Source: Maritimibacter sp.
Lineage (GTDB): Bacteria > Pseudomonadota > Alphaproteobacteria > Rhodobacterales > Rhodobacteraceae
Length of the DNA: 64,000 nucleotides
Direction of reading: 5' to 3'
Assembly (NCBI GenBank): GCA_002695005.1
Contig: NZNT01000026.1
Span: 310,001 to 374,000 of the forward strand
The translations under genes were made by a program, and so were the position numbers. Below, in pieces: positions 1-64,000 of the stretch (its first letter is position 1; each line of letters starts with the position of its first letter). The notes under the pieces are model-generated. The model saw only the letters and a program-made list of their open reading frames with translations. It searched no databases and was not told the origin of the DNA.

Positions 1-2436
1 GGCATAGACGCCCAGCTTGTCGGTCAGGTGGATATCGCAGTTCATGACGCCCGCCATGAACTCGACCGGGTGGTTCGCCTTGAGCCACGCGGTCTGGTAA
101 CTCACCACAGCATAGGCGGCCGCGTGGGACTTGTTGAAGCCGTAGTTGGCGAACTTCTCCAGAAGGTCGAACACCTCGCTCGCCTTCTTCTTGTCCACGC
201 CCTTCTCGGCCGCGCCGGTCTCGAACTTCGGGCGCTCGGCGTCCATCGCCTCCTTGATCTTCTTGCCCATCGCGCGGCGCAGCAGGTCGGCGCCGCCAAG
301 GCTGTAGCCCGCCATCTCTTGCGCGATCTGCATCACCTGTTCCTGATAGACGATGATGCCCTGCGTTTCCTCGAGGATATGGTCGATCAGCGGGTGAACG
401 CTCTCGATCTCGCGCTGGCCGTTCTTGACCTCGCAATAGGTCGGGATGTTTTCCATCGGGCCGGGACGGTAGAGTGCGACGAGCGCCACGATGTCCTCGA
501 TACAGGTCGGCTTCATGCGCCTAAGCGCATCCATCATGCCCGTGGATTCCACCTGGAACACGGCGACCGTCTTGGCGCTGGCATAAAGGCGGTAGGTCTT
601 TTCATCGTCCAGCGGGATCAGGTTGATCTGGTTCTCACCACCCTCCGCCGGGGTGTAGATCTCGGCCCCGTCCGGCCCGATATGCAGATCGCGCCCCTGC
701 CCGTGGATCAGGTCGATGGCGTTCTGAATGACGGTGAGCGTTTTCAGGCCCAGAAAGTCGAACTTCACCAGCCCCGCCTGCTCGACCCATTTCATGTTGA
801 ACTGGGTGGCGGGCATGTCCGAGCGCGGGTCTTGATAAAGCGGCACCAGTTCGTCCAGCGGCCGGTCCCCGATCACGACACCCGCCGCGTGGGTCGAAGC
901 GTTCCGCAAAAGCCCCTCGACCTGCTCGGCATAACGCAAAAGCCGCTCGACCACTTCTTCCGAGCGCGCTTCTTCGCGCAGGCGCGGCTCGTCTTTCAAC
1001 GCCTGCGTGATCGACACGGGCTTCACGCCCTCGACCGGGATCAGCTTGGACAGCCGGTCCACCTGACCATAGGGCATTTGCAGCACCCGGCCCACGTCGC
1101 GCACGGCGGCCTTGGACAGCAGCGCGCCGAAGGTGATGATCTGGCCCACCTTGTCGCGCCCGTATTTCTCCTGCACGTAGCGGATCGTCTCTTCCCGCCG
1201 GTCCATGCAGAAGTCGATGTCGAAGTCCGGCATCGACACCCGTTCCGGGTTCAGGAAGCGTTCGAACAGCAGGGAGTAGCGCAGCGGGTCGAGGTCGGTG
1301 ATGGTCAGCGCATAGGCCACGAGCGAGCCTGCACCCGACCCCCGGCCCGGCCCGACCGGGATATTCTGATCCTTGGACCACTTGATGAAGTCGGCAACGA
1401 TCAGGAAGTAGCCGGGAAACCCCATGCCCTCGATGATGCCCAGCTCGAATTCCAGCCGCGCCTCGTAGTCCTCGACCGGGGCGGCATGAGGAATCACGGC
1501 CAGCCGTGCCTTCAGCCCGTCCTTGGCCTGCCGGCGCAATTCGTCCACCTCGTCATCCGCGAAGCGCGGCAGGATCGGGTCGCGCCGATAGGCCATGAAG
1601 GCGCAGCGCTTGGCGATCTCGACGGTGTTCTGTGTCGCTTCGGGCAGGTCCGCGAACAGCGTCACCATCTCCTGCGGCGATTTGAAATAGTGTTGCGGCG
1701 TCAGGTGCCGGCGCGGCTCCTGCTGGTCGACATAGGCCCCGTCCGCGATACAGATCAGCGCGTCATGCGCCTCATAAAGCCCGGTCTTGGGGAAATAGAC
1801 GTCGTTCGTGGCGACCAGAGGGATGCCCATCTCATAGGCCATCTCGACAAAGCCGCGTTCGGTCTTCTGCTCGGGTTCGGTCAGTTGGCCGCCCTCGCCC
1901 GGATGCCGTTGCAGCTCGACATAAAGCCGGTCGCCGAACACGCGGTGGAACCATGACATCAGTTCCTGCGCCTTGGCGCGGTTGCCTTGCTGGAGCCGCT
2001 GACCCACCGGACCCTCGGCCCCGCCGGTGAGGCAGATAAGGCCCGCCGAGTATCTCTCCAGCTCTTCCAGCATCACCTCCGGCAGCGCCCCGTGCTTGTC
2101 GAGGTACAGGCAGGAGTTGAGCTTCATCAGGTTCTCGTACCCGCCCTCGTTCTGGGCCAGTAGAACCACCGGCGCGCCGGGCTTCGGCTGCTCCCCCGGT
2201 GCCGGTTTTTCGTAGGCCAGGGTGACCTGACAGCCGATGATCGGCTGCACGCCCGCTCCGCTCGCGGTCACGGAAAATTCCAGCGCGCAGAACATGTTAT
2301 CCGTGTCCGTCACAGCAACGGCAGGCATGCCCATCGCCTCGCACAGACCGGGGAGTTTCTTCACCGGAACCGCGCCTTCGAGCAGCGAGTATTCCGTGTG
2401 AACGCGCAGGTGAATGAATCGGGGATCAGCAGCCAT
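1..2436 (-). CDS. dnaE: DNA polymerase III subunit alpha (partial, C-terminus outside window)
   Basis: This is the catalytic subunit of the replicative polymerase. About 812 N-terminal residues of a protein usually near 1,160 are present; the rest lies left of the window. The ATG at 2436 opens with MAADPRFIHLRVHTEYSLLEG, the start of the PHP domain. Further in, the polymerase signatures GPGRGSGAGSLVAYALTITD and MPDFDIDFCMDRREETIRY are visible, the latter holding active-site aspartates. YGFNKSHAAAYAVVSY follows in the finger region. No frame break is seen. The gene reads away from the small SRPBCC gene upstream, and 120 bases separate the two starts. Confidence 0.97.
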   Translation of the reverse strand, partial: MAADPRFIHLRVHTEYSLLEGAVPVKKLPGLCEAMGMPAVAVTDTDNMFCALEFSVTASGAGVQPIIGCQVTLAYEKPAPGEQPKPGAPVVLLAQNEGGYENLMKLNSCLYLDKHGALPEVMLEELERYSAGLICLTGGAEGPVGQRLQQGNRAKAQELMSWFHRVFGDRLYVELQRHPGEGGQLTEPEQKTERGFVEMAYEMGIPLVATNDVYFPKTGLYEAHDALICIADGAYVDQQEPRRHLTPQHYFKSPQEMVTLFADLPEATQNTVEIAKRCAFMAYRRDPILPRFADDEVDELRRQAKDGLKARLAVIPHAAPVEDYEARLEFELGIIEGMGFPGYFLIVADFIKWSKDQNIPVGPGRGSGAGSLVAYALTITDLDPLRYSLLFERFLNPERVSMPDFDIDFCMDRREETIRYVQEKYGRDKVGQIITFGALLSKAAVRDVGRVLQMPYGQVDRLSKLIPVEGVKPVSITQALKDEPRLREEARSEEVVERLLRYAEQVEGLLRNASTHAAGVVIGDRPLDELVPLYQDPRSDMPATQFNMKWVEQAGLVKFDFLGLKTLTVIQNAIDLIHGQGRDLHIGPDGAEIYTPAEGGENQINLIPLDDEKTYRLYASAKTVAVFQVESTGMMDALRRMKPTCIEDIVALVALYRPGPMENIPTYCEVKNGQREIESVHPLIDHILEETQGIIVYQEQVMQIAQEMAGYSLGGADLLRRAMGKKIKEAMDAERPKFETGAAEKGVDKKKASEVFDLLEKFANYGFNKSHAAAYAVVSYQTAWLKANHPVEFMAGVMNCDIHLTDKLGVYA

Positions 2437-2556
2437 GCGCCCAGACTAGGCCCACGGTCGGCGGGGGCGAGCCGGGAACGTCACCCGGTCGCAATTGTGA
2501 TGGACGCTGTTCGGGCAGCCACGCCAGACTGCCCCAAAACAACGAATGAGGCAGAC

Positions 2557-3018
2557 ATGATTCCCGGACCCACGCAGGATGTCCGCACGACCCGCTATCT
2601 CAAATCCACGCCCGGCGCGCTCTATCGCGGGCTGACCGACGGTCGGCTGCTGGTGGAGTGGTTCAAGCTCTTCGGCGAAGACCTCGCCGGTGCCACGGTC
2701 GAGCCGCAGCCGGGCGGAGCCTTCGACCTGACGCGGGCGCAGGCGGGTGCATCGCTCGAGACCTACCCGGCCTGCGTGATCGAGGCGCGGTCGGGGGCGC
2801 GGATCGTGATCACCACGGCGCTCGGCGCTGGGTATCGCCCCACGGGCGTCCACAATCCCGCGACGCTCATCCTCGACCTGCATGAGATCGCTTCGGGCAC
2901 CCGGCTGGAAGCGAGCCTGATCCAGACGGATGGTGCGCGCCCCGGCCCGTTGGCGAGCTGGGACGACGGGGTGGCGCGGCTCGATTCCCTCGCTGCGGAC
3001 ATGACCCAAAACAGTTAG
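2557..3018 (+). CDS. SRPBCC / AHSA1-type domain protein
   Basis: A 153-residue single-domain protein of the START/Bet v1-like superfamily, resembling the activator-of-Hsp90-ATPase C-terminal group. The segment LVEWFKLFGEDLAGATVEPQPGGAFDL is shortened here to its recognisable parts: a W-F pair followed by a PGG turn, as in this group. The ATG at 2557 is preferred because GAGG lies five bases upstream; an ATG at 2500 and a frame open from 2398 lack support. It precedes an ArsR-type regulator and a second SRPBCC gene, a common pairing in which the regulator controls the SRPBCC genes. The ligand is unknown. Confidence 0.8.
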   Translation: MIPGPTQDVRTTRYLKSTPGALYRGLTDGRLLVEWFKLFGEDLAGATVEPQPGGAFDLTRAQAGASLETYPACVIEARSGARIVITTALGAGYRPTGVHNPATLILDLHEIASGTRLEASLIQTDGARPGPLASWDDGVARLDSLAADMTQNS

Positions 3019-3031
3019 CCTCTGGGATAAC
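3014..3031 (+). promoter_or_regulatory. Probable ArsR operator, distal copy
   Basis: GTTAGC-N6-GATAAC overlaps the stop codon of the first SRPBCC gene. It has the same arm sequence and the same 6-base spacer as the perfect palindrome at 3065-3082, with one mismatch in the right arm. The pair brackets the promoter of the regulator. Binding is inferred from position and repetition. Confidence 0.6.
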
Positions 3032-3038
3032 TTTTTTC

Positions 3039-3082
3039 TTGACCGATGCGCTGGACTCGCAATAGTTAGCTTAATGGCTAAC
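3039..3082 (+). promoter_or_regulatory. arsR-type gene promoter with palindromic operator over the start codon
   Basis: A -35 like TTGACC sits at 3039-3044, with a weak -10 (ATAGTT) at about 3062-3067. A perfect inverted repeat GTTAGC-TTAATG-GCTAAC occupies 3065-3082 and contains the ATG at 3074-3076. A start site placed normally after this -10 would fall at or next to the ATG, and no Shine-Dalgarno is visible, so the transcript may be leaderless. Bound repressor would cover the -10 and start region, consistent with autorepression. Confidence 0.6.
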
Positions 3083-3424
3083 CAAATGGACTCCCTCTTC
3101 TCGGCCCTCGCCGACCAGACCCGCCGCGACGTGGTGGAGCGCCTGACGCGTGGCGAAGCGCCGGTCAAGGAACTGGCCGCGCCGCACGACATGGCGCTGC
3201 CCAGCTTCATGAAGCACATCGACCGGCTGGAAGAGGCGGGCGTTGTGTCCACCCGCAAGGTGGGCCGCCAGCGCATCGTTGCCCTCACGCCCGGGGCTTT
3301 CGGCCCGGCGGAAACATGGCTCGACCGACAGAAACAGGTTTGGGAGGGCCGCCTCGACCGGCTGGAAGCGCTCGCGCGGAAGATCGAGGCCGAAACGAAT
3401 ACCTTTCCGGGCGACGACCCCTAA
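3074..3424 (+). CDS. ArsR-family winged-helix transcriptional regulator
   Basis: A 116-residue protein with the ArsR/SmtB winged helix: a DQTRRDVVERL helix, then PVKELAAPHDMALPSFMKHI as the recognition region and VSTRKVGRQRIVALTP as the wing. No metal-binding cysteines are visible, so this belongs to the non-metal subgroup typically coupled to SRPBCC/AHSA1 genes. The ATG at 3074 is inside a perfect palindrome and lacks an upstream Shine-Dalgarno; an in-frame ATG at 3086 is the alternative. It likely represses itself and both SRPBCC neighbours. Confidence 0.85.
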   Translation: MANQMDSLFSALADQTRRDVVERLTRGEAPVKELAAPHDMALPSFMKHIDRLEEAGVVSTRKVGRQRIVALTPGAFGPAETWLDRQKQVWEGRLDRLEALARKIEAETNTFPGDDP

Positions 3425-3481
3425 AGGGCCGACCACACCGAACAAACAACCACGACCCCACGTTCTCAAGGATCCCGCACA

Positions 3482-3958
3482 ATGGACATCTTCGCCTTCA
3501 ATCCCGACACCGACCTCGAATTTTCCCGCACTATCGCGGCAAGCCCCGCGACCGTCTGGCGCTGCATGACGGATGCGGAGCTGCTCGCCCAATGGTTCTG
3601 CCCCAAGCCGTGGCAGGTGAAGAACGCCGTGATCGAGCCGCGACCGGGCGGCGCCTTTCACACCCCGATGTACGGACCCGACGGCGAAGTGATGGATGAG
3701 GGGGCGGGCTGCATCCTGATCGCCGACGAGGCGCGCGTGCTGGCCTTCACCGACGCCATGACGCCGGGGTTCCATCCAAAGGGCTCGGCCTTCATGACCG
3801 GCGTTTACATGCTGGAGCCGACCGAGGCGGGAACCAAGCTCACCGCCCGCGCGCTGCACGCGGACCAAGCCGCGCAGAAGCAGCACGAGGACATGGGCTT
3901 TTTCGGCGGCTGGGGCACCGCAATCGATCAGTTGGGCGCGCTGGCCGAGACGCTGTAG
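3482..3958 (+). CDS. SRPBCC / AHSA1-type domain protein
   Basis: A 158-residue member of the same superfamily as the gene at 2557. The N-terminus reads LEFSRTIAASPATVWRCMTD, followed by LLAQWFCPKPW and a PGGAFHTPMYGPDGE turn, which is the typical AHSA1 layout. AAGGAT lies ahead of the ATG. It follows the ArsR gene by 57 bases and is probably cotranscribed. The last 31 bases overlap the 3' end of the convergent DUF6544-like gene. The ligand is unknown. Confidence 0.85.
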   Translation: MDIFAFNPDTDLEFSRTIAASPATVWRCMTDAELLAQWFCPKPWQVKNAVIEPRPGGAFHTPMYGPDGEVMDEGAGCILIADEARVLAFTDAMTPGFHPKGSAFMTGVYMLEPTEAGTKLTARALHADQAAQKQHEDMGFFGGWGTAIDQLGALAETL

Positions 3959-4752
3959 GTCAGGGTCCGCCCCCGGAAATAGGGCGCAAATCCGGTGTCG
4001 CGGACATAGCCGACCTCGCTTTCCAGCGGGATGCGCCGTCCGCCGATCTCGCGATAGTTGGAATAGCGCCCTTCCCAGACCATCGAGCGCATCGTTCCAT
4101 CCGGCTGAATAGCCGGGCGGTCCTGCGCCGTCATACGCGCGACGTCGCCGCGATCATCGAAATAGAGCGTCACACGCGCGGTCCCGCCCGGCGTGTCGAG
4201 CGCGACCTCGACCGCATCACCCGCTGACGTCCAGACGAGGTCGCGGTTGAGCAGGATTGCGTCGGGCGACCATGGTATTTCGGCAAGGTAGCGTGCAGCC
4301 TCGGCCACATCCGCCGCCGGCCCTTTGAAGGCATCCATGCGCCACGCGCCGAAGAGCCGGACATCGAGAATACCGTGGCCGGCCGCGTAGCTGTCGAGGA
4401 CGCGCACCACCGGCACGGGACCGGCCCGCATCACGGCGGTCCAGGCGAAGCCCGTCACCCCGGTCCCGATGACTTGCCGCGCCGACAGCGCCATCCAGTC
4501 ATCGCCGGGGTTGCGCTGCATCTCGGCCGATTGCGTGAGGTGCGCCGCCGTCCCCGGTGTGGCCCCCATCATGCCGCGCAGGGCGAAGGCCTCGACCTTC
4601 TCCGGCAGATCGGCACGGGCAGCGCCCGCCCGGTCCGCAACCAGCCCCGCCTCGCGGTCCGCAATCGCGCGCGACACCTGCCACGCCTTTGCCCCGGTGA
4701 CGATCATCGTCACGAGCAAGAGTCCCAAAACCACGAGAGCCACGATCTTCAT
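3928..4752 (-). CDS. DUF6544-like membrane-anchored protein of unknown function
   Basis: A 274-residue protein with one N-terminal hydrophobic segment (about residues 3-20) that anchors or exports it. The remainder contains AEMQRNPGDDWMALSARQVI, a LDVRLFGAWRMDAFKG stretch and a YSNYREIGGRRIPLESEVGY tail, the pattern I associate with DUF6544. The start at 4752 has a good AAGGAGG five bases upstream. It is convergent with the SRPBCC gene and divergent from xdhA. No catalytic residues can be assigned. Confidence 0.7.
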   Translation of the reverse strand: MKIVALVVLGLLLVTMIVTGAKAWQVSRAIADREAGLVADRAGAARADLPEKVEAFALRGMMGATPGTAAHLTQSAEMQRNPGDDWMALSARQVIGTGVTGFAWTAVMRAGPVPVVRVLDSYAAGHGILDVRLFGAWRMDAFKGPAADVAEAARYLAEIPWSPDAILLNRDLVWTSAGDAVEVALDTPGGTARVTLYFDDRGDVARMTAQDRPAIQPDGTMRSMVWEGRYSNYREIGGRRIPLESEVGYVRDTGFAPYFRGRTLTYSVSASAPN

Positions 4753-5029
4753 GTCAGCCTCCTTCACCCTGGATGCGCCATGACACGAAGCGCCGCCACG
4801 CGCCTTGCGCCGGATCAATCCGGGGTCCGGCCGGTGCCGCGCTTTTGGGCAGTCACCCGCCGGACCGCCCGGATGCGTGGCGTTTTCAAGCCCTTGTGGG
4901 CCCCGCTGCCTTGCCCGATGGGTAGACAGCGCCCAATTTCTGCGCTTTCCTGACGGAACAACCCGGCTCTTCTACGCCGCATCGAAGGGCCGACCGGGGA
5001 AGATCGTAAAGCGGCGGGACAGACAGGGC

Positions 5030-6406
5030 ATGGATATCGCGTTTCTTCTCAACGGAGAGACCGTTGAGCTGACCGGCGTATCTGCGACCACGACGGTACT
5101 CGATTGGCTGCGCGAAGAGCGCGGGCTGACCGGGACGAAGGAAGGTTGCAACGAGGGCGACTGCGGGGCCTGCACGGTGATGGTGACCGACCATTCGGGC
5201 ACGAAACCCATCAACGGCTGCATCCTCTTCTTGCCGCAGATCAACGGAAAATCGCTGACGACCGTCGAGGGGCTCGCGGCCCCGGACGGCACGATGCACC
5301 CCGTACAGCAGGCGATGGTCGAACATCACGGGAGCCAGTGTGGTTTCTGCACCCCCGGCTTCGTCGTCTCGATGGCGGCAGGCCAAATCACCGGCGAGAC
5401 GGATCACGACCGCCAGCTTGCGGGCAATCTGTGCCGCTGCACGGGCTACGCCCCCATTGTGCGCGCCGCCGTGAATGCCGCGCGGCAGCCGGTTCCGGCC
5501 TGGCTGCGCGACCGGCCCGCCGGGCCGCCGATGGGTGCTTACGTCAACGACTTTCAGCCGACGACAATCGCGGCCCTCGCCGAACTGCGCCGCGCCCATC
5601 CCGACGCCACCATCGTCGCCGGGGCCACGGACGTGGGGCTCTGGGTCAACAAGGACCACCGCCCGCTCGGCAACGTCATCTTCATCACCCAGATCGAGGA
5701 GCTGCGCCGGATCGAGGTCGCGCCCTACATGATCCGCATCGGCGCTGCGGCGAGCATCGAGGCGCTCCGCCTCGCCACCGCCCGCCGCTACCCGTCGCTG
5801 GCCGCCATGCTGGACCGCTTCGCCTCGGCCCAGGTGCGTGCTGCGGCGACCGTCGGCGGCAACATCGCCAACGGCTCGCCCATCGGGGATACGCCACCGC
5901 CGCTCATCGCGCTGGGGGCCATGCTGCAACTGCGCAACGGCGAGGACATGCGGGAAATCCCGCTCGAGGATTTCTTTATCGAATACGGCAAGCAGGACAT
6001 CGGACCGGGCGAATTCGTCGAGGCGGTGGTCATCCCCCGCGATCAGGAGAGCGACCGGCTCAAGGTCTACAAACTTTCCAAAAGGTTCGATCAGGACATT
6101 TCCGCGGTCCTCGGCGCATTCAATATCGAGATCAAGGACGAAAAAGTGATATCCGCCCGCATCGCCTTCGGGGGCATGGCGGGCACGCCGCAACGGGCCC
6201 GGGCCGTCGAGCGCGCGCTGGTCGGGCGGCCCTGGACCGAGGCCACGGTGCGCACGGCCAAGTGGTCTTTCGCCGAAGATTTCCGCCCGATGTCAGACAT
6301 GCGCGCCTCTGCCGCCTACCGGCTGGAAACCGCGGCCAACATGCTCGACCGCTACTGGCGCGAGGATCAGGGTGAAGCGGTGGACGTGCGGGAGGTGACC
6401 TCATGA
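5030..6406 (+). CDS. xdhA: Xanthine dehydrogenase small subunit (2Fe-2S / FAD)
   Basis: A 458-residue iron-sulfur and FAD subunit of molybdenum xanthine dehydrogenase, which oxidises hypoxanthine to xanthine and urate. The N-terminal plant-type ferredoxin motif is CNEGDCGACTVM, and the second cluster domain has CGFCTPGFV and LCRCTGY. The FAD domain shows ATVGGNIANGSPIGDTPP. A longer open frame starts at 4805, but homology begins at the ATG at 5030. The stop overlaps the xdhB start as ATGA, implying translational coupling. It is the first gene of the purine operon. Confidence 0.95.
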   Translation: MDIAFLLNGETVELTGVSATTTVLDWLREERGLTGTKEGCNEGDCGACTVMVTDHSGTKPINGCILFLPQINGKSLTTVEGLAAPDGTMHPVQQAMVEHHGSQCGFCTPGFVVSMAAGQITGETDHDRQLAGNLCRCTGYAPIVRAAVNAARQPVPAWLRDRPAGPPMGAYVNDFQPTTIAALAELRRAHPDATIVAGATDVGLWVNKDHRPLGNVIFITQIEELRRIEVAPYMIRIGAAASIEALRLATARRYPSLAAMLDRFASAQVRAAATVGGNIANGSPIGDTPPPLIALGAMLQLRNGEDMREIPLEDFFIEYGKQDIGPGEFVEAVVIPRDQESDRLKVYKLSKRFDQDISAVLGAFNIEIKDEKVISARIAFGGMAGTPQRARAVERALVGRPWTEATVRTAKWSFAEDFRPMSDMRASAAYRLETAANMLDRYWREDQGEAVDVREVTS

Positions 6407-8685
6407 GCATGGGCAAACCCCTCCCCCACGACAGCGCGCCGCTCCACGTCACCGGCGCGGCCCGGTATATCGACGACATTCCGGTGCCCGCCGACTGCCT
6501 GCACCTCGCTTTCGGTCTCAGCCACGAGGCGCGGGGCGTCATCACCGCGATGAACCTCGACGCGGTGCGTTCGGCCCCGGGCGTGATGCGCGTCCTGACC
6601 GCCGCAGACCTGCCGGGCGTGAACGACATTTCGACCGCCGCCCATGACGAGCCGCTTCTTGCGGCGGGCGACGTGCATTACCACGGCCAGCCGATCTTCC
6701 TCGTCCTCGCCACCTCGCACCGCGCCGCACGCGAAGCGGCGGCCAAGGCCGACATCACCATCGAGGCCAAGCCCGCGCTTCTTTCCATCGACGACGCGCT
6801 CGCCGCGCGCAGCTATTTCGAAGGCGGCCCCCTCACATGGCGGCGGGGCGAGGTCGCGCCGGCCATGGCCAAGGCCGAAACCATCGTCGACGGGCGCATT
6901 GAGATCGGGGGGCAGGAGCACTTCTACCTCGAAGGTCAGGTCAGCCTCGCCATGCCGCAGGACAACGGCGACATGGTGCTTCACACCTCGACGCAGCACC
7001 CGACCGAGATCCAGCACAAGGTGGCCGAGGCGCTCGCGACGCCGTTCCATGCAGTGCGGGTCGAGACGCGGCGCATGGGCGGCGGGTTCGGCGGCAAGGA
7101 AAGCCAGGGCAACGCGCTCGCCATCGCCTGTGCCATCGGCGCGCACCTGACCGGCAAGCCCTGCAAGATGCGCTACGATCGGGATGACGACATGGTCATC
7201 ACCGGCAAGCGCCATGATTTCCGCATCGCTTACAAGGCGGGGGTGGATGCCAAGGGCAAGCTGGTGGCGGTGGAGTTCGACCAGTATGTGCGCTGCGGCT
7301 GGTCGATGGACCTGAGCCTGCCGGTCTGCGACCGCGCGATGCTCCATGCCGACAACGCCTACTGGATTCCGAACATCCGGATCACATCCCACCGGCTCAA
7401 GACCAACACCTGCTCCGCCACCGCGTTTCGCGGCTTCGGCGGGCCGCAGGGCATGGTCGGGATCGAGCGGGTGCTGGATCACATCGCCCACCGGCTCAAG
7501 ATGGACCCGCTGGAGCTGCGGCAGGCGAATTTCTACAAGAAATCCCGCCCGCAGGAGACGCCCTATGGCCAGCCCGTGAAGGGCTTTATCCTGCCCGAGA
7601 TGGTCAAGAGCCTCGCCGAGAGCGCCGACTACAAGGGCCGGAAGCAGGCCATCGCGCGCTGGAACGAGAAAAGCACCGTTCTGAAAAAGGGGATCGCGCT
7701 GACCCCTGTGAAATTCGGCATCAGCTTTACCCTCACCCACCTCAACCAGGCGGGCGCGCTGGTGAACCTCTATGCCGACGGATCGGTGACGATCAATCAC
7801 GGCGGCACCGAGATGGGTCAGGGCCTGAATCAGAAGGTCGCACAGGTCGCCGCCGCGGGCTTCGGCATCGGGATGGAGCAGGTGCGCATCACCGCGACCG
7901 ACACCGGCAAGGTGCCCAACACCTCGGCCACCGCCGCGTCGTCTGGCTCCGACCTGAACGGCATGGCGGTCAAGAACGCGGTGGACGAGATCCGCGACCG
8001 CATCGCGCGGTTCCTCGCGACCGAAGCCGGGGTGAAGCCCCGCGATGTGGTGTTCGCACAAGGGCGCGTCACGGCGGGCGAGATGGACATGACCTTTGCC
8101 GAGGCCGCCAAACATGCCCATGAAAACCGGATCAGCCTTTCGGCCACCGGCTTCTACGCCACGCCGGACATTTCCTGGGACCGCGCCATCGGCAAGGGGC
8201 ATCCGTTCTTCTACTTCGCCTACGGCGCAGCGATCACCGAGGTCGCCATCGACACGCTCACAGGTGAGAACCGCATCCTGCGCGTGGATATCCTGCACGA
8301 CGTGGGCCAGTCGCTGAACCCCGCCGTGGACGTGGGCCAGATCGAGGGCGGCTATGTGCAGGGCGCGGGCTGGCTCACCACCGAGGAACTGGTGTGGGAC
8401 GAAAAGGGCGTTCTGCGCACCCATGCGCCCTCGACCTACAAGATCCCGGCCTGCTCGGACCGCCCCGACGTGTTCAACGTGGCGCTGTGGAACGGCGAGA
8501 ACCACGTTCCCACGATCTACCGCTCCAAGGCCGTGGGCGAGCCGCCCCTGATGCTGGGCATCTCGGCGCTGATGGCGCTGTCGGACGCGGTGGGCGCCTG
8601 CGGTGACGGCTACCCCCACCTCAACGCCCCCGCCACGGCGGAACGCGTGTACATGGCCGCCAAGCGCGTGCAGGGGGCGCGGTAA
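6403..8685 (+). CDS. xdhB: Xanthine dehydrogenase molybdopterin-binding subunit
   Basis: A 760-residue catalytic subunit that carries the molybdenum cofactor. Visible signatures are GGQEHFYLEGQ, RRMGGGFGGKES, TAFRGFGGPQG and the glycine-rich GGTEMGQGLNQK. The last region includes the conserved ExGQG context, and a conserved glutamate occurs in SKAVGEPPLML near the C-terminus. The length fits bacterial XdhB. A strong GGAGGT precedes the ATG, which overlaps the xdhA stop. It works with XdhA and is matured by XdhC downstream. Confidence 0.96.
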   Translation: MSMGKPLPHDSAPLHVTGAARYIDDIPVPADCLHLAFGLSHEARGVITAMNLDAVRSAPGVMRVLTAADLPGVNDISTAAHDEPLLAAGDVHYHGQPIFLVLATSHRAAREAAAKADITIEAKPALLSIDDALAARSYFEGGPLTWRRGEVAPAMAKAETIVDGRIEIGGQEHFYLEGQVSLAMPQDNGDMVLHTSTQHPTEIQHKVAEALATPFHAVRVETRRMGGGFGGKESQGNALAIACAIGAHLTGKPCKMRYDRDDDMVITGKRHDFRIAYKAGVDAKGKLVAVEFDQYVRCGWSMDLSLPVCDRAMLHADNAYWIPNIRITSHRLKTNTCSATAFRGFGGPQGMVGIERVLDHIAHRLKMDPLELRQANFYKKSRPQETPYGQPVKGFILPEMVKSLAESADYKGRKQAIARWNEKSTVLKKGIALTPVKFGISFTLTHLNQAGALVNLYADGSVTINHGGTEMGQGLNQKVAQVAAAGFGIGMEQVRITATDTGKVPNTSATAASSGSDLNGMAVKNAVDEIRDRIARFLATEAGVKPRDVVFAQGRVTAGEMDMTFAEAAKHAHENRISLSATGFYATPDISWDRAIGKGHPFFYFAYGAAITEVAIDTLTGENRILRVDILHDVGQSLNPAVDVGQIEGGYVQGAGWLTTEELVWDEKGVLRTHAPSTYKIPACSDRPDVFNVALWNGENHVPTIYRSKAVGEPPLMLGISALMALSDAVGACGDGYPHLNAPATAERVYMAAKRVQGAR

Positions 8686-8702
8686 ATGGCGGAGCCTTTC
8701 GC

Positions 8703-9677
8703 ATGAGCTTCGACCGCTCCGCCCTCGCCGCGCGGATCGCGGCGCATGGTCCGATGGTCCGGGTCGTGGTGGCCGAGGTCGCGGGGTCGGCCCCGCGCGA
8801 GGTCGGGGCCTCCATCACGGTGTGGGAGGACGGTCAGGACGGCACCATCGGCGGCGGAACCCTGGAATACGAAGCCGCGGCGACGGCGCGGGAGATGCTC
8901 CGCGCTGGCACCGACAAGATCACCCGAAGCGTCGCGCTCGGACCCGACATGGGCCAATGCTGCGGCGGGCGCGTGCGGCTCCTGTGGGAGCGGTTCTCCG
9001 AGGCTACCCTGCCCGACGGCCCCATCCATGCCCGACCGACGGGCAAAGCGGAACCGACCCTCACCGTCCAGCGCATCCTCGCCCGGTCGCGTGACCGGGG
9101 GGATCAACCCGGGCCCATGCTCATGGATGGCTGGATGATCGAGCCGCTCACCGCGCGCCCCGCCCCGGTCTGGATCTGGGGGGCCGGCCACGTCGGCCGC
9201 GCGCTGGTCTCGGCCCTGTCCGCCCTGCCCGACATCACCATCACCTGGATCGACACGGCGCCCGAGCGGTTCCCGGATGACATCCCTGAAGGCATCACCG
9301 CCCTCCCCGCCCCCGACATCGCGGCGGCCACCCGGTTCGCACCGCCGGACGCCCATCACATCGTGCTGACCTACAGCCACGCGCTCGATCAGGCGATCTG
9401 CGACGGTCTGCTCGCGCGCGGCTTTGCCAGCGCGGGCGTCATCGGGTCCGCGACCAAATGGGCCCGGTTCCGCAAACGCTTGCAGCAATCGGGTCACACC
9501 TGTGCCGAAATAGACCGCATCCGCTGCCCGATCGGCGACAAGAGCCTCGGCAAGCACCCGGCGGCGATTGCCTTGGGCGTGGCGGCAGATATCGTGAAGA
9601 ATGTGGGACGCGCGCGGCGAGACGCGCGACCGGGGGACAAGGGGACCGAGAATGACAGACGCCTATCTGGCGATTGA
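8703..9677 (+). CDS. xdhC: Xanthine dehydrogenase accessory protein XdhC
   Basis: A 324-residue chaperone that binds molybdenum cofactor and promotes its sulfuration and insertion into XdhB. The N-terminal XdhC/CoxI domain has VVAEVAGSAPREVGASITV and TIGGGTLEYEAA, plus MGQCCGGRVRLLWE. The C-terminal Rossmann-type half carries VWIWGAGHVGRALV. The gene follows xdhB by 17 bases, and its last 26 bases overlap the start of the ABC ATPase gene, so expression is probably linked to purine transport. Confidence 0.93.
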   Translation: MSFDRSALAARIAAHGPMVRVVVAEVAGSAPREVGASITVWEDGQDGTIGGGTLEYEAAATAREMLRAGTDKITRSVALGPDMGQCCGGRVRLLWERFSEATLPDGPIHARPTGKAEPTLTVQRILARSRDRGDQPGPMLMDGWMIEPLTARPAPVWIWGAGHVGRALVSALSALPDITITWIDTAPERFPDDIPEGITALPAPDIAAATRFAPPDAHHIVLTYSHALDQAICDGLLARGFASAGVIGSATKWARFRKRLQQSGHTCAEIDRIRCPIGDKSLGKHPAAIALGVAADIVKNVGRARRDARPGDKGTENDRRLSGD

Positions 9678-11184
9678 TGGGCTGACCAAGGCCTATCCCG
9701 GCGTCGTGGCCAACGACGACGTGTCCTTCGCCATCGCCCCCGGCCAGATCCATGCGCTGCTTGGCGAAAACGGGGCGGGGAAGTCCACGCTGGTCAAGAT
9801 GATCTACGGGCTGGTCAAACCTGACAAGGGCCAAATGCGCGTGAACGGTACGCCCTTCGAGCCCGCCAACCCGCACGCCGCCCGCGGTGCCGGCGTGGCG
9901 ATGGTGTTCCAGCACTTTTCCCTCTTCGACGCGCTCGACGTATCCGAGAACATCGCGCTCGGCATGGACAACCCGCCGCCCATGCGCGAGCTCGCCCAGC
10001 GCATCACAGATGTCTCCGAGGCCTACGGCCTGCCCCTCGACCCGACCCGGCGTGTCGGCGACCTGTCGGCGGGCGAACGCCAGCGGGTCGAGATCATCCG
10101 CTGCCTGCTACAGAACCCCAAGTTGCTTGTCATGGATGAGCCGACCTCGGTCCTGACCCCGCAGGAAGTCGAGATCCTGTTCAAGACGCTCAACAAGCTC
10201 TCGGACGAGGGCACGGCGATCCTCTACATCTCCCACAAACTCGAAGAGATCCGGGCGCTGTGCGATCACGCCACGGTCCTGCGGCTGGGCAAGGTCGTGG
10301 GCGAGTGCAATCCGCGCGAAAAATCGGCGCGGGAGCTGGCCGAGATGATGGTGGGCCAGACGCTCCACACCCCCTCACGAGACTACGCGGAGCCGGGCGA
10401 CGTGCTGTTGACCGTCGAGGGCCTGACACTGGCCCCCGCCAACGAATTTGGCACCCGCCTGCGTGACGTGGCTTTCGAGCTGCGCGCGGGCGAGGTCCTT
10501 GGCATCGCCGGTGTCGCGGGCAACGGTCAGGACGAACTACTCGCCGCGCTGTCGGGCGAACGCACGACCAAGCCGGACGCGGTGCGCCTCAAGGGCATAC
10601 CCATCGGCCGCCACGGCCCCAACGCCCGCCGCGCCGCCGGGCTTCTGGCCGCGCCGGAGGAACGGCTGGGCCATGCTGCGGCCCCGGAGATGAGCCTCAC
10701 CGAGAACGCGCTTCTCACCGGCGATATCCGCGAGCAACTGACCACCAACGGCTTCGTCGCCTGGTCCAAGGCGCGCGACTTCGCGGGCAAGGTGATCGAG
10801 GCGTTCGACGTGCGTACGCCGGGCACCGAAACGGCCGCCGGGGCACTTTCCGGCGGGAACCTCCAGAAATTCGTGATCGGGCGCGAGATCCTGCAACGCC
10901 CCGAAGTGCTCGTCGTCAACCAGCCGACCTGGGGCGTGGACGCCTCGGCCGCTGCCGCGATCCGGCAGGCGCTTCTCGACCTCGCAGCACAGGGCGCAGG
11001 CGTGGTCTGCATCAGTCAGGATCTCGACGAACTCATGGAAATCTCCGACCGCATCTCGGCCCTGACCGAGGGGCGCATGGCCCCGCCCCGCCCGGCCAAG
11101 GGCATCACGATCGAGGAGATCGGCCTGATGATGGGCGGCGCGCATGACATGCACGAAGCCCACCCCGAGGAGGCCAACGCATGA
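9652..11184 (+). CDS. BMP-type purine/nucleoside ABC transporter, double ATPase
   Basis: A 510-residue ATPase with two ABC domains in tandem, as in sugar and nucleoside importers. The first domain has Walker A GENGAGKST (about residues 38-46), signature LSAGERQ (138-144) and Walker B LLVMDEPT. The second has a divergent Walker A, GVAGNGQDE, with signature LSGGNLQKF. The ATG at 9652 is preferred over an in-frame ATG at 9601 because homology and a purine-rich ribosome site start there. The setting beside xdhABC suggests purines as substrate; specificity is inferred. Confidence 0.92.
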   Translation: MTDAYLAIDGLTKAYPGVVANDDVSFAIAPGQIHALLGENGAGKSTLVKMIYGLVKPDKGQMRVNGTPFEPANPHAARGAGVAMVFQHFSLFDALDVSENIALGMDNPPPMRELAQRITDVSEAYGLPLDPTRRVGDLSAGERQRVEIIRCLLQNPKLLVMDEPTSVLTPQEVEILFKTLNKLSDEGTAILYISHKLEEIRALCDHATVLRLGKVVGECNPREKSARELAEMMVGQTLHTPSRDYAEPGDVLLTVEGLTLAPANEFGTRLRDVAFELRAGEVLGIAGVAGNGQDELLAALSGERTTKPDAVRLKGIPIGRHGPNARRAAGLLAAPEERLGHAAAPEMSLTENALLTGDIREQLTTNGFVAWSKARDFAGKVIEAFDVRTPGTETAAGALSGGNLQKFVIGREILQRPEVLVVNQPTWGVDASAAAAIRQALLDLAAQGAGVVCISQDLDELMEISDRISALTEGRMAPPRPAKGITIEEIGLMMGGAHDMHEAHPEEANA

Positions 11185-12278
11185 GCCTCATCCGTCTCGA
11201 AAAGCGCCCGGCGCCCTCGCGGCTCCTCTCCGGCCTCACGCCGATCCTCGCCGTGATCGCCACCATGTTCGCCGGCGGCATCATGTTCGCGGCCCTGGGG
11301 TTCAGCCCGTTCGAAGCGATCCGTATCATCTTCTGGGATCCGCTCTTCGATCCCCAGTTCGGCCCCTATTCGCGGCCCCAGCTCCTCGTGAAGGCCGGTC
11401 CCCTGATCCTTATCGCGACCGGCCTCGCCCTCGGCTTCCGGGCGGGGATCTGGAACATCGGAGCCGAGGGTCAGTACATCATGGGCGCGATCGTCGGCGC
11501 GGGGGCGGGCCTTGCTTTCTACCCGTCCGAATCCTTTTTGATCTTTCCCTTCATGGTCCTTGCAGGCGCCTTCGGTGGCTGGGCCTGGGCAATGATCCCG
11601 GCGATCCTGAAGACCCGCTTCGGCACGAACGAAATCCTCGTGTCGCTGATGCTGGTCTATGTCGCCGAAAACATCCTCGCCTCGGTCTCCTCCGGCCTCC
11701 TGCGCAATCCCGACGGCATGGGCTTCCCCGGCTCACGCAATCTGCGGCGGGACTTTCCGGCAGCCTCCAACACGGAAATCTTCGCCGACACCGGGATGCA
11801 CTGGGGCGTCGTCGCCGCCTTCATCGCCGTTATCCTCGCCTATGTCCTGATGTCGCGCCACAAGATGGGCTTCTCGATCCGGCTCGCAGGCGAAGCGCCG
11901 CGCGCCGCGCGCTTCGCAGGCGTCTCGCCCGCCCGGCTCATTATCTTTTGCCTCGGCACGGCCGGCGCACTCGCGGGCCTTGCCGGACTGTTCGAGGTCT
12001 CCGGCCCCGCCGGTCAGATCTCGATCGACTTCAACACCGGTTACGGCTTCACGGCGATCATCGTGGCCTTTCTCGGCCGCCTTCACCCGGTCGGCATCCT
12101 TCTGGCGGGCCTGCTCATGGCGCTCACCTACATCGGCGGCGAACTGGCCCAGCTCATGCTCGGCATGCCGGCAGCCGCCATCCAGCTCTTCCAGGGCATG
12201 CTCCTGTTCTTCCTTCTCGCGATGGACGTTTTCGCCAATTACCGCGTCCGCATCGGCACGCCCGAGATCGCCAAATGA
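11181..12278 (+). CDS. BMP-type ABC transporter permease 1
   Basis: A 365-residue multi-pass inner-membrane permease of the RbsC-like BPD_transp_2 family. The segment GFRAGIWNIGAEGQYIMGAI is the diagnostic loop of this group, and several hydrophobic helices follow. The ATG overlaps the ATPase stop as ATGA and has GGAGG upstream. It should pair with the second permease at 12406. Confidence 0.93.
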   Translation: MSLIRLEKRPAPSRLLSGLTPILAVIATMFAGGIMFAALGFSPFEAIRIIFWDPLFDPQFGPYSRPQLLVKAGPLILIATGLALGFRAGIWNIGAEGQYIMGAIVGAGAGLAFYPSESFLIFPFMVLAGAFGGWAWAMIPAILKTRFGTNEILVSLMLVYVAENILASVSSGLLRNPDGMGFPGSRNLRRDFPAASNTEIFADTGMHWGVVAAFIAVILAYVLMSRHKMGFSIRLAGEAPRAARFAGVSPARLIIFCLGTAGALAGLAGLFEVSGPAGQISIDFNTGYGFTAIIVAFLGRLHPVGILLAGLLMALTYIGGELAQLMLGMPAAAIQLFQGMLLFFLLAMDVFANYRVRIGTPEIAK

Positions 12279-12292
12279 TGGTCTTTCCGGTC

Positions 12293-12385
12293 TCCAAATA
12301 TCCCGGGAGAGCGCGAGAGGGCAGCGCCCTCTCGCCCGCCGCCGCGCCAACCGGCGCGGCTCCCAAAGCGCGCGCTTGCGCGCCC
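12293..12385 (+). repeat. Intergenic triple-hairpin element inside the ABC operon
   Basis: The gap between the two permease genes contains three consecutive palindromes: GCGAGAGGGC-AGC-GCCCTCTCGC at 12313-12335, GCCGCGCC-AACC-GGCGCGGC at 12341-12360, and a GCGCG-CTTG-CGCGC stem at about 12370-12383. An AAATATCCCGGGAG lead precedes them. This layout resembles the REP-like intergenic repeats common in Rhodobacteraceae. A looser relative lies at 22527-22575. It could stabilise or attenuate the mRNA between permeases. Confidence 0.6.
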
Positions 12386-12405
12386 AATTCGACAGGAGCC
12401 GCCTG

Positions 12406-13323
12406 ATGGACTCGATCAACCCGATCCTTCTGATCGCCTCGCTCATGGTGGCCTCAACCCCGATCCTGCTCGCGGCCTTGGGCGAAATGGTGGTCGAGAA
12501 GGCCGGCGTCCTGAACCTCGGGGTCGAGGGCATGATGATCACCGGCGCCGTGGTCGGCTTCGCCATCGGCGTGAACACCGGGTCGAGCTGGGCCGGCTTC
12601 GCCATCGCGGCCATCGCCGGGGCGGGCCTGTCAATGATCTTCGCGATCATCACGCAGATGCTTTTGTCCAATCAGGTGGCCACCGGCCTGGGCCTCACGC
12701 TCTTCGGGCTCGGCCTCTCGTCGCTGATCGGCAAACCCTATGTCGGAATGAAAGCGCCGGGGTTCGCGAAACTCGACATCCCGGTCCTGTCCGACATTCC
12801 GGTTCTGGGGCCGATCCTGTTTCGCCATGACCCGATGGTCTATCTCTCGCTCGCCGCAATCTTGGGCGTCTGGTACCTGCTCACATACACCCGCGCGGGT
12901 CTTGTCCTGCGCGCGGTGGGCGAGAACCACAACGCGGCCCATGCGCTCGGCTACAAGGTCGTGCGCGTGCGTTTCATGGCCATTGCCTTCGGCGGGGCCA
13001 TGGCTGGACTTGGCGGCGCCTATGTAAGCCTCGTGCGCGTGCCGCAATGGGTCGAGGGGATGACGGCAGGCGCGGGCTGGATCGCGCTCGCCATCGTCGT
13101 GTTCGCCTCATGGCGCCCCTGGCGCATTCTGCTCGGCGCCTATTTGTTCGGCGGGATCACCGTGCTACAGCTTAATTTGCAGGCAGCCGGTTCGACCGTC
13201 CCGGTCGAGTACCTGTCGATGAGCCCCTACCTTGTGACCATTCTCGTGCTGGTCATAATCTCCGTCCGGGGTAATCACGGGGCACCGGGGTCGTTGGGAC
13301 GTGTCTTCCACGCCTCGCACTGA
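12406..13323 (+). CDS. BMP-type ABC transporter permease 2
   Basis: A 305-residue multi-pass permease of the same family as the gene at 11181. The N-terminus contains LGEMVVEKAGVLNLGVEGMM, the hallmark of the second permease in BMP-type systems. The ATG at 12406 has AGGAG upstream; an open frame from 11980 is read-through of the neighbouring gene. The 127-base gap before it holds the hairpin element. A K+ channel-like gene follows after 25 bases. Confidence 0.93.
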   Translation: MDSINPILLIASLMVASTPILLAALGEMVVEKAGVLNLGVEGMMITGAVVGFAIGVNTGSSWAGFAIAAIAGAGLSMIFAIITQMLLSNQVATGLGLTLFGLGLSSLIGKPYVGMKAPGFAKLDIPVLSDIPVLGPILFRHDPMVYLSLAAILGVWYLLTYTRAGLVLRAVGENHNAAHALGYKVVRVRFMAIAFGGAMAGLGGAYVSLVRVPQWVEGMTAGAGWIALAIVVFASWRPWRILLGAYLFGGITVLQLNLQAAGSTVPVEYLSMSPYLVTILVLVIISVRGNHGAPGSLGRVFHASH

Positions 13324-13348
13324 GGCCGCCGGACAGATCGAGGGATGA

Positions 13349-14101
13349 GTGTCACGCGCCGAAATCTTGCAGATCCTGGATGGGACGCATCCGACCGTGG
13401 GCCGGTCCGTCGCGCTTGCGATGGACCTGCTGGTGCTCGCCTCGGCGCTTGCCATCGCGGTCGAGACCGTGCCGGGCCTCGACCCAACCTTGCGCCGTGC
13501 GCTGTTTTCCTTCGAGGTGCTGGTCGTCCTGATCTTCGCCACGGAATACTTCCTGCGGCTCTTCTCTGCGCGCAAACCGGCACGATACGTCTTCAGCTTT
13601 TGGGGCGTCGTCGACCTCATGGCCTGGCTTCCGGCCGTGCTCATGTTCATTCCGGCGTTCCAGGCCGTGCGCGTGCTGCGGCTCATTCGCCTTCTGCGTC
13701 TCATCAAGCTGTTCAACACGGCCCCCGCGCTGAACCGGCTGATGCAGGCCTTCGGGCGGGTCAAGAGCGAGCTTGTCGTCTGGGGCGTGATCTCGACCCT
13801 GCTGCTCTACATCTCGGCCGTCGGCATTTACGTCTTCGAAAACCCGGTGCAGCCCGAGGTCTTTTCCTCGATCCCCGCTGCGCTGTGGTGGTCGGTGGTG
13901 AGCTTCACCACGGTCGGTTACGGCGACATGTTCCCGATCACGCCGATGGGGCGGCTCCTGACCACCGTTCTTCTCTTTATCGGCCTCGGCATCTTCGCGG
14001 TGCCCGCGGCCATTGTGACCACCGCGCTGCTCGAGGCGGAAACCAAGCTCGACCCGCGCGACCCGGAACCGAAAACACCTGAATCCAACAAGGGAGACTG
14101 A
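13349..14101 (+). CDS. Voltage-gated potassium channel-like protein (6TM)
   Basis: A 250-residue inner-membrane protein with six hydrophobic segments plus a pore loop. The selectivity filter TTVGYGD is at about residues 187-193. An S4-like helix, RVLRLIRLLRLIK, at about 108-120 has a positive charge every third residue. Translation starts at GTG 13349 with GAGGGA upstream. The gene stops one base before the ATG of the BMP solute-binding gene, so it is embedded in the purine operon. There is no long cytosolic regulatory domain, only a short charged tail. Its link to purine uptake is unknown. Confidence 0.88.
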   Translation: MSRAEILQILDGTHPTVGRSVALAMDLLVLASALAIAVETVPGLDPTLRRALFSFEVLVVLIFATEYFLRLFSARKPARYVFSFWGVVDLMAWLPAVLMFIPAFQAVRVLRLIRLLRLIKLFNTAPALNRLMQAFGRVKSELVVWGVISTLLLYISAVGIYVFENPVQPEVFSSIPAALWWSVVSFTTVGYGDMFPITPMGRLLTTVLLFIGLGIFAVPAAIVTTALLEAETKLDPRDPEPKTPESNKGD

Positions 14102-14102
14102 C

Positions 14103-15188
14103 ATGAAACTTGCTACCAGACTACTCACCGGCACCGCACTCGCGGTTGGCCTCGCAGGCATGGCCCAGGCCGAAAGCCACGGCGAACCCGTGAAGGCGGG
14201 CTTCATCTACGTCGGCCCCGTCGGCGACGGCGGCTGGACCTATGAACACAACGAAGGCCGGCTCGCGGTCGAGGAAGAATTCGGCGACATGGTCGAGACC
14301 GTGTACCAGGAGAACGTGCCGGAAGGCGCGGACGCCGAGCGCGCCATCACCCAGATGGCCCTGTCGGGCGCCGACATCATCTTCACCACCTCCTTCGGTT
14401 ACATGGAACCGACCGTCGCCGTGGCCGAGAAGTTCCCCGACGTCGTCTTCGAACACGCCACGGGCTACAAGACCGCCGACAACCTCGCGGTCTATTCCGC
14501 CCGGTTCTACGAGGGCCGTGCCATTCAGGGCCACATCGCGGGCAACCTGACCGAGTCGAACATCATCGGTTACATCGCGTCCTTCCCGATCCCGGAAGTC
14601 ATCCGGGGCATCAACTCGGCCTACCTCCACGCCAAGAAGGTGAACCCGGACGTCGAGTTCAAGATCATCTGGGCCTACACTTGGTTCGATCCGGCGAAAG
14701 AAGCCGACGCGGCCAAGGCTCTCATCGAGCAGGGCGCCGACGTGATCCTACAGCACACCGACTCGACCGCACCGCAGGCTGCCGCGCAGGAAGCCGGCAA
14801 CGTCTATACCTTCGGTCAGGCGTCCGACATGGCGGAATACGCGCCCATGCCGCGCGTCTCGTCGATCATCGACAACTGGGCACCCTATTACATCGACCGC
14901 GTGAAGGCGGTCATGGACGGCACCTGGGAAAGCCACAGCGTATGGCAGGGTATCGGTGACGGCATGGTCGGCATCGGCGAGATCACGGATGCGGTTCCGG
15001 CGGACGTGAAGGAAGAAGCCCTCGCGCTCAAGGACTCGATCGGCGCGGGCGAGTATCACCCGTTCACCGGCCCGATCAACAAGCAGGACGGATCGGTCTG
15101 GCTGGAAGAGGGCGAAACCGCCGACGACGGCACGCTCCTGAGCATGGATTTCTACGTTGAGGGCATCGAGGGCGAAATCCCCAACTGA
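14103..15188 (+). CDS. BMP-family ABC transporter substrate-binding protein
   Basis: A 361-residue periplasmic binding protein of the BMP/Med family, which binds nucleosides or purines. A signal peptide ends around AQA at residues 21-23; there is no lipobox cysteine, so the product is soluble in the periplasm. The mature start, KAGFIYVGPVGDGGWTYEHN, is typical of the family. It has AGGGAG upstream and ends the operon just before a strong terminator. Together with the ATPase and two permeases it forms a complete importer. Confidence 0.94.
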   Translation: MKLATRLLTGTALAVGLAGMAQAESHGEPVKAGFIYVGPVGDGGWTYEHNEGRLAVEEEFGDMVETVYQENVPEGADAERAITQMALSGADIIFTTSFGYMEPTVAVAEKFPDVVFEHATGYKTADNLAVYSARFYEGRAIQGHIAGNLTESNIIGYIASFPIPEVIRGINSAYLHAKKVNPDVEFKIIWAYTWFDPAKEADAAKALIEQGADVILQHTDSTAPQAAAQEAGNVYTFGQASDMAEYAPMPRVSSIIDNWAPYYIDRVKAVMDGTWESHSVWQGIGDGMVGIGEITDAVPADVKEEALALKDSIGAGEYHPFTGPINKQDGSVWLEEGETADDGTLLSMDFYVEGIEGEIPN

Positions 15189-15210
15189 TCCCCGCTGAAA
15201 ACGGACTGGA

Positions 15211-15240
15211 AAGGCCCCGCCCTGCGGGGCCTTTTCTTTT
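15211..15240 (+). terminator. Rho-independent terminator of the purine operon
   Basis: A perfect 10-bp stem, AAGGCCCCGC / GCGGGGCCTT, with a CCT loop spans 15211-15233. It is followed by a T-rich tract to 15240. It lies 22 bases after the stop of the solute-binding gene. Confidence 0.92.
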
Positions 15241-15267
15241 GCCGGGGGTCGTGCCAGCGTCCCGCCC

Positions 15268-16332
15268 ATGGACGATTTTCTCATCATCGGCGGCGGGATC
15301 GCCGGGCTTACCGCAGGCGCGCATCTCGCCGCCCATGGCACGGTCACGCTTTTGGAATCGGAAGAGGCACTCGGCTATCACGCCTCATCCCGGTCGGCGG
15401 CGATCTTCATCCCCACCTACGGGGCCCCGTCGGTCAAAGCCCTGAGCCTTGCCTCGGCGGCGGACCTTCACGACACCGGCCTCACCAGCCCGCGCGGCGT
15501 GATGGCTGTTGGCCGGGCGGGCGAAGAGCAACAACTCGCCCATGTGGCGGCCGACCTGTCGCTCGCCCCCATCCCGCTGTCAGACGCGCGCGCACTGATC
15601 CCCATCCTCGACCCCGAGGCGATCACGGCCGCCGCGTATCGTGAGGAGGCGTGGGACATCGACACCGACGCGCTGCTCCAACTCTACGCACGCCGCCTGC
15701 GCGACAACGGACAGATCGTCACCCGCGCGCCTGTCACGACCATCCGCCACCTGGACGGGTGGGAGGTCGAAGCGGGTGGCAAAACCTACCGCGCCCGCAC
15801 CCTTGTCAACGCCGCCGGTCCCTGGGCTGACGTCATCGCCGAAATGGCTGGCATCCCCCCCATCGGCATCACGCCCCTGCGCCGATCGATGGCCCGGATC
15901 GAAGTGCCGGGCGGCGCAGACGCCCGCGACTGGCCGATGGTGATCGGGGCGCGAGAGAACTGGTATGCCAAGCCCGACGCGGGCGCACTCATCGTGTCAC
16001 CGTCAGAAGAAGACCCCATCGACCCGATGGACGCCTGGGCCGAGGACATGGTGCTGGCCGAAGGGCTCATGCATTTCGAGGAGCATATCACGGGCGAGGT
16101 GACGCGCATGCTCGCCAACTGGGCAGGTTTGCGCACATTCTCGCCCGACCGTCAGCTCGTCATCGGCGCGGAACCGGGGATGTCGGATTTCTTCTGGATG
16201 GCCGGGCAAGGCGGCTATGGGTTCCAGACCGCCCCGGCTGCCGGACGCCTGCTCGCCGCGCTCGCGACCGGTCAGGCGCCAGAGGTGGCCGGGGACATCG
16301 TCACCGCCTGCGATCCCGCGCGCTTTCGCTGA
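15268..16332 (+). CDS. FAD-dependent oxidoreductase of the DAO/glycine oxidase family
   Basis: A 354-residue flavoprotein. The N-terminal dinucleotide fold is FLIIGGGIAGLTAGAHLA, followed by an ASSRSAAIF segment near the isoalloxazine. GPWADVIAEMAG and a C-terminal WMAGQGGYGFQTAPAAGRL complete the DAO pattern. The substrate is probably an amino acid or 2-hydroxy acid but cannot be read from sequence. No Shine-Dalgarno is obvious ahead of the ATG at 15268. It stands alone after the terminator and ends two bases from the convergent permease gene. Confidence 0.85.
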   Translation: MDDFLIIGGGIAGLTAGAHLAAHGTVTLLESEEALGYHASSRSAAIFIPTYGAPSVKALSLASAADLHDTGLTSPRGVMAVGRAGEEQQLAHVAADLSLAPIPLSDARALIPILDPEAITAAAYREEAWDIDTDALLQLYARRLRDNGQIVTRAPVTTIRHLDGWEVEAGGKTYRARTLVNAAGPWADVIAEMAGIPPIGITPLRRSMARIEVPGGADARDWPMVIGARENWYAKPDAGALIVSPSEEDPIDPMDAWAEDMVLAEGLMHFEEHITGEVTRMLANWAGLRTFSPDRQLVIGAEPGMSDFFWMAGQGGYGFQTAPAAGRLLAALATGQAPEVAGDIVTACDPARFR

Positions 16333-16334
16333 AC

Positions 16335-17471
16335 CTACTTGCCGCGCAGGATCGCCGCCGGGTCTTCCCGCGCCGCCCGTGCGGCGGGCAGGTAAGCCCC
16401 GATCAAGCCGATCCCAAGGCCCAGCGCCAGAGCGCGGGCAAGGAGCGCCGCGTCAATCACCGGCTCAACGAACCCCTCGACACTGGGCGACCGCGCCACG
16501 ATCCACGCCACGGCGACCCCCGCGAGGATACCCAGCACAGACCCGGCGGCGGTAAGCCACGCGCCCTCGAGCAACAGCACGCGGATCACCCGACCGCGCG
16601 GCCAGCCGACCGCGCCCATGATCGCGATTTCACCGCGCCGCTCGTTCACCGTCATGGCCATCGTGTTCAGCACGGCCAGCGCGGCGGAAAGCACAGCCAC
16701 CGTGGACACCACCCAGGCGAGGATATTGGCGATGCGCAGGTTGAGGTATTCCTCCACCATCTCCTCGGTCGCATCGACGGACAGGTTGGGAAAGCGGTCC
16801 GCGAGACCGTCGATCACCGCGTCGCGCTCGGCGGGGGACAGATTGTCCTCCAGCCGCACCACGACCGAGGTCGCCTGCGCCTCGCGGTAAGTCTGCGCCT
16901 GCATGTCGCCCAGACGCATGAGGGCTCCGTTCTGCGACATCACCCCGTCGGCCGCGTAAATGCCGGTGACAGCGAAGGGCACGGCAAAGACCTGCACCCT
17001 GTCGCCGGGGGCGACGTTCAGCCGTTCGGCCAGACGAGCGCCCAGCGCGATGCCGCCCGCCACCTCGCCGCTCGCATCCTCGGCCACGGGAAACCGGCCC
17101 GCGATGATCTCGACACTGTCGAACCCATAGGCATCCGGCGGCCAGCCGACGATAAAGCTCGTCGTCGCCTCGCCCACCGTGGTCATGCGGCCCATCTCGG
17201 GCGCAGCGGCCTGCACGCCTTCCACCTGCGCCACCTCGGCGGCGAGGCTTTCGGGCACCACCGACGACAGGATGTCCGCCGCCCCTGCCTCGGTCATCAC
17301 CACGTCCGTCCCGCGCGAGGAAAAGCCCTCGAGCAGCGTGTTCTCGATCCCGCGCGTGAGCCCCACGAGCGCGACATAGGCCGCGATGGCGAGCGCGACG
17401 CCCAGCAACGTCAACCCGGTGCGCCAGGGCCTGTGCGTGAGGTTTCTGAGCGCGATGCCGGTCAGCGTCAT
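16335..17471 (-). CDS. FtsX/MacB-type ABC transporter permease
   Basis: A 378-residue permease with one N-terminal helix, a large extracytoplasmic MacB-PCD-like domain (about residues 40-240) and three C-terminal helices. NERRGEIAIMGAVGWPRGRV is the typical FtsX-type coupling segment. The start at 17471 overlaps the ATPase stop as ATGA and has GGAGGA upstream. With the ATPase and the MlaC-like protein it forms a three-gene operon, so it probably moves a lipid or lipoprotein rather than importing a nutrient. Confidence 0.88.
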   Translation of the reverse strand: MTLTGIALRNLTHRPWRTGLTLLGVALAIAAYVALVGLTRGIENTLLEGFSSRGTDVVMTEAGAADILSSVVPESLAAEVAQVEGVQAAAPEMGRMTTVGEATTSFIVGWPPDAYGFDSVEIIAGRFPVAEDASGEVAGGIALGARLAERLNVAPGDRVQVFAVPFAVTGIYAADGVMSQNGALMRLGDMQAQTYREAQATSVVVRLEDNLSPAERDAVIDGLADRFPNLSVDATEEMVEEYLNLRIANILAWVVSTVAVLSAALAVLNTMAMTVNERRGEIAIMGAVGWPRGRVIRVLLLEGAWLTAAGSVLGILAGVAVAWIVARSPSVEGFVEPVIDAALLARALALGLGIGLIGAYLPAARAAREDPAAILRGK

Positions 17472-18133
17472 GGCGCATCCTCCAGCTTGCCGTCGACCAT
17501 GTGAACCTCGCGCCCGCAAGCCGCCGCCACGCCCGGATCATGGGTCACGATGACGACCGTTGTGCCGGCGTCGTTCAGCCCGCGCAGCAGGCCGACCACG
17601 CGTTCGGAATTGGCCACGTCCAGCTCGCCGGTCGGCTCGTCCGCCAGCACGACGGCAGGGGAATTGGCCAGCGCGCGGGCGATGGCGACGCGCTGCCGCT
17701 CCCCGCCCGACAGGCCCGCAGGCAGCCGGTCCGCATGTTTGGCAAGTCCCACCCGGTCAAGCGCTGCATGGGCGCGCTCGGCCCTGAGCGTGGCAGAGCG
17801 CTCCACCCCGATCATCGGCATCTCGACGTTCTGCACGGCGGTAAGTGTCGGCAAAAGCCAGTCGTCCTGGAACACCAGCCCGAGCGAGGCCGCCCGCACC
17901 CGCGCCCAGTCGGCCCGGCGCACGGGCGTCTGGCCCAGCACCGTGACCGCGCCCGCGTCCAGCCGGATCAGCCCGGCCATCGCGTAAAGCGCGGTGGACT
18001 TGCCCGACCCGGAAGGGCCGGTGATCGCCAGCATCTCGCCCTCCGCCACGTCCAGCGACAGATCGTCGAGCGCCGGGTGCTCCATCGCGGGGAACCGTTT
18101 GACGAGCCCGCGGGCCGAGATTGCAGCCGTCAT
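17468..18133 (-). CDS. LolD/MacB-type ABC transporter ATPase
   Basis: A 221-residue ATPase with Walker A GPSGSGKST, signature LSGGERQRVAIARAL and Walker B VVLADEPTGELD. The DEPTGELD form and the size place it in the LolD/MacB group that partners FtsX-type permeases. The ATG overlaps the stop of the MlaC-like gene by four bases, and the gene overlaps the permease by four bases on the other side. The system is therefore transcribed and probably translated as a unit. Confidence 0.92.
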   Translation of the reverse strand: MTAAISARGLVKRFPAMEHPALDDLSLDVAEGEMLAITGPSGSGKSTALYAMAGLIRLDAGAVTVLGQTPVRRADWARVRAASLGLVFQDDWLLPTLTAVQNVEMPMIGVERSATLRAERAHAALDRVGLAKHADRLPAGLSGGERQRVAIARALANSPAVVLADEPTGELDVANSERVVGLLRGLNDAGTTVVIVTHDPGVAAACGREVHMVDGKLEDAP

Positions 18134-18699
18134 GGCGCCCCGGACAGGTAAGCGACGAGCGCGGGCATGTCGCCGGAGATGAGGATGGGCCGGAAGTCCT
18201 TTTGCTGCTGGGCCGTGACCAGCACGCCCTCCACCGCCACGTTGCTCACCCGAAAACCACCTCCAACGGGCCTCATGTAGAACTCGGTCATCCGCACGAG
18301 CCGCCCGTCCTCGCGCACTTCAGTGCCGACCAGCGTGAGGGAGCCAAGTTGCCTCGTGCCAATCGGGATCAGGTCACCGTCACCCGCCCGCAATGTCCGG
18401 CGAACGAACGCGCGGGCGAGGTTGGACCGGTAGGCCTGCAAGTAAGCGTCGTCCGCCTTGTCCCGAAACGCCTCCGGCAAGGCCGACAGTGCCATGGACC
18501 TGAGGTCGAACCAGCGATCCAGCGCTGCACCCACCTGCGCAGCGCCGGCAGACGGGTTCGACCCGGCAACCTCGGCCGCCGCTTCGAAATCGGCGCCAAG
18601 CGCGCGCACGGCATCTTCCGGCGTCTGGGCCGAAGCCGCTGTCGCGACTATCGCCGCGACGAATGCCAATGCGGCCAGCCAGCCGAGGATCTTCAACAT
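18130..18699 (-). CDS. MlaC/Ttg2D-like periplasmic ABC component
   Basis: A 189-residue exported protein. A hydrophobic N-terminus ends near ASAQTP at about residue 25, suggesting signal cleavage. The mature part has WFDLRSMALSALPEAFRD, YLQAYRSNLARAFVRRTL and GGGFRVSNVAVEGVLV, which match the MlaC (Ttg2D) layout for phospholipid-binding proteins. The start at 18699 was chosen at the hydrophobic segment rather than an upstream ATG at 18798. It leads the operon with the LolD-type ATPase and FtsX-type permease. Confidence 0.78.
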   Translation of the reverse strand: MLKILGWLAALAFVAAIVATAASAQTPEDAVRALGADFEAAAEVAGSNPSAGAAQVGAALDRWFDLRSMALSALPEAFRDKADDAYLQAYRSNLARAFVRRTLRAGDGDLIPIGTRQLGSLTLVGTEVREDGRLVRMTEFYMRPVGGGFRVSNVAVEGVLVTAQQQKDFRPILISGDMPALVAYLSGAP

Positions 18700-18760
18700 G
18701 GGGGCAGCATATGGCGCGGCCCCGCCTCTGGAAACCCATTGCGGATTTGAGCGCTGCGGC

Positions 18761-18774
18761 TTGATACGCATCAA
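18761..18774 (+). promoter_or_regulatory. FNR/FnrL box
   Basis: TTGAT-ACGC-ATCAA is a perfect match to the FNR consensus TTGAT-N4-ATCAA. Its left edge is 91 bases before the ATG of the acyl-CoA ligase/acetyltransferase gene and 62 bases upstream of the MlaC-like start on the other strand. It suggests oxygen-responsive control, most simply activation of the rightward gene in low oxygen. Confidence 0.75.
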
Positions 18775-18851
18775 GGACTTGCCACGAGGGGGCGTCATGG
18801 TGCGGGATGGGGAGGCGAACAGGAACGGGCCACCAGCCCAAGGAGCCAGAC

Positions 18852-21530
18852 ATGGAAGACAGCCCCCTCAAGGGCATGATGGACCCGGCCTCGGTCGCGG
18901 TCATCGGCGCGTCCGAGACACCGGGCAGCGTGGGCGCACAGGTGTTCGCGAACCTCACCGGCGGCGGGTTCGCGGGCGACATCTATCCGGTCAATCCGCG
19001 CCGCGACACGGTGGGCGGGCTGCGCAGCTATCGCTCGGCCACGGCCATCGGCAAGGACATCGACCTCGCCGTTATCGCGGCCCCTGCCCGCACGGTTCCG
19101 GGAATCATCCGCGACTGCGGCGAGGCGGGCATCCGAAATGCCGTGATCCTTTCACCCGGCTTCGACGAGGACGGGAGCGGGCAGAAGCCACACGGCGACC
19201 TGCGCGCCATCGCCGCGCGGGCGGGTGTGCGCTTCATGGGTCCCAACTGCGTGGGGCTCGTGCGCCCGTGGCACAAGATGAACGCGACGATCCTGCCCGC
19301 CGGAACCCCCAAGGGCCGCCTCGCGCTCATCTCGCAATCCGGCGCGCTGTGCTCGGCGATTTCCGACTGGGCCGGGCCGCATCACCTGGGCTTTTCCGCG
19401 CTGGTGTCGCTGGGCAACTCCATCGACATCGACTTCGGCGACATGCTGCAATACCTCGCCTCCGACCCCCATACCGACGCGATCCTGCTGTATGTCGAGG
19501 GCGTGCGCGACGCGAAGAGCTTTATCTCCTCGCTGCGATATGCGGCCCGACTGAAGCCTGTGATCGTGCTCAAGTCCGGGCGCCATGCCCGCTCCGGCGA
19601 GGCGGCACATACGCACACGGGCGCGCTCATCGGGTCGGACGCCGTGTTCGACGCGGTGCTGGAACGGGCGGGCGCCGTGCGCGCGATGACCTTCGGACAG
19701 CTCTTCGCGGCGGCCGAGATCCTGTCGTCCAACCGCAAGGCCACGGGGAACCGGCTGTCGATCATCACCAATGGCGGGGGTGCGGGTGTCCTCGCCGCCG
19801 ACCGCGCCGCCGACCTGAACGTGGCGTTGCCCGCGCTGGAGGTGAAAACGGTCGCCGCGCTCGACAAGGCGCTGCCGGGCGGCTGGAGCCACGCCAACCC
19901 GATCGACATTCGTGGCGACGCTGGGCCGGCGGCCTACGGCGCGGCGGTCAAGGCGGCACATGACGATCCGAACTACGACGGGGTGCTCGTGCTCCTTACC
20001 CCACAGATCAAATCCGATCCGGAAGGTGCCGCGCAGGCGGTCGTGGACGCGCTGCCAAAGCGACGGCGCAAGCCGGTTCTGGCGTGCTGGATGGGCGAGG
20101 CGAGCGTGGCCGAGGGGCGCAGGCTCCTCTCCGCGAACGGTGTGGCCGACTTCATCTCGCCGGAACGGGCGGTCGAGGCGTTCTCCTACCTCGCCAAGCA
20201 TCACCGTAACCGCAAGCTGGCGCTGGAGGTGCTCGGCCCGCTCTCGCCCACGACCGCGCCGGACCTCGACGGGGCGCGGCTCATCATACAAGCGGCGTTG
20301 GCCGACGACCGCGAGATGTTGTCGGACCTCGAAGCCAAGGCGGTGCTCAAGGCCTTCCGCATCCCGATCAACGTCACCTTCGAAGCCGAGAGCGCGACCG
20401 AGGCGCTCGTCGCGGCTTCGTCAGTGGGGTTCCCGGTGGCGATGAAGATCTCTTCCCCCGACATCACGCACAAGTCCGACGTGGGCGGTGTGCGCACGGG
20501 CATCGGGGACGCTGCCGAGGTCAAGCGCGTCTTCCGCGACATCTGCGACCGGGTGCGCCGCGAACGGCCCGGCGCACAGATCAAGGGCGTCACGGTCGAA
20601 GCGATGGCGAACATCGAGGCCCCGCGCGAACTGGTGATCGGGGCGAGCCGTGACCCGGTCTTCGGCCCGACGATCCTCTTCGGCGCGGGCGGCACGGCGG
20701 TCGAAGTGCTGGCCGACAATGCCGTCGCCCTGCCGCCGCTCAATGCCGTGCTGGCCAACCGGCTCATCAGCCGCACTCGCGTCTCGCGCCTGCTCGCCGC
20801 CTATCGCGACATGCCGGCGGCGGACCGCGAGGCAGTGATCTTCGTCCTGCGCCGCATCTCGATGATGGTGAGCGAACTGCCGGAAATCGTGGAGCTGGAC
20901 CTCAACCCGCTTATTGCCGGGTCGAACGGCGTGCTGGCGGTGGACGCGCGCATCCGGGTGGCGCGCCCGCCCGCGCGCGACGGGCTTTACGATCACATGG
21001 CGATCCATCCCTACCCGCGCCACCTGATCCGGCAGGAACACCTGTCGGACGGCACCCCGCTCATCATCCGCCCGATCCGGCCCGAAGATGCCGAGAGCGA
21101 GCAGAAGTTCGTGAAGAACCTGTCGGAAGAAGCGCGGATGTTCCGGTTCATGGGTGTGCTGAACGAGCTGTCGCCGGAGATGCTCGTCCAGTTCACCCAG
21201 ATCGACTACCGCCGCGAGATGGCGCTGGTCGCGATGGCCGAGATCGACGGGGAAGAGGTGCAGTGCGGCGTGGCCCGCTATGTCATCAACCCCGACGGGC
21301 GCAGCGCGGAATTCGCCGTGGTCGTGGGCGACCAGGTGCAGCACCAGGGGATCGGGACGCGGCTGATGAAGGGGCTGTTCCGGGCTGCGCGGGACCACGA
21401 ACTGACCACGATCGAAGGGACGGTGCTGCGCAACAACGCGCCGATGCTCAAACTCATGAGCGAGTTGGGCTTCACCACCCGCCGCGACCCGGACGACGCG
21501 GAACTCGTGATCGTCGAGCGCGCGCTCTGA
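18852..21530 (+). CDS. NDP-forming acyl-CoA ligase fused to GNAT acetyltransferase (Pat-type)
   Basis: An 892-residue fusion. The N-terminal two thirds combine a CoA-binding fold (DPASVAVIGASETPGSVG), a ligase domain and an ATP-grasp region with FPVAMKISSPDITHKSDVGG. The C-terminal ~150 residues form a GNAT domain with VVGDQVQHQGIGTRLMKGL. E. coli PatZ and Salmonella Pat share this architecture and acetylate lysines, including that of acetyl-CoA synthetase. Here THTGAL keeps a histidine at about residue 255, where NDP-forming ligases carry the phosphorylated His. AAGGAG precedes the ATG at 18852. A deacetylase gene follows. Confidence 0.9.
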   Translation: MEDSPLKGMMDPASVAVIGASETPGSVGAQVFANLTGGGFAGDIYPVNPRRDTVGGLRSYRSATAIGKDIDLAVIAAPARTVPGIIRDCGEAGIRNAVILSPGFDEDGSGQKPHGDLRAIAARAGVRFMGPNCVGLVRPWHKMNATILPAGTPKGRLALISQSGALCSAISDWAGPHHLGFSALVSLGNSIDIDFGDMLQYLASDPHTDAILLYVEGVRDAKSFISSLRYAARLKPVIVLKSGRHARSGEAAHTHTGALIGSDAVFDAVLERAGAVRAMTFGQLFAAAEILSSNRKATGNRLSIITNGGGAGVLAADRAADLNVALPALEVKTVAALDKALPGGWSHANPIDIRGDAGPAAYGAAVKAAHDDPNYDGVLVLLTPQIKSDPEGAAQAVVDALPKRRRKPVLACWMGEASVAEGRRLLSANGVADFISPERAVEAFSYLAKHHRNRKLALEVLGPLSPTTAPDLDGARLIIQAALADDREMLSDLEAKAVLKAFRIPINVTFEAESATEALVAASSVGFPVAMKISSPDITHKSDVGGVRTGIGDAAEVKRVFRDICDRVRRERPGAQIKGVTVEAMANIEAPRELVIGASRDPVFGPTILFGAGGTAVEVLADNAVALPPLNAVLANRLISRTRVSRLLAAYRDMPAADREAVIFVLRRISMMVSELPEIVELDLNPLIAGSNGVLAVDARIRVARPPARDGLYDHMAIHPYPRHLIRQEHLSDGTPLIIRPIRPEDAESEQKFVKNLSEEARMFRFMGVLNELSPEMLVQFTQIDYRREMALVAMAEIDGEEVQCGVARYVINPDGRSAEFAVVVGDQVQHQGIGTRLMKGLFRAARDHELTTIEGTVLRNNAPMLKLMSELGFTTRRDPDDAELVIVERAL

Positions 21531-21544
21531 CGCGACGAAATACC

Positions 21545-21572
21545 ACCGCGCGGGCGGGGAGGCCCGCGCGGT
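21545..21572 (+). repeat. GC-rich hairpin between acetyltransferase and deacetylase genes
   Basis: ACCGCGCGGGC and GCCCGCGCGGT form a perfect 11-bp stem with a 6-base loop. There is no T tract. It may attenuate read-through or stabilise the upstream transcript; a function is not proven. Confidence 0.45.
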
Positions 21573-21602
21573 AGACAGGATGAGGGACAGACGGGAGGGG
21601 AC

Positions 21603-22526
21603 ATGCTGGCGTTTATATCTCACCACGAGTGCCACGATCACGACGCGGGGCCATTGCACCCCGAACAACCGCTCAGGCTGGAGGCGATCACCAATCAGCT
21701 GATCTCCTCCGGGCTCGACTACGTCTTGCGCCATTACGACGCGCCGCTGGTGACCCGCGAGCAGCTGATCCGGGTCCACGACGACGACTACATCGACCGG
21801 GTCTACGCCATCGCTCCCGGCGAGGGGATGCAGTCGGTCGAGGTGGACGGCGACACGGTCATGTCCTCGGGCACGCTGCGCGCGGCCGAGCGGGCCGCGG
21901 GCGCGGGCGTGCTGGCCGTCGACCTTGTCCTTTCGGGCGAGGCCAGCCCGGCCTTCTGCGCCGTGCGCCCACCCGGCCACCATGCCGAGCGTGGCACCGC
22001 GATGGGGTTTTGCCTGTTCAACAACATCGCCGTCGCAGCGGCACATGCGCTGGAAGCGCACGGGCTGGAGCGGGTGGCCATCGTCGATTTCGACGTCCAT
22101 CATGGCAACGGGACCGAAGACATCTTCCGCTCAGAGCCGCGCGTTCTGTTCTGTTCGTCGTTTCAGCATCCGTTCTATCCCTTCACCGGACACGAGAAGG
22201 AGACAGACAACCTCGTCGATGTCCCGCTGTCCGCCGGAGCCGGGTCCGCGGAATTCCGGGCGGGCGTGACGGACCACTGGCTGCCGCATCTCGATGCGTT
22301 CAAGCCGCAACTCCTGCTGATCTCGGCGGGCTTCGACGCGCATGTGGCCGACGACATGTCCTCGCTTCAACTGACCGACGACGACTACGCCTGGGTGACG
22401 CAGGCGCTCGCGGATGTCGCGGGGCGCCATGCGGAGGGCCGGATCGTGTCGATGCTGGAGGGCGGGTATGAGCCGGGGGTGCTGGCGCGTTCCGTCGTGC
22501 GCCACCTCGACGTTCTGCTGGGGTGA
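21603..22526 (+). CDS. Histone deacetylase-family (AcuC/class II-like) deacetylase
   Basis: A 307-residue zinc amidohydrolase of the HDAC/AcuC/acetylpolyamine amidohydrolase superfamily. Active-site elements are RPPGHH at about residues 122-127, DFDVHHGNG with Asp164 and His166 as zinc ligands, and SAGFDAH with Asp245 as the third ligand. A strong GGGAGGGG precedes the ATG. It follows the Pat-type gene in the same direction, suggesting a write-and-erase pair for lysine acetylation. A small-molecule substrate cannot be excluded. Confidence 0.9.
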   Translation: MLAFISHHECHDHDAGPLHPEQPLRLEAITNQLISSGLDYVLRHYDAPLVTREQLIRVHDDDYIDRVYAIAPGEGMQSVEVDGDTVMSSGTLRAAERAAGAGVLAVDLVLSGEASPAFCAVRPPGHHAERGTAMGFCLFNNIAVAAAHALEAHGLERVAIVDFDVHHGNGTEDIFRSEPRVLFCSSFQHPFYPFTGHEKETDNLVDVPLSAGAGSAEFRAGVTDHWLPHLDAFKPQLLLISAGFDAHVADDMSSLQLTDDDYAWVTQALADVAGRHAEGRIVSMLEGGYEPGVLARSVVRHLDVLLG

Positions 22527-22575
22527 GGCGGGGCGCCGCCCCCGGACTCACGAAGTATCCGCAAAGAAAAGAAGA
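22527..22575. repeat. Short REP-like hairpin between convergent genes
   Basis: GGGGC-GCC-GCCCC at 22530-22542 is followed by a CCGGACTC...AGTATCC...AAAGAAAAGAAG stretch. Read on the minus strand the order (pyrimidine tract, TATC/TACT box, GGG, GC hairpin) resembles the element at 12293. It separates the deacetylase gene from convergent boxR and may act as a terminator in both directions. Confidence 0.35.
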
Positions 22576-22587
22576 CGGACCGGGCGC

Positions 22588-23496
22588 TCAGACGAAGCCG
22601 CGGTCGCGGATGAGGGCGACGAGTTCGTCGCAGCTCTCGTCCTCGGCCTTGCCCGAGGTGTCGAGCTGGGCCAGCGCCTTTTCATAAAGCGCCTCACGCG
22701 ACGTGAGGATGGACTTGAGCTGTTCCATCGCCTCGGGGTTGCCCGCCATCGGGCGCTCGTCCCCCTGCTCGCGCACCCGCGCCATGTGCTCGGCCGGGGT
22801 CGCCTTGACCCAGATCGTGTGGAAATGGGTGAGCAGGCGGTTATAGGTCTCGGGCTCGGCCACGATGCCCCCGGCCACGGCGAGGATCATGGAGTCGTGC
22901 GTGGCGATCACGCGGCCCAGCGCCTGCGCCTCGAGCCGCCGGTAGCCCTCCTGCCCGTAAAAGGCCATGACCTCGTCCACCGGCATCCCGGCCTGATCTT
23001 CGATCTCGCGGTTGAGTTCCACGAAGGGGATGCCGAGTGCCTCGCCCGCACGCCGTCCCAGCGTCGACTTGCCAGCGCCGCGCAGGCCCACGAGGCAGAC
23101 ACGGTTCGCCCGTTGCATCGCCGTCGGCTCCGGCGACAGGGTCGCGCGCACCGACGCCTGAACGCCGCTGTCGGCGCTGCGGTAAAGATCGGCGACGCGC
23201 AGCGCGTCGGAGGTCCAGGGGTCATCCTCGCCCACGAGCCACTCGATCTTGTGGTCGAGCGCCACCGCCACCCGCTGCAACAGACCGATGGAGATGTTTC
23301 CCTCGCCCGCTTCGAGCTGGGCGAGGTAGCGCGGCGAGACACCGGATTTCTCCGAAAGAACGCGGCGGGGGATGCCCTTGCGGTCCCGCGCCCGGCGTAC
23401 CCGTTCACCGACCCGCGCGATCAGGTCGTCGACCGCCCGGTCACCATCGGACCGGTCGTCGCGCGCTTCTCCACGGAAATTGGTGATCTCGGACAT
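22588..23496 (-). CDS. boxR: BoxR-type regulator (XRE HTH plus shikimate kinase-like domain)
   Basis: A 302-residue two-domain regulator of the BzdR/BoxR family. An XRE-type HTH at about residues 25-85 contains LSEKSGVSPRYLAQLEAGEG. A shikimate kinase-like domain follows, with P-loop GLRGAGKST at about 137-145. In Azoarcus, BoxR represses box genes and is released by benzoyl-CoA, which the kinase-like domain is thought to bind. The start at 23496 has GAGGCGGT upstream. The promoter region carries TGCA half-sites. It sits at the left end of the aromatic island in the same direction. Confidence 0.95.
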   Translation of the reverse strand: MSEITNFRGEARDDRSDGDRAVDDLIARVGERVRRARDRKGIPRRVLSEKSGVSPRYLAQLEAGEGNISIGLLQRVAVALDHKIEWLVGEDDPWTSDALRVADLYRSADSGVQASVRATLSPEPTAMQRANRVCLVGLRGAGKSTLGRRAGEALGIPFVELNREIEDQAGMPVDEVMAFYGQEGYRRLEAQALGRVIATHDSMILAVAGGIVAEPETYNRLLTHFHTIWVKATPAEHMARVREQGDERPMAGNPEAMEQLKSILTSREALYEKALAQLDTSGKAEDESCDELVALIRDRGFV

Positions 23497-23513
23497 ACCG
23501 CCTCATGTTCAAT

Positions 23514-23581
23514 AGTGCATAAATCCTAGGCGGTGATGCGGGGCGGTTCAAAGGAAAACCGGGATCGACCGGGATATAGTG
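23514..23581 (-). promoter_or_regulatory. boxR upstream region with two TAGTGCA half-sites
   Basis: ATAGTGCATAA (TGCA at 23514-23517) and ATAGTGCACAA (TGCA at 23578-23581) occur in the 95-base gap upstream of boxR. They match one half of the TGCA-N6-TGCA sites seen elsewhere in the island, including the adjoining ATAG. This is compatible with autoregulation, but a full paired site is not visible. Confidence 0.4.
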
Positions 23582-23591
23582 CACAAAAGCC

Positions 23592-24008
23592 TCAGCCGCG
23601 CACCAGCGGCTCCAACAGGCTGCGCACCCGATCCGGCGGCGGCTGCTTGGTGAAGGTCGAGGCCTGGATGAAGACTTCGACGAAGCTGCCCTCGAAACAC
23701 AGCGTGCCATCCTGCCGCCCGACCACGCGGAACGTCACCGACGTGGTGCCGAGCCGTTCGGGCCAGACTTCGCAGTCCAGCGGATGACGCGGCGTGACCG
23801 GCGCGCGGAAATCGAGCGACATGGACACGAAGGGCATCCCCATGTCGTGATCGATCTCCTGAAAATACCAGCCGCCGCCGATATGGTGGTCGAGAAACGC
23901 GTTGATCGCGTCGAGGCACCAGTTCGGGATGCGGCCGGTATAGGCGATCCGGGCCGGGTCGCAGTCCCCCCAGGAAACCTTGACCGTGTGAATGAAAGGT
24001 TCGCTCAT
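23592..24008 (-). CDS. Acyl-CoA thioesterase (4-hydroxybenzoyl-CoA thioesterase-like)
   Basis: A 138-residue hot-dog fold protein. VSWGDCDPARIAYTGRIPNW matches the 4-hydroxybenzoyl-CoA thioesterase signature, with the catalytic aspartate in the WGDCDPARI motif. It lies between boxA and boxR in the same direction. A plausible role is to release aromatic or ring-cleavage acids and free CoA when benzoyl-CoA intermediates accumulate. The start at 24008 is preferred over 24026; GAGG lies upstream of it. Confidence 0.88.
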   Translation of the reverse strand: MSEPFIHTVKVSWGDCDPARIAYTGRIPNWCLDAINAFLDHHIGGGWYFQEIDHDMGMPFVSMSLDFRAPVTPRHPLDCEVWPERLGTTSVTFRVVGRQDGTLCFEGSFVEVFIQASTFTKQPPPDRVRSLLEPLVRG

Positions 24009-24027
24009 CTGTGCTGCCTCGCGCAAA

Positions 24028-24056
24028 AGGACGGGGGCGCGCGGCCCCCGAGTCCT
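24028..24056 (-). repeat. Hairpin between boxA and the thioesterase gene
   Basis: AGGAC-GGGGGC pairs with GCCCCC-(GA)-GTCCT around a 5-base loop. It lies in the 75-base gap after boxA, with no clear T tract. It may reduce read-through or protect the upstream message. Confidence 0.4.
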
Positions 24057-24083
24057 GGTCTGTAGCCGCCGGACAGGCCCGGC

Positions 24084-25277
24084 TCAGTAGGTCTCGACGT
24101 GATAGCGGCCCTCTTCGCGCATCCGGTCCCGGATCGGGGTCCAATCCTGACCCTGGGCACGGGCGATGTCGGCCAGCGCTTCCTCGACGCCGTGCTCCAT
24201 CTCCTTCTTGCCGCAGATGTAGATATGCGCCTTGTCCGAGGACAGGAGCTTGCCGACCGCGTCCTTCTCCTCACGCAGCTTGTCCTGAACGTAGTGCTTG
24301 GGCTGATCCTCGAGCCGCGAGAAGGCGAAAACCTTGCGCATGAAGGGTTCAGGCACCTTCTTGAGCGGCCCGAAATAGGGCAGTTCGCCCGGCTTGCGCG
24401 CACCGAAGACCAGCGTGAGCTTGCCTTCGTTGGACGGCATGTCGCGTTGGCGGCGCATGGTAAAGCCGCGAAACGGGGCCGAGCCGGTGCCGGTACAGAT
24501 CATCAGGAGTTCCGCGTCCGGGTCGGAAGGCAGCAGGAAGGTCGAGCCGAAGGGGCCGGTCACGCGCACCTTGTCGCCCTTCTTGAGGTCGCAGACGTAG
24601 TTGGAGCAGACCCCCTGCTCTTCCCGCTTCACGGTGAGCGAGATGTTGTTGTAACCGGGCCGCTCGCCGTCGCGGGGAGATGACACCGAGTAGAGACGTG
24701 GCAGGTGCGCCTTGCCGTCCGGCCCCTCGCCCGGCGGGATGATCCCGATGGACTGACCTTCGAGCACCGGCATGGGGGCCGCGCCGAAATCGAGGATGAT
24801 GTGGCGCACGTCCGCGTCGCTGTCCTCGGCGGTGAGGCGGTAGTTGCCCTGCACCGTCGCCTCGACCGGCTTGCCGAGGTTGTAAAGGTTCACGGTCGCC
24901 TTGGAGGCCGACTTGGGAGCCACGGACTTGCCGCCAGCCCCGGCATGGGCTTCGGCCAAGAGCGCCGCCATCGCCTCGTCCAGCGCTTCCATCGAGCCGT
25001 CGCCCTCGGAGGCAGGCTCAACGTCGCCCTGCTCGGGAAGCTCGGTCCATTCGAATTGTTCGTCCAGCGAATACGGCTCGTTCACCACGCGCCACTCGTC
25101 GATCGAGCCGGTCGGGCAGACCGGGATGCAGTCCATGCAGAAGTTGCACTTCTCGGCATCCACCACGACGTTGTCGTCGTTATGGGTGATCGCCTCGATC
25201 GGGCAGGTCATCTCGCAGGTGTAGCAGCGGATGCAGATTTCCGGGTCGATCAGGTGTTGTTTGAGCGGCTTGTTCAT
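24084..25277 (-). CDS. boxA: Benzoyl-CoA 2,3-epoxidase reductase component BoxA
   Basis: A 397-residue NADPH-dependent reductase that feeds electrons to BoxB. The N-terminus has two 4Fe-4S ferredoxin motifs, CIRCYTCEMTCP and CNFCMDCIPVCP. A linker of about 80 residues rich in acidic and alanine residues follows. The C-terminal ferredoxin-NADP reductase half has RLYSVSS for flavin, GTGSAPFRGF for nucleotide and YICGKKEME. The ATG overlaps the stop of the small gene upstream as ATGA, so translation is probably coupled. Confidence 0.95.
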   Translation of the reverse strand: MNKPLKQHLIDPEICIRCYTCEMTCPIEAITHNDDNVVVDAEKCNFCMDCIPVCPTGSIDEWRVVNEPYSLDEQFEWTELPEQGDVEPASEGDGSMEALDEAMAALLAEAHAGAGGKSVAPKSASKATVNLYNLGKPVEATVQGNYRLTAEDSDADVRHIILDFGAAPMPVLEGQSIGIIPPGEGPDGKAHLPRLYSVSSPRDGERPGYNNISLTVKREEQGVCSNYVCDLKKGDKVRVTGPFGSTFLLPSDPDAELLMICTGTGSAPFRGFTMRRQRDMPSNEGKLTLVFGARKPGELPYFGPLKKVPEPFMRKVFAFSRLEDQPKHYVQDKLREEKDAVGKLLSSDKAHIYICGKKEMEHGVEEALADIARAQGQDWTPIRDRMREEGRYHVETY

Positions 25278-25606
25278 TTCTCTTCCGTCCAGAATGGCTG
25301 CGTGGACCAATCGAAATTGAAACACGCTTGCTGTTCTCGTTTCAGGCCTTCTTCATCCAGACCCAAACGCCGATAGAAGTTGGCGTCAGCTGAAGGCAGT
25401 CGGGTTTGTTTGTTGACGACCAAGACCGGCAGCAGGGGCAAGCCCTGATCCTTGAGCCATTCTCCCATTTCGGTGAGCTTCGCGCCCCATCCTTGGGCAA
25501 TCCCTCCGAAACGGTCCGCAAATTCACCGTATGTAACCAGCCGTTGTTCCGTCGCTGCTATGGCAAGAAAGGCGGCTTGTTCCGGCGAGAACCTGGGTGA
25601 GGCCAA
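25274..25606 (-). CDS. Small MGMT/ATL-like protein embedded in the box operon
   Basis: A 110-residue protein starting at TTG 25606, two bases after the stop of the Cys-rich gene, and ending in an ATGA overlap with boxA. Both junctions support a real, coupled gene. YGEFADRFGGIAQGWGAKLT, LPLLPVLVVNKQTRLPSAD and a terminal FNFDW resemble the compact winged-helix proteins that look like alkyltransferase DNA-binding domains and are often seen alone or in defence contexts. The family assignment is tentative. No catalytic PCHR motif is present. A role in benzoate metabolism is unknown. Confidence 0.7.
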   Translation of the reverse strand: MASPRFSPEQAAFLAIAATEQRLVTYGEFADRFGGIAQGWGAKLTEMGEWLKDQGLPLLPVLVVNKQTRLPSADANFYRRLGLDEEGLKREQQACFNFDWSTQPFWTEEK

Positions 25607-25607
25607 G

Positions 25608-25772
25608 TCACTTGCCCTTGAGCACGAGATCGGGAACCAGCATCGTCTCGATCAACTCGTGACACAGCCCCCGGCAATCGGCGCAACCGACGCAGCCCTG
25701 TTTCAGTTCGACGATCCGGCTCGCGACGTCGCGGGTGCGCGGCGCGTGTCCTGTCTGGCGGTCAACTTGCAT
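25608..25772 (-). CDS. 54-residue cysteine-rich protein between boxB and boxA
   Basis: A very short gene with an excellent GGAGGAG six bases before the ATG at 25772. The product is mostly charged and has four cysteines in QGCVGCADCRGLCHELIE (Cys27, 30, 33 and 37, spacing C-x2-C-x2-C-x3-C). That spacing could hold an Fe-S cluster or zinc. It starts 57 bases after boxB and is followed immediately by the TTG start of the next gene. I do not recognise the family. The place between the oxygenase and its iron-sulfur reductase suggests an assembly or electron-transfer helper, which is inference. Confidence 0.72.
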   Translation of the reverse strand: MQVDRQTGHAPRTRDVASRIVELKQGCVGCADCRGLCHELIETMLVPDLVLKGK

Positions 25773-25829
25773 GGTCTCCTCCCAATGTCGGGGGCAGGAT
25801 GAGGGTCTCCCCCCATCCTACACCATTGC

Positions 25830-27281
25830 TTATGCCATGTGCAGCTTCACGTATTCGAAGTCGCCCGGCTTGTTGTCGATGCCCACTTTCGGCGGCGCGA
25901 TCCAGCTGGCGAACTTGCCCGGCTCGGTCACGGGAACCATGAGCGACTGGATGAAATCGCCGTCGGCATGGGTCGGCAGCCAATTGGGGATGCCCGCGTC
26001 GTATTCGGCACCCGAGACCATCTTGCCCTCCGGATCGAAGTTATGGCCCGAGAAGACGCCGATCTTGCGGTTGAAGCTCTCGTGCGGGAGCTTCAGCTCG
26101 AACTGAACGCCGGCCTTTTCGATGATCTTGTTCCAGCGGCCCACGCCACCGGCCGCATCCTTGATGTAGTCGTCGCGCAGACGCATGTTGATGGCCGTCA
26201 GCGCCGGGACTTCTTTCTGCACGGCCTTGCCGTCCTCGAAATCCCACACGGTATAGGTCGCGTCCTTGAGCTGGTGATCGTCGTCGATCCGGTGCTCGTG
26301 GAAGCGGCCCTTGATCCCTGCGTTGAACGCGTTGGCGGCGTTCGTCGACACTTCCTGGCCGAACAGGTCGAGCGACAGGGTGTAGTGCAGGTTGAGCTTC
26401 TTCTGGATCGTCGGCAGGTCGATGACACCGAGCGAACGGATCTTGTCCACCTCATACGGGTCTTCGATGCCGTTCTCGCGCATGACCTGACAGGTCTTTT
26501 CGACCGTGCGGCCCACGCCGGTTTCGCCCACGAACATGTGGTGCGCTTCCTCGGTCAGCATGAAGCGGCAGGTGCGCGACAGCGGGTCGAAGCCCGACTG
26601 CGCCAGCGATTCGAGCTGCATTTTGCCGTCGCGGTCGGTGAAGTAGGTGAACATGAAGAACGACAGCCAGTCCGGCGTTTCCTCGTTGAACGCGCCCAGC
26701 ATACGCGGCGCTTCCTCGGAGCCCGAGGAGCGGACCAGCAGGTCGTTGGCCTCTTCGCGCCCGTCACGGCCGAAGTATTTCTGGAGCAGGTAGACCATCG
26801 CCCAGAGGTGACGCCCCTCTTCCACGTTCACCTGGAACAGGTTGCGCATGTCATAGAGCGACGGCGCGGTGAGGCCGAGGAACCGCTGCTGCTCGACCGA
26901 GCCCGGCTCGGTGTCGCCCTGAATGACGATCAGACGCTTGAGCATGTTGCGGTATTCGCCCGGCACTTCCTGCCAAGCGGCCTGGCCGAAATGCTCACCG
27001 CAGGGGATCTTGCGATCCTCGACCTGCGGGGCCAGCAGAACGCCCCAGCGGTATTCCGGCATCTTCACATAGTCGAACTTGGCCCAGCCCTTGGGATCGA
27101 CCGACACGGCGGTGCGCAGGTAGACCATCGACTTCTGGAATTTCTCGGGGATGAGATCGTTCCACCAGTTGATGTAGCCCGGATGCCATTTCTCGAGCGC
27201 CTTCAAGACCTTACGGTCCGAGGACAGCCCGACGTTGTTCGGGATCTGCGTGTCGTAGCTGACATTGATGAGGTCGACCAT
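25830..27281 (-). CDS. boxB: Benzoyl-CoA 2,3-epoxidase oxygenase component BoxB
   Basis: A 483-residue di-iron oxygenase that converts benzoyl-CoA to its 2,3-epoxide with O2 and electrons from BoxA. NVSYDTQIPNNVGLSSDRKV near the N-terminus, NVEEGRHLWAMVYLLQKYFG and MLTEEAHHMFVGETGVGRT are characteristic; the glutamate and histidine residues in the latter two carry the iron. The ATG at 27281 is the conserved start; an upstream ATG at 27329 is not supported. It is flanked by boxC and the small Cys-rich gene, all in the same direction. Confidence 0.96.
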   Translation of the reverse strand: MVDLINVSYDTQIPNNVGLSSDRKVLKALEKWHPGYINWWNDLIPEKFQKSMVYLRTAVSVDPKGWAKFDYVKMPEYRWGVLLAPQVEDRKIPCGEHFGQAAWQEVPGEYRNMLKRLIVIQGDTEPGSVEQQRFLGLTAPSLYDMRNLFQVNVEEGRHLWAMVYLLQKYFGRDGREEANDLLVRSSGSEEAPRMLGAFNEETPDWLSFFMFTYFTDRDGKMQLESLAQSGFDPLSRTCRFMLTEEAHHMFVGETGVGRTVEKTCQVMRENGIEDPYEVDKIRSLGVIDLPTIQKKLNLHYTLSLDLFGQEVSTNAANAFNAGIKGRFHEHRIDDDHQLKDATYTVWDFEDGKAVQKEVPALTAINMRLRDDYIKDAAGGVGRWNKIIEKAGVQFELKLPHESFNRKIGVFSGHNFDPEGKMVSGAEYDAGIPNWLPTHADGDFIQSLMVPVTEPGKFASWIAPPKVGIDNKPGDFEYVKLHMA

Positions 27282-27335
27282 TTGTCTCTCCCTGTGGGTT
27301 TGGGGCAGGCACGATAGCCTGCCCTGCAAATTCTG

Positions 27336-28994
27336 TTAGACGCGTTCCATGTTGTATTTGCCGCGCACGCCGGTGCCGTAGCTTTGCAGCGCCCCATCGG
27401 CGCCAACGGCATTCGGGCGGTTGAAGATCCAGTTCTGCCAGGCCGTGAGGCGGCCGAAGATCCGGGTCTCCATCGTCTCGGGACCGGCGAAGCGCAGGTT
27501 GGCCTCCATCCCGGTCATCGCGTCGGGGCTGAACGAGGCGCGCTCTTCCATGAAGATGCGGATTTCGTCGTCCCAGTCGATATCGTCGAGGATCATGGTG
27601 ACGAGGCCAAGCTCGTCGGCCTCTTCCGCCTCCAGCGCCTCGCCGATGCTCTCACGCGCCTTGTCCACGCTCTCCGGCTCACCATAGAAGCGGGTTTCGA
27701 GCCGGGTCAGGTCATTGCCCATCGGGTAGCGCCCGAAGTTCGACTCGCTCAGCGTGATGGTGGCGGTCGGGCGGTTGTCGCCCTCGAACTCGTCTTCCAT
27801 CATGTAGGTGCGGTCGACCGAGAACAGGATTTCCGCCAGCACGCCCGCATAGCACGACCCATGCTCCACCAGCGCGGTGAGCGAGCGGGAGGTCACGTCG
27901 ATGCGCTTGAGCACGCGCTTCCAGAACTTGAGGATCTCGTTGGCAAGCCAGTGGTCGTCATTGGCGAGCAGCAGGTCCTCATGGGCCTTCACCTGCTCCG
28001 GATCGCCCTGCGTGCGGAACACCCACAGGCCCTGCTCCATTTCGTTGAGCCGCAGGTGCATGATGGCGTCGTCCAGCTCGCGTGCCAGCTTGAGCATGTA
28101 GCCGTCCGCGCCCTGCGACACGACCTCGTCCATCGACGCCGGAGCGTCGGCATCGGGGCCGGAGAGCGTGATCGTCGCCTTGCGGCCTTCGCGGTCGATC
28201 TCGACCTCGACGAGGTCGTAATGCACGCCCTTGTCGTCGATGGTGCGGTTGAGCGGGGTCAGCTCAATGCCCGTTTCGGCGTCGGCCTTGGCGGAATTGG
28301 CCGCGAATTCACGCGCCCGCTCCATCACCGTGTCGGCGAATTTCGAGTTCGGAACCACCTCGTCCACAAGGCGCCAGTCCAGTGCGCGCTTGCCCTTGAT
28401 GCCCTCTTCGATGGAGCAGAAGATATCGGCCCGGTCCCGGCGCACCTTGCGCTTGTCGGTAACGCGGGTCAGGCCCCCGGTGCCCGGCAGAACCGCAAGA
28501 AGCGGCACTTCTGGCAGCGCGACCGAGGTGGTCGAGTCGTCGGTGAGCATGATGTAGTTGCAGGCCAGCGCGAGCTCGTAGCCACCACCGGCGCAAGCGC
28601 CCTTCACGGCCGCGATCCACTTCTGGCCCGAGTCGTCCTCGGCGGCCTCGAAGGTGTTGCGCGTCTCGTTGGTGAACTTGCAGAAGTTGACCTTGTGGCT
28701 GTGGGCAGCGCCCCCCAGCATCCGGATATTGGCCCCGGCGCAGAACACCTGATCCTTGCCGGACTTCATCACGACGGTCTTCACTTCCGGGTGTTCGAAG
28801 CGCATCCGCTGCACGACGTCGGAGAGCTCGATGTCCACGCCGAGGTCGTAGGAGTTCAGCTTGAGCTTGTAGCCGTCGAAAAGGCCGGCGTCTTCGTCCA
28901 CATCCATGATGACGGTGGCCACGGGGCCGTCGTATTCCACCTTCCAGTGGCGGTACTTGGACGGGTCGGTCTGAAAGTCGATCACCTTGCTCAC
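27336..28994 (-). CDS. boxC: Benzoyl-CoA-dihydrodiol lyase BoxC
   Basis: A 552-residue crotonase-superfamily enzyme that opens the ring of 2,3-epoxybenzoyl-CoA hydrolytically, giving 3,4-dehydroadipyl-CoA semialdehyde and formate. The first half has the crotonase oxyanion-hole region, with VFCAGANIRMLGGAAHSHK and KGACAGGGYELALACNYIML. The length is double that of a simple crotonase, as known for BoxC. Translation starts at GTG 28994 with AAGGAG upstream. The promoter region in front of it carries TGCA repeats, so boxC leads the boxC-B-x-x-A unit. Confidence 0.96.
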   Translation of the reverse strand: MSKVIDFQTDPSKYRHWKVEYDGPVATVIMDVDEDAGLFDGYKLKLNSYDLGVDIELSDVVQRMRFEHPEVKTVVMKSGKDQVFCAGANIRMLGGAAHSHKVNFCKFTNETRNTFEAAEDDSGQKWIAAVKGACAGGGYELALACNYIMLTDDSTTSVALPEVPLLAVLPGTGGLTRVTDKRKVRRDRADIFCSIEEGIKGKRALDWRLVDEVVPNSKFADTVMERAREFAANSAKADAETGIELTPLNRTIDDKGVHYDLVEVEIDREGRKATITLSGPDADAPASMDEVVSQGADGYMLKLARELDDAIMHLRLNEMEQGLWVFRTQGDPEQVKAHEDLLLANDDHWLANEILKFWKRVLKRIDVTSRSLTALVEHGSCYAGVLAEILFSVDRTYMMEDEFEGDNRPTATITLSESNFGRYPMGNDLTRLETRFYGEPESVDKARESIGEALEAEEADELGLVTMILDDIDWDDEIRIFMEERASFSPDAMTGMEANLRFAGPETMETRIFGRLTAWQNWIFNRPNAVGADGALQSYGTGVRGKYNMERV

Positions 28995-29060
28995 GGCTGG
29001 GTCTCCTTGTTCGCGTGGGTAGCAACATAGTGCGTGTTCATTGCCGAGTCTACCGCATGT

Positions 29061-29074
29061 TGCATTATAGTGCT
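29061..29074 (-). promoter_or_regulatory. BoxR-type operator over boxC -10 region
   Basis: TGCA-TTATAG-TGCT lies 67 bases upstream of the boxC start. Read in the direction of transcription it contains TATAAT (complement of 29064-29069), a perfect -10. The twelve bases GCATTATAGTGC recur unchanged in front of the TRAP operon at 40402-40413. Binding by a BoxR repressor here would block RNA polymerase. Confidence 0.65.
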
Positions 29075-29125
29075 AATTTTTCTTTGCTTACTTTTCAATG
29101 CCTTGCAAAATAGCATTCCCGTTTA

Positions 29126-29139
29126 TGCACTATTTTGCA
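29126..29139 (-). promoter_or_regulatory. BoxR-type operator, TGCA-N6-TGCA, distal
   Basis: TGCA-CTATTT-TGCA is a perfect direct repeat with 6-base spacing; a further TGCA is at 29104-29107. It overlaps the 3' end of the DUF309 gene. Together with 29061-29074 it gives the boxC promoter two sites about one operator array apart. Confidence 0.65.
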
Positions 29140-29489
29140 CCATTTGCCGGGCCTGATTCCAACGCCTCCAGCTCCCGCCAGGCCCAGTCCACCCGTTCGC
29201 CCTGCCCGGCGCGCCCAAGATGCTCACGCACCATCGTGGCGATGCGGGTCGCGGCGCGGGGCTGGCCCGTCACCCGCTTGAGGTTACCGTTGGCGAGCTG
29301 GATCGCCGCCTGAAGCAGCGACTTCTCCGGCGAATTGGGTGCGGCCTCCATCCAGACCGGCTCCCACGCCTCATGCGCTTCCCAGAAGTAGCCCGCGCGA
29401 TACTGCGCGAGTCCCTCCGCCCAGCCGGGGGCGATAGAGCCCTCGGGCGGGCGGGCGTTGCGCCCCGGGATGTGGGGCGCGGGCGTCAC
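29130..29489 (-). CDS. DUF309 domain protein
   Basis: A 119-residue helical protein. The DUF309 signature is AGYFWEAHEAWEPVWMEA, with the conserved E-x-H-E-x-W pattern, followed by LLQAAIQLANGNLKRV. It begins at GTG 29489, overlapping the stop of the alpha/beta hydrolase as GTGA, so it is the last gene of the ligase operon. The molecular function of the family is not established. Confidence 0.85.
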   Translation of the reverse strand: MTPAPHIPGRNARPPEGSIAPGWAEGLAQYRAGYFWEAHEAWEPVWMEAAPNSPEKSLLQAAIQLANGNLKRVTGQPRAATRIATMVREHLGRAGQGERVDWAWRELEALESGPANGAK

Positions 29490-30298
29490 AGCCCCTCGGG
29501 CTCGGCGGCTTCCATCTGGTCGAGGCGTTCGCAGAACTCGGTGATCGCCGCGAGCGTGTCCTCCGGCTGCTCCAGATGCGGCGCGTGTTTGGCCCCCTCG
29601 ATGATCGCGATATCGGCGGGCGAGTAGGTCCGCGTCTCGATCTCCTCGATCTGGGCGAGCGTACCGTACTGGTCGTCACGGCCTTGAATGGCGAGGCAGG
29701 GAATACGCCAGTAGTCGATGACCTCGGCCACATTCCACTCCTTGAACCCCGGCGCGAGCCAGCTGTCATTCCAGCCCCGGAAGGTGTTGTCCGGATCGCG
29801 GTGATAGCGCGCCATCTTCTCGCGCATGTCGGTGGTTTCATAGGCTTCGCCCGCCTTGGCGATCTCGGCCAGCCCCATCTCTTCCGTGAAGAAATGCGGC
29901 GCGATGAGGATCAGGCCGCGAACCCGAACGTCTGACACCCGCCCCGCGTATTCGGCGGCGATGGTCGCCCCGTCGGAATGGCCCATGAGGATGAACCCCT
30001 CCGCCCCGATCTGGTCGAGCACGTCGGGAAGCACGTCCACCGCCTCGCGCGTCATGTAGTCGAGCGGGCGCGGCAGGTCGGCAAGGTCGGACTGGCCATA
30101 GCCCGCGCGGGAAAAGACGAAGACCGGATGCCCCGTCGCCTGGGCCACCTTCGCCGGAACGTCGCGCCACAGCGCGGTGCAGCCCAGCCCCTCGTGCAGC
30201 ATCACGATCACCGGCTTGTCGCCGGGCTTCGGCCCGTGAACGGCGTATTCCAGTTGCTTGCCACCAGCGGCGACGAAGCCGTCACTCCAGTCGAGCAT
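29486..30298 (-). CDS. Alpha/beta hydrolase of the box operon
   Basis: A 270-residue alpha/beta hydrolase. VIVMLHEGLGCTALW forms the oxyanion region, FILMGHSDGATIAAEYAG carries the nucleophile serine (GHSDG), QGRDDQYGT the acid and EGAKHAPHLEQPE the catalytic histidine. The ATG overlaps the stop of the benzoate-CoA ligase by four bases. Alpha/beta hydrolases are recurrent in box clusters and have been proposed to act on lactone or CoA-ester side products of benzoyl-CoA epoxidation; the exact substrate is inferred. Confidence 0.88.
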   Translation of the reverse strand: MLDWSDGFVAAGGKQLEYAVHGPKPGDKPVIVMLHEGLGCTALWRDVPAKVAQATGHPVFVFSRAGYGQSDLADLPRPLDYMTREAVDVLPDVLDQIGAEGFILMGHSDGATIAAEYAGRVSDVRVRGLILIAPHFFTEEMGLAEIAKAGEAYETTDMREKMARYHRDPDNTFRGWNDSWLAPGFKEWNVAEVIDYWRIPCLAIQGRDDQYGTLAQIEEIETRTYSPADIAIIEGAKHAPHLEQPEDTLAAITEFCERLDQMEAAEPEGL

Positions 30299-31833
30299 CA
30301 GTGCGTCTCCCTCAGCTTGAAGCGCTGGATCTTGCCGGTCGCCGTCTTGGGCAATTCGTCGACGATGTCGATCCAGCGCGGGTATTTCCACATGCCGATC
30401 TTCTCTTTTACGAAGTCCTTGATGTCCTCCGGCGTCGGCGCATCGACGCCTTCCTTGAGGACGATAAAGGCGGCGGGTTTGGTCAGGTCTTTCTCATCCT
30501 CGCGCGCCACCACGGCGGCCTCGAGCACTGATGGGTGGTCGATCAGGGCCTGTTCCACCTCGAACGGCGAGACCCAGATGCCGGACACCTTGAACATGTC
30601 GTCGGTGCGCCCGCAGTAAACGAAGCGGCCCTCCGGCGTCTGCTGATACTTGTCGCCGGTGCGGGTCCAGTGGCCCTGAAACGTGTCCTGCGACTTGTAG
30701 CGGCGGTTCCAGTAGCCCTCGGCGCTGGACGGCCCGCGCACGAGCAACTCGCCCACCTCGCCCTCCGGCACGTCCTCGTCATGTTCATCCACGAGCCGGA
30801 CCTCATAGCCCGGAACGGCTTTGCCGGACGTGCCGTAGACGATGTCGCCGGGGGCGTTGGACAGGAAGATGTGGAGCATTTCGGTGGACCCGACCCCGTC
30901 GATGATCTGCGCCTTCCACAGCCGTTCCCACCGTTCCCCGATCTCGCGCGGGAGCGCTTCGCCAGCCGAGGTGCAGATGCGCACGGTGTGCGCGGGCTCC
31001 GTCCCGGCCTTTTCCTGTGCGGCGACCATCGCGGCATAGAGCGTCGGGACGGCGCAGAAGACCGTAGGCTTTTCATCCGCGAGGATGGCCGTCACGCCGT
31101 CTGGCGTCGGGCGGCCGCCCAGCAGGATCGAAGTCGCCCCGACGGACAGCGGAAAGGACATGCCGTTGCCGAGGCCATAGGCGAAGAAGAGTTTGGCGAC
31201 GGAGTAGACCGTATCGTCCTCGCGGATGCCAAGAACCTGCGTCGCGAAAGTATCGCAGGTCGCCTTGAGCGAAGAATGAATGTGACGCACGCCCTTGGGG
31301 GTGCCGGTGGACCCGGAGGAATAGAGCCAGAAGGCAAGCTCGTCACCTGAGGCCTCGCAGGTTTCCTCGACCGGCGCGTCGGCCATGAAATCGGTATAAC
31401 TTTCAGTGCCTTCCGGGGCCTCACCGATCACGACGACGGTGCGCAGATAGCGGTTGCCCTCCACCGCCGGCTTGACGGTATCCCAAAGCTGAGCGCTCAC
31501 GACGAGGATCGAGGCGCGGCTGTCGGTCAGGATCGCCTCATAGACGCTGGCGGACAGGAGCGTGTTGAGCGGAACCGGGATCGCGCCGGCCTTGAGCGAG
31601 CCCCAGAAGACCACGGGAAACTCGATCTGGTCGCGCACGATCATCGCGACACGCTCTTCGCGCCGAACCCCGTGTTTGTGGAGCGCACCGGCCCAGCGGC
31701 CCGCCTGTTCGTGCAGGTCGCCGTAGGTCAGGGTGCGCTTGTCGCCGTCCGCCTCGCGAAACGCGGGCTTGTCGGCGCGGCCCTCGTCGATGTGCCGGTC
31801 CACGAAATAGACGGCTGCATTCTCGTTGGTCAT
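30298..31833 (-). CDS. bclA: Benzoate-CoA ligase
   Basis: A 511-residue ANL-superfamily ligase that activates benzoate to benzoyl-CoA, the entry step of the box pathway. The P-loop LYSSGSTGTPKGVRH, the acetyl-core DGVGSTEMLHIFLSN and a C-terminal ELPKTATGKIQRFKL with the catalytic lysine are visible. KLFFAYGLGNGMSFPLSVGA matches the benzoate/aryl ligase group. The start at 31833 has GGGAGG upstream. It is followed by the hydrolase and DUF309 genes with overlapping ends. Confidence 0.93.
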   Translation of the reverse strand: MTNENAAVYFVDRHIDEGRADKPAFREADGDKRTLTYGDLHEQAGRWAGALHKHGVRREERVAMIVRDQIEFPVVFWGSLKAGAIPVPLNTLLSASVYEAILTDSRASILVVSAQLWDTVKPAVEGNRYLRTVVVIGEAPEGTESYTDFMADAPVEETCEASGDELAFWLYSSGSTGTPKGVRHIHSSLKATCDTFATQVLGIREDDTVYSVAKLFFAYGLGNGMSFPLSVGATSILLGGRPTPDGVTAILADEKPTVFCAVPTLYAAMVAAQEKAGTEPAHTVRICTSAGEALPREIGERWERLWKAQIIDGVGSTEMLHIFLSNAPGDIVYGTSGKAVPGYEVRLVDEHDEDVPEGEVGELLVRGPSSAEGYWNRRYKSQDTFQGHWTRTGDKYQQTPEGRFVYCGRTDDMFKVSGIWVSPFEVEQALIDHPSVLEAAVVAREDEKDLTKPAAFIVLKEGVDAPTPEDIKDFVKEKIGMWKYPRWIDIVDELPKTATGKIQRFKLRETH

Positions 31834-31872
31834 GTGATCCTCCCAGACGGACGCCTCCCGCGCCCAGACCCG

Positions 31873-32340
31873 TTATTTCCCTGTAAATTCAATGGCGCCC
31901 TCGGGGAGCAGGTAGAGGACATAGGCGTCACCCCCGCTCACCGTCGGATGATGGTCGGACCCCGGCGGGTAAACGTACCAGCCCGGTTCGAAGTCGTCGA
32001 ATTTGGGGCTTCCGGCGAGCGGGAAGATCGCCCCGATCTCGCCCGTCGTGTGGACGTGATGCGGGCCTTTGACGTCCTTCATGCGCACCACGTCGACCGA
32101 GAAGCTGCCAGCCGCCCCGCCCGGTTTGATCGGACGGCCGAACTTGATGCCCCCCGCCTCGCGGCTCATCAGCCAACCGTCGCGCTCGCCATCGGCGCAG
32201 AGCTCGGAAAGTCGTTTGAATTCAACGCTGTCGGTTGGATACTCGCGGTTCAGGAACGCGGCCATATCGTCATCGAGCGGCACGCCTTCGAGACGGGCGG
32301 CGATCCCGCCTATCAGCATGGAAAACTCTTCTGCGGACAT
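31873..32340 (-). CDS. DUF4863 family protein (4-hydroxylaminobenzoate lyase-like)
   Basis: A 155-residue cupin-like protein. HHVHTTGEIGAIFPLAG and GWYVYPPGSDHHPTVSGGDA supply histidines suitable for a metal site. Members of this family are annotated as DUF4863 or 4-hydroxylaminobenzoate lyase (PnbB). The ATG at 32340 has AGGGAGGA upstream; the open frame extends to 32490, but that part covers operator sequence. It is the first gene of the ligase operon, so a role on benzoate or substituted benzoates is likely but unproven. Confidence 0.8.
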   Translation of the reverse strand: MSAEEFSMLIGGIAARLEGVPLDDDMAAFLNREYPTDSVEFKRLSELCADGERDGWLMSREAGGIKFGRPIKPGGAAGSFSVDVVRMKDVKGPHHVHTTGEIGAIFPLAGSPKFDDFEPGWYVYPPGSDHHPTVSGGDAYVLYLLPEGAIEFTGK

Positions 32341-32375
32341 CCATTCCTCCCTGGTCATCAGCCGTGAGTCGTTTG

Positions 32376-32389
32376 TGCAGTATTTTGCA
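32376..32389 (-). promoter_or_regulatory. BoxR-type operator 1 of the ligase operon
   Basis: TGCA-GTATTT-TGCA, a perfect TGCA direct repeat with a 6-base spacer, lies 36 bases upstream of the DUF4863 start. The spacer plus right half (TATTTTGCA) matches the site at 29126-29139. Confidence 0.65.
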
Positions 32390-32426
32390 CAATAGCACAC
32401 ACAGATCAACAGGCTCTGCGGTGTAT

Positions 32427-32440
32427 TGCACTTTATTGCA
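32427..32440 (-). promoter_or_regulatory. BoxR-type operator 2 of the ligase operon
   Basis: TGCA-CTTTAT-TGCA is a second perfect TGCA-N6-TGCA site. It lies 51 bases, about five helical turns, from operator 1, so dimers bound at both would sit on the same DNA face. An additional TGCA occurs at 32453-32456. Confidence 0.65.
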
Positions 32441-32456
32441 TATGCCGGGATGTGCA

Positions 32457-32487
32457 CACGGCGTATGACTCCTGTACATACGCCGTG
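32457..32487. promoter_or_regulatory. 11-9-11 inverted repeat between the cou-like and ligase operons
   Basis: CACGGCGTATG and CATACGCCGTG are perfect inverted arms separated by nine bases. The element lies 17 bases past the acyl-CoA dehydrogenase stop and upstream of the ligase operon. No T tract follows on either strand, so an operator (for example of the MarR-type regulator at 35916) is at least as likely as a terminator. Confidence 0.5.
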
Positions 32488-32503
32488 CATACGATTGCTG
32501 TAT

Positions 32504-34096
32504 TCAGGCCGCCGTCATCTCGGCAAGGTCGGCTTCGGTCCGGGCCGATTGGCGGGCGACGAGGGCGGCCACGCGCCGGATGCGGTCCGGGTCCGGGTGG
32601 TGATCGGCGGCCGCCGCCATGCGCGCCCACATCGCCTGCTCCAGAACGCGGGAGGTGAGGCGGATGAAGGGCGTCGCGATCTGGCCCGGATCGACGCCGG
32701 TTTCCAGATGCCCGCGCGCCGCCTCCCACGCGGTCAGAGCGCGGTCGAGCGCAGGGCCGCCATCGACGCCTTTCACGAAATCGACGAAGGCGTCCATCGC
32801 CGCGCCGTTTTCCAGCCGCAAGAGCCGTGCCGCGACACCCATCGCGTGAATGCCCGAGGCACCCTCATAGATCGCGGCGATGCGCAGGTCGCGGTAGGTC
32901 TGTTCGATCCGGTATTCGGAGAGATAGCCGTAGCCGCCCAGCACCTGCATCCCGGTTTCGGCGGCGCGCAGGCCCTGCTCGGAGGCATACCATTTGATGA
33001 CATGGGTCAGCAGCTCCAGAAGCCACGGGTTGTCGCCCGACTCCAGCGTCACGAGGGCGAGGTGGGTCATGGCACGGGCGCCCATCGCGATGGCGTCGAT
33101 CTCGTCCAGCATCCGGCGCACGTCGCCGTGCTTGTCGATGGTCACGGGGCCATCGGGGCCTTTGCCCTGCACACGGTCGGCAGCGTAGGAGGACGCGATG
33201 TCATAGGCGCGGGACGCATGGGCCACGCCTTGGAGCGCCACGTCGACGCGGGCGTGGTTCATCACCTCGAACATTGCCTTGAGCCCCTGCCCTTCGGCAC
33301 CGATGAGCTCCGCCTCGGCCCCGTCGAAGGCGAGCTGGCAGGTGGGCTGAAGGTGGAGGCCCATCTTTTCCTCGATCCGGGTGACGTTGACCGCGTTGCG
33401 GCTGCCGTCGGCGCGATCAGAGAGGCAGGCGAAAAGCGAGAGGCCCTTAACGCCGCTGTCCATCTCACCCGTGCGGGCAAGGACCATGTAGAGCACACCC
33501 CGGGACATGTCCTGGTCGCCGCCGGAGATGAAGATCTTTTCGCCGGTGATGCGCCAGACGTCGCCATCCGGCACCGCACGGGTACGGATACGCCCGAGGT
33601 CGGAGCCGGCGCCGGGTTCGGTCAGGGCCATCGTGCCGAGGTAGTCGCCGGAGGCCAGCAGCGGGAGATATTTCGCCTTCTGCGCCTCGGTCCCGAAGTT
33701 CTGAAACACCCGGTTGTGGCCAACGGCGAGCGAGACGAGCATCTGGAAGGCGTGATTGGCGCCCATCAGGATTTCGTGGACCACGCCGCCGGTCACGCCG
33801 TCGACGCCCATGCCGCCGTGCTCTTCGGGCAGCATGAGGCCGGGCCAGCCGCCCTCGACATACTGCGCGAACATCTGTTTCACGGCGTCGGGCAGGACCA
33901 CGCGCCCGTCGACCAGCTTTGCCCCGATCCGATCCCCGACCTCGTCCGTCGGTGCGATGACATCCTCGGCAAAGGACGCGAAGTGCTGCGCGATCTCGCG
34001 CGACATGTCGGCGTCGTAGTCGGCCACACAGTCGGCATCGACCACATGGTTCAGGATGAAGAAAATGTCGTCGAGCGGAGCGGCGAAGGGTTTCAT
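32504..34096 (-). CDS. Acyl-CoA dehydrogenase, aromatic side-chain type
   Basis: A 530-residue flavoprotein of the long DmdC/AidB-like branch. TMALTEPGAGSDLGRIRTRA is the substrate-binding signature, and GMQVLGGYGYLSEYRIEQTYRDLRI (given here in part) holds the C-terminal signature. YEGASGIHAMG is typical of this branch. Grouped with an arylpropenoate-CoA ligase and crotonase, it may oxidise the CoA ester of a hydrocinnamate-type side chain to the cinnamoyl form. It is the last gene of the hydroxycinnamate block and starts 7 bases after the ligase stop. Confidence 0.9.
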   Translation of the reverse strand: MKPFAAPLDDIFFILNHVVDADCVADYDADMSREIAQHFASFAEDVIAPTDEVGDRIGAKLVDGRVVLPDAVKQMFAQYVEGGWPGLMLPEEHGGMGVDGVTGGVVHEILMGANHAFQMLVSLAVGHNRVFQNFGTEAQKAKYLPLLASGDYLGTMALTEPGAGSDLGRIRTRAVPDGDVWRITGEKIFISGGDQDMSRGVLYMVLARTGEMDSGVKGLSLFACLSDRADGSRNAVNVTRIEEKMGLHLQPTCQLAFDGAEAELIGAEGQGLKAMFEVMNHARVDVALQGVAHASRAYDIASSYAADRVQGKGPDGPVTIDKHGDVRRMLDEIDAIAMGARAMTHLALVTLESGDNPWLLELLTHVIKWYASEQGLRAAETGMQVLGGYGYLSEYRIEQTYRDLRIAAIYEGASGIHAMGVAARLLRLENGAAMDAFVDFVKGVDGGPALDRALTAWEAARGHLETGVDPGQIATPFIRLTSRVLEQAMWARMAAAADHHPDPDRIRRVAALVARQSARTEADLAEMTAA

Positions 34097-34103
34097 GGTG
34101 GCC

Positions 34104-35912
34104 TCAGATGGTGATCGTCGCGGGGTCGGCGTCGTCGTAGAGCCGGTCGAGCAGCGCGCTTCTGCGGTCGAGCACCTTCCGGTAGTTCAGGTTGCCCTTG
34201 GCGGTCATTTCGCCCTCACCCATGTTGGGCGGCTCTTCCAGAACGATGGCGCGACCAATGCGCGAGGACGATCCGGACACCTCGCCCGCCCGGGTGGCGA
34301 GGCGGCGGCGCACGTCGGATTGCAGCGCCGCGTTGATGAGCGCACCGTTGTCTGAATCGAACGAATAGCCCTCTTTTTCCAACTCAGCGACGTTCGGGAA
34401 TATCATGATTCCGATTTCATTCTTGTCCGCGCCGGTGATGACGATGTCCTGCGCGAGCGGTCCGATACAGGCCAGCATGTCGAGCCGAAGCTGCCCCGCG
34501 CGCACCCATGTGCCGGTGAGCAGTTTGAAGTCCTCGGAAATGCGGCCGTCGAATTGCAGGCCCATGTCGCGATTGTCCGGGTCCACGAATTTCATCGCAT
34601 CGCCGGTGAGGAAGAAGCCCTCGTCATCGAACGCCTCGGCGGTCTTTTCCGGGTTATCGAGGTAGCCGGTAAAGATCGACGGACCCTTCACGCGGACCTC
34701 GCAGCGCATGTCGTCGTCCGGGATCAGCTTGACCTCGACACCCGGCAGCGGGACGCCGACGATGCCTGAGCGCGTGGTCGGTTCATGCTGGAGGAGGGCG
34801 GCCGGCGCGGTTTCGGTCAGGCCCCAGGAGGAGTTCATCAGCGGCAGGTCGCCGCGCACGTCATGCGCCGCATCCTCGATCCCCTTCCAGACGTCCTGCG
34901 GGAGCGAGGCACCGGCGTAGAAGATCATGTCGAGTTCGGCGAAGTAGCTTTGCTTGAGGGCGTCGTCGGTCTGCATCGCCTTGACCAGACCGGCGAAGCC
35001 CACGGGGACGTTGAAGCTGATGGTCGGGGAGACGAGCTTCAGGTTCTCGACCGTGCGCGAGATGAGCGCGGGGGTCGGCTTGCCGTCATCGACGTAAAGC
35101 GTGCCGCCATTGGCGAGGATCATGTTGAAGTTGTGCGAGCCGCCGAAGACATGGTTCCACGGCAGCCAGTCGACCAGCACCGGGGGGCGCGTTTTCAGGA
35201 AGGGCAGCGCGGAGGCGAGCTGCGCCTGATTGGTCGTCATCATCCGGTTGGTGGTCGGCACGCCCTTGGGGGCCGAGGTGGAGCCGGAGGTGAGGAGAAT
35301 CTTGCCGACCGTGTCGGGGCCGGTCGCGGCGAAGGCGGAATCCACATCGGCGCTTGCGTCGCCTTTGACGAGGTCGGCGAAGGGCGTGACCTTGTCGTTC
35401 TTGCCCGGGTTGGAGGCGACCAGTTCGATCCCGTCGAAGATGTCGAGCGCGAGCGCCTCGGCATATTGATCGGCATCGACGGTGTAGGCCATGCGCGGAC
35501 GGGTCATTTCGACCGCGTGGCGCAGGCGGCCGTGGGCGCCGTGGATCAGGGCGTATTGCTCGGCCACCGGCACGATCGGCACGCCGACATATTGGCCCGC
35601 CAGCGCGAGGAGGCCGTGGTCGACGCCGTTGCCGGACATGACGAGCACCGGCGTCGAGGCGTTCAGGCCCCGGGCCAGCAGGGCGGCAGCGATGGCGCGG
35701 ACCTGTTCCAGCGCTTGCGAATAGGAAACCTCCCGCCAGCCCGCGCCGTAGCGCTCGGCAAGGAAGGTGCGGTCGGGCGCGGCCCCGGCCCAGTGGTGGA
35801 GCCAGTCGCCGGTGCGGTCCGCGACGGGGCCGAGCGGGTCGGCGGCGCGGTAGATCATGGTCCCGTCGTCGCGGGTCTCGATCGTCGTGGCGTGGGCTTT
35901 GTATTTCGACAT
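34104..35912 (-). CDS. Feruloyl/coumaroyl-CoA synthetase (CouB/Fcs-like)
   Basis: A 602-residue AMP-forming ligase. The P-loop is ILLTSGSTSAPKGVPTTNRM, followed by VLVDWLPWNHVFGGSHNFNM and the NSSWGLTETAPAALLQH segment that mark feruloyl-CoA synthases. It activates p-coumarate, ferulate or cinnamate to the CoA ester. GGGAGGAG precedes the ATG. Neighbours are a MarR regulator and a crotonase, the same trio as couR-couA-couB in Rhodopseudomonas palustris. Confidence 0.9.
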   Translation of the reverse strand: MSKYKAHATTIETRDDGTMIYRAADPLGPVADRTGDWLHHWAGAAPDRTFLAERYGAGWREVSYSQALEQVRAIAAALLARGLNASTPVLVMSGNGVDHGLLALAGQYVGVPIVPVAEQYALIHGAHGRLRHAVEMTRPRMAYTVDADQYAEALALDIFDGIELVASNPGKNDKVTPFADLVKGDASADVDSAFAATGPDTVGKILLTSGSTSAPKGVPTTNRMMTTNQAQLASALPFLKTRPPVLVDWLPWNHVFGGSHNFNMILANGGTLYVDDGKPTPALISRTVENLKLVSPTISFNVPVGFAGLVKAMQTDDALKQSYFAELDMIFYAGASLPQDVWKGIEDAAHDVRGDLPLMNSSWGLTETAPAALLQHEPTTRSGIVGVPLPGVEVKLIPDDDMRCEVRVKGPSIFTGYLDNPEKTAEAFDDEGFFLTGDAMKFVDPDNRDMGLQFDGRISEDFKLLTGTWVRAGQLRLDMLACIGPLAQDIVITGADKNEIGIMIFPNVAELEKEGYSFDSDNGALINAALQSDVRRRLATRAGEVSGSSSRIGRAIVLEEPPNMGEGEMTAKGNLNYRKVLDRRSALLDRLYDDADPATITI

Positions 35913-35915
35913 GGG

Positions 35916-36389
35916 TCAGCTCCTCCCTGTCCCGGTGGATTCAATGCGCCGGAACGCGGCGATCAGGGTGGCCCGGTCGGCCTCGCCCAGATCGGCGTAG
36001 AGCGCGCTTTCGTGGTCGTGGACGGCGGTGGTCGCGCGGGCGAGCAGGCTCGCGCCGGACGCCGTGAGACGCAGCGCGTAGGTGCGCCGGTCCGAGGGCA
36101 CGCGTTCGCGCGTCACCAACCCGCGCGAGGCGAGTTCGTCGGTGACGGGCACGAGGTTCGGGCGCTCGACCGACAGCGCGGTCGCGAGTTGCGCCTGACT
36201 CAGCCCCGGATTGTCACCGATCACGGCCAGCGCCGAGAAGGTGATCATGCGCAGGTCGTGCGGTTCGAGCGTCGCGGTCAGGTCCGCGTGGATCACGTTC
36301 CACGCGCGGCGCAGGTTGAAGCCCAGGAAGGGGCGCAGCGCCGCGTCGGTGACCGTCTTGGCCGTGTCTGTGTCCTCCCTCACTGACAT
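35916..36389 (-). CDS. MarR-family regulator (CouR-like)
   Basis: A 157-residue winged-helix protein. LSQAQLATALSVERPNLVPV is the recognition helix region and SRGLVTRERVPSDRRTYALR is the MarR wing with the conserved D-R-R. It lies three bases before the CoA synthetase start and just after the crotonase. By analogy with CouR/FerC regulators it would repress this operon and be released by a hydroxycinnamoyl-CoA thioester. Its binding site is not certain. Confidence 0.88.
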   Translation of the reverse strand: MSVREDTDTAKTVTDAALRPFLGFNLRRAWNVIHADLTATLEPHDLRMITFSALAVIGDNPGLSQAQLATALSVERPNLVPVTDELASRGLVTRERVPSDRRTYALRLTASGASLLARATTAVHDHESALYADLGEADRATLIAAFRRIESTGTGRS

Positions 36390-36393
36390 GGCC

Positions 36394-37164
36394 TTACCGG
36401 AAACTCGGGTCGCGTTTCTGAAGGAAGGCCTGCAACCCCTCGACCGCGTGGGGGCTGGTCTGGGTGAGCGCGGCGCAGAGGCTTTCGGTGAACAGGCCGT
36501 CCGCCTTGGACATATCCTCGATCCGCGACAGGGCCTGGATCATGACGTAGTTCGAGAGCGGCGCGTTGTCCGCGATCTTGCGGGCAAGCTCCTGCGCCAG
36601 CGCCAGCGCCTCGCCCTCGCCGACGGAATAATGCGCGAGGCCGAGCGCCTTGCCCTCGTCCGCCCCGTATTTGCGGCCGGTGAGCATCATCTCGATCATC
36701 CGGTCGGCCCCGAGGATGCGGCCCACACGCACGCTTGCGCCGCCGCCGACGAATATCCCGCGTCGCCCTTCGGGCAGTTGGAAGATCGTCGAAGGTTCCG
36801 CGATGCGCACATGCGTCGAGGTGGCGAGTTCCAGACCGCCGCCGATCACCGCGCCGAACATGGCCGATACGACCGGCAGACCGCCATACTGGATCTTGTC
36901 CATGATCGCGTGCCAGCCGCGCGAATGGCGCATCGTGCCCTCGGCGTCGCGCTGTTCGTGTTCGGCGAGGTCGAGGCCGGAGCAATAGTGCCCCTCGGTC
37001 CCGGTCAGAACCACGGCTTTCACGCCCTCGGGCGGATTAGAGAAGAAATCGTCCAGCGCCGCCAGCAGCTTGTCCGACATGGCGTTGCGCTTGCCCGGAC
37101 GGTTCATCGTGACGGTGGCCACACCGTCGTCCGACAGATCGACCTTGATGATATCGTCGCTCAT
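36394..37164 (-). CDS. Crotonase-family enzyme (hydroxycinnamoyl-CoA hydratase/lyase-like)
   Basis: A 256-residue enoyl-CoA hydratase superfamily member. The oxyanion-hole segments are HYCSGLDLAEHEQR and SAMFGAVIGGGLELATSTHV. In place next to the CoA synthetase and MarR genes it most likely acts as CouA: hydration and retro-aldol cleavage of a cinnamoyl-type CoA to an aromatic aldehyde plus acetyl-CoA. AAGGAG precedes the ATG. A 77-base gap separates it from the TRAP genes upstream and may contain its own promoter. Confidence 0.87.
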   Translation of the reverse strand: MSDDIIKVDLSDDGVATVTMNRPGKRNAMSDKLLAALDDFFSNPPEGVKAVVLTGTEGHYCSGLDLAEHEQRDAEGTMRHSRGWHAIMDKIQYGGLPVVSAMFGAVIGGGLELATSTHVRIAEPSTIFQLPEGRRGIFVGGGASVRVGRILGADRMIEMMLTGRKYGADEGKALGLAHYSVGEGEALALAQELARKIADNAPLSNYVMIQALSRIEDMSKADGLFTESLCAALTQTSPHAVEGLQAFLQKRDPSFR

Positions 37165-37241
37165 GTCTGAAATGCTCCTTATTCGTTATGACTCGTATCT
37201 ATCGTGCCGTGCAAATACCGCTCGGACCGCCCTGCCCCCGA

Positions 37242-38738
37242 TCACATGATCAGGAACAGGGTGATGGCCGGGAATGCGACCAGCAGGGCCACCCGGATGA
37301 GGTCGGAGGTGATGAAGAACATCACGGCCTTGTAGGTTTCGACAATCGGGGTCTGCCGGTCCATCGCGTTGATGATGAACAGGATCATGCCCACCGGCGG
37401 CGTGATGAGCCCGGTCTCGACCACGATCAGCACGAGGATGCCGAACCAGATCGCTGTGTATTCAAGGCCGATGGCATTGGCGCGCAGTTCGGTCAGGCGC
37501 ACGCCCACCTCGGCCGAGAGCTTGCGTGGCACTTCCTCGCCCGCGGCCATGAGGGCATTTATCTGACTCATCACATCCTGCGCGACCCCTTCGGCCGCGC
37601 CCGACGCTATGGCGTCGCGGATCATGTCGTGCTGCATCGTGACGAAATCGACCATGCCGAAGTCCAGCACCGAGATGATCGGGTAGAAGATCGGGATGGT
37701 GAGCAGGATCATGGACAGCGAGTCCATGAGGCAGCCCAGAAGCAGGTAGAACACGAGGATGATGATCAGCACCGTGTAGGGTGCGAACCCCTGATCGGCG
37801 ACCCAGCTCGCCGCCGTCTGCGGCACCTGGCTGACCGCGAGGAAGCCGTTGTAGAACGCCGCCCCCAGAACGATGAAGAAGATCATCGCGGTCGAGCGTG
37901 CGGTGGCCGTGAACGAACCGAGCAGCGACTGGAAGTTCAGACCGCCGTTGGAAAAAGCGATGATCGCGGTGCCCAGCGCACCGACGGCCGCACCTTCGGT
38001 CGGGGTGAAGAGGCCGCCATAGATACCGCCCACGACAAGCGCGAAGACCAGCATGACCGGCCAGACGTCGATCATGGCCCGGAACCGCTCGCCCATCGGG
38101 ACGGGCGGGCGCACGCCAGCCGATTTCGGGAACAGGCGCACATAGATCGAGATCACGATGATATAGCCGAGTGCGGCGAGGATGCCGGGCACGATGGCCG
38201 CGGCAAACAGCTTGGCGATGTTCTGTTCGGCGAGGATCGCGTAGATCACCAGCACGATGGACGGCGGGATCAGGATGCCCAGCGTGCCGCCCGCGGCCAG
38301 CGTCGCCGTTGAAAACCCGCCGGAATAGCCATAGCGCTTGAGTTCCGGAAGCGCGACGCGCCCCATCGTGGCCGCCGTGGCGAGCGAGGAGCCGCAGATC
38401 GCGCCGAAGCCCGCACAGGCGCCGATGGACGCCATCGCGACACCGCCCTTGCGGTGCCCGAGCCAGCTTTCAGCCGCCCGGAACAGCGAAGTGCTCATCC
38501 CGCCCAGCGTCGCGAAATGGCCCATCAGCAGGAACATCGGCACGATGGACAGCGAATAGGACGAAAACGTCGTGTAGGTCTCGGTCTTGAGGCGCGCGAG
38601 CGCGATGTCGAAGCCGCCGTTGATGAGGCCGAGCCCCGCAAAGCCCGCGATGAACATGGCGAGCCCGATCGGCACGCGCAAAAAGATCAGGACGAGGAGC
38701 GCCGGGAAAGACCACAGGCCAATCTCGATATTGGTCAT
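37242..38738 (-). CDS. TRAP transporter large permease (TarM/DctM-like) with an insertion
   Basis: A 498-residue multi-pass permease; DctM proteins are usually near 430. RVPIGLAMFIAG, GFGAICGSSLATAATMG and ETGLITPPVGMILFIIN are standard signatures. A polar stretch of about 60 residues (about 363-427, starting near DFVTMQHDMIRDAI) splits the conserved LLTIPIFYPIISVL and IWFGILVLIVVETGL segments. It is probably an extra soluble loop. The ATG overlaps the small-permease stop by four bases. Confidence 0.93.
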   Translation of the reverse strand: MTNIEIGLWSFPALLVLIFLRVPIGLAMFIAGFAGLGLINGGFDIALARLKTETYTTFSSYSLSIVPMFLLMGHFATLGGMSTSLFRAAESWLGHRKGGVAMASIGACAGFGAICGSSLATAATMGRVALPELKRYGYSGGFSTATLAAGGTLGILIPPSIVLVIYAILAEQNIAKLFAAAIVPGILAALGYIIVISIYVRLFPKSAGVRPPVPMGERFRAMIDVWPVMLVFALVVGGIYGGLFTPTEGAAVGALGTAIIAFSNGGLNFQSLLGSFTATARSTAMIFFIVLGAAFYNGFLAVSQVPQTAASWVADQGFAPYTVLIIILVFYLLLGCLMDSLSMILLTIPIFYPIISVLDFGMVDFVTMQHDMIRDAIASGAAEGVAQDVMSQINALMAAGEEVPRKLSAEVGVRLTELRANAIGLEYTAIWFGILVLIVVETGLITPPVGMILFIINAMDRQTPIVETYKAVMFFITSDLIRVALLVAFPAITLFLIM

Positions 38739-39244
38739 ACTTCGCCCCCCTCGACGGCGATTGTCTTGCCGGTCGCGGCTTCGGTCACTTTGACCAAGGC
38801 ATGCCAAACCCCCACCACGCCGCCGACGACGGCGGCCGCGAAGGCGGCGGCATAGCCCCACCAGACCGGAAACTGCAAAAGCAGGGTCGTCTGACCCGAC
38901 CGCAGCTTGCTTTGAAACCCGCCCAGAAGCTGGACGGCGATGATGACGAGGACGATGGCAAAGACCACTTCGATGATCGCGATCAGCCAGGCCTGCGTCT
39001 TGTTGCCCAGCGAGTTGGTGAAGATATCGACGGTCGCATGGGCGCCGGTCATCTGCGCATAGGGCAGGAAGGCGAAGATGCAAAAGGCCATGCCGGCCTC
39101 GACGATCTCATAGTCTCCGGTCACGGCGCCGAGGCCGGTTTCCCGGCCGATGATCGACGCGACGATCAGGATGATGAGCACGCTCAGGACGAAACCGCCC
39201 ACGATCGCCAAAGCTTTTGACAGGCCAAGAAAGAAGCTGTTCAT
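38735..39244 (-). CDS. TRAP transporter small permease (TarQ/DctQ-like)
   Basis: A 169-residue protein with four hydrophobic helices, as in DctQ. EIVEAGMAFCIFAFLPYAQM and GAHATVDIFT are the typical central motif. It follows the binding-protein gene by 74 bases and overlaps the large permease gene. The three genes together form a complete TRAP system. Confidence 0.93.
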   Translation of the reverse strand: MNSFFLGLSKALAIVGGFVLSVLIILIVASIIGRETGLGAVTGDYEIVEAGMAFCIFAFLPYAQMTGAHATVDIFTNSLGNKTQAWLIAIIEVVFAIVLVIIAVQLLGGFQSKLRSGQTTLLLQFPVWWGYAAAFAAAVVGGVVGVWHALVKVTEAATGKTIAVEGGEV

Positions 39245-39318
39245 GAGATCCCCTGTTTCAGGTCCGGGTCAGACGAAAAACGCGCGGCGAAACCCGTTCG
39301 CCGCGCGCCTGTGTTGGC

Positions 39319-40374
39319 TTATTGACCGTAGACGTCGATGGAGGCCATGTCTTCGCCGCACTGCTCCATGAGCATCTTGGCTTCGTCGATCAGCTCCTGA
39401 CCGTTCTCCATGCTGGAGGCCCATTCTTCGTACATCGGGCTCACGATCGGATCCCAGGCCGCTTTCGCGTCTTCTTCCGAAACGGTGATGATGTTGTTGC
39501 CGAGGTCGACGGCGACCTGACGGGCCGGGCCGTCGGCATCCGCTTGCGTGCCACCCGCAAAGACCGAGAATTCGAGGCCGGAGTTGGCGTCGATGACGGC
39601 TTTGTTCTCGTCGGACAGGCCTTCGTAGACCTCTTTGTTCATCGCGAGGACGAAGGTGAGGTTATAGAGCGCCGCGCCTTCGAATTCCGTGTGGTTGGTC
39701 ACGAGTTCCGGCACTTTCAGCGCGTAGGTGACTTCCCACGGAATGGTCGTGCCGTCGAGAACACCCTTGGACAGGCCTTCGGCGATGGCCGGGACCGGCA
39801 TGCCGATCGGCTCGGCGCCGACGCGGGTCAGCAGGTTGTTCACGAGGCGCGAACCGCCGCGGATTTTCATGCCTTCGAGATCGGCGGGTGTTTCGACCGG
39901 CTCGGCGGTGTGGAACATGCCGGGGCCGTGGACCCAGGTGCCGATGATGTGGACGTCGGAAAACTCGCCGTCCTTCATGTGCTCGTCGAACATTTTCGAG
40001 TAGGCGCAGGACGCCTCGCGCGCATCTTCGACCATGAACGGCAGTTCAAAGACTTCGGTGGTCGGGAAACGGCCCGGCGTGTAGCCGACGACGGTCCAGA
40101 CGATATCGGCGATGCCGTCGATTGCCTGATCCATCAGCTCCGGCGGGGTGCCGCCAAGCGCCATCGACGCGTAGCGCTCGACCTCGATGCGGCCTTCGGA
40201 CTGTTCTTCGACATTGTCGGCCCAGACGTCGAGCACGTCCTTCGGGACGTTGGCCTGCGCGGGCAGGAACTGGTGCAGTTTCAGCGTGACTTCCTGCGCG
40301 GATGCCGCACCGGCCACGAGGGCCGACAGCGCGACGCCGGTCGCAAGTGCCTTGAGCGTTTTACCTTGGGTCAT
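39319..40374 (-). CDS. TRAP transporter solute-binding protein (TarP/DctP-like)
   Basis: A 351-residue periplasmic binding protein. A signal peptide ends near AGAASAQEVTL at about residue 27. IRGGSRLVNNLLTRVGAEPIGMP and the conserved arginine in the IRGGSR segment, which salt-bridges a substrate carboxylate in TRAP proteins, are visible. GGAGGAGA precedes the ATG at 40374. The context beside hydroxycinnamate and benzoate genes points to an aromatic acid ligand, as for TarPQM and p-coumarate. Confidence 0.93.
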   Translation of the reverse strand: MTQGKTLKALATGVALSALVAGAASAQEVTLKLHQFLPAQANVPKDVLDVWADNVEEQSEGRIEVERYASMALGGTPPELMDQAIDGIADIVWTVVGYTPGRFPTTEVFELPFMVEDAREASCAYSKMFDEHMKDGEFSDVHIIGTWVHGPGMFHTAEPVETPADLEGMKIRGGSRLVNNLLTRVGAEPIGMPVPAIAEGLSKGVLDGTTIPWEVTYALKVPELVTNHTEFEGAALYNLTFVLAMNKEVYEGLSDENKAVIDANSGLEFSVFAGGTQADADGPARQVAVDLGNNIITVSEEDAKAAWDPIVSPMYEEWASSMENGQELIDEAKMLMEQCGEDMASIDVYGQ

Positions 40375-40400
40375 TGATTCTCCTCCCATTGACCTGATGT

Positions 40401-40454
40401 GGCATTATAGTGCCACTATCGCGGATTGCATGACATATATTGCCACCGAATGCC
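40401..40454 (-). promoter_or_regulatory. BoxR-type sites upstream of the TRAP operon
   Basis: GGCA-TTATAG-TGCC at 40401-40414 contains the same twelve bases, GCATTATAGTGC, as the boxC promoter. TGCC-ACCGAA-TGCC at 40441-40454 is a second repeat with 6-base spacing, and a lone TGCA lies at 40427-40430. As at boxC, the complement of the first site includes TATAAT. This suggests shared control of transport and ring degradation. Confidence 0.6.
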
Positions 40455-40820
40455 ACCCTGAACTGCCGGATACTGGTGTTTTTCAGCTCTGAGTGCGGTG
40501 GCGCGTCGGGCAGATAGATATAACGTATACCGATTTCACGCAATACCCGTCTCGCCCGACACGGCGGGTCGATGCATTCCCAACGGTTGTGCCATTTGGG
40601 GCCGGGGATCAAGTACCTTTTTCGACCCACCGGTTGGTGAATTCATTTGACCTCTGTGACCTCACATCGTCGCCGGGACCGAAACAGTCGGTCAGATTTG
40701 TCGCCACATGAGCCGGAGAGGAAACAAAAACGTAAATAATTCAGTGTATTAATTGACTTTGCGGGCGGTTTTGGGCCACTCATTTCACGGGGGCGCCGGT
40801 TTGCAAGGGAACCTGCTGCC
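40455..40820. other. Non-coding boundary between the aromatic island and the glycan locus
   Basis: No convincing gene was found here. The minus strand holds an 89-codon open frame (40361-40630) with many Arg, Trp and Cys residues (for example PGPKWHNRWECIDPP). It could be a decayed fragment of a mobile-element gene, but I cannot assign it. The right half becomes AT-richer around 40715-40760 and probably carries the promoter of the dioxygenase gene. The two transcription units diverge from here. Confidence 0.4.
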
Positions 40821-41489
40821 ATGTTCAATTACGATCCATCCGCATTCCGGACGGCTCTTGCCGAGGAAGGCTACGTCCACCTCAAGGGTCTTCTCAGCGA
40901 CGATTTCGTGCGCGGGCTTCAGGACCTGTTCGACGCGGCGTTGACCGGCGGCGACACGGAAAGCGCCGAGTGGCGCATCTCGAAGAAGAAACGGCAGTTC
41001 GTGTTCGACTTTCCGTCGACCGAGGCCGCCGAGACCTTCCGCACCGGCATGGCTGCACTGACGGGCATCCCGGCGGGCGACCTCACCATCTCCGAGCGTC
41101 ACATCAAGCTTTATGAGCCAGAAGCCGATCCCTACCCTGCCCCGCACAAGGACCGTGCGGCGTCGTTCTATTCCATCGGCCTGCCGATCCGACTGTCCGA
41201 GGGTTCGTCGGTCTGTGTCTTTCCCGACCTCGACCCCGGCCCGAATACCGAAGAGCGCGCTGTGTTCCTCGAACCCGCTGAGGGGCAGGCCCCCGCTGAT
41301 CTCTATTCCTCCGATGACGCGCGTATTCTGAACGAGCAGGTCGGCGACGTGATCGTGTTCCTGGGCTCCGGCCTTTACCACGAACGGATGAAGGCCGCCG
41401 GAACGGCCGTCCTTTACATCAAGGTCAACGGCGAAGGCGACGACCCGCTGGGCGAGAATATCTACGCCCGCGACAACGTCACGGCCTGA
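40821..41489 (+). CDS. 2-oxoglutarate/Fe(II)-dependent dioxygenase-like protein (PhyH-type)
   Basis: A 222-residue protein with the facial triad expected of Fe(II)/2OG oxygenases: His109 and Asp111 in PAPHKDRAAS, and His187 in GSGLYHERM. The N-terminal LAEEGYVHLKGLLSDDFVRGL is like the phytanoyl-CoA dioxygenase start. The ATG has AAGGGA upstream. It precedes a FemAB/CelD-type gene by 19 bases. A role in hydroxylating an amino acid or lipid used in the adjacent glycan locus is possible, but the substrate is unknown. Confidence 0.75.
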   Translation: MFNYDPSAFRTALAEEGYVHLKGLLSDDFVRGLQDLFDAALTGGDTESAEWRISKKKRQFVFDFPSTEAAETFRTGMAALTGIPAGDLTISERHIKLYEPEADPYPAPHKDRAASFYSIGLPIRLSEGSSVCVFPDLDPGPNTEERAVFLEPAEGQAPADLYSSDDARILNEQVGDVIVFLGSGLYHERMKAAGTAVLYIKVNGEGDDPLGENIYARDNVTA

Positions 41490-41508
41490 GCGGACGGGAG
41501 CGCCGACG

Positions 41509-42582
41509 ATGCAGGTGGATATCATCCGTCCGGACGAGATCGACACGGATGTCGAGGTCGCGTGGCGTGGCTTTCAGGCCTCGGACCCGGACTTGCGCAG
41601 CCCGTTCTTCACGCCGGAGTTCTGCCGAATCGTGGGCGCGGTACGGGCGGATACGCGGGTTGCGGTGTTGCACGAAGGCGGTGATATCGCCTGTATCTTC
41701 GCCTATCAGCATCAGCGCTTCGGACGGCTCGCGCCACTAGCGGGCCAGATCTCCGATTACCACGGCTTTCTCGCCCGGCCAGAGACGACGATCGACATGG
41801 GCCTTATCCTGCGGGCCGCTGGCGCGCAGGCCTATGACTACAACCACGCGCCGAAGTCGCAGCAGAGCTTTGCCGCACAGGCGTTCCGCGAAACGACGTC
41901 GCCGCTCGTCGACCTGTCGCATGGGTTCCAGAGCTGGTTCGATGCCAAGAATGCAGAGACCCGTGCGGTCCGCGACCTTGGTCGCAAGGCGCGCAAACTC
42001 GCCCGCGAGAACGGTGAGCTTCGGCTCGTCGCGAACGACCTGTCGGAAGATGCCTGGGCGCAGTTCCTGGACTGGAAGCGCGAGTCGCTTGCGGCGCAGG
42101 GCGCGTCCTTCATCCTCGACGTGCCCTGGGCCCGCGACATCGCCCGGATGGTCCGAGAGACCGACACGCCGGGGCTCGGCGGCATGACGTCATCCCTTTA
42201 TGCCGGCGACACGCTCGTCGCCGTGCATTTCGGGATGCGCACGGACAAGACCCTGCACTGGTGGTTCCCGGCCTACTCGAACGAACACCGCAATGTCTCA
42301 CCGGGACTGGTTCAGATCGTGGAAGTGCTGCGCCACCTCGACGCCGCGGGGATGACCGAGCTCGACTTCGGGCGGGGCGACCAGCGATACAAGCTCGACC
42401 TGATGAACGGCGCGCGCAGGCTGGTCGAAGGCTCGCTCGAACGCCCCATCAGCCCGTTGGGCGCGCCGCGGCGGATTCGCAAGAGCCTCCAGTCGATGCT
42501 CGCAAGGCTTCCGGGCCCTGCGGTGCCCGAGTTCACACGGCGGGCTGGGGACAGGATTCTGGGTGCCGGACGGATCTCATGA
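41509..42582 (+). CDS. FemAB/CelD-type GNAT acyltransferase
   Basis: A 357-residue protein with two GNAT-like folds, as in CelD/BcsL and FemAB proteins. LDWKRESLAAQGASFILDVPW and GDTLVAVHFGMRTDKTLHWWFPAY, followed by LDFGRGDQRYKLDLMN, are the typical central and C-terminal segments. Such enzymes move acyl or aminoacyl groups onto cell-surface glycans. GGGAG lies ahead of the ATG. Together with the dioxygenase it forms a two-gene unit before the RraA-ATP-grasp operon. Confidence 0.85.
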   Translation: MQVDIIRPDEIDTDVEVAWRGFQASDPDLRSPFFTPEFCRIVGAVRADTRVAVLHEGGDIACIFAYQHQRFGRLAPLAGQISDYHGFLARPETTIDMGLILRAAGAQAYDYNHAPKSQQSFAAQAFRETTSPLVDLSHGFQSWFDAKNAETRAVRDLGRKARKLARENGELRLVANDLSEDAWAQFLDWKRESLAAQGASFILDVPWARDIARMVRETDTPGLGGMTSSLYAGDTLVAVHFGMRTDKTLHWWFPAYSNEHRNVSPGLVQIVEVLRHLDAAGMTELDFGRGDQRYKLDLMNGARRLVEGSLERPISPLGAPRRIRKSLQSMLARLPGPAVPEFTRRAGDRILGAGRIS

Positions 42583-42691
42583 CGGATTTCCGTTGCCGAA
42601 ACGCGTTCAGTGCTGGGTACGGCCCATGACTGTCTCAGATACCGCAACATACTGAATATTTTGAAGTTTATCCTTCGGCCCACCCAACAGA

Positions 42692-42710
42692 GGTGGTAAG
42701 GTAAACCACC
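42692..42710 (+). promoter_or_regulatory. Inverted repeat upstream of the RraA-like operon
   Basis: GGTGGT-N7-ACCACC lies 20 bases before the ATG of the RraA-like gene. It could be an operator or a leader hairpin; there is no T tract, so a terminator is unlikely. Confidence 0.45.
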
Positions 42711-42730
42711 ATACTTTGGGGAACAGGATC

Positions 42731-43519
42731 ATGGATTTCCGCGACATTGACGTGCGTAGCGATACGAGTAAGGACAACGTTTCGTCGAAATTCCTGAAAC
42801 CGGGTGCGACCAACTCGCTGCCCAAATCGGCCGACATATCACCCGGTCCCGGATTCATGGTGCGAACGCGTTTCGACCGACCCGACGCCGATGTGGTCGC
42901 GGGCTTCGAACACTTCGAGTCCACCGACATTTCCGACAGCCTCAACCGGCTCTATGCGATGGGTCCGGGGATACACAACGTGGTCAACGACGCGCCGCTC
43001 TGCGGCCCCGTCTGCACGGTCAAGGTCTATCCCGGCGACAACCTGATGGTGCACAAGATCCTCGACATCGCCCAACCCGGCGACGTGGTTGTGGTCGACG
43101 GATCAGGCAGCATGAACGCGGCGCTGATCGGAGACCTCGTGTCGAACAAGGCCCGCCATCGCGGCATCCAGGGTTTCATCATCGACGGACTGGTGCGCGA
43201 CCTGCCCGGCCTGCGTGAATGCGGCCTGCCGATCTATGCGCGCGGCGTGACCCCGTTCGGCCCGCTCCATCGCGGACCGGGCGAGATCAACTATCCGGTC
43301 GCCTGCGGCGGGATCGTGGTCAATCCGGGCGACATCGTGCGTGCCGATCCGTCCGGCGTGGCCGTGGTGCCGCGCGACTGGGCGCCGGAAATCCTCAAGC
43401 GCCTTCGCGCGGGTGAAGAAAAACTGGCCGCCTACACCGCGAACGTGAAACGCGGTGTCTTTTCGAACGCCTGGGTCGATGACCAACTGGAGGCCGCAGG
43501 CTGCATTTTCGATGACTAG
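42731..43519 (+). CDS. RraA-like / HMG-CHA aldolase family protein
   Basis: A 262-residue protein. DISDSLNRLYAMGPGIHNV, CGPVCTVKVYPGDNLMVHKI and GFIIDGLVRDLPGLRECGLP match the RraA-like fold, which contains class II 4-hydroxy-4-methyl-2-oxoglutarate / 4-carboxy-4-hydroxy-2-oxoadipate aldolases. GFIIDGLVRD holds the conserved glycine-rich and Arg-Asp elements of the aldolase active site. It is longer than RraA (about 160 residues), so RNase E regulation is not expected. The stop overlaps the start of the CphA-like gene by eight bases. Confidence 0.85.
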   Translation: MDFRDIDVRSDTSKDNVSSKFLKPGATNSLPKSADISPGPGFMVRTRFDRPDADVVAGFEHFESTDISDSLNRLYAMGPGIHNVVNDAPLCGPVCTVKVYPGDNLMVHKILDIAQPGDVVVVDGSGSMNAALIGDLVSNKARHRGIQGFIIDGLVRDLPGLRECGLPIYARGVTPFGPLHRGPGEINYPVACGGIVVNPGDIVRADPSGVAVVPRDWAPEILKRLRAGEEKLAAYTANVKRGVFSNAWVDDQLEAAGCIFDD

Positions 43520-44630
43520 AACCGTCACACCGACGGCCGGCGGCGCGGGCTTTCTGCCCGACCTCGACCGGCTGCGCCGCGCTGCGCGGCTCCATCGCCT
43601 GCCCGATGCGCTGAACGTGCTCAAACGGCGGCGGCTTGCACCCGTGAGCCGCCGGTTTTACCGCGAGATGTGGCAGGCCGCGGCGGACAACATCGGCGCG
43701 ACCTGCCGCCCGGTCGGGCCCGGCCTGACCCGGATCGACCGGGACGGGTACGCCACCTTCGTGGAAGGTTCGGACCTGATGCTCGACAGCGCCGTGACCC
43801 TGTCCATGATCGGCGACCGGGAGGTGAGCTTTGAACTGATCGCGGGCCACGGCATCCGCACGCCCGCCTACAGGGTCTTCGACCGGGCACGGGCGCGGGA
43901 GGCGGAGGCGTTCCTCGCGGCGACGGGTGGCCCCGTGGTGGTGAAGCCCCTGCGCGGGACCGGCGGCGGGCGTGGCGTGACGACCGGCGTGGATACACCC
44001 GAACGGTTGCGGCGGGCCATCCGCCGCGCGGCCCGGTTCGGACGCGACCTCGTGGTCGAGGAGCAGGTGCCGGGCGACTATTACCGCCTGACCTATCTCG
44101 ACGGCGACCTGATCGACGCGGTGCGTCGCGACCCGCCGGCCCTCGTCGGCACCGGCGACAAGACGATCCGCCACCTCGTCGCGCGGGAGAATGACCGCCG
44201 TTTGAACGGGCCGGTTCCCACGGCTTTGAGCCCGCTCCTGATCGACGCGGATATGCGCAACCGGCTGGCCGAGGACGGGCGGCGCCTGTCCGATGTGCCG
44301 GCCCGGGGCGAGACGGTCGTGGTCAAGCGCGCGGTGAACGAGAATGCGGCGGCGCAGAACCATTCGGTTCAGGGTCAGGTGCCCGAGGCGACGGCGGCCC
44401 GGCTGGGCCAGCTTGTCACCGACCTTGGCCTGCGCTTCGCGGGCGTCGACCTGATGACCCCCGACCTCGCCACACCTCTTGGACCTGAAGGGCCCGTGGT
44501 GATCGAGATCAACGGAAACCCCGGCCTGCATCACCATGTCCTCGTCGCGAACCCCACTCAGGCGGTTCCGGTGCCGCGGATCGTGCTCGAACACCTGTTC
44601 GCGAACCGCGTGGGCGTGGTGCGGCCGTGA
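43512..44630 (+). CDS. CphA-like ATP-grasp ligase
   Basis: A 372-residue ATP-grasp protein resembling the central domain of cyanophycin synthetase. VVKPLRGTGGGRGVTTGV is the nucleotide loop, VVEEQVPGDYYRLTYLDGDL follows, and GVDLMTPDLATPL with VVIEINGNPGLHHHV gives the Mg-binding Asp/Glu/Asn end. It lacks the C-terminal Mur-ligase-like domain of CphA, so it should form a single amide or thioester bond rather than the full polymer. The ATG at 43512 overlaps the RraA-like stop. Confidence 0.83.
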   Translation: MTRTVTPTAGGAGFLPDLDRLRRAARLHRLPDALNVLKRRRLAPVSRRFYREMWQAAADNIGATCRPVGPGLTRIDRDGYATFVEGSDLMLDSAVTLSMIGDREVSFELIAGHGIRTPAYRVFDRARAREAEAFLAATGGPVVVKPLRGTGGGRGVTTGVDTPERLRRAIRRAARFGRDLVVEEQVPGDYYRLTYLDGDLIDAVRRDPPALVGTGDKTIRHLVARENDRRLNGPVPTALSPLLIDADMRNRLAEDGRRLSDVPARGETVVVKRAVNENAAAQNHSVQGQVPEATAARLGQLVTDLGLRFAGVDLMTPDLATPLGPEGPVVIEINGNPGLHHHVLVANPTQAVPVPRIVLEHLFANRVGVVRP

Positions 44631-45838
44631 AGCATCGTGGCATGACCTCGACGCTCGACACCGCCTTGCCCGTGCTCCTTCTTGGGGGCGAGGCCAATAC
44701 GCTGGAAGTGGCGCGTCACTTCGGGAAAACCGGGATCGCGGTGGAGATTTCGGGCGGGTCGGACACCTGGGGCATGGCGAGCTGGCATTGTCGGCGGGCC
44801 TATCCCGTGCCCTCCGGAACGCGCACGCATGATTTCTGGCGGGCATTGCTGCTTGCGGACGATCACAGCCATGACGGCCATGTCCTGTTCGCGATGTGCG
44901 ACGATGCCATCGACTTCGTGTTGGAGAACGAGGCCGCGTTGCGGGACCGCTACCGGCTGGAAAAGTTCGACGGGCAGTTGCGCCGGGAGATGCTCGACAA
45001 GCAGCGCACGCTGGAATTGGCGGGCAAGGTGGGTGTGCCCGCCCCGGCCTACTGGCCGGTGGAGACCGCCGCGGACGTGGCGGCGCTTGCCGGCAAGCTT
45101 ACGTTTCCGGTCATGGTGAAGCCGATCCATTCGCACCTGTTCAATCACCATTTCGGGCGCAAGCTGTTCATCGTCGAGGACTCGTTCGACGAGGTGGTGG
45201 CGCGGGCGAACGAGGCGCTGGAGGCGGGGCTCGAGATCCAGATCGTCGAGATGATCCCCGGCCCCGACAACCTGCTGTCGAGCTACTACACCTATATCGA
45301 CGATCAGGGCGTGCCGCTGTTTCACTTCACCAAGCGGGTCGAGCGGCGCTATCCGGTCAATTCCGGCGGCGCGGTCTATCACGAAACGGTCTGGCTGCCG
45401 GAAACCGCCGAGATGGGGCTGCGGTTCCTGCGCGGGATCGGCTGGCGCGGGCTCGCCAATATCGAGTTCAAGCGCGACACGCGGGACGGCAAGCTCAAGA
45501 TCATCGAGGTCAACGCCCGCTTCACCGCCGCGCACCGGCTGCTGGTGCGGAGCGGCGCGCCCATCGACCTCGTTGCCTATTGCGACCTGACGGGGCAACC
45601 TGCCCCGGTGTTCACCAGCTATGCCCAGCATATGTATCTCTGGCAGCCCGTTCATGACTTCCGGGCGTTCCTTCAGTTGCGCGCGAAGGGCGAGCTGACC
45701 TTCGGCGGGTGGCTGGCGAGCCTGCCGTGGCGGCGGGCGATGAACCCGATCTTCAGCCTGTCTGATCCAATGCCCGGGGTCGCGCGGTTGCGTCATTCGC
45801 TGGCCCGTCAATGGGCGGTGAGGCTGGGGCGTGGCTGA
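44627..45838 (+). CDS. COG3919-like ATP-grasp carboxylate-amine ligase
   Basis: A 403-residue ATP-grasp protein. LLLGGEANTLEVARHFGKTG is the N-terminal Rossmann-like start, FPVMVKPIHSHLFNHHFG the ATP lysine region and LANIEFKRDTRDGKLKIIEV the metal-binding end. It belongs to the predicted carboxylate-amine ligase group often found in glycan clusters. Translation likely starts at GTG 44627, overlapping the previous stop as GTGA; ATG 44642 is the alternative. Its product is unknown. Confidence 0.82.
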   Translation: MKHRGMTSTLDTALPVLLLGGEANTLEVARHFGKTGIAVEISGGSDTWGMASWHCRRAYPVPSGTRTHDFWRALLLADDHSHDGHVLFAMCDDAIDFVLENEAALRDRYRLEKFDGQLRREMLDKQRTLELAGKVGVPAPAYWPVETAADVAALAGKLTFPVMVKPIHSHLFNHHFGRKLFIVEDSFDEVVARANEALEAGLEIQIVEMIPGPDNLLSSYYTYIDDQGVPLFHFTKRVERRYPVNSGGAVYHETVWLPETAEMGLRFLRGIGWRGLANIEFKRDTRDGKLKIIEVNARFTAAHRLLVRSGAPIDLVAYCDLTGQPAPVFTSYAQHMYLWQPVHDFRAFLQLRAKGELTFGGWLASLPWRRAMNPIFSLSDPMPGVARLRHSLARQWAVRLGRG

Positions 45839-46880
45839 TCCCGTCCGGGTCGGGACACCGGCGCTGACGGCGTTCGGCCGGGCGCTTATGGAACGCGCCG
45901 GTGTGGACAGTGCACAGGCTGAGAGCGTCACCGAAAACCTTGTCTGGAACGATGCCGCCGGCCGCCACAATCACGGCTTCGAGCGCCTGCCTGTCTTGCT
46001 CGACCGTGTGGCATCGGGCGCGATCCGGTGTCCGGCCGAGATTTCGGTGCGCGAGGTCGGACCGGCGCTTGCCCATCTCGACGCGGGCGGCGGCTTTGGC
46101 CAGCACGCCGGGAGGGTGGCGGTGGACCGCGCCTGCGACATGGCCGAGGCGGGGGGGATCGGGGTGGTCGGCGTGTCGGGGAGCAATTTCTACGGCACCG
46201 GCGCGGCGTTCGTTGCGCGGGCCACGGCGCGCGGGCACATCGCCTTTGCCCTGTCCAATTCCTACGCCAAGGTGGCCGCCCATGGCGGGCGCGCGCCGGT
46301 CCTCGGGACCAACCCGCTGGCCTTCGGCGCACCGCTGGCAGACGGCGACCTGATCGTCGATTTCTCGACCGCTGCGCTGGCGGGATCGACGCTGCGTGAC
46401 GCACAGGCGACCGGCACGCCGCTCCCCGAAGGATTGGCTATCGACACGGAGGGAGCGCCCGTCACCGATCCGGCGCAGGCGGCCGGGGCGACGCTGTTGC
46501 CGGACGCGGGGGCCAAGGGCTTTGGCCTCGCTTTGATGGTCGAGGTGCTGGCGGGCGTTCTGACCGGCGCGGGCATCGGGCCGGAGGTCGGCTCGCTTTA
46601 TGCCGACACCGACCGCCCTGCCGACAATGGTCATTTCTTCCTCGTCCTCGATCCCGGGCGCTGGTTGCCCGGTGGCGGGTTCGGTGAGCGGATGGCGGCA
46701 CTGGCCGGGATGGTGGCGGCGTCGGCCCCCGAGGGGGTCGTGCGACTGCCCGGCGCCGCCCGTGCGGCAGCTTTGAGAGAGAGCGCGGAACAGGGTGTTG
46801 CCCTCACAGCGGCAACATGGGCCGGGCTCGGAGGGCTCGCGGAGCGCCACGGGGTCGCCCTGCCCAAACGTCGGTCATAA
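45831..46880 (+). CDS. Ldh2-family malate/lactate-type dehydrogenase, divergent active site
   Basis: A 349-residue NAD(P)-dependent 2-hydroxyacid (or imino acid) oxidoreductase of the Ldh2/AllD/ComC group. GRHNHGFERLP keeps His48, SNSYAKVAAHGGRAPVLGTNPLAFG and DAGAKGFGLALMVEVLAG are standard. The family's SxHFG histidine is replaced: GSNFYGTGAAF has Phe at residue 120. It starts at GTG 45831, overlapping the ATP-grasp stop by eight bases. Perhaps it reduces a 2-oxo acid from the RraA-like aldolase, which is inference. Confidence 0.83.
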   Translation: MADPVRVGTPALTAFGRALMERAGVDSAQAESVTENLVWNDAAGRHNHGFERLPVLLDRVASGAIRCPAEISVREVGPALAHLDAGGGFGQHAGRVAVDRACDMAEAGGIGVVGVSGSNFYGTGAAFVARATARGHIAFALSNSYAKVAAHGGRAPVLGTNPLAFGAPLADGDLIVDFSTAALAGSTLRDAQATGTPLPEGLAIDTEGAPVTDPAQAAGATLLPDAGAKGFGLALMVEVLAGVLTGAGIGPEVGSLYADTDRPADNGHFFLVLDPGRWLPGGGFGERMAALAGMVAASAPEGVVRLPGAARAAALRESAEQGVALTAATWAGLGGLAERHGVALPKRRS

Positions 46881-46935
46881 TGCTGCCCGACTTGGCCGGT
46901 ATGCCCTTGCGCGGGCAGAAACGAAGACAAATCGC

Positions 46936-48543
46936 ATGACACTCGACATTTGCGTCATCCTCGACGCGGGCCGGCCCGTCGGCCCGGGAGAACGCCGGTT
47001 CCTAGCCGCGCTGGCGGATGATCCGCGTCTGTCCGTGGCGGGGGTGTTCACCGCGCCGGGTGCCGATCCCCTGCTCCCCGCAATTCTGCGAGGGGCGCTC
47101 GCGGTTGAAACCCGCGCCTTTCCCGCGCCAGACACTGCGCCGCCATTGGCCAGGACGCCGGAGCCGATCCCGCCTGACGGGTTGCCCACTTGCGATGTGA
47201 TCGTCGATTTCGCTGGGTCCGCGCCGGAGGCCGCACCGGTGCATGGCATCTGGCGGCTGTCCTCCTTCACGCCGGAGGCTGCGATTACCGAGGCCCGCCT
47301 GCGCGCGCCCGTAACCGAGGTGGTTCTCAGTGTCGAGAACGGCGGCGCGGCCCGCCCGATTGCCAGCGCCCGCTATGACACCAAGTTCCTTGCCACCCGC
47401 AACGCCGCCTATGCGCGGGAGAAATCGGTGCAGCTTCTGCACCGGGAACTCGCGCGGCTGGCCGGGACGAACACCCTGCCCGCCCCGATCACGCCGCCCG
47501 ATGCGCTGACGCCTCCGCGTAGCAGCCACCTGCCCGACTACATCGGTGCGGTGGGCCGGGAGCTTGCCATGCGGGCCTGGCGCAAGGTGCAGGCCAAGCG
47601 CGGGCAGCGGCCCGGCATGTTCTTTCTGCGCCTCGGGCATGGCACGTTGGCCGACCTCGACCCCGCCACCGGCACCGACCTGATCCCCGACGGCAATACC
47701 TATTGGGCCGACCCGTTCCTGTTCGAGGACAGCGGCGAGACCTACCTGTTTTACGAGGATTTCGACTTCGCCACCGGGCGCGGCCACCTGTCGGTGGGGC
47801 GGCTCGACGGAGACGGGATGGTTCCGCTGGGCCCTGTGATGGTGCAGCCGCATCACCTGTCCTACCCTTTCGTGTTCCGGTGGGGCGATGAGATCCTGAT
47901 GATCCCCGAGACGCATCAGGCCGAGCGCATCGAGGTCTGGCGCGCCACCGAGTTCCCGCTAAAATGGGAGCTTGCCTCGACCGCGCTCGAGGGTGTGAAG
48001 GCCGTGGATAGCGTGGTGTTCGAACGGGCGGGCGCGTGGTGGCTGATGACCAACATCTGCCGCGACAGTTTCGGGGACTTCGGGACGGAACTGCACCTTT
48101 ACCGGATCGACGATCCCTTGCTGGGCGGTGCGACAGCCCATCCGCTCAACCCCGTCGTGATCGACGCGACCATTGCGCGTGGCGGGGGGCGTGTGTTCGA
48201 ACACGAGGGGCGGCTGTTGCGGGCCAGTCAGGACAATTCGCACGGGATTTATGGATACGGCCTGAACCTCATGGAGATCACGGCGCTGAGCGACACGGAT
48301 TATGGAGAGCGCCGGTTGCGCTACCTGTCGCCCGAGGCGCTGGACGGTGTGATGGGTCTGCACCACATGGACGCGGCGGGCGGGCGCACGGTGATCGACC
48401 TGCGGCGCACCTTCACCGGGCTGCACCGCTCAGGGCGTGGGAAGCACCAGCACGCGGCGGCGCAGGAAAACCACCATGAGGACGAGCCAGATCGCCGCCG
48501 CCTCGGTAATGGTGAGGCCGAGCCCGACTTCCCGGCCCAGTGA
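46936..48543 (+). CDS. GINT1-like glycan-modifying protein (beta-propeller domain)
   Basis: A 535-residue protein. The C-terminal 300 residues have GNTYWADPFLFEDSGETYLF, FRWGDEILMIPETHQAERIE and FERAGAWWLMTNI. They resemble the N-terminal domain of glucosamine inositolphosphorylceramide transferase (GINT1) and GH32/43-like five-bladed propellers. The first 200 residues are formyltransferase-like at best. The ATG at 46936 was chosen at the start of the conserved part. The last 114 bases run antisense to the flippase gene, with a low-complexity tail rich in His, Arg and Glu; the true stop context deserves care. Confidence 0.72.
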   Translation: MTLDICVILDAGRPVGPGERRFLAALADDPRLSVAGVFTAPGADPLLPAILRGALAVETRAFPAPDTAPPLARTPEPIPPDGLPTCDVIVDFAGSAPEAAPVHGIWRLSSFTPEAAITEARLRAPVTEVVLSVENGGAARPIASARYDTKFLATRNAAYAREKSVQLLHRELARLAGTNTLPAPITPPDALTPPRSSHLPDYIGAVGRELAMRAWRKVQAKRGQRPGMFFLRLGHGTLADLDPATGTDLIPDGNTYWADPFLFEDSGETYLFYEDFDFATGRGHLSVGRLDGDGMVPLGPVMVQPHHLSYPFVFRWGDEILMIPETHQAERIEVWRATEFPLKWELASTALEGVKAVDSVVFERAGAWWLMTNICRDSFGDFGTELHLYRIDDPLLGGATAHPLNPVVIDATIARGGGRVFEHEGRLLRASQDNSHGIYGYGLNLMEITALSDTDYGERRLRYLSPEALDGVMGLHHMDAAGGRTVIDLRRTFTGLHRSGRGKHQHAAAQENHHEDEPDRRRLGNGEAEPDFPAQ

Positions 48544-49845
48544 CTCCCGCTGCCCGGTGGAGAGCGTGATCGCCGCGTAGGTCATCAGGGTGAGCGCAGC
48601 CGCAGGGAGGAAGGTCGTCACGATCTCCATCACCCGTAGTTGGAGCGCGCGCGAGATCGCGATGAGCGAGAGCGAGCCGACAACGACGCTTGCGCCGAGA
48701 TGTGAATAAGCGGCCGCCTCGGGTCCATAGCGCCCCACGGCGAAAAGCAGGATGACCAGCGTGGCCGCGCCCGCCGAGCGGATCTGAAGCTGCCGCCCGC
48801 CGTGGCTCGTGGTGATCATCACGGGTTCAAGCAGGCCCGACAGGAAAGCGATGGACTTGGAGACCGAGAGGATCGCGACGATGGACGCGGCCGCGAGCCA
48901 TGTTTCGTCGAGGATCGTCACCACCAGCATGGGCGCGAGCAGCGACACCGCGCAGGCGATGGGCCACAGGAGTGCGGCGGCGAGCGACATGTTTTCGATC
49001 CACGCGCGTTTCATCGCGTCACGCCCAAGCCCCTCCTTCTCGATCCGGGTGAACCGGGACCAGGACAGGATGCCCAGCGGCTGCACCACGAGGTCGGTGG
49101 CGGTCATGGCGATGCGGGCGCCGCCGCGGTAGGCCCCGACGACGGCGGGCGACAGGAAGGCGCCGAGGACGAGGTCAGCCCCGTAATTCGACAGGAGGCC
49201 AACGGACGTGGTGCCCCAGAGCGGGGCCGTCGTGCTGCGGGCGTCGCGCAGGGTCTCGCGCCGGAATTCGAACCGGGGAAGCGCACGGACCATACCGCCG
49301 GTGATGAAAAACCCGGTGAGCGTGGAGACATAACGCGAGGCGACGAGCGCCTCGATCCCCCATCCGCGCGACAGGAGGGCCACGGCAGCAGCGAGGCCGA
49401 GCGCCTCGGACAGGACGACATAGACGCTGGCGGTGCGCACCTTGGCATCGCGCACGAGCTGCGCCTCCCACCAGGCCGTGGGCACGATGACCAGAGGCAG
49501 CGGGGCGAGCGAAATGAGGGCGAGACCGCTTACCGTTCCAAGGCCGCCCTGAAGCAGGCCGACGACGAAAATCACCAGCATGGCAATGGCGCCCACGCCG
49601 AGCTTGGCCCAGAAGAGCGTGGAGCGGTCCCGGTCGAAATTCTGCGAGCGCAGGAGCGCCTGATAGAAGCCGGTGAAAACGAAGGTCGTCCCGATGACCG
49701 TGAGCGCCCAGGCGAAGGCATAGGTGCCGAAGTCGGCAAGATCGAGGTAGCGCGACGCGACCGCGACGGCGAGGAACGATATGACCTGACCGATAACGCG
49801 GGAGCCGACGCCGACGACATAGGGCGGGAACAGCTTGGCTAGCAT
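48430..49845 (-). CDS. Wzx-like oligosaccharide flippase
   Basis: A 471-residue multi-pass MATE/MVF-fold protein with about a dozen hydrophobic helices. GVGSRVIGQVISFLAVAVAS and LADFGTYAFAWALTVIGTTF near the N-terminus and GAYRGGARIAMTATDLVVQP are typical of polysaccharide flippases. It would move lipid-linked repeat units across the inner membrane. The ATG at 49845 has AGGGGGA upstream. Its 3' end overlaps the GINT1-like gene on the opposite strand by 114 bases. Confidence 0.88.
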   Translation of the reverse strand: MLAKLFPPYVVGVGSRVIGQVISFLAVAVASRYLDLADFGTYAFAWALTVIGTTFVFTGFYQALLRSQNFDRDRSTLFWAKLGVGAIAMLVIFVVGLLQGGLGTVSGLALISLAPLPLVIVPTAWWEAQLVRDAKVRTASVYVVLSEALGLAAAVALLSRGWGIEALVASRYVSTLTGFFITGGMVRALPRFEFRRETLRDARSTTAPLWGTTSVGLLSNYGADLVLGAFLSPAVVGAYRGGARIAMTATDLVVQPLGILSWSRFTRIEKEGLGRDAMKRAWIENMSLAAALLWPIACAVSLLAPMLVVTILDETWLAAASIVAILSVSKSIAFLSGLLEPVMITTSHGGRQLQIRSAGAATLVILLFAVGRYGPEAAAYSHLGASVVVGSLSLIAISRALQLRVMEIVTTFLPAAALTLMTYAAITLSTGQRESLGREVGLGLTITEAAAIWLVLMVVFLRRRVLVLPTP

Positions 49846-49982
49846 GGCCGTCCCCCTGCGCCGAGCGCGATGTAGCGTATCGGCAACGGTTTCACGCGGC
49901 TTGCGCGAACGCCTTGTTTTGCAAGGCAACGGGGCGCTGCGCGCTGTATTCGGGAGGTGTGACAGGACAAGCGCCGCGAACC

Positions 49983-50753
49983 ATGACGACACCCTCTCTC
50001 GCCATACGGGTCATCAGCCTGACCGACAGCACCGAGCGCCGCGCGGCGGTGGCCAAGAACCTGTCCGCCGCGACGTTCGACTGGGCGTTTCACGATGCCC
50101 ATCGCCCCGGTGACGACAGCGCGCTGATCCCCGATCCCGAAGGCCAGAAGCGGCTGTTCGGGCGCACTCTCACCCCCGGCGAGACGGCCTGTTACATGAG
50201 CCATGTCGCGGCGATCGAGACCTTTCAGGCGATGCCGGAACTCGACTGGCTGCTGGTGATGGAGGACGACGTCTGGATCGATCCGGATTTCCCCTATGCC
50301 GAGCTGGCCGGGGCGCTCGATGCGCGTGACATCGGCTATATCCGCCTGTTCGCACGGGAATGGAAACGCGGTCTTCCGCAGTTCCGGTTCGGCGAGCGGC
50401 AGATCCTTTACCTTACGTCCGATCCGTACGGCGCGCAGGGCTATCTCATCCGCCGCGACCGGGCGCGGGCCTTCCGCGCGCGGCTGACCCACATCCAGCG
50501 GCCCATCGACGACGAGCTGGGACGGTTCTGGGAGAACGGGCTGGGCAACCACATCCTGTTTCCCTTCCCGCTGATCGAGCGGCACATGCCCTCGACCCTC
50601 AACAGCGCGCGCGAGGATGCCAAGGCCGGGACGATTCTGGCCGCCCCCGCACGGCTTCGGGCGCGGCTGGGCGATTTCGTCGCCAAGCGGGCCTATCTCG
50701 CCGCCCGACGTATGCCGTTCACGCGAAACCGGATCCGGGCGCGCAAACGCTAG
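49983..50753 (+). CDS. Glycosyltransferase family 25 protein
   Basis: A 256-residue glycosyltransferase. IRVISLTDSTERRAAVAKNL is the GT25 start, ETACYMSHVAAIETF and DWLLVMEDDVWIDPDF contain the nucleotide-sugar metal site (EDD), and GAQGYLIRRDRARAF closes the domain. GT25 enzymes add galactose or similar sugars to LPS or capsule. It is a single gene between leftward genes. The ATG at 49983 was preferred over 49914. Confidence 0.88.
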   Translation: MTTPSLAIRVISLTDSTERRAAVAKNLSAATFDWAFHDAHRPGDDSALIPDPEGQKRLFGRTLTPGETACYMSHVAAIETFQAMPELDWLLVMEDDVWIDPDFPYAELAGALDARDIGYIRLFAREWKRGLPQFRFGERQILYLTSDPYGAQGYLIRRDRARAFRARLTHIQRPIDDELGRFWENGLGNHILFPFPLIERHMPSTLNSAREDAKAGTILAAPARLRARLGDFVAKRAYLAARRMPFTRNRIRARKR

Positions 50754-50760
50754 CCCGGTT

Positions 50761-51981
50761 TCAATCACCCGCGACCTCCGCCATGTTCACGGCCATCCCG
50801 TTTTCACGCAGGACGCTCGCGATTCCGCGGCGGAAGTTGCCTTCGTCGAACTGACGGGCATGGGCGGTCAGCGTGGCTGGGTCGAGGTCGTCGTACCTCT
50901 CGGCCTCGAACGCCTCCACGGCGGCCATCAGGCCTTCGGCGTCGGCCTGTTCATACAGGAGGCCCGTGCGGCCGTGGACAACGGTGTCGAGCACCCCGCC
51001 CCGCGCCATCGCGATCACCGGGCGGCCGGCCGCCATCGCCTCGACCGGGACGAGGCCGAAATCCTCTTCGCCCGGAAATACGAGCGCCTTGCAGGCGGCC
51101 ATATAGGCTTTGAGCTTCTCGAACGGCACGCGGCCCAGAAAGCGGATGTTCTCGTTCGCCGTGGCGGCCAGCGCCTTGGCCGTCTTGTCCGGGCCGCCGA
51201 TGACATAAAGCGGTTTTCCGAGGCGGTTGAAGGCCTCGATGGCGATGTCCGGGCGCTTGTAGCCCGCAAGCTCGCCCGCCCAGAGGTAGAAGCCACCACG
51301 TTCGGCCGCCGTCGCAGGCGCGAAGTCGTCCACCGCCACGGGCGGATGCACGACACGCGCGTCCCGGCGCCAGTATTTGTTGATGCGCGCCTGAACATGG
51401 GTGGAATTGGCCATGAAGGCATCGACGCGGGCAGCGCTCGTCACGTCCCATTTGCGCAGTTCGTGGACCATGCGCGGCATGAGCGCGCGTTTCAGCGGGC
51501 CGGCGGCCGCATGGTAGACGTGATACTGGTCCCACAGGTAGCGCATGGGCGAGTGGGTGTAGCACAGGTGCAGCGCGTCGGGGGCCGGGATGACCCCCTT
51601 GGCCGGGCCGGATTCGCTCGACAGGACGAGGTCGAAGCCGGACAGGTCGATCTCTTCCAGCGCGCGGGGCATCCGGGTCAGGTAGTTCTGGTAAAGCCGT
51701 GTGGAGAAAGGCAGGCGCCCGACCGAGGTGAGGTGGACGGTCTTGGAGCGGATCAGCTCACTCACCTTCGAGGGGTCATATGCGTGGGTGAAGATCTCGG
51801 CCTCGGGGAACATGCGCAAGAGCGACTCGAGCACCTTTTCCCCGCCGCGCATACCGACGAGCCAGTAATGGATGATCGCCACGCGCGGGCCAGCGCCGCC
51901 GGGACGCCGCATCAGCCGCGGGGCGGCGGGTTTGCGGGGGGCGGAAAAACCTGGAGCCTGACGATCAAGCATATGCTGCAT
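50761..51981 (-). CDS. GT4 family glycosyltransferase
   Basis: A 406-residue GT-B glycosyltransferase. HYWLVGMRGGEKVLESLLRM is the acceptor-domain start, and FPGEEDFGLVPVEAMAAGRP is the retaining donor-site E-x7-E motif. GGEKV-type glycosyltransferases are common in exopolysaccharide clusters. The ATG at 51981 has GGAG six bases upstream; ATG 51993 is possible. It overlaps the Wzc-type gene by 17 bases and is thus in the same operon. Confidence 0.9.
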   Translation of the reverse strand: MQHMLDRQAPGFSAPRKPAAPRLMRRPGGAGPRVAIIHYWLVGMRGGEKVLESLLRMFPEAEIFTHAYDPSKVSELIRSKTVHLTSVGRLPFSTRLYQNYLTRMPRALEEIDLSGFDLVLSSESGPAKGVIPAPDALHLCYTHSPMRYLWDQYHVYHAAAGPLKRALMPRMVHELRKWDVTSAARVDAFMANSTHVQARINKYWRRDARVVHPPVAVDDFAPATAAERGGFYLWAGELAGYKRPDIAIEAFNRLGKPLYVIGGPDKTAKALAATANENIRFLGRVPFEKLKAYMAACKALVFPGEEDFGLVPVEAMAAGRPVIAMARGGVLDTVVHGRTGLLYEQADAEGLMAAVEAFEAERYDDLDPATLTAHARQFDEGNFRRGIASVLRENGMAVNMAEVAGD

Positions 51982-54082
51982 AGCTGTCTCCATAGATCTT
52001 CTCGGCCGCTTTCGGATCGACCTGGTTGAGCACGATGCCTGTCGGGCGCAGGCCGACCTCGCTGAGGGCGTCGAGCCCGTCGCGCACGGCCGTGCGGCGC
52101 GTGTCGTCCCAGCGCACGACGTAGATGATGCTCTCGGCCACCGCGCCGAAGACGAGGCCGTCGGCCACGTTCACCAGCGGCGGGGTGTCGATGATGACGA
52201 GGTCGTAGCAGCGTTTGAGTTCGGCCATGAGCGGGCGCAGCCAGTCCTCGGACAGATCGTCCGCGGCTTCCTGACACGGCGTTCCGGCGGCAAGGAAATG
52301 CACGCCCATGTCGCTGTCGAGGTGGATCGTCTCGGGCAGGTCGGCGGTTTCGAGAATGAAGTCGGCGAAGTCGTATTCCACGTCCCATCCGAACGTCTCG
52401 GCGAGCCGGGAGCGACGCAGGTCTCCGTCCACGACGATCACCGACTTGCCCGCAAGCGCGGCCATCTGGGCGAGCCCCATGGCGGTCGTCGACTTGCCCT
52501 CGCCGGGGTGTGAGGAGGTCACCATGACCACGCGGGCCTCGACGCCCTTTTCGCGCATCGACAGCATGGTGCGCAGCTGGCGCAGCTTTTCGCCCAGCAT
52601 GGTGTTGGAGTTGATCCGAAGGCCGCGGACCAGTTCGCGCAGGTTGGCCTGCGGCTGGAGAGGCAGGCTTGCCAGCACCGAAAGGCCGGTTTCCGCCTCG
52701 ACCTCGCGCCGGGTGCGGAAAGTCGAGCGGGTCATTTCCAGAAACAGGGCCGCCACGATCCCGGCGGTGAGGCCGAGGACAAGGCCGAAGGCGGCAAGCA
52801 GCTTGGGCCGCGGTGCGGCGGGCACGTCGGAATAGGTCGCGCGTTCGATGACGCGGGCCTCGGGGCGTTGCAAGCTCTCCTGCCCGCTGGCGGCGCTCAG
52901 GCGCGACAGCAGGGCCTCGTAGTTTTCGCGGGCCGCCATCGCCTCGCGCTCCAGCTGGCGCAGGCCGATGTTGTTGGCGGACATGTCGTTGAGTTGATCC
53001 TCGAGCGACTGGATGCCGTCCGCGAGGGATTGCTCGCGCAGGCGGGCGACCTCGAGGTCGTTGCGGCGCAGTTCGATGATCCGCTCGGCTTCCCGCTGTA
53101 GGTCGGCGTCCACGCGCCCGATCTCGTCCCGCAGGCGCTTGCGCTGCGGGTGGTCGGGGCCGAAGGATTGCGCCCACTGGTCGTCCTGCCGCTGAAGCGT
53201 CAGCTTGTCCTCGTTCAGCTTTTCGAGAAGCGGCGAGGTCACGGCCTTGGCGAGCGCGTCGGACCCCTGCGTCTCAAGCAGTCGCTTGAGCTGGTCATAC
53301 TGCGCCTCGGCGGTCACCCGCTCGGAGCGCGCGACGACGAGCTGGCTTGTGAGGTTGCCGAGTTGTTGCGTCGATGTCTCGTAAGTGCCGCCCTCTCGGT
53401 CGAGGGACGCGGCGCGGTAGCCGGCGAGTTCCTCCTCGGCGCGGTTCATCGCGGCGCGGGCGTCGTTCACCTGATCCTGAATCCACGTCGTCGCCTGCCG
53501 CGCGCTGTCGCGGCGGTTCTCGACCATCAGGGATATATAGGTGTCGGCGACGCCGTTCGCGATTTCCTGCACGATCCCCGGCTCGCCGCCTGAGAAGGAA
53601 ATGACGAAAACATAGCTCTGCGGCTCACGCCCGACGGTAAGATCTTTGCGGATCGCCCAGGTGAGATCCTTGATCCGCTTTTCCTCGGCCACGTCATAGA
53701 GCGGCTGGCCCCAGAAATGCGTTTCGAGCTTTTCGATCCCGAGGTCGCGGATCAGCCGCTCTATCAGGATGTTGGAGCGCATGACCGAAATCTCGGACTG
53801 GATCACCGGGTCCGAGAGGCTGAGGTTCGACACGACTTCGTCCGACGACATCACGCGCACCTGGCGCGGGTCGAGCATGACCTTGGAGAAGGACTTGTAG
53901 GTGGGAGCAAGCAGGCTCGTCGCGACATACATGAACAGCGCCAGCCCGACCGCGAGGCCCGCGATCAGCTTGTAGCGCGAAGCGATGGCGCCGAGCAGCC
54001 CGCGCACGTCGACGCGGTCGAGATCCTCGAACCGCGACGCTTTGCGCGCCGGTTGTGGTGCCTGCATGTCGAACGTGGTCAC
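51965..54082 (-). CDS. Wzc/ExoP-type polysaccharide co-polymerase and tyrosine autokinase
   Basis: A 705-residue inner-membrane protein. Two helices (about residues 38-58 and 425-445) bound a large periplasmic coiled-coil domain with Wzz features. The cytosolic BY-kinase has Walker A SSHPGEGKST, Walker A' VVDGDLRRSRL and Walker B VIIDTPP. The C-terminus EKIYGDSYAAYA has three tyrosines as autophosphorylation sites. It controls chain length and export. Translation starts at GTG 54082 with GAGGAG upstream. Confidence 0.94.
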   Translation of the reverse strand: MTTFDMQAPQPARKASRFEDLDRVDVRGLLGAIASRYKLIAGLAVGLALFMYVATSLLAPTYKSFSKVMLDPRQVRVMSSDEVVSNLSLSDPVIQSEISVMRSNILIERLIRDLGIEKLETHFWGQPLYDVAEEKRIKDLTWAIRKDLTVGREPQSYVFVISFSGGEPGIVQEIANGVADTYISLMVENRRDSARQATTWIQDQVNDARAAMNRAEEELAGYRAASLDREGGTYETSTQQLGNLTSQLVVARSERVTAEAQYDQLKRLLETQGSDALAKAVTSPLLEKLNEDKLTLQRQDDQWAQSFGPDHPQRKRLRDEIGRVDADLQREAERIIELRRNDLEVARLREQSLADGIQSLEDQLNDMSANNIGLRQLEREAMAARENYEALLSRLSAASGQESLQRPEARVIERATYSDVPAAPRPKLLAAFGLVLGLTAGIVAALFLEMTRSTFRTRREVEAETGLSVLASLPLQPQANLRELVRGLRINSNTMLGEKLRQLRTMLSMREKGVEARVVMVTSSHPGEGKSTTAMGLAQMAALAGKSVIVVDGDLRRSRLAETFGWDVEYDFADFILETADLPETIHLDSDMGVHFLAAGTPCQEAADDLSEDWLRPLMAELKRCYDLVIIDTPPLVNVADGLVFGAVAESIIYVVRWDDTRRTAVRDGLDALSEVGLRPTGIVLNQVDPKAAEKIYGDSYAAYA

Positions 54083-54450
54083 GTTTGCTACTCCTCGGCC
54101 TTCATGTGCGTTCTGTCACCGTCTTGTCCGGCACACACTTCGCCCATGCCGCCGACGCTTTGCCGATGGCCGGTCCCCGCATCGGAGACGAATACGCGCA
54201 GCGCCGGAACATCCCGGCCACACCACGCGCCGTGGTGAAGTGGTGGCAAAACAGACAATGGACCCCACGCAAAGGCCCCCCCAGTCCTCGCAAATATACG
54301 GGCTCGGGGGCATTCACGCTACTGAATTGCGGAAAATTTTGGGAAATTACTCAACACGTTACCGTATTTTGGCCTCAATTCCATACCGACGTGGAAACAA
54401 TGAAACGACTGGGAAAAACTGGTTCGCAACTGGCAACAGTGCCGGGTGGG
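54083..54450. other. Regulatory gap between Wzc-type and polymerase genes
   Basis: No gene is supported here; short open frames on both strands lack ribosome sites and recognisable domains. The part from 54310 to 54440 is clearly AT-richer than its surroundings, which suits a promoter for the leftward wzc-GT4 unit. No consensus operator was recognised. Confidence 0.5.
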
Positions 54451-55887
54451 TTATCCTGCCCGTGCTGCGGTTGATTCTATCCCGAGTGCCCGCGACAGCC
54501 CGGTGAGCAGACCGGCGAGCGCGAAGAAGAAGACGCCCATGTCCGGCGTGGAGTGGGTGAGCACCGCAGCGCAGAGCATGGCGAGGCACCCGGCCTTGAG
54601 CGCGCGCACCACGATGGCGCGCGGGTCCGACAGCGGCCGCGACGGGGCGAGGCCGAGCGATGCCATGAAGGCGAGAAACAGAACTGTTCCCGGCACGCCG
54701 ATACTGGCGAGACAGGCGATCACCCAGTTGGACGCGCGCACCGATCCCAGACCCGCGCCGAGCCCGTAGGTATCCCAGGCGTTCTGAAGCGCCTGCGCGT
54801 TCCAGCCCATCCGTTCCACCCCGGATTGAGAGTCGAGCTTGGTAAACAGCGCCCGGTCGAGGAAATCGGTGACGGGCTGGACGTATTCGTAAGAGGCAAA
54901 GACCGCCACTGTCGCGACCCAGGCCGTAAGGATGCCCCCGGCGGCCAGCATGAAGGCGCGGCGGCTCGTCTCGGGCCGCAGGTTGGCGAAGATCGTGTAA
55001 AGCGCGAACAGGCCGAGGAACACGACGAGCGCGATATAGGCCGAGGACGAGGTAGAGCGCAGCACCGAGATGGTGGACAGCGCGAGCATCCAGCGGCCCA
55101 GCCGGTTCTCGGGCCTGAGCAGCCAGAACTGCATCCAGAAACCGAAGAGGCCGAGGGTGAAATAGCCGAAGCTCGACGCCTCGGGAAACCCGCCGATCAT
55201 CCGCTTCATGCCCACCATCCGGTCGGTGATGTGCATCGCGTAATTGGCCGAGCGCAGCCAGGACATAAGGTCGGTCATGCCGAGTTGAAATGTCAGAACG
55301 TCGAGCCAGCCCAGCGCGAAGTTGATCGCCGTCGCCACAGCCAGCGCAGTCAGCACCGGCTGCACGGTCGAGGTGCGGCGAAAGCTCGTGGCGAGCGCGG
55401 CGAAGGTCAGGAAGCCGAGCATGAGCCGGAAAAGCTGCGTGATGTTGCCGGTGGTCGGCTGGAGCGGGAATTGCAGGATGCGCGTCATCCCCTCGATCCG
55501 CGCGATCAGGAACACGCTCGTCTCGCCCGCGAAGAGGCGCGGGAAGAACATCGTCGCGATGAAGGACACCACCATGACCAGCGCGAACCAGAACCCCGGA
55601 CCGAAGGGGCGAAAGCTGCCCAGAAGACTGCCCGCTGTCCCGCGCGTCAGAAGCACCATGCAGAAGATCGCGACGGCGGCGAGGTCAAGCACCCCGATCG
55701 TCGCGCCGCCGAGTGCGGGCAGGTTGAACGCCGCCGCCGCCCCGAACGGGGCCAGCGCCATGAAGGCCCAGAGACCGCGATGGAGGCCCAGCCCCAGAAG
55801 CAGCAGGATCGACAGGACGGCGAGAACTGTTGAAGGGACGAATTGCAAGGGCGGGCGGTCCGTGGCTGCTGCCCTGTCTTCCTGCAC
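54451..55887 (-). CDS. O-antigen ligase/polymerase-like membrane protein (Wzy/WaaL family)
   Basis: A 478-residue protein with about eleven hydrophobic helices. A long extracytoplasmic loop contains MIGGFPEASSFGYFTLGLFG and SGVERMGWNAQALQNAWDTY with GLGAGLGSVRASNW, the Wzy_C-type pattern. It would polymerise or ligate the glycan repeat units. The start is uncertain: GTG 55887 is used, because the divergent hydrolase gene begins at 55950; TTG 55845 is an alternative. No good Shine-Dalgarno is visible. Confidence 0.85.
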   Translation of the reverse strand: MQEDRAAATDRPPLQFVPSTVLAVLSILLLLGLGLHRGLWAFMALAPFGAAAAFNLPALGGATIGVLDLAAVAIFCMVLLTRGTAGSLLGSFRPFGPGFWFALVMVVSFIATMFFPRLFAGETSVFLIARIEGMTRILQFPLQPTTGNITQLFRLMLGFLTFAALATSFRRTSTVQPVLTALAVATAINFALGWLDVLTFQLGMTDLMSWLRSANYAMHITDRMVGMKRMIGGFPEASSFGYFTLGLFGFWMQFWLLRPENRLGRWMLALSTISVLRSTSSSAYIALVVFLGLFALYTIFANLRPETSRRAFMLAAGGILTAWVATVAVFASYEYVQPVTDFLDRALFTKLDSQSGVERMGWNAQALQNAWDTYGLGAGLGSVRASNWVIACLASIGVPGTVLFLAFMASLGLAPSRPLSDPRAIVVRALKAGCLAMLCAAVLTHSTPDMGVFFFALAGLLTGLSRALGIESTAARAG

Positions 55888-55949
55888 GAAACAGGCTGTG
55901 CTGTGAAGTGCGCTTGCGGCAGGGGGGCCGCTCGGGCAGGCTTTCGGGC

Positions 55950-57599
55950 ATGATCCGCTTCGCCCCCCTTGCCCTCCTGGCACTCGCCCTCCCTGCCGTC
56001 GCGCAGGAGCCTGTCGGCCCCAAGCTGGGCGCCGCGTCGAACTTCGGGCAAAGCTGGGATGCCGGGATGCTGGACGCGGCCGAGGCGCTGGGCGTCACCG
56101 ATCTGCGCGACGCGGTCTACTGGAACGACGTGGAACAGGGTGGCGTGGACAGGTTCAACACGTTCCGCAGCACCTATCCGGCCCTCCTGCCCCCGCGCGG
56201 CATGGGGATGAGCGCCACTTTGAACAACGGGCACGCGGACTATGACGGGGGCGTCACGCCGCACACGGCCGAGGCGGTCGCAGGGTTCGGAGACTTCGCG
56301 GCCCGGCTGGTTGCCCAATACCCGGCCATCGACGCCGTCGAGGTGGGCAACGAGATGAACAGCGCCACCTTCACCTCCGGCCCGATGCGCGAGGCGGACC
56401 TGTCCGGAAAAGCCCGGTATTACACCGCCCTGCTCGCCGCCACCAAGGCGGCGGTCGGGGCTGCGCGGCCAGAGGTCCGCATCCTTGGCGGCGCGGCCCA
56501 TTCCATTCCGATCGCGTGGTTCAAGGCCCTGTCCGAAGCCGGTGCGCCCGCGCATATGGATGCGGTGGTCGTCCATCCCTATACGACCCCGCCCGAGCAG
56601 TTCGTCCGCCAGATCGCGCTCATGCGCGCCGTGCCGGGGTTCGGTGACTTGCCCATCGAAGTGACGGAATTCGGCGACGAGAACGCGGCCAGCGCGCCCG
56701 CGACGCTGGTCAAATACTACTGCCAGATGGCGCTCGCCGGGGTGACGCGGGTGGTGTGGTATCCGCTGAACCCGCGCGGCGACGGGCTGGCCCCGCTGAT
56801 CGACGCGGAGAACGCCATGACCCCGGTGGGCCGCGCCTTTGCCATGCTTGGGCGTCACGCCGCGGGGCGGGCCGTGCGCGACGTGGCGCCCGATCCGTTC
56901 ACCTACGCCTGCGGCTTCGGGACCGACAGCCTCGTCCTCTGGGGTGCGCCGCGCACGGTCGAGGTGGCGGACGGTGTTCGGGTGCTTGCGCCTGACGGGA
57001 CCGAGACCGACCGGCGCCGCCTGTCGCGCGACGAACCGCTCGTCATGGTCGGCAGTGGCGCACCCGTGACGCTGGGCGACACCGTGCGGCTCGGCCCCCA
57101 GGCCGTCATCGCGGACAGTTTCGACCAGTTCACCTATGGCCCGCCCGCGCCCGGCACGTTCCGGCCGCTTGCGATGATCCGGGGCGAGGAAAGCGCCTTC
57201 GAGCTGCGCGACGGGCAGCAGACCAACGGTGTGCCCTGGACACCGTATCTGGGTCATCCCTCGGACGGGCTCTTGCGGATGAACGCGGAGTTCCTGCTGC
57301 CCTCCGGCGGCGGCGCGTCTGCCGCCGTGATCGTCCAGCGCTACACCGCGCCCGAGGCTGTGCGCGCGCGGCTTGTCGTGACGCTGGAGCCCTCACCGCG
57401 CAGCACGGACGGGATCGAGGCATGGGCGGCGATCAACGGGGACGAGATCGGGCGCATGACCCTCACCGAACGCGGGGAGTTCGTGCTGGACGAGGTGACG
57501 CTGGCCAAGGGCGATGTGCTGGACGTGGCTGTCGGACCGGGGGCGACGGCGGACGGGGACACGACGCTTTACCGCGTCACGCTCCTGCGCGCGCCCTGA
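55950..57599 (+). CDS. Exported GH39/PslG-like glycoside hydrolase
   Basis: A 549-residue protein with a signal peptide ending near AVAQE at residue 19. A (beta/alpha)8 domain of clan GH-A covers about residues 25-330. AVEVGNEMNS has the acid/base Glu135 after Asn, and IEVTEFGDE has the nucleophile Glu240. PslG-type enzymes trim exopolysaccharide in the periplasm. The C-terminal 200 residues look like beta-sandwich modules. The last 31 bases overlap the convergent pyruvyl transferase gene. Confidence 0.85.
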   Translation: MIRFAPLALLALALPAVAQEPVGPKLGAASNFGQSWDAGMLDAAEALGVTDLRDAVYWNDVEQGGVDRFNTFRSTYPALLPPRGMGMSATLNNGHADYDGGVTPHTAEAVAGFGDFAARLVAQYPAIDAVEVGNEMNSATFTSGPMREADLSGKARYYTALLAATKAAVGAARPEVRILGGAAHSIPIAWFKALSEAGAPAHMDAVVVHPYTTPPEQFVRQIALMRAVPGFGDLPIEVTEFGDENAASAPATLVKYYCQMALAGVTRVVWYPLNPRGDGLAPLIDAENAMTPVGRAFAMLGRHAAGRAVRDVAPDPFTYACGFGTDSLVLWGAPRTVEVADGVRVLAPDGTETDRRRLSRDEPLVMVGSGAPVTLGDTVRLGPQAVIADSFDQFTYGPPAPGTFRPLAMIRGEESAFELRDGQQTNGVPWTPYLGHPSDGLLRMNAEFLLPSGGGASAAVIVQRYTAPEAVRARLVVTLEPSPRSTDGIEAWAAINGDEIGRMTLTERGEFVLDEVTLAKGDVLDVAVGPGATADGDTTLYRVTLLRAP

Positions 57600-58774
57600 T
57601 CCGTGTCGATGCCGAGCGCGTGGAGCGTGCCGGCGAGGCCAACGCGCGTTTCGGCGAGCGCATCGGCGTGGCGCACCGGGTCGATGCCCTTCGCGATCGC
57701 GCGTGTGGCGAGCGCCACCACCTCCTGCGGCGTGGCCGCTTTCGCTCCGGCGAAGGCGTCCGACAGACCAACAGACGCGAAGAAGCTTTCGACCTTGCGG
57801 TCCCAGCCGAGGCCGACGACCGGGCGGGCATAGGCGTAGCCGAGGATATTGGCGTGCAGGCGATGCGAGATGACCGCGCGGCAGGGGGCGACGGTGGCGA
57901 CCAACTGCTCCGGGGTGGCTGGCACCTCCGCCACCTCAATCTTGCGCGCCCCGATGGCCTGATAGATCGCCGGGCGCGCGGCCAGTGAGGCGAGCGCATC
58001 GGCGTCCTCGTCGGCCCCGTTGCAAAACAGCCGGACCGGGCCGACCGTGTCGGCCAGTTGCAGCGCAAGGGTTTCGTAAAAGTCGAGCGTACCGCCCGCG
58101 ACGCCGCTGTCGGCGTGGTAGGTCAGAAGCTCCGGCGCGGTGATACCCAGCGCGATACGGTTGACCGGCGTGACGGCCCCGAAGGCCGCGGCGGAGAGGA
58201 GGCCGGGATCACGGGTGATGCGTGGCGCCGGGCAGCCGTCGCTTGCCTGGCCTTCCCATGCAAGACGTGAATGTTCGTCGCGCACGCCCACGGCACGCAG
58301 GTCACCGGAACAGAGCGTGGAGAACAGCGCGCGGCCCCGACGGCTCCAGTTGCCGGTGACACCGACGGCGTGGATCGCGGCGGGCACCCGCGTTTCGGCA
58401 AGCAGCTTGCCGACACGCTCGAGCTTGGTCGGGAAGTTGAGATCCGCGTCGGAGAAAAGCTGGCCACCCCCAATGACCGCCCCGTCCGCGTCCGCCAGCG
58501 CGGCGCGCCAGCGCGGTTCGACCCTGTCAAGAAGCGTCGTCAGGCGGCGGTAGACCACCTCGTGCCGCAAGCGCCGTGGCAGGCGCCGCAAAACCTTGAG
58601 AGCGAGCGCCCGGTTGCGCACCGTCACGGCCCCGAACCCATCCCGGCCCGAGATGTCGACGGGCACGACAGACAGCCCCGGCGCGAGGCTTTCCAGCCCG
58701 TGGATCATACATACGCCGATCAGGCCATCCCCGAGATTCGGAGAGTAATGCAGATTGAACAAAGCGATTTTCAC
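57569..58774 (-). CDS. Polysaccharide pyruvyl transferase family protein
   Basis: A 401-residue protein of the CsaB/ExoV family that adds pyruvate ketals from phosphoenolpyruvate to glycan sugars. HYSPNLGDGLIGVCMIHGLE at the N-terminus, DGAVIGGGQLFSDADLNFP and CRAVISHRLHANILGYAYARP are the family signatures. The gene diverges from the GT4 at 58903, with a CtrA-type box between them. Pyruvylation would give an acidic exopolysaccharide. Confidence 0.9.
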   Translation of the reverse strand: MKIALFNLHYSPNLGDGLIGVCMIHGLESLAPGLSVVPVDISGRDGFGAVTVRNRALALKVLRRLPRRLRHEVVYRRLTTLLDRVEPRWRAALADADGAVIGGGQLFSDADLNFPTKLERVGKLLAETRVPAAIHAVGVTGNWSRRGRALFSTLCSGDLRAVGVRDEHSRLAWEGQASDGCPAPRITRDPGLLSAAAFGAVTPVNRIALGITAPELLTYHADSGVAGGTLDFYETLALQLADTVGPVRLFCNGADEDADALASLAARPAIYQAIGARKIEVAEVPATPEQLVATVAPCRAVISHRLHANILGYAYARPVVGLGWDRKVESFFASVGLSDAFAGAKAATPQEVVALATRAIAKGIDPVRHADALAETRVGLAGTLHALGIDTDQGARRSVTR

Positions 58775-58814
58775 CGTGGACGCGTCCTTGAACCGGGGAT
58801 TGCGAAGAATTGCC

Positions 58815-58829
58815 TTAAAATGACCTTAA
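58815..58829. promoter_or_regulatory. CtrA-type full site
   Basis: TTAA-AATGACC-TTAA, followed by C, is an exact TTAA-N7-TTAA(C) match to the alphaproteobacterial CtrA consensus. It sits in the 128-base divergent region, 41 bases upstream of the pyruvyl transferase start and 74 bases upstream of the GT4 start. It suggests that this step of glycan synthesis is tied to the CtrA phosphorelay. Confidence 0.6.
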
Positions 58830-58902
58830 CAGTCTGCGGATACTCTGATGAACTGCCGAAAGACAGTAAAACAAGACTTTCGTGAGGCCGCAGGAACAAT
58901 TC

Positions 58903-60147
58903 ATGGCAAGGCGCAGGATTGTCATCGTGAACGATGCCAGTATCGCCCGAGGCGGTGCCACTTCGCTTGCCTTGCTGGCAGCCGAAGACTTTGTCGCGCG
59001 CGGGCATGAGGTGATCTGGATCGCCGGGGATTCGGGTCACGGCCCGGAACTGGATGCCTTGGGGATCGAGGTCGTGGCGCTTGGCGGTCAGCCGCTCCTG
59101 GACCTGCCGAGTCACACGGCGCTCCATGCCGGGATACGAAATGGGGCCGCGCGTGACCTCGTGGCCCGCTTCGTGGCCGAACGCGACACGCCCGGCACCG
59201 TCTATCATACGCACAGCTGGGCGCAGATTTTTTCGCCAGAGCTGTTCTCGGCCCTCGCCCCCGTCTCGCGGCGCACCGTGATTCACGCGCATGACGTTTT
59301 CCTCGCCTGCCCCAACGGAGTCTATATGGACTACCGGCACGACAAGGTTTGCACCCGTGTGCCCCTGTCGGCCGATTGCCTTGCGACCCATTGCGACAAG
59401 CGCAGCTATCCGCAGAAGCTCTGGCGCGTCCTGCGACAGGCCAACCTGCGCAGACACCTGCGCGACGGGTCCGGTTGGGGTGCGATCCTTGTGCTGCATC
59501 CCGAAATGACGGAACGGCTCACCCGCGCGGGCTATCGGGAGGACCGCGTCCGCGTGGTACGCAATCCGGTCGTTCCGTTCAGCGAGACGCGGATCGCGGC
59601 GGAGGACAACCGTTCGCTGGTCTATGTCGGCCGGCTGGAGCCGGATAAAGGCGTGGGCACCCTGGCCGAAGCCTCGGCGCGCACAGGGGTTCCGGTGACG
59701 CTCATCGGCGACGGGCCGATGCGCCCGATGCTGGAGGCGATGGACGCCCCGCTCACGTTGACCGGCTGGGCCGACCGCGACCGGATCGGCGGGCTGGTGC
59801 GCGATGCGCGTGCGCTGGTCATGCCCTCGCGCCACCCGGAACCTTTCGCACTCGTCATCGCCGAGGCGGCGGCAAGCGGCCTGCCCGTCCTCGTCTCGGA
59901 CACCGCGCTGATGGCGCGGGAGGTGGCGGAGAACGGATTGGGTCATGCGGTGAACATCGCGGATCCTGCGCGCCTCGACGCGGCACTGGCGGGTATGATG
60001 GAAACCCCTGACGCCGAGGTGCGCGCCATGAGCGAACGGGGTTTCGGGGGCGAAGCCCGGCTCGGCCTTACAAGGTCAGAATGGATCGATGCGCAGGAAG
60101 CGGAATACGACCGGCTTCTCGGTTCGCTCAGGGCGTCAGCTGCGTGA
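58903..60147 (+). CDS. GT4 family glycosyltransferase
   Basis: A 414-residue GT-B enzyme. IVNDASIARGGATSLALLAA is the acceptor-domain start, SLVYVGRLEPDKGVGTLAEA the donor-domain start and HPEPFALVIAEAAASGLPVL the retaining E-x7-E motif. The ATG at 58903 has AGGA seven bases upstream; a GTG at 58882 is possible. Its end overlaps the GT2 gene by 20 bases on the opposite strand. Confidence 0.9.
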   Translation: MARRRIVIVNDASIARGGATSLALLAAEDFVARGHEVIWIAGDSGHGPELDALGIEVVALGGQPLLDLPSHTALHAGIRNGAARDLVARFVAERDTPGTVYHTHSWAQIFSPELFSALAPVSRRTVIHAHDVFLACPNGVYMDYRHDKVCTRVPLSADCLATHCDKRSYPQKLWRVLRQANLRRHLRDGSGWGAILVLHPEMTERLTRAGYREDRVRVVRNPVVPFSETRIAAEDNRSLVYVGRLEPDKGVGTLAEASARTGVPVTLIGDGPMRPMLEAMDAPLTLTGWADRDRIGGLVRDARALVMPSRHPEPFALVIAEAAASGLPVLVSDTALMAREVAENGLGHAVNIADPARLDAALAGMMETPDAEVRAMSERGFGGEARLGLTRSEWIDAQEAEYDRLLGSLRASAA

Positions 60148-61093
60148 TCCGGTCCGGAGCGTCCCGGCTTCTGAGAACATCCCGGATCGCGATGAGGTTG
60201 CCACGCAGGCGACCACGATAATCGCACCACGCCGGCGGACGCGGCGAGCGCAGCAGGTTGGACGCCATGTTGCGCAGGATCATCTCCCACGCGTGACGCC
60301 GGTTCATCGTGCCCTTGCGCATGAGATAGATCGGATTGGCGATCTGCGAATAGCCCAGGAATACGCCGGGCGTGCGCCCGGTCTTGGTGCCCAGATGAAC
60401 GCCCCGCATCGAGCCGGCCTTCACGACCCGTCCGTGGCGCGCGAGGCGGCGAGAGAAATCCACATCCTCGAGCCAGGAGTAGAGCGGCAGCGCTTCGTCG
60501 AAGCGGATGTCATTGTCGAGCGCGGCGCGTGCCCGGAAGGCCATATTGCAGCCGTATCCGGCGTAGATCGGAGACAACGCATCGGTGCCGGGGGCGGCGG
60601 AGAGCTCGGCCAGTCGCCGCGCGCCGGTCGCATGGTCCATGCCCGCGCCCAGGATTCCGTCGGCCAGCACGGTGCCGGTCGCGATCACCACGTCCGGGTT
60701 GTCGCGGAACACGGCGAGCGTGTTGCCCACGAAATCGGGCGCCATGAGAAAGTCGTCGTCGAGCAGGAGCAACACGTCCTCACGCCCGAGGCGGCGCATC
60801 ATCCGGTTGCGTTGCAGCGTCGCGCCCTTGGGGCCGGTCACCACCTCGACCGGAAAGGGCAGCGCCTGCGTGTCGAGGTCGCCCAGATCGTCTTCGGTCG
60901 CGACCGACAGGATCACGAGGTCGGGCAGACGCCGCTGGCGGGCGATGGCGCGCACAGTCTCCGGCAGGATCGCCGGGCGTCCCGTGGTCGGGATGCCTAC
61001 GACCACGCGGGTCGGGGCGGCGATGTCGCCAGCCGCGCCCGGGGTGATCGGGGTCGCGTCAGCGGCAAGCAGGCTGCGGGTCGCGTCGAACAT
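60128..61093 (-). CDS. GT2 family glycosyltransferase
   Basis: A 321-residue GT-A enzyme. VVVGIPTTGRPAILPETVRA is the nucleotide-binding start, LLLLDDDFLMAPDFV the DxD metal site, and YSWLEDVDFSRRLARHG the ED acceptor-base motif. GGAGAG precedes the ATG at 61093. It follows the initiating sugar transferase by 29 bases and is probably in the same operon. Confidence 0.9.
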   Translation of the reverse strand: MFDATRSLLAADATPITPGAAGDIAAPTRVVVGIPTTGRPAILPETVRAIARQRRLPDLVILSVATEDDLGDLDTQALPFPVEVVTGPKGATLQRNRMMRRLGREDVLLLLDDDFLMAPDFVGNTLAVFRDNPDVVIATGTVLADGILGAGMDHATGARRLAELSAAPGTDALSPIYAGYGCNMAFRARAALDNDIRFDEALPLYSWLEDVDFSRRLARHGRVVKAGSMRGVHLGTKTGRTPGVFLGYSQIANPIYLMRKGTMNRRHAWEMILRNMASNLLRSPRPPAWCDYRGRLRGNLIAIRDVLRSRDAPDRITQLTP

Positions 61094-61122
61094 TCTGGCT
61101 CTCCGGTCCGTATGCGCGGCGC

Positions 61123-61815
61123 TCAGCACGCGCCGCGTTGGGCGAGGACGACCCCGACCGTTTTGTAGACGATCTGAATATCGTCGACGAGCGAAGCGTT
61201 GCGGATGTAGTCGACGTCGAGCACGACACGCTGCGCATAGCTCGTATCGGACCGGCCGCCGACCTGCCACGCGCCGGTGATCCCCGGCTTGACCGAGCAG
61301 TAGTCGGCAAAGTGATGCCCGTACTTCTCGGCCTCGGCCATCGTGATCGGGCGTGGGCCGACGATGGACATGTCCCCTTTGAACACGTTCCAGAACTGCG
61401 GCAGCTCATCGATGCTCGTGCGCCGCAGAAGGTCGCCCAGCGAGTGAACGCGCGGGTCGCGGTCGAGCTTCTGCTCGGCGTCCCATTGTTCGCGGGCAAT
61501 CGGGTCGATCGCGAACACCCATTGCAGACGCCGGTCCCCGTCCTCGCGCATCGTGCGGAACTTGTGGCAGCGGAACGTGCGGCCATCGATGCCCACGCGT
61601 TCGTGCGAGAAGAACACCGGACCCGGCTCGCGAAGACGCAGCATCAGCGTGACGACGGCGAAGACCGGCGACAGCGCGATGAGCGCGAGAGTCGAGAAAA
61701 GGATATCGAAGCCCCGCTTGAGGACTCGTTTCACATCAAGCTTGCGGTGTGTCCGAAGCGGCGATGTCGGTTCCAGCGCAGAAACTGAAACCTGCGGTTC
61801 AAAATCAAATGCCAT
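61123..61815 (-). CDS. Exopolysaccharide initiating sugar transferase (ExoY/WcaJ type)
   Basis: A 230-residue phosphoglycosyl transferase that loads the first sugar phosphate onto undecaprenyl phosphate. One helix ([20 protein letters not shown], about residues 43-65) is followed by [32 protein letters not shown] and [16 protein letters not shown]. There is no N-terminal four-helix domain, so it is the short monotopic form. It heads the leftward transcription unit with the GT2. Confidence 0.93.
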
Positions 61816-62305
61816 CTTCACCCCTGAAGTCACCGGCAGCTCGCGCCGCCCGTCCCTGGCACCCCCAGCCGCAATATTGCCGCAAACGCGCCTCAATTCG
61901 ACTGGGCAAAGGGGAAACAGATTGTTGCCTAAAGCTGGTGGAATACCTTACCCGTGACGCGTTCAGGGCGCGTCAATCAGCCCGGACGCAGGGCGGGAGA
62001 AGCGATTTTAATCGTTATTTTTCATTCTATTATGGCTAATTCGAAGGGTTTGTTGCCCGTTCACGAAATGGCCACTGTCGGGCAGGCTCGCGCCGGCGAC
62101 TGCCGCGCCAAATGGGGCATTTCTGGCCCGATTTGGGCACGGGATCCGGCGAAATCTGGGCGCAAATCTGGCACGCCCCCGGAAATCGTGACCGATTGAG
62201 GCAGGGTTAGGGGAGCGGCCGGGCGAATCCTGCGCGGATCGGTTCCGCGTGCGGATGCCGCGCGGCGGCTCACGCGGTCAGCACCGCGCAGGCAACAGGA
62301 GACGG
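61816..62305. other. Intergenic region upstream of the initiating transferase
   Basis: No gene is supported in these 490 bases. The middle (62008-62040) is strikingly AT-rich in a GC-rich genome and is a likely promoter region. To its right (62112-62175) a loose repeat occurs three times: GATTTGGGCAC, AAATCTGGGCGC and AAATCTGGCAC. A rightward 81-codon frame here lacks a ribosome site and known domains. Confidence 0.5.
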
Positions 62306-63445
62306 TCAGCCGACCTGTCGGCCGTGGCACCAGACGCCGCGCACGACCGGCGTACCCTCGATCCGGCCGACGCGGACCAGATCGGCGTGCAGCCCCGGCG
62401 CGATGCGGCCCCGGTCCGTGAGCCCGGTAGCGCGAGCCGGATTGGCCGTAACGGTGGCAATGGCGCGCGGAACGTCGTCCCAGAGATCGGCGAGAAGGAA
62501 GGCCGAGGACATGAGCGCCGACGGCACATAATCGGACGACACGATGTCGAGCAGCCCCGCCTCGGCCAGTTCATGCGCCGCCACGTTGCCGGAATGCGAT
62601 CCGCCCCGGATCAGGTTGGGCGCGCCCATCATCACCTGAATGCCGTTGGCGTGGCAGGCCTCGGCGGCCTCGCGGGTCGTCGGGAACTCGGCCAGTCGCA
62701 TCCCGTGCGACGCCGAGACCGCGACATGATCGGCGGTCGTGTCGTCATGGCTCGCGAGCACCGCGCCGTAGCGGCGGGCATGGGCCACCGCCTCGGCCTC
62801 GTGCCGGTCGCCGTTGTCGGCCTGAAGTCCCTTGAGATGTGCGACGTGATCGTCGAACTCGTCGTCGGTCATTGAGCGCTTCTTGGCGACGTATTGCTTG
62901 AGTTTCGCGATGTCGCGGAACTGGCGCTGGCCGGGCGTGTGGTCCATCAGGCTCACGATCCCGACGCGGTCGTCGGGTCCGAACTCGGCCATCTCTTCCG
63001 CCAGCGTTTCCGAGCAAATCTCGGCGCGCAGGTGGACATAGTGGTTGATGCGCAACGCGCCTTGCGCACGAAGCGCGAAGACCTCGTTCGCCACGGTGCG
63101 CGCGTATTTCTCATATCGGCCCTTTCCGGTGTGGATCGATCCCACGCGCAGGGCGTCGAACACGGTGGTGATGCCGGTGGAGGCAAGCTCGCCGTCATGG
63201 GCGAGGATCGCGGCGGCGTGGGGCCAGTCGACGTTCGGGCGCGGCTCGAGGTGGCGTTCGAGGTTGTCGGTGTGCAACTCGATCAGGCCCGGCAGCAGCA
63301 TGTCCCCGTCCAAATCCACCTCGCCGCGCGCCGCCGTGCCGCCCGGGTCGATCCCGGCGATGCGACCGCCGCGCAGGGTGACGGTGCCCCGGATAACCTC
63401 GTCATCGAGGACGATCTGCGCATTGGTGAGGATCATGTCGGTCAT
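62306..63445 (-). CDS. phnM: Alpha-D-ribose 1-methylphosphonate 5-triphosphate diphosphatase
   Basis: A 379-residue amidohydrolase-fold enzyme of the C-P lyase pathway that removes diphosphate from ribose 1-alkylphosphonate 5-triphosphate. LPGLIELHTDNLERHLEPRP is the diagnostic metal-binding segment, SLMDHTPGQRQF and VLASHDDTTADHV supply further ligands. The ATG at 63445 has AGGA eight bases upstream. A divergent DUF1045 gene of the same pathway starts 77 bases away. Confidence 0.94.
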   Translation of the reverse strand: MTDMILTNAQIVLDDEVIRGTVTLRGGRIAGIDPGGTAARGEVDLDGDMLLPGLIELHTDNLERHLEPRPNVDWPHAAAILAHDGELASTGITTVFDALRVGSIHTGKGRYEKYARTVANEVFALRAQGALRINHYVHLRAEICSETLAEEMAEFGPDDRVGIVSLMDHTPGQRQFRDIAKLKQYVAKKRSMTDDEFDDHVAHLKGLQADNGDRHEAEAVAHARRYGAVLASHDDTTADHVAVSASHGMRLAEFPTTREAAEACHANGIQVMMGAPNLIRGGSHSGNVAAHELAEAGLLDIVSSDYVPSALMSSAFLLADLWDDVPRAIATVTANPARATGLTDRGRIAPGLHADLVRVGRIEGTPVVRGVWCHGRQVG

Positions 63446-63484
63446 TGTATCGTTCCTGTTCACCGTGCCCTATGTCAGCCGCGT

Positions 63485-63500
63485 GTCACTGATTTGTGAC
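63485..63500. promoter_or_regulatory. Palindrome in the divergent phn promoter region
   Basis: GTCAC-TGATTT-GTGAC is a 5-6-5 inverted repeat in the 77-base gap between phnM and the DUF1045 gene. It could be an operator for a phn regulator such as a GntR/PhnF-type protein; no such gene is visible in the window. Confidence 0.4.
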
Positions 63501-63522
63501 AAATGACGGCTACGGGGCAGCC

Positions 63523-64000
63523 ATGACTGAATTCAGACGTTTCGCGGTCTATGCCGCGCCAAGGCCCGGCCCGCTGGCAGACTTCGCGGCCCGCTGGCTG
63601 GGCTGGGACCCGGCAGCGGGCGAGGTGCGAACGCATCCCGAGGTGCCGGGGTTGCAGCTTCCGGTCGCGAGCCTGACGGCGGCGCCGCGCAAATACGGGT
63701 TTCACGGGACGCTCAAGCCGCCGTTCCGGCTGGCCACGTCCCGCGCCGCGCTGGAGGCTTATCTGGGCGCTTTCGCCGCCGATCATGCGCCCGTGGTGCT
63801 GGACGGTCTGCGGCTGGCCCGTATCGGCCGGTTTCTGGCGCTGGTCCCGGACGGGGAGACGACAGCCCTGTCCGACCTCGCATCGGGGGTGGTCGAAGCG
63901 CTCGACCACCATCGTGCTGCACCGGGGGCCGACGAACTGACGCGGCGGCGGGCCGGGGGGCTGAGCGCGCGGCAGGAGGCCCTGCTCACCACCTTCGGCT
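63523..64000 (+). CDS. DUF1045 phosphonate-metabolism protein (partial, 3' end outside window)
   Basis: The first 159 residues of a protein of about 230. RKYGFHGTLKPPFRLA gives the first H-x-T motif of a 2H phosphoesterase-like fold, as in DUF1045 proteins encoded in phn operons. The second H-x-T motif would lie beyond the window. The ATG at 63523 begins MTEFRRFAVYAAPRPGPLAD, the usual family start. It is divergent from phnM, as often seen. Confidence 0.85.
   Translation, partial: MTEFRRFAVYAAPRPGPLADFAARWLGWDPAAGEVRTHPEVPGLQLPVASLTAAPRKYGFHGTLKPPFRLATSRAALEAYLGAFAADHAPVVLDGLRLARIGRFLALVPDGETTALSDLASGVVEALDHHRAAPGADELTRRRAGGLSARQEALLTTFG

Follow-up and report, generated by a model that had tools for sequence, protein, structure and literature searches.

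A portable four-gene module with two ATP-grasp ligases and a histidine-poor Ldh2-fold enzyme, possibly making an amide-linked acid, in an exopolysaccharide locus of Maritimibacter sp.

Four overlapping genes in the window (the whole stretch of 64,000 nucleotides of Maritimibacter sp. DNA that was analysed) encode an RraA-like aldolase, two unlike ATP-grasp ligases and an Ldh2-fold enzyme with an altered active site, and the same set recurs in other genomes. Our best explanation, held at about even odds, is that they form a portable, dedicated biosynthetic module whose product is an amide-linked acid derived from pyruvate and destined for export; in this genome it would be put to use within an exopolysaccharide locus. 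Gene order, co-occurrence, fold assignments and residue patterns were observed directly, and the substrates, product and transport are inferred. As summarized in Table 1, the genes were found at the place (42731-46880) and on the strand reported in an earlier note on this DNA, and their consecutive overlaps of 8, 4 and 8 bases agree with the 4-8 bases given there and, in that they form one compact gene unit, with its view that the genes are made together. A scan for promoters and terminators gave no signal above chance, and comparison with PHROGs yielded a single weak match.

Table 1. Features of the module and its surroundings (positions in the window).
Feature	Position	Strand	Details
2OG-Fe(II) oxygenase-like protein, recurring accessory gene	40821..41489	+	222 aa; predicted model
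Acetyltransf_6 (GNAT) protein	41509..42582	+	357 aa; PF13480 E 8e-31
RraA-superfamily class II pyruvate aldolase-like protein	42731..43519	+	ATG; 262 aa; module gene 1
ATP-grasp ligase 1, cyanophycin-synthetase/GshF-type domain	43512..44630	+	ATG; 372 aa; module gene 2
ATP-grasp ligase 2, carbamoyl-phosphate-synthase-like	44627..45838	+	GTG; 403 aa; module gene 3
Ldh2-fold NAD(P)-dependent enzyme, active site altered	45831..46880	+	GTG; 349 aa; module gene 4
GINT1_N-domain protein	46936..48543	+	535 aa; PF24793 E 6e-34
Wzx-type flippase (MOP superfamily), convergent neighbour	48430..49992	-	PF13440 E 3e-27; PF01943 E 2e-21
Exopolysaccharide locus: GT25, GT4, Wzz-type, pyruvyl transferase, GT2, WbaP-type initiating transferase	49914..61896		Pfam and NCBIfam

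Outside the window, 20 loci carry both ATP-grasps, and 19 of them have all four genes in identical order (11 of the 12 collected first and all 8 later ones), so that their adjacency is beyond chance and chance association could be rejected; the co-occurrence check proposed in the earlier note, once run, thus left the set standing. These loci were collected by searching with the ATP-grasps rather than with RraA or Ldh2, and their ATP-grasps are approximately 43-71% identical to those of the window. Psychromarinibacter sediminicola and Henriciella mobilis are cultured environmental bacteria that carry the four genes. L002 presented both ATP-grasps, but neither RraA nor Ldh2 was detected on the 21-kb stretch examined; the ATP-grasps may therefore work without these two. 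The distance matrices of the four proteins were concordant (Mantel r 0.74-0.85, 12-13 loci), and RraA of the cassette type was not found outside cassettes, since identity above 43% to the window protein was seen in 2 of 295 genomes of the family, both of them cassette holders. Absences in these distribution counts are uncertain because the genome samples overlap and a limited number of candidates was scored per genome; gene calls in the relatives are rough, and a minority of the neighbour genes was scanned. Counted separately from the cassette loci were five with distant ATP-grasp 2 homologues (L058, L059, L070, L071 and L078; 25-29% identity), where no RraA, ATP-grasp 1 or Ldh2 was detected at E 1e-5 on the stretch examined (5.3 kb for L058). 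L078 carries in addition a GINT1-like stretch of 25% identity. L007 (28% identity, two ATP-grasp 1-like stretches without partners) was left out of the cassette counts, and two proteins of L117 identical to those of L111 were counted once.

The first module protein belongs to the RraA fold family (PF03737, E 4e-46, 157.4 bits against a cut-off of 24.5), a fold also found in oxaloacetate decarboxylases and RNase E regulators. Its closest PDB match was the HMG/CHA aldolase 3noj (E 3e-30), and the equivalents of N71, H75, D102, R123 and D124, which comprise the catalytic Arg-Asp pair and the pocket, were kept in all 20 module RraA proteins; D102 presumably has a role in the HMG/CHA aldolase. Judged by sequence, the previous assignment as an RraA-like aldolase is thus supported, the active-site residues tested being intact. 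The likeness to the HMG/CHA aldolases (LigK/ProA) extends to the fold family and these residues; however, His occupies the K147 position in 20 of 20 module proteins, and the window protein scored below both NCBIfam equivalog cut-offs for this aldolase (139.1 of 179 and 127.4 of 304.5 bits). The R195 and E199 equivalents lie in a poorly alignable tail and were not conserved in a rough alignment. The nearest NCBIfam model was the uncharacterised subfamily PRK06201, which was just missed (230.3 against 231 bits). A function as RNase E regulator was not supported, as regulator scores reached 98 of 136 and 51 of 241 bits and the aldolase residues are kept.

Both ligases displayed the ATP-grasp fold together with ATP/Mg residues that were kept in all 21 proteins compared (K145, D313, E332 and N334 in ATP-grasp 1; K125, K165, E208, E280, E294, N296 and R298 in ATP-grasp 2), so that their identity as two ATP-grasp ligases, also claimed earlier, gains support from the residues tested. 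ATP-grasp 1 matched PF07478 (25 bits, cut-off 24) and, with E 2e-42, the ATP-grasp part of the NCBIfam cyanophycin synthetase (residues 112-385 of the 391-aa ORF form), and its PDB profile matches included CphA and GshAB/GshF-type chains. The G domain of cyanophycin synthetase, an ATP-grasp described as forming peptide bonds through an acyl phosphate (PMC9427784), aligned to it over most of its length, whereas the Mur-ligase domain of that enzyme is lacking here; with 372 aa and 139 of 850 bits, cyanophycin synthetase itself was rejected as an identity. In the order-level sample, the other 35 genomes with a match to ATP-grasp 1 scored at most 172 bits (571 for its own), mainly in long open frames. 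ATP-grasp 2 scored 25.4 bits against PF02786 (cut-off 19.8). Its predicted model (pLDDT 83) shows an ATP-grasp fold and matched pyruvate and biotin carboxylases best, the L-amino-acid ligases 3vot and 4wd3 ranking 35 and 46.

The fourth protein carries an Ldh_2 domain over nearly its whole length (PF02615, E 2e-86, 290.5 bits against 38.8) and fell below all five listed NCBIfam equivalog cut-offs. It shares this domain and the cofactor residues with the Ldh2/MDH2 oxidoreductases AllD, sulfolactate dehydrogenase and DpkA, and the equivalents of AllD R48, T156, D174 and K224 are present in 20 of 20 module proteins. In contrast with AllD, all 20 have Phe at the position of His116 (F120 in the window) and Asn at that of Ser43; N47, H48, R52 and L56 of the window protein stand at AllD S43, H44, R48 and Y52. 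The second active-site His (AllD His44) was kept in ten module proteins, including that of the window, and the remaining ten have no His at either position. Among 31 control Ldh2 proteins, His was found at the His116 position in 25 and was missing in six (Asn in three), and therefore its loss alone is no proof of new chemistry. In a tree built without the partial L105, which is also a gap in the residue counts, the module proteins formed a clade of their own with support 100/100.

With regard to the neighbours in the window, the 2OG-Fe(II) oxygenase-like protein gave no match in a Pfam search, but its predicted model (pLDDT 79) matched alpha-ketoglutarate oxygenases and a prolyl-4-hydroxylase, and H109, D111 and H187 were invariant in nine of nine proteins; homologues lay on the stretch in 8 of the 12 first loci and 2 of the 8 later ones. 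Homologues of the Acetyltransf_6 protein were near the ATP-grasps only in L002, L057 and L066 (3/12 first loci, 0/8 later). The GINT1_N-domain gene starts 55 bp after Ldh2 and has homologues in 7 of the 12 first loci and none of the 8 later ones, that of L057 overlapping Ldh2 by 4 bp; this gene is possibly in the same operon as the module. The presence of an initiating transferase, Wzz, flippase and glycosyltransferases identifies a locus of Wzx/Wzy type; no family match to Wzy was found in the window, where the frame at 54451-55983 on the minus strand has nine predicted membrane segments.

Counting that of the window, ten full modules are situated within or next to polysaccharide genes. At eight loci of a second bacterial order, the one that includes L006, no glycosyltransferase was detected among 26 neighbours scanned in seven of them, and the GT4, GT25, Wzz, flippase, GINT1 and Acetyltransf_6 proteins of the window found nothing there at E 0.01. 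The scanned neighbours included riboflavin kinase, TrkH, ABC transport, nitrate-reductase-like and alcohol dehydrogenase genes. In seven of these eight loci the gene directly after Ldh2 encodes a MOP-like membrane protein; these proteins form one family, are 18-20% identical to the flippase of the window and, in two of four scanned, match Polysacc_synt (two gave no Pfam match). The searches run revealed no flippase or glycan gene near L005, L006 (whose sequence ends 261 bp after Ldh2) or L145, and L005 sits between nutrient ABC transporters. The glycan setting previously proposed holds for this genome, in which a polysaccharide locus is present, but it is not universal, and such a setting as part of the module was not supported.

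We propose that the RraA-like aldolase would add pyruvate enolate to a carbonyl partner to give a 4-hydroxy-2-oxo acid, as its kept aldolase residues suggest, and that the two ATP-grasps, judging by their ATP/Mg residues and nearest relatives, would convert carboxylates into acyl phosphates and join these to amines, forming two amide bonds. The Ldh2-fold enzyme may carry out, through its kept NAD(P) site, a hydride step that dispenses with the usual acid/base His; the likeliest substrate would be an imine or hemiaminal arising from an amine or amide and a 2-oxo group. The finished acyl unit would then enter a membrane step (in the second order, the MOP-like protein is encoded next after Ldh2), and in the window and the nine other polysaccharide-associated modules it would probably become an amide-linked decoration. 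This reading is also favored by distant ATP-grasp 2 relatives (27-28% identity) carried by plasmids of Priestia and Cytobacillus, where the operons consist of PIG-L deacetylase - GT4 - ATP-grasp, an arrangement suggestive of the coupling of an acid with an amino sugar.

Another possibility, which we consider somewhat unlikely, is that the product is a small diffusible amide metabolite, such as an opine-like metal binder, an osmolyte or a signal, exported as such and only secondarily located near polysaccharide genes. The eight second-order loci lying among unrelated genes where scanned, seven of them with the membrane protein after Ldh2, and the lack of recognised glycan genes at L005 and L006 are in its favor, but it has to be weighed against the ten modules associated with polysaccharide genes and against the membrane protein, whose sole Pfam match (two of four scanned) is to a Wzx-type family. 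We regard as very improbable a catabolic or salvage operon in which RraA cleaves a 4-hydroxy-2-oxo acid and Ldh2 oxidises a hydroxy acid, with the ATP-grasps recycling or tagging intermediates: although RraA relatives are described in aromatic catabolism (PMC5065237), catabolic dehydrogenases such as AllD are among the named Ldh2 matches and L005 is flanked by nutrient ABC transporters, two ATP-consuming ligases suit biosynthesis, the base that AllD needs to oxidise hydroxy acids is absent from all 20 proteins, and half of the full modules are found among or next to polysaccharide genes.

The earlier note had proposed a glycan decoration; in one version of it, Ldh2 would act as an ordinary 2-oxo-acid reductase and give a 2-hydroxy acyl group. 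Since His116 is replaced by Phe throughout and the second His is kept in only ten of 20 proteins, with neither in the other ten, ordinary 2-oxo-acid reduction is doubtful, the more so as His116 is described as essential in AllD, the H116A mutant being inactive (PMC3527362). Nevertheless, all 20 retain the cofactor residues and Arg48, which is essential in AllD, His44 (the acid proposed for DpkA) persists in ten including the window, and the three controls with Asn at the His116 position may still be active. On the whole, we hold that version to be unlikely.

No paper naming both ATP-grasp and RraA was found in the one open-access library searched, in keeping with the previous remark that no described pathway has this set, and a Vibrio capsule paper (PMC11641403) was discarded because rraA is only a cluster boundary there. 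The account of the CA_C2195/DUF4910 neighbourhood (PMC4000134) places ATP-grasp aminoacyl ligases in surface-carbohydrate loci and proposes a modified surface carbohydrate; as in the window, the ATP-grasp is accompanied there by glycosyltransferases and, in several loci, by an export protein and a pyruvyltransferase. However, the neighbourhood as described there has one ATP-grasp and lists no RraA or Ldh2, whereas the module has two unlike ATP-grasps between an aldolase and an Ldh2-fold enzyme. The module matters because this portable pathway keeps its gene order across distant groups of bacteria and contains an Ldh2 clade that lacks the customary catalytic His. A class of amide decorations carried by the surface glycans of bacteria could be accounted for by such a module, whose shortest version (the four genes plus the MOP-like gene) is small enough to be expressed whole and hence for its product to be found.

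As for the product, amino sugars N-acylated by 5-oxoproline-type acids are described in Vibrio and Plesiomonas O-antigens (PMC10609480); an oxoglutarate-like acid bound by an amide to an amino sugar is a chemical precedent for the proposed product. A specific and decidedly speculative version, which we think improbable, is that the product is a cyclic acyl group of the 5-oxoproline type. Pyruvate and a further 2-oxo acid would be condensed by RraA; one ATP-grasp would then amidate the far carboxylate, letting the amide close onto the 2-oxo carbon, and the acyl-imine so formed would be reduced by the His-poor Ldh2 enzyme. Ahead of the membrane step, the second ATP-grasp would attach the acid to either an amino sugar or an amino acid. 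If so, the Ldh2 clade would be a new kind of imine reductase and the module a route to the 5-oxoproline acyl groups of bacterial glycans.

The four module genes form an operon exactly where the earlier note had placed it in this 4.27-Mb genome (the window being 310001-374000 of contig C26), which named relatives indicate to be alphaproteobacterial, with successive overlaps of 8, 4 and 8 bases (see the table). Because flippase, Wzz-type, glycosyltransferase, pyruvyl-transferase and WbaP-type genes follow downstream, the surroundings are those of an exopolysaccharide locus, in line with the glycan locus named in the earlier note. The GINT1_N protein showed no family match over its first ~250 residues, and the Pfam family of the polysaccharide pyruvyl transferase-like gene is also represented near the module in the relative locus L069.

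Features of the module and its surroundings (positions within the window)
Feature	Positions	Strand	Remarks
222-aa protein	40821-41489	same as module	unannotated; upstream
Acetyltransf_6 protein	41509-42582	same as module	upstream; ends 148 bp before RraA
RraA-like	42731-43519	+	ORF
ATP-grasp 1	43512-44630	+	ORF
ATP-grasp 2	44627-45838	+	ORF
Ldh2-like	45831-46880	+	ORF
GINT1_N protein	46936-48543		downstream; gap after Ldh2 55 bp
Flippase, Wzz-type, GT25, GT4, GT2, pyruvyl-transferase and WbaP-type genes	48430-61896		
Polysaccharide pyruvyl transferase-like gene	57569-58774		

The earlier note had proposed looking for the four genes together in other genomes. Relative loci were sought with profiles of ATP-grasp 1 or ATP-grasp 2, not of RraA or Ldh2, and 11 of the first 12 outside loci having both ATP-grasps displayed the order RraA, ATP-grasp 1, ATP-grasp 2, Ldh2. 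The exception was L002 (Oceanibium), with both ATP-grasps but neither RraA nor Ldh2 within the 21-kb stretch around them. A fresh test sample of 150 genomes from the order of L006, whose listed genomes were absent from the earlier samples, gave strong matches in nine (L006's own genome included), and all eight new loci carried the four genes in order. The co-occurrence was therefore confirmed, with the complete ordered module in 19 of 20 outside loci (20/21 counting the window), holders including Henriciella mobilis and Psychromarinibacter sediminicola. Ten of these first 12 outside loci repeat the 4-base overlap between the ATP-grasp genes, and the pairwise distances of the four proteins agreed (Mantel r 0.74-0.85, 12-13 loci). 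In overlapping samples that include the query genomes, and with a limited number of candidates scored per genome, strong matches were found in 5/394 genomes of the family, 2/8 of the genus, 3/249 of the order of L004 and 1/149 of the order of L003; the window's genome was the sole strong match in the class sample (385 genomes, two weak matches besides) and in the order sample (292 genomes). RraA proteins more than 43% identical to that of the window occurred in only 2 of 295 family genomes, both cassette holders.

The nearest solved structure to the RraA-like protein is the HMG/CHA aldolase 3noj, whose N71, H75, D102, R123 and D124 have equivalents in 20/20 module proteins. Since these residues are kept and R123 is reported as critical in HMG/CHA aldolase (PMC5065237), the module RraA is likely a pyruvate aldolase; an oxaloacetate decarboxylase is possible. 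At the position of K147 all 20 module proteins have His, whereas Lys stands there in 10 of the 16 further RraA-type proteins compared. The module proteins cluster together in the tree (support 88/98, some control branches being long), and the window's protein scored under the HMG/CHA equivalog cut-offs and narrowly missed the one for PRK06201, an uncharacterised subfamily (230.3 of 231).

We aligned 20 module Ldh2-like proteins to AllD, and compared them with 31 control Ldh2 proteins, taken from genomes of the class sample or from cassette holders. The equivalents of Arg48 and of the cofactor residues T156, D174 and K224 are kept in 20/20, while His116 is replaced by Phe and Ser43 by Asn in every case; the His44 position holds His in 10 (the window among them), Phe in nine and Tyr in one. 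Among the controls, the His116 position is His in 25, Asn in three and Ala, Ser or Met in one each, and never Phe. The module proteins form a clade with 100/100 support. The earlier suggestion that the enzyme could reduce 2-oxo acids is doubtful for the usual mechanism. The AllD variants R48A and H116A are described as inactive (PMC3527362): with Phe at His116 and the cofactor residues intact, the usual acid/base route is probably missing and NAD(P) binding probably kept. The hydride step might take place on an imine or hemiaminal. Three control proteins (L101, L102 and L110) with Asn at the His116 position ('SYNCG') keep His44 and cluster together and, on sequence, are another atypical Ldh2 group.

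ATP-grasp 1 resembles the peptide bond-forming ATP-grasp domains found in cyanophycin synthetase and in the bifunctional GshAB/GshF enzymes, although it lacks the Mur part of the former; CphA1 is reported to form its peptide bond via an acyl phosphate (PMC9427784). The predicted model of ATP-grasp 2 (pLDDT 83) has the ATP-grasp fold; its nearest matches are pyruvate and biotin carboxylases, and L-amino-acid ligases rank lower. The tested residues are kept in 21/21 proteins of each kind.

The glycan setting stood only in part. Of the first 12 loci, 10 (L002 among them) have glycan genes on the examined stretch, as do 10 of 20 full modules when the window is counted, but no glycosyltransferase was found among 26 neighbours scanned at seven of the eight new loci of L006's order, nor did the window's glycan proteins match there at E 0.01. 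At seven of these eight loci the gene after Ldh2 encodes a protein of ~425-450 aa (340 aa in L151, a rough gene call) with 9-12 predicted membrane segments; the seven share 34-73% identity, and 18-20% with the window's flippase, and two of four scanned matched Polysacc_synt. The shortest unit is therefore RraA, the two ATP-grasps and the Ldh2-like enzyme plus, in L006's order, a MOP-like protein (Wzx-type flippase superfamily). The 222-aa protein, with a predicted 2OG-Fe(II) oxygenase fold, has homologues on the stretch in 8/12 first and 2/8 later loci, and the GINT1_N protein in 7/12 and 0/8; both look like accessories. In L145 (2834-8124) the module has beside it a large WD40 protein and a protein that combines a caspase domain with an FGE-sulfatase domain. 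In L005 (5210-7854) two unannotated proteins without family match, by eye one heparinase-like and the other resembling an oligogalacturonate-lyase propeller, separate it from an oligopeptide-type ABC transporter.

In our reading the module serves to make a pyruvate-derived acid joined by amide linkage; this acid would be passed across the membrane and, in the window's genome, is probably built into exopolysaccharide. A chemical precedent for the proposed product is the acylation of O-antigen amino sugars by 2,4-dihydroxy-3,3,4-trimethylpyroglutamate and hydroxylated methyl-5-oxoprolines (PMC10609480). By our own reasoning, an aldol reaction between two 2-oxo acids, with ring closure through an amide, would give the skeleton of the former. 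Against the biosynthetic reading stand the ATP-grasps of L002 without nearby RraA and Ldh2, the fact that His116 is not universal in control Ldh2 proteins, and L005, L006 and L145, which show no membrane or glycan partner nearby (the searches run found no glycan genes in L005 and L006, and the L006 stretch reaches 261 bp past Ldh2). Surface-carbohydrate loci with ATP-grasp ligases are already known (PMC4000134). As the earlier note had held, no description of the four-gene set was found in the open-access library searched; no paper there paired 'ATP-grasp' with 'RraA', and wider searches showed nothing relevant among the papers listed.

Distant ATP-grasp 2 relatives (27-28% identity) occupy PIG-L deacetylase - GT4 - ATP-grasp operons on plasmids of Priestia megaterium (L129:5046-9240) and Cytobacillus spongiae (L130:4014-9546), which hints that these relatives may join an acid to an amino sugar. 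Of three further distant relatives, one (Mesorhizobium) lies amid glycosyltransferases and two do not. The plasmid ATP-grasps are annotated as 'carbamoyl-phosphate synthase', the next gene is phosphotransferase- or ecdysteroid-kinase-like, and spore-coat genes lie near the Priestia operon. The layout, which we take to be like that of mycothiol/bacillithiol, perhaps represents an undescribed amino-sugar amide pathway.
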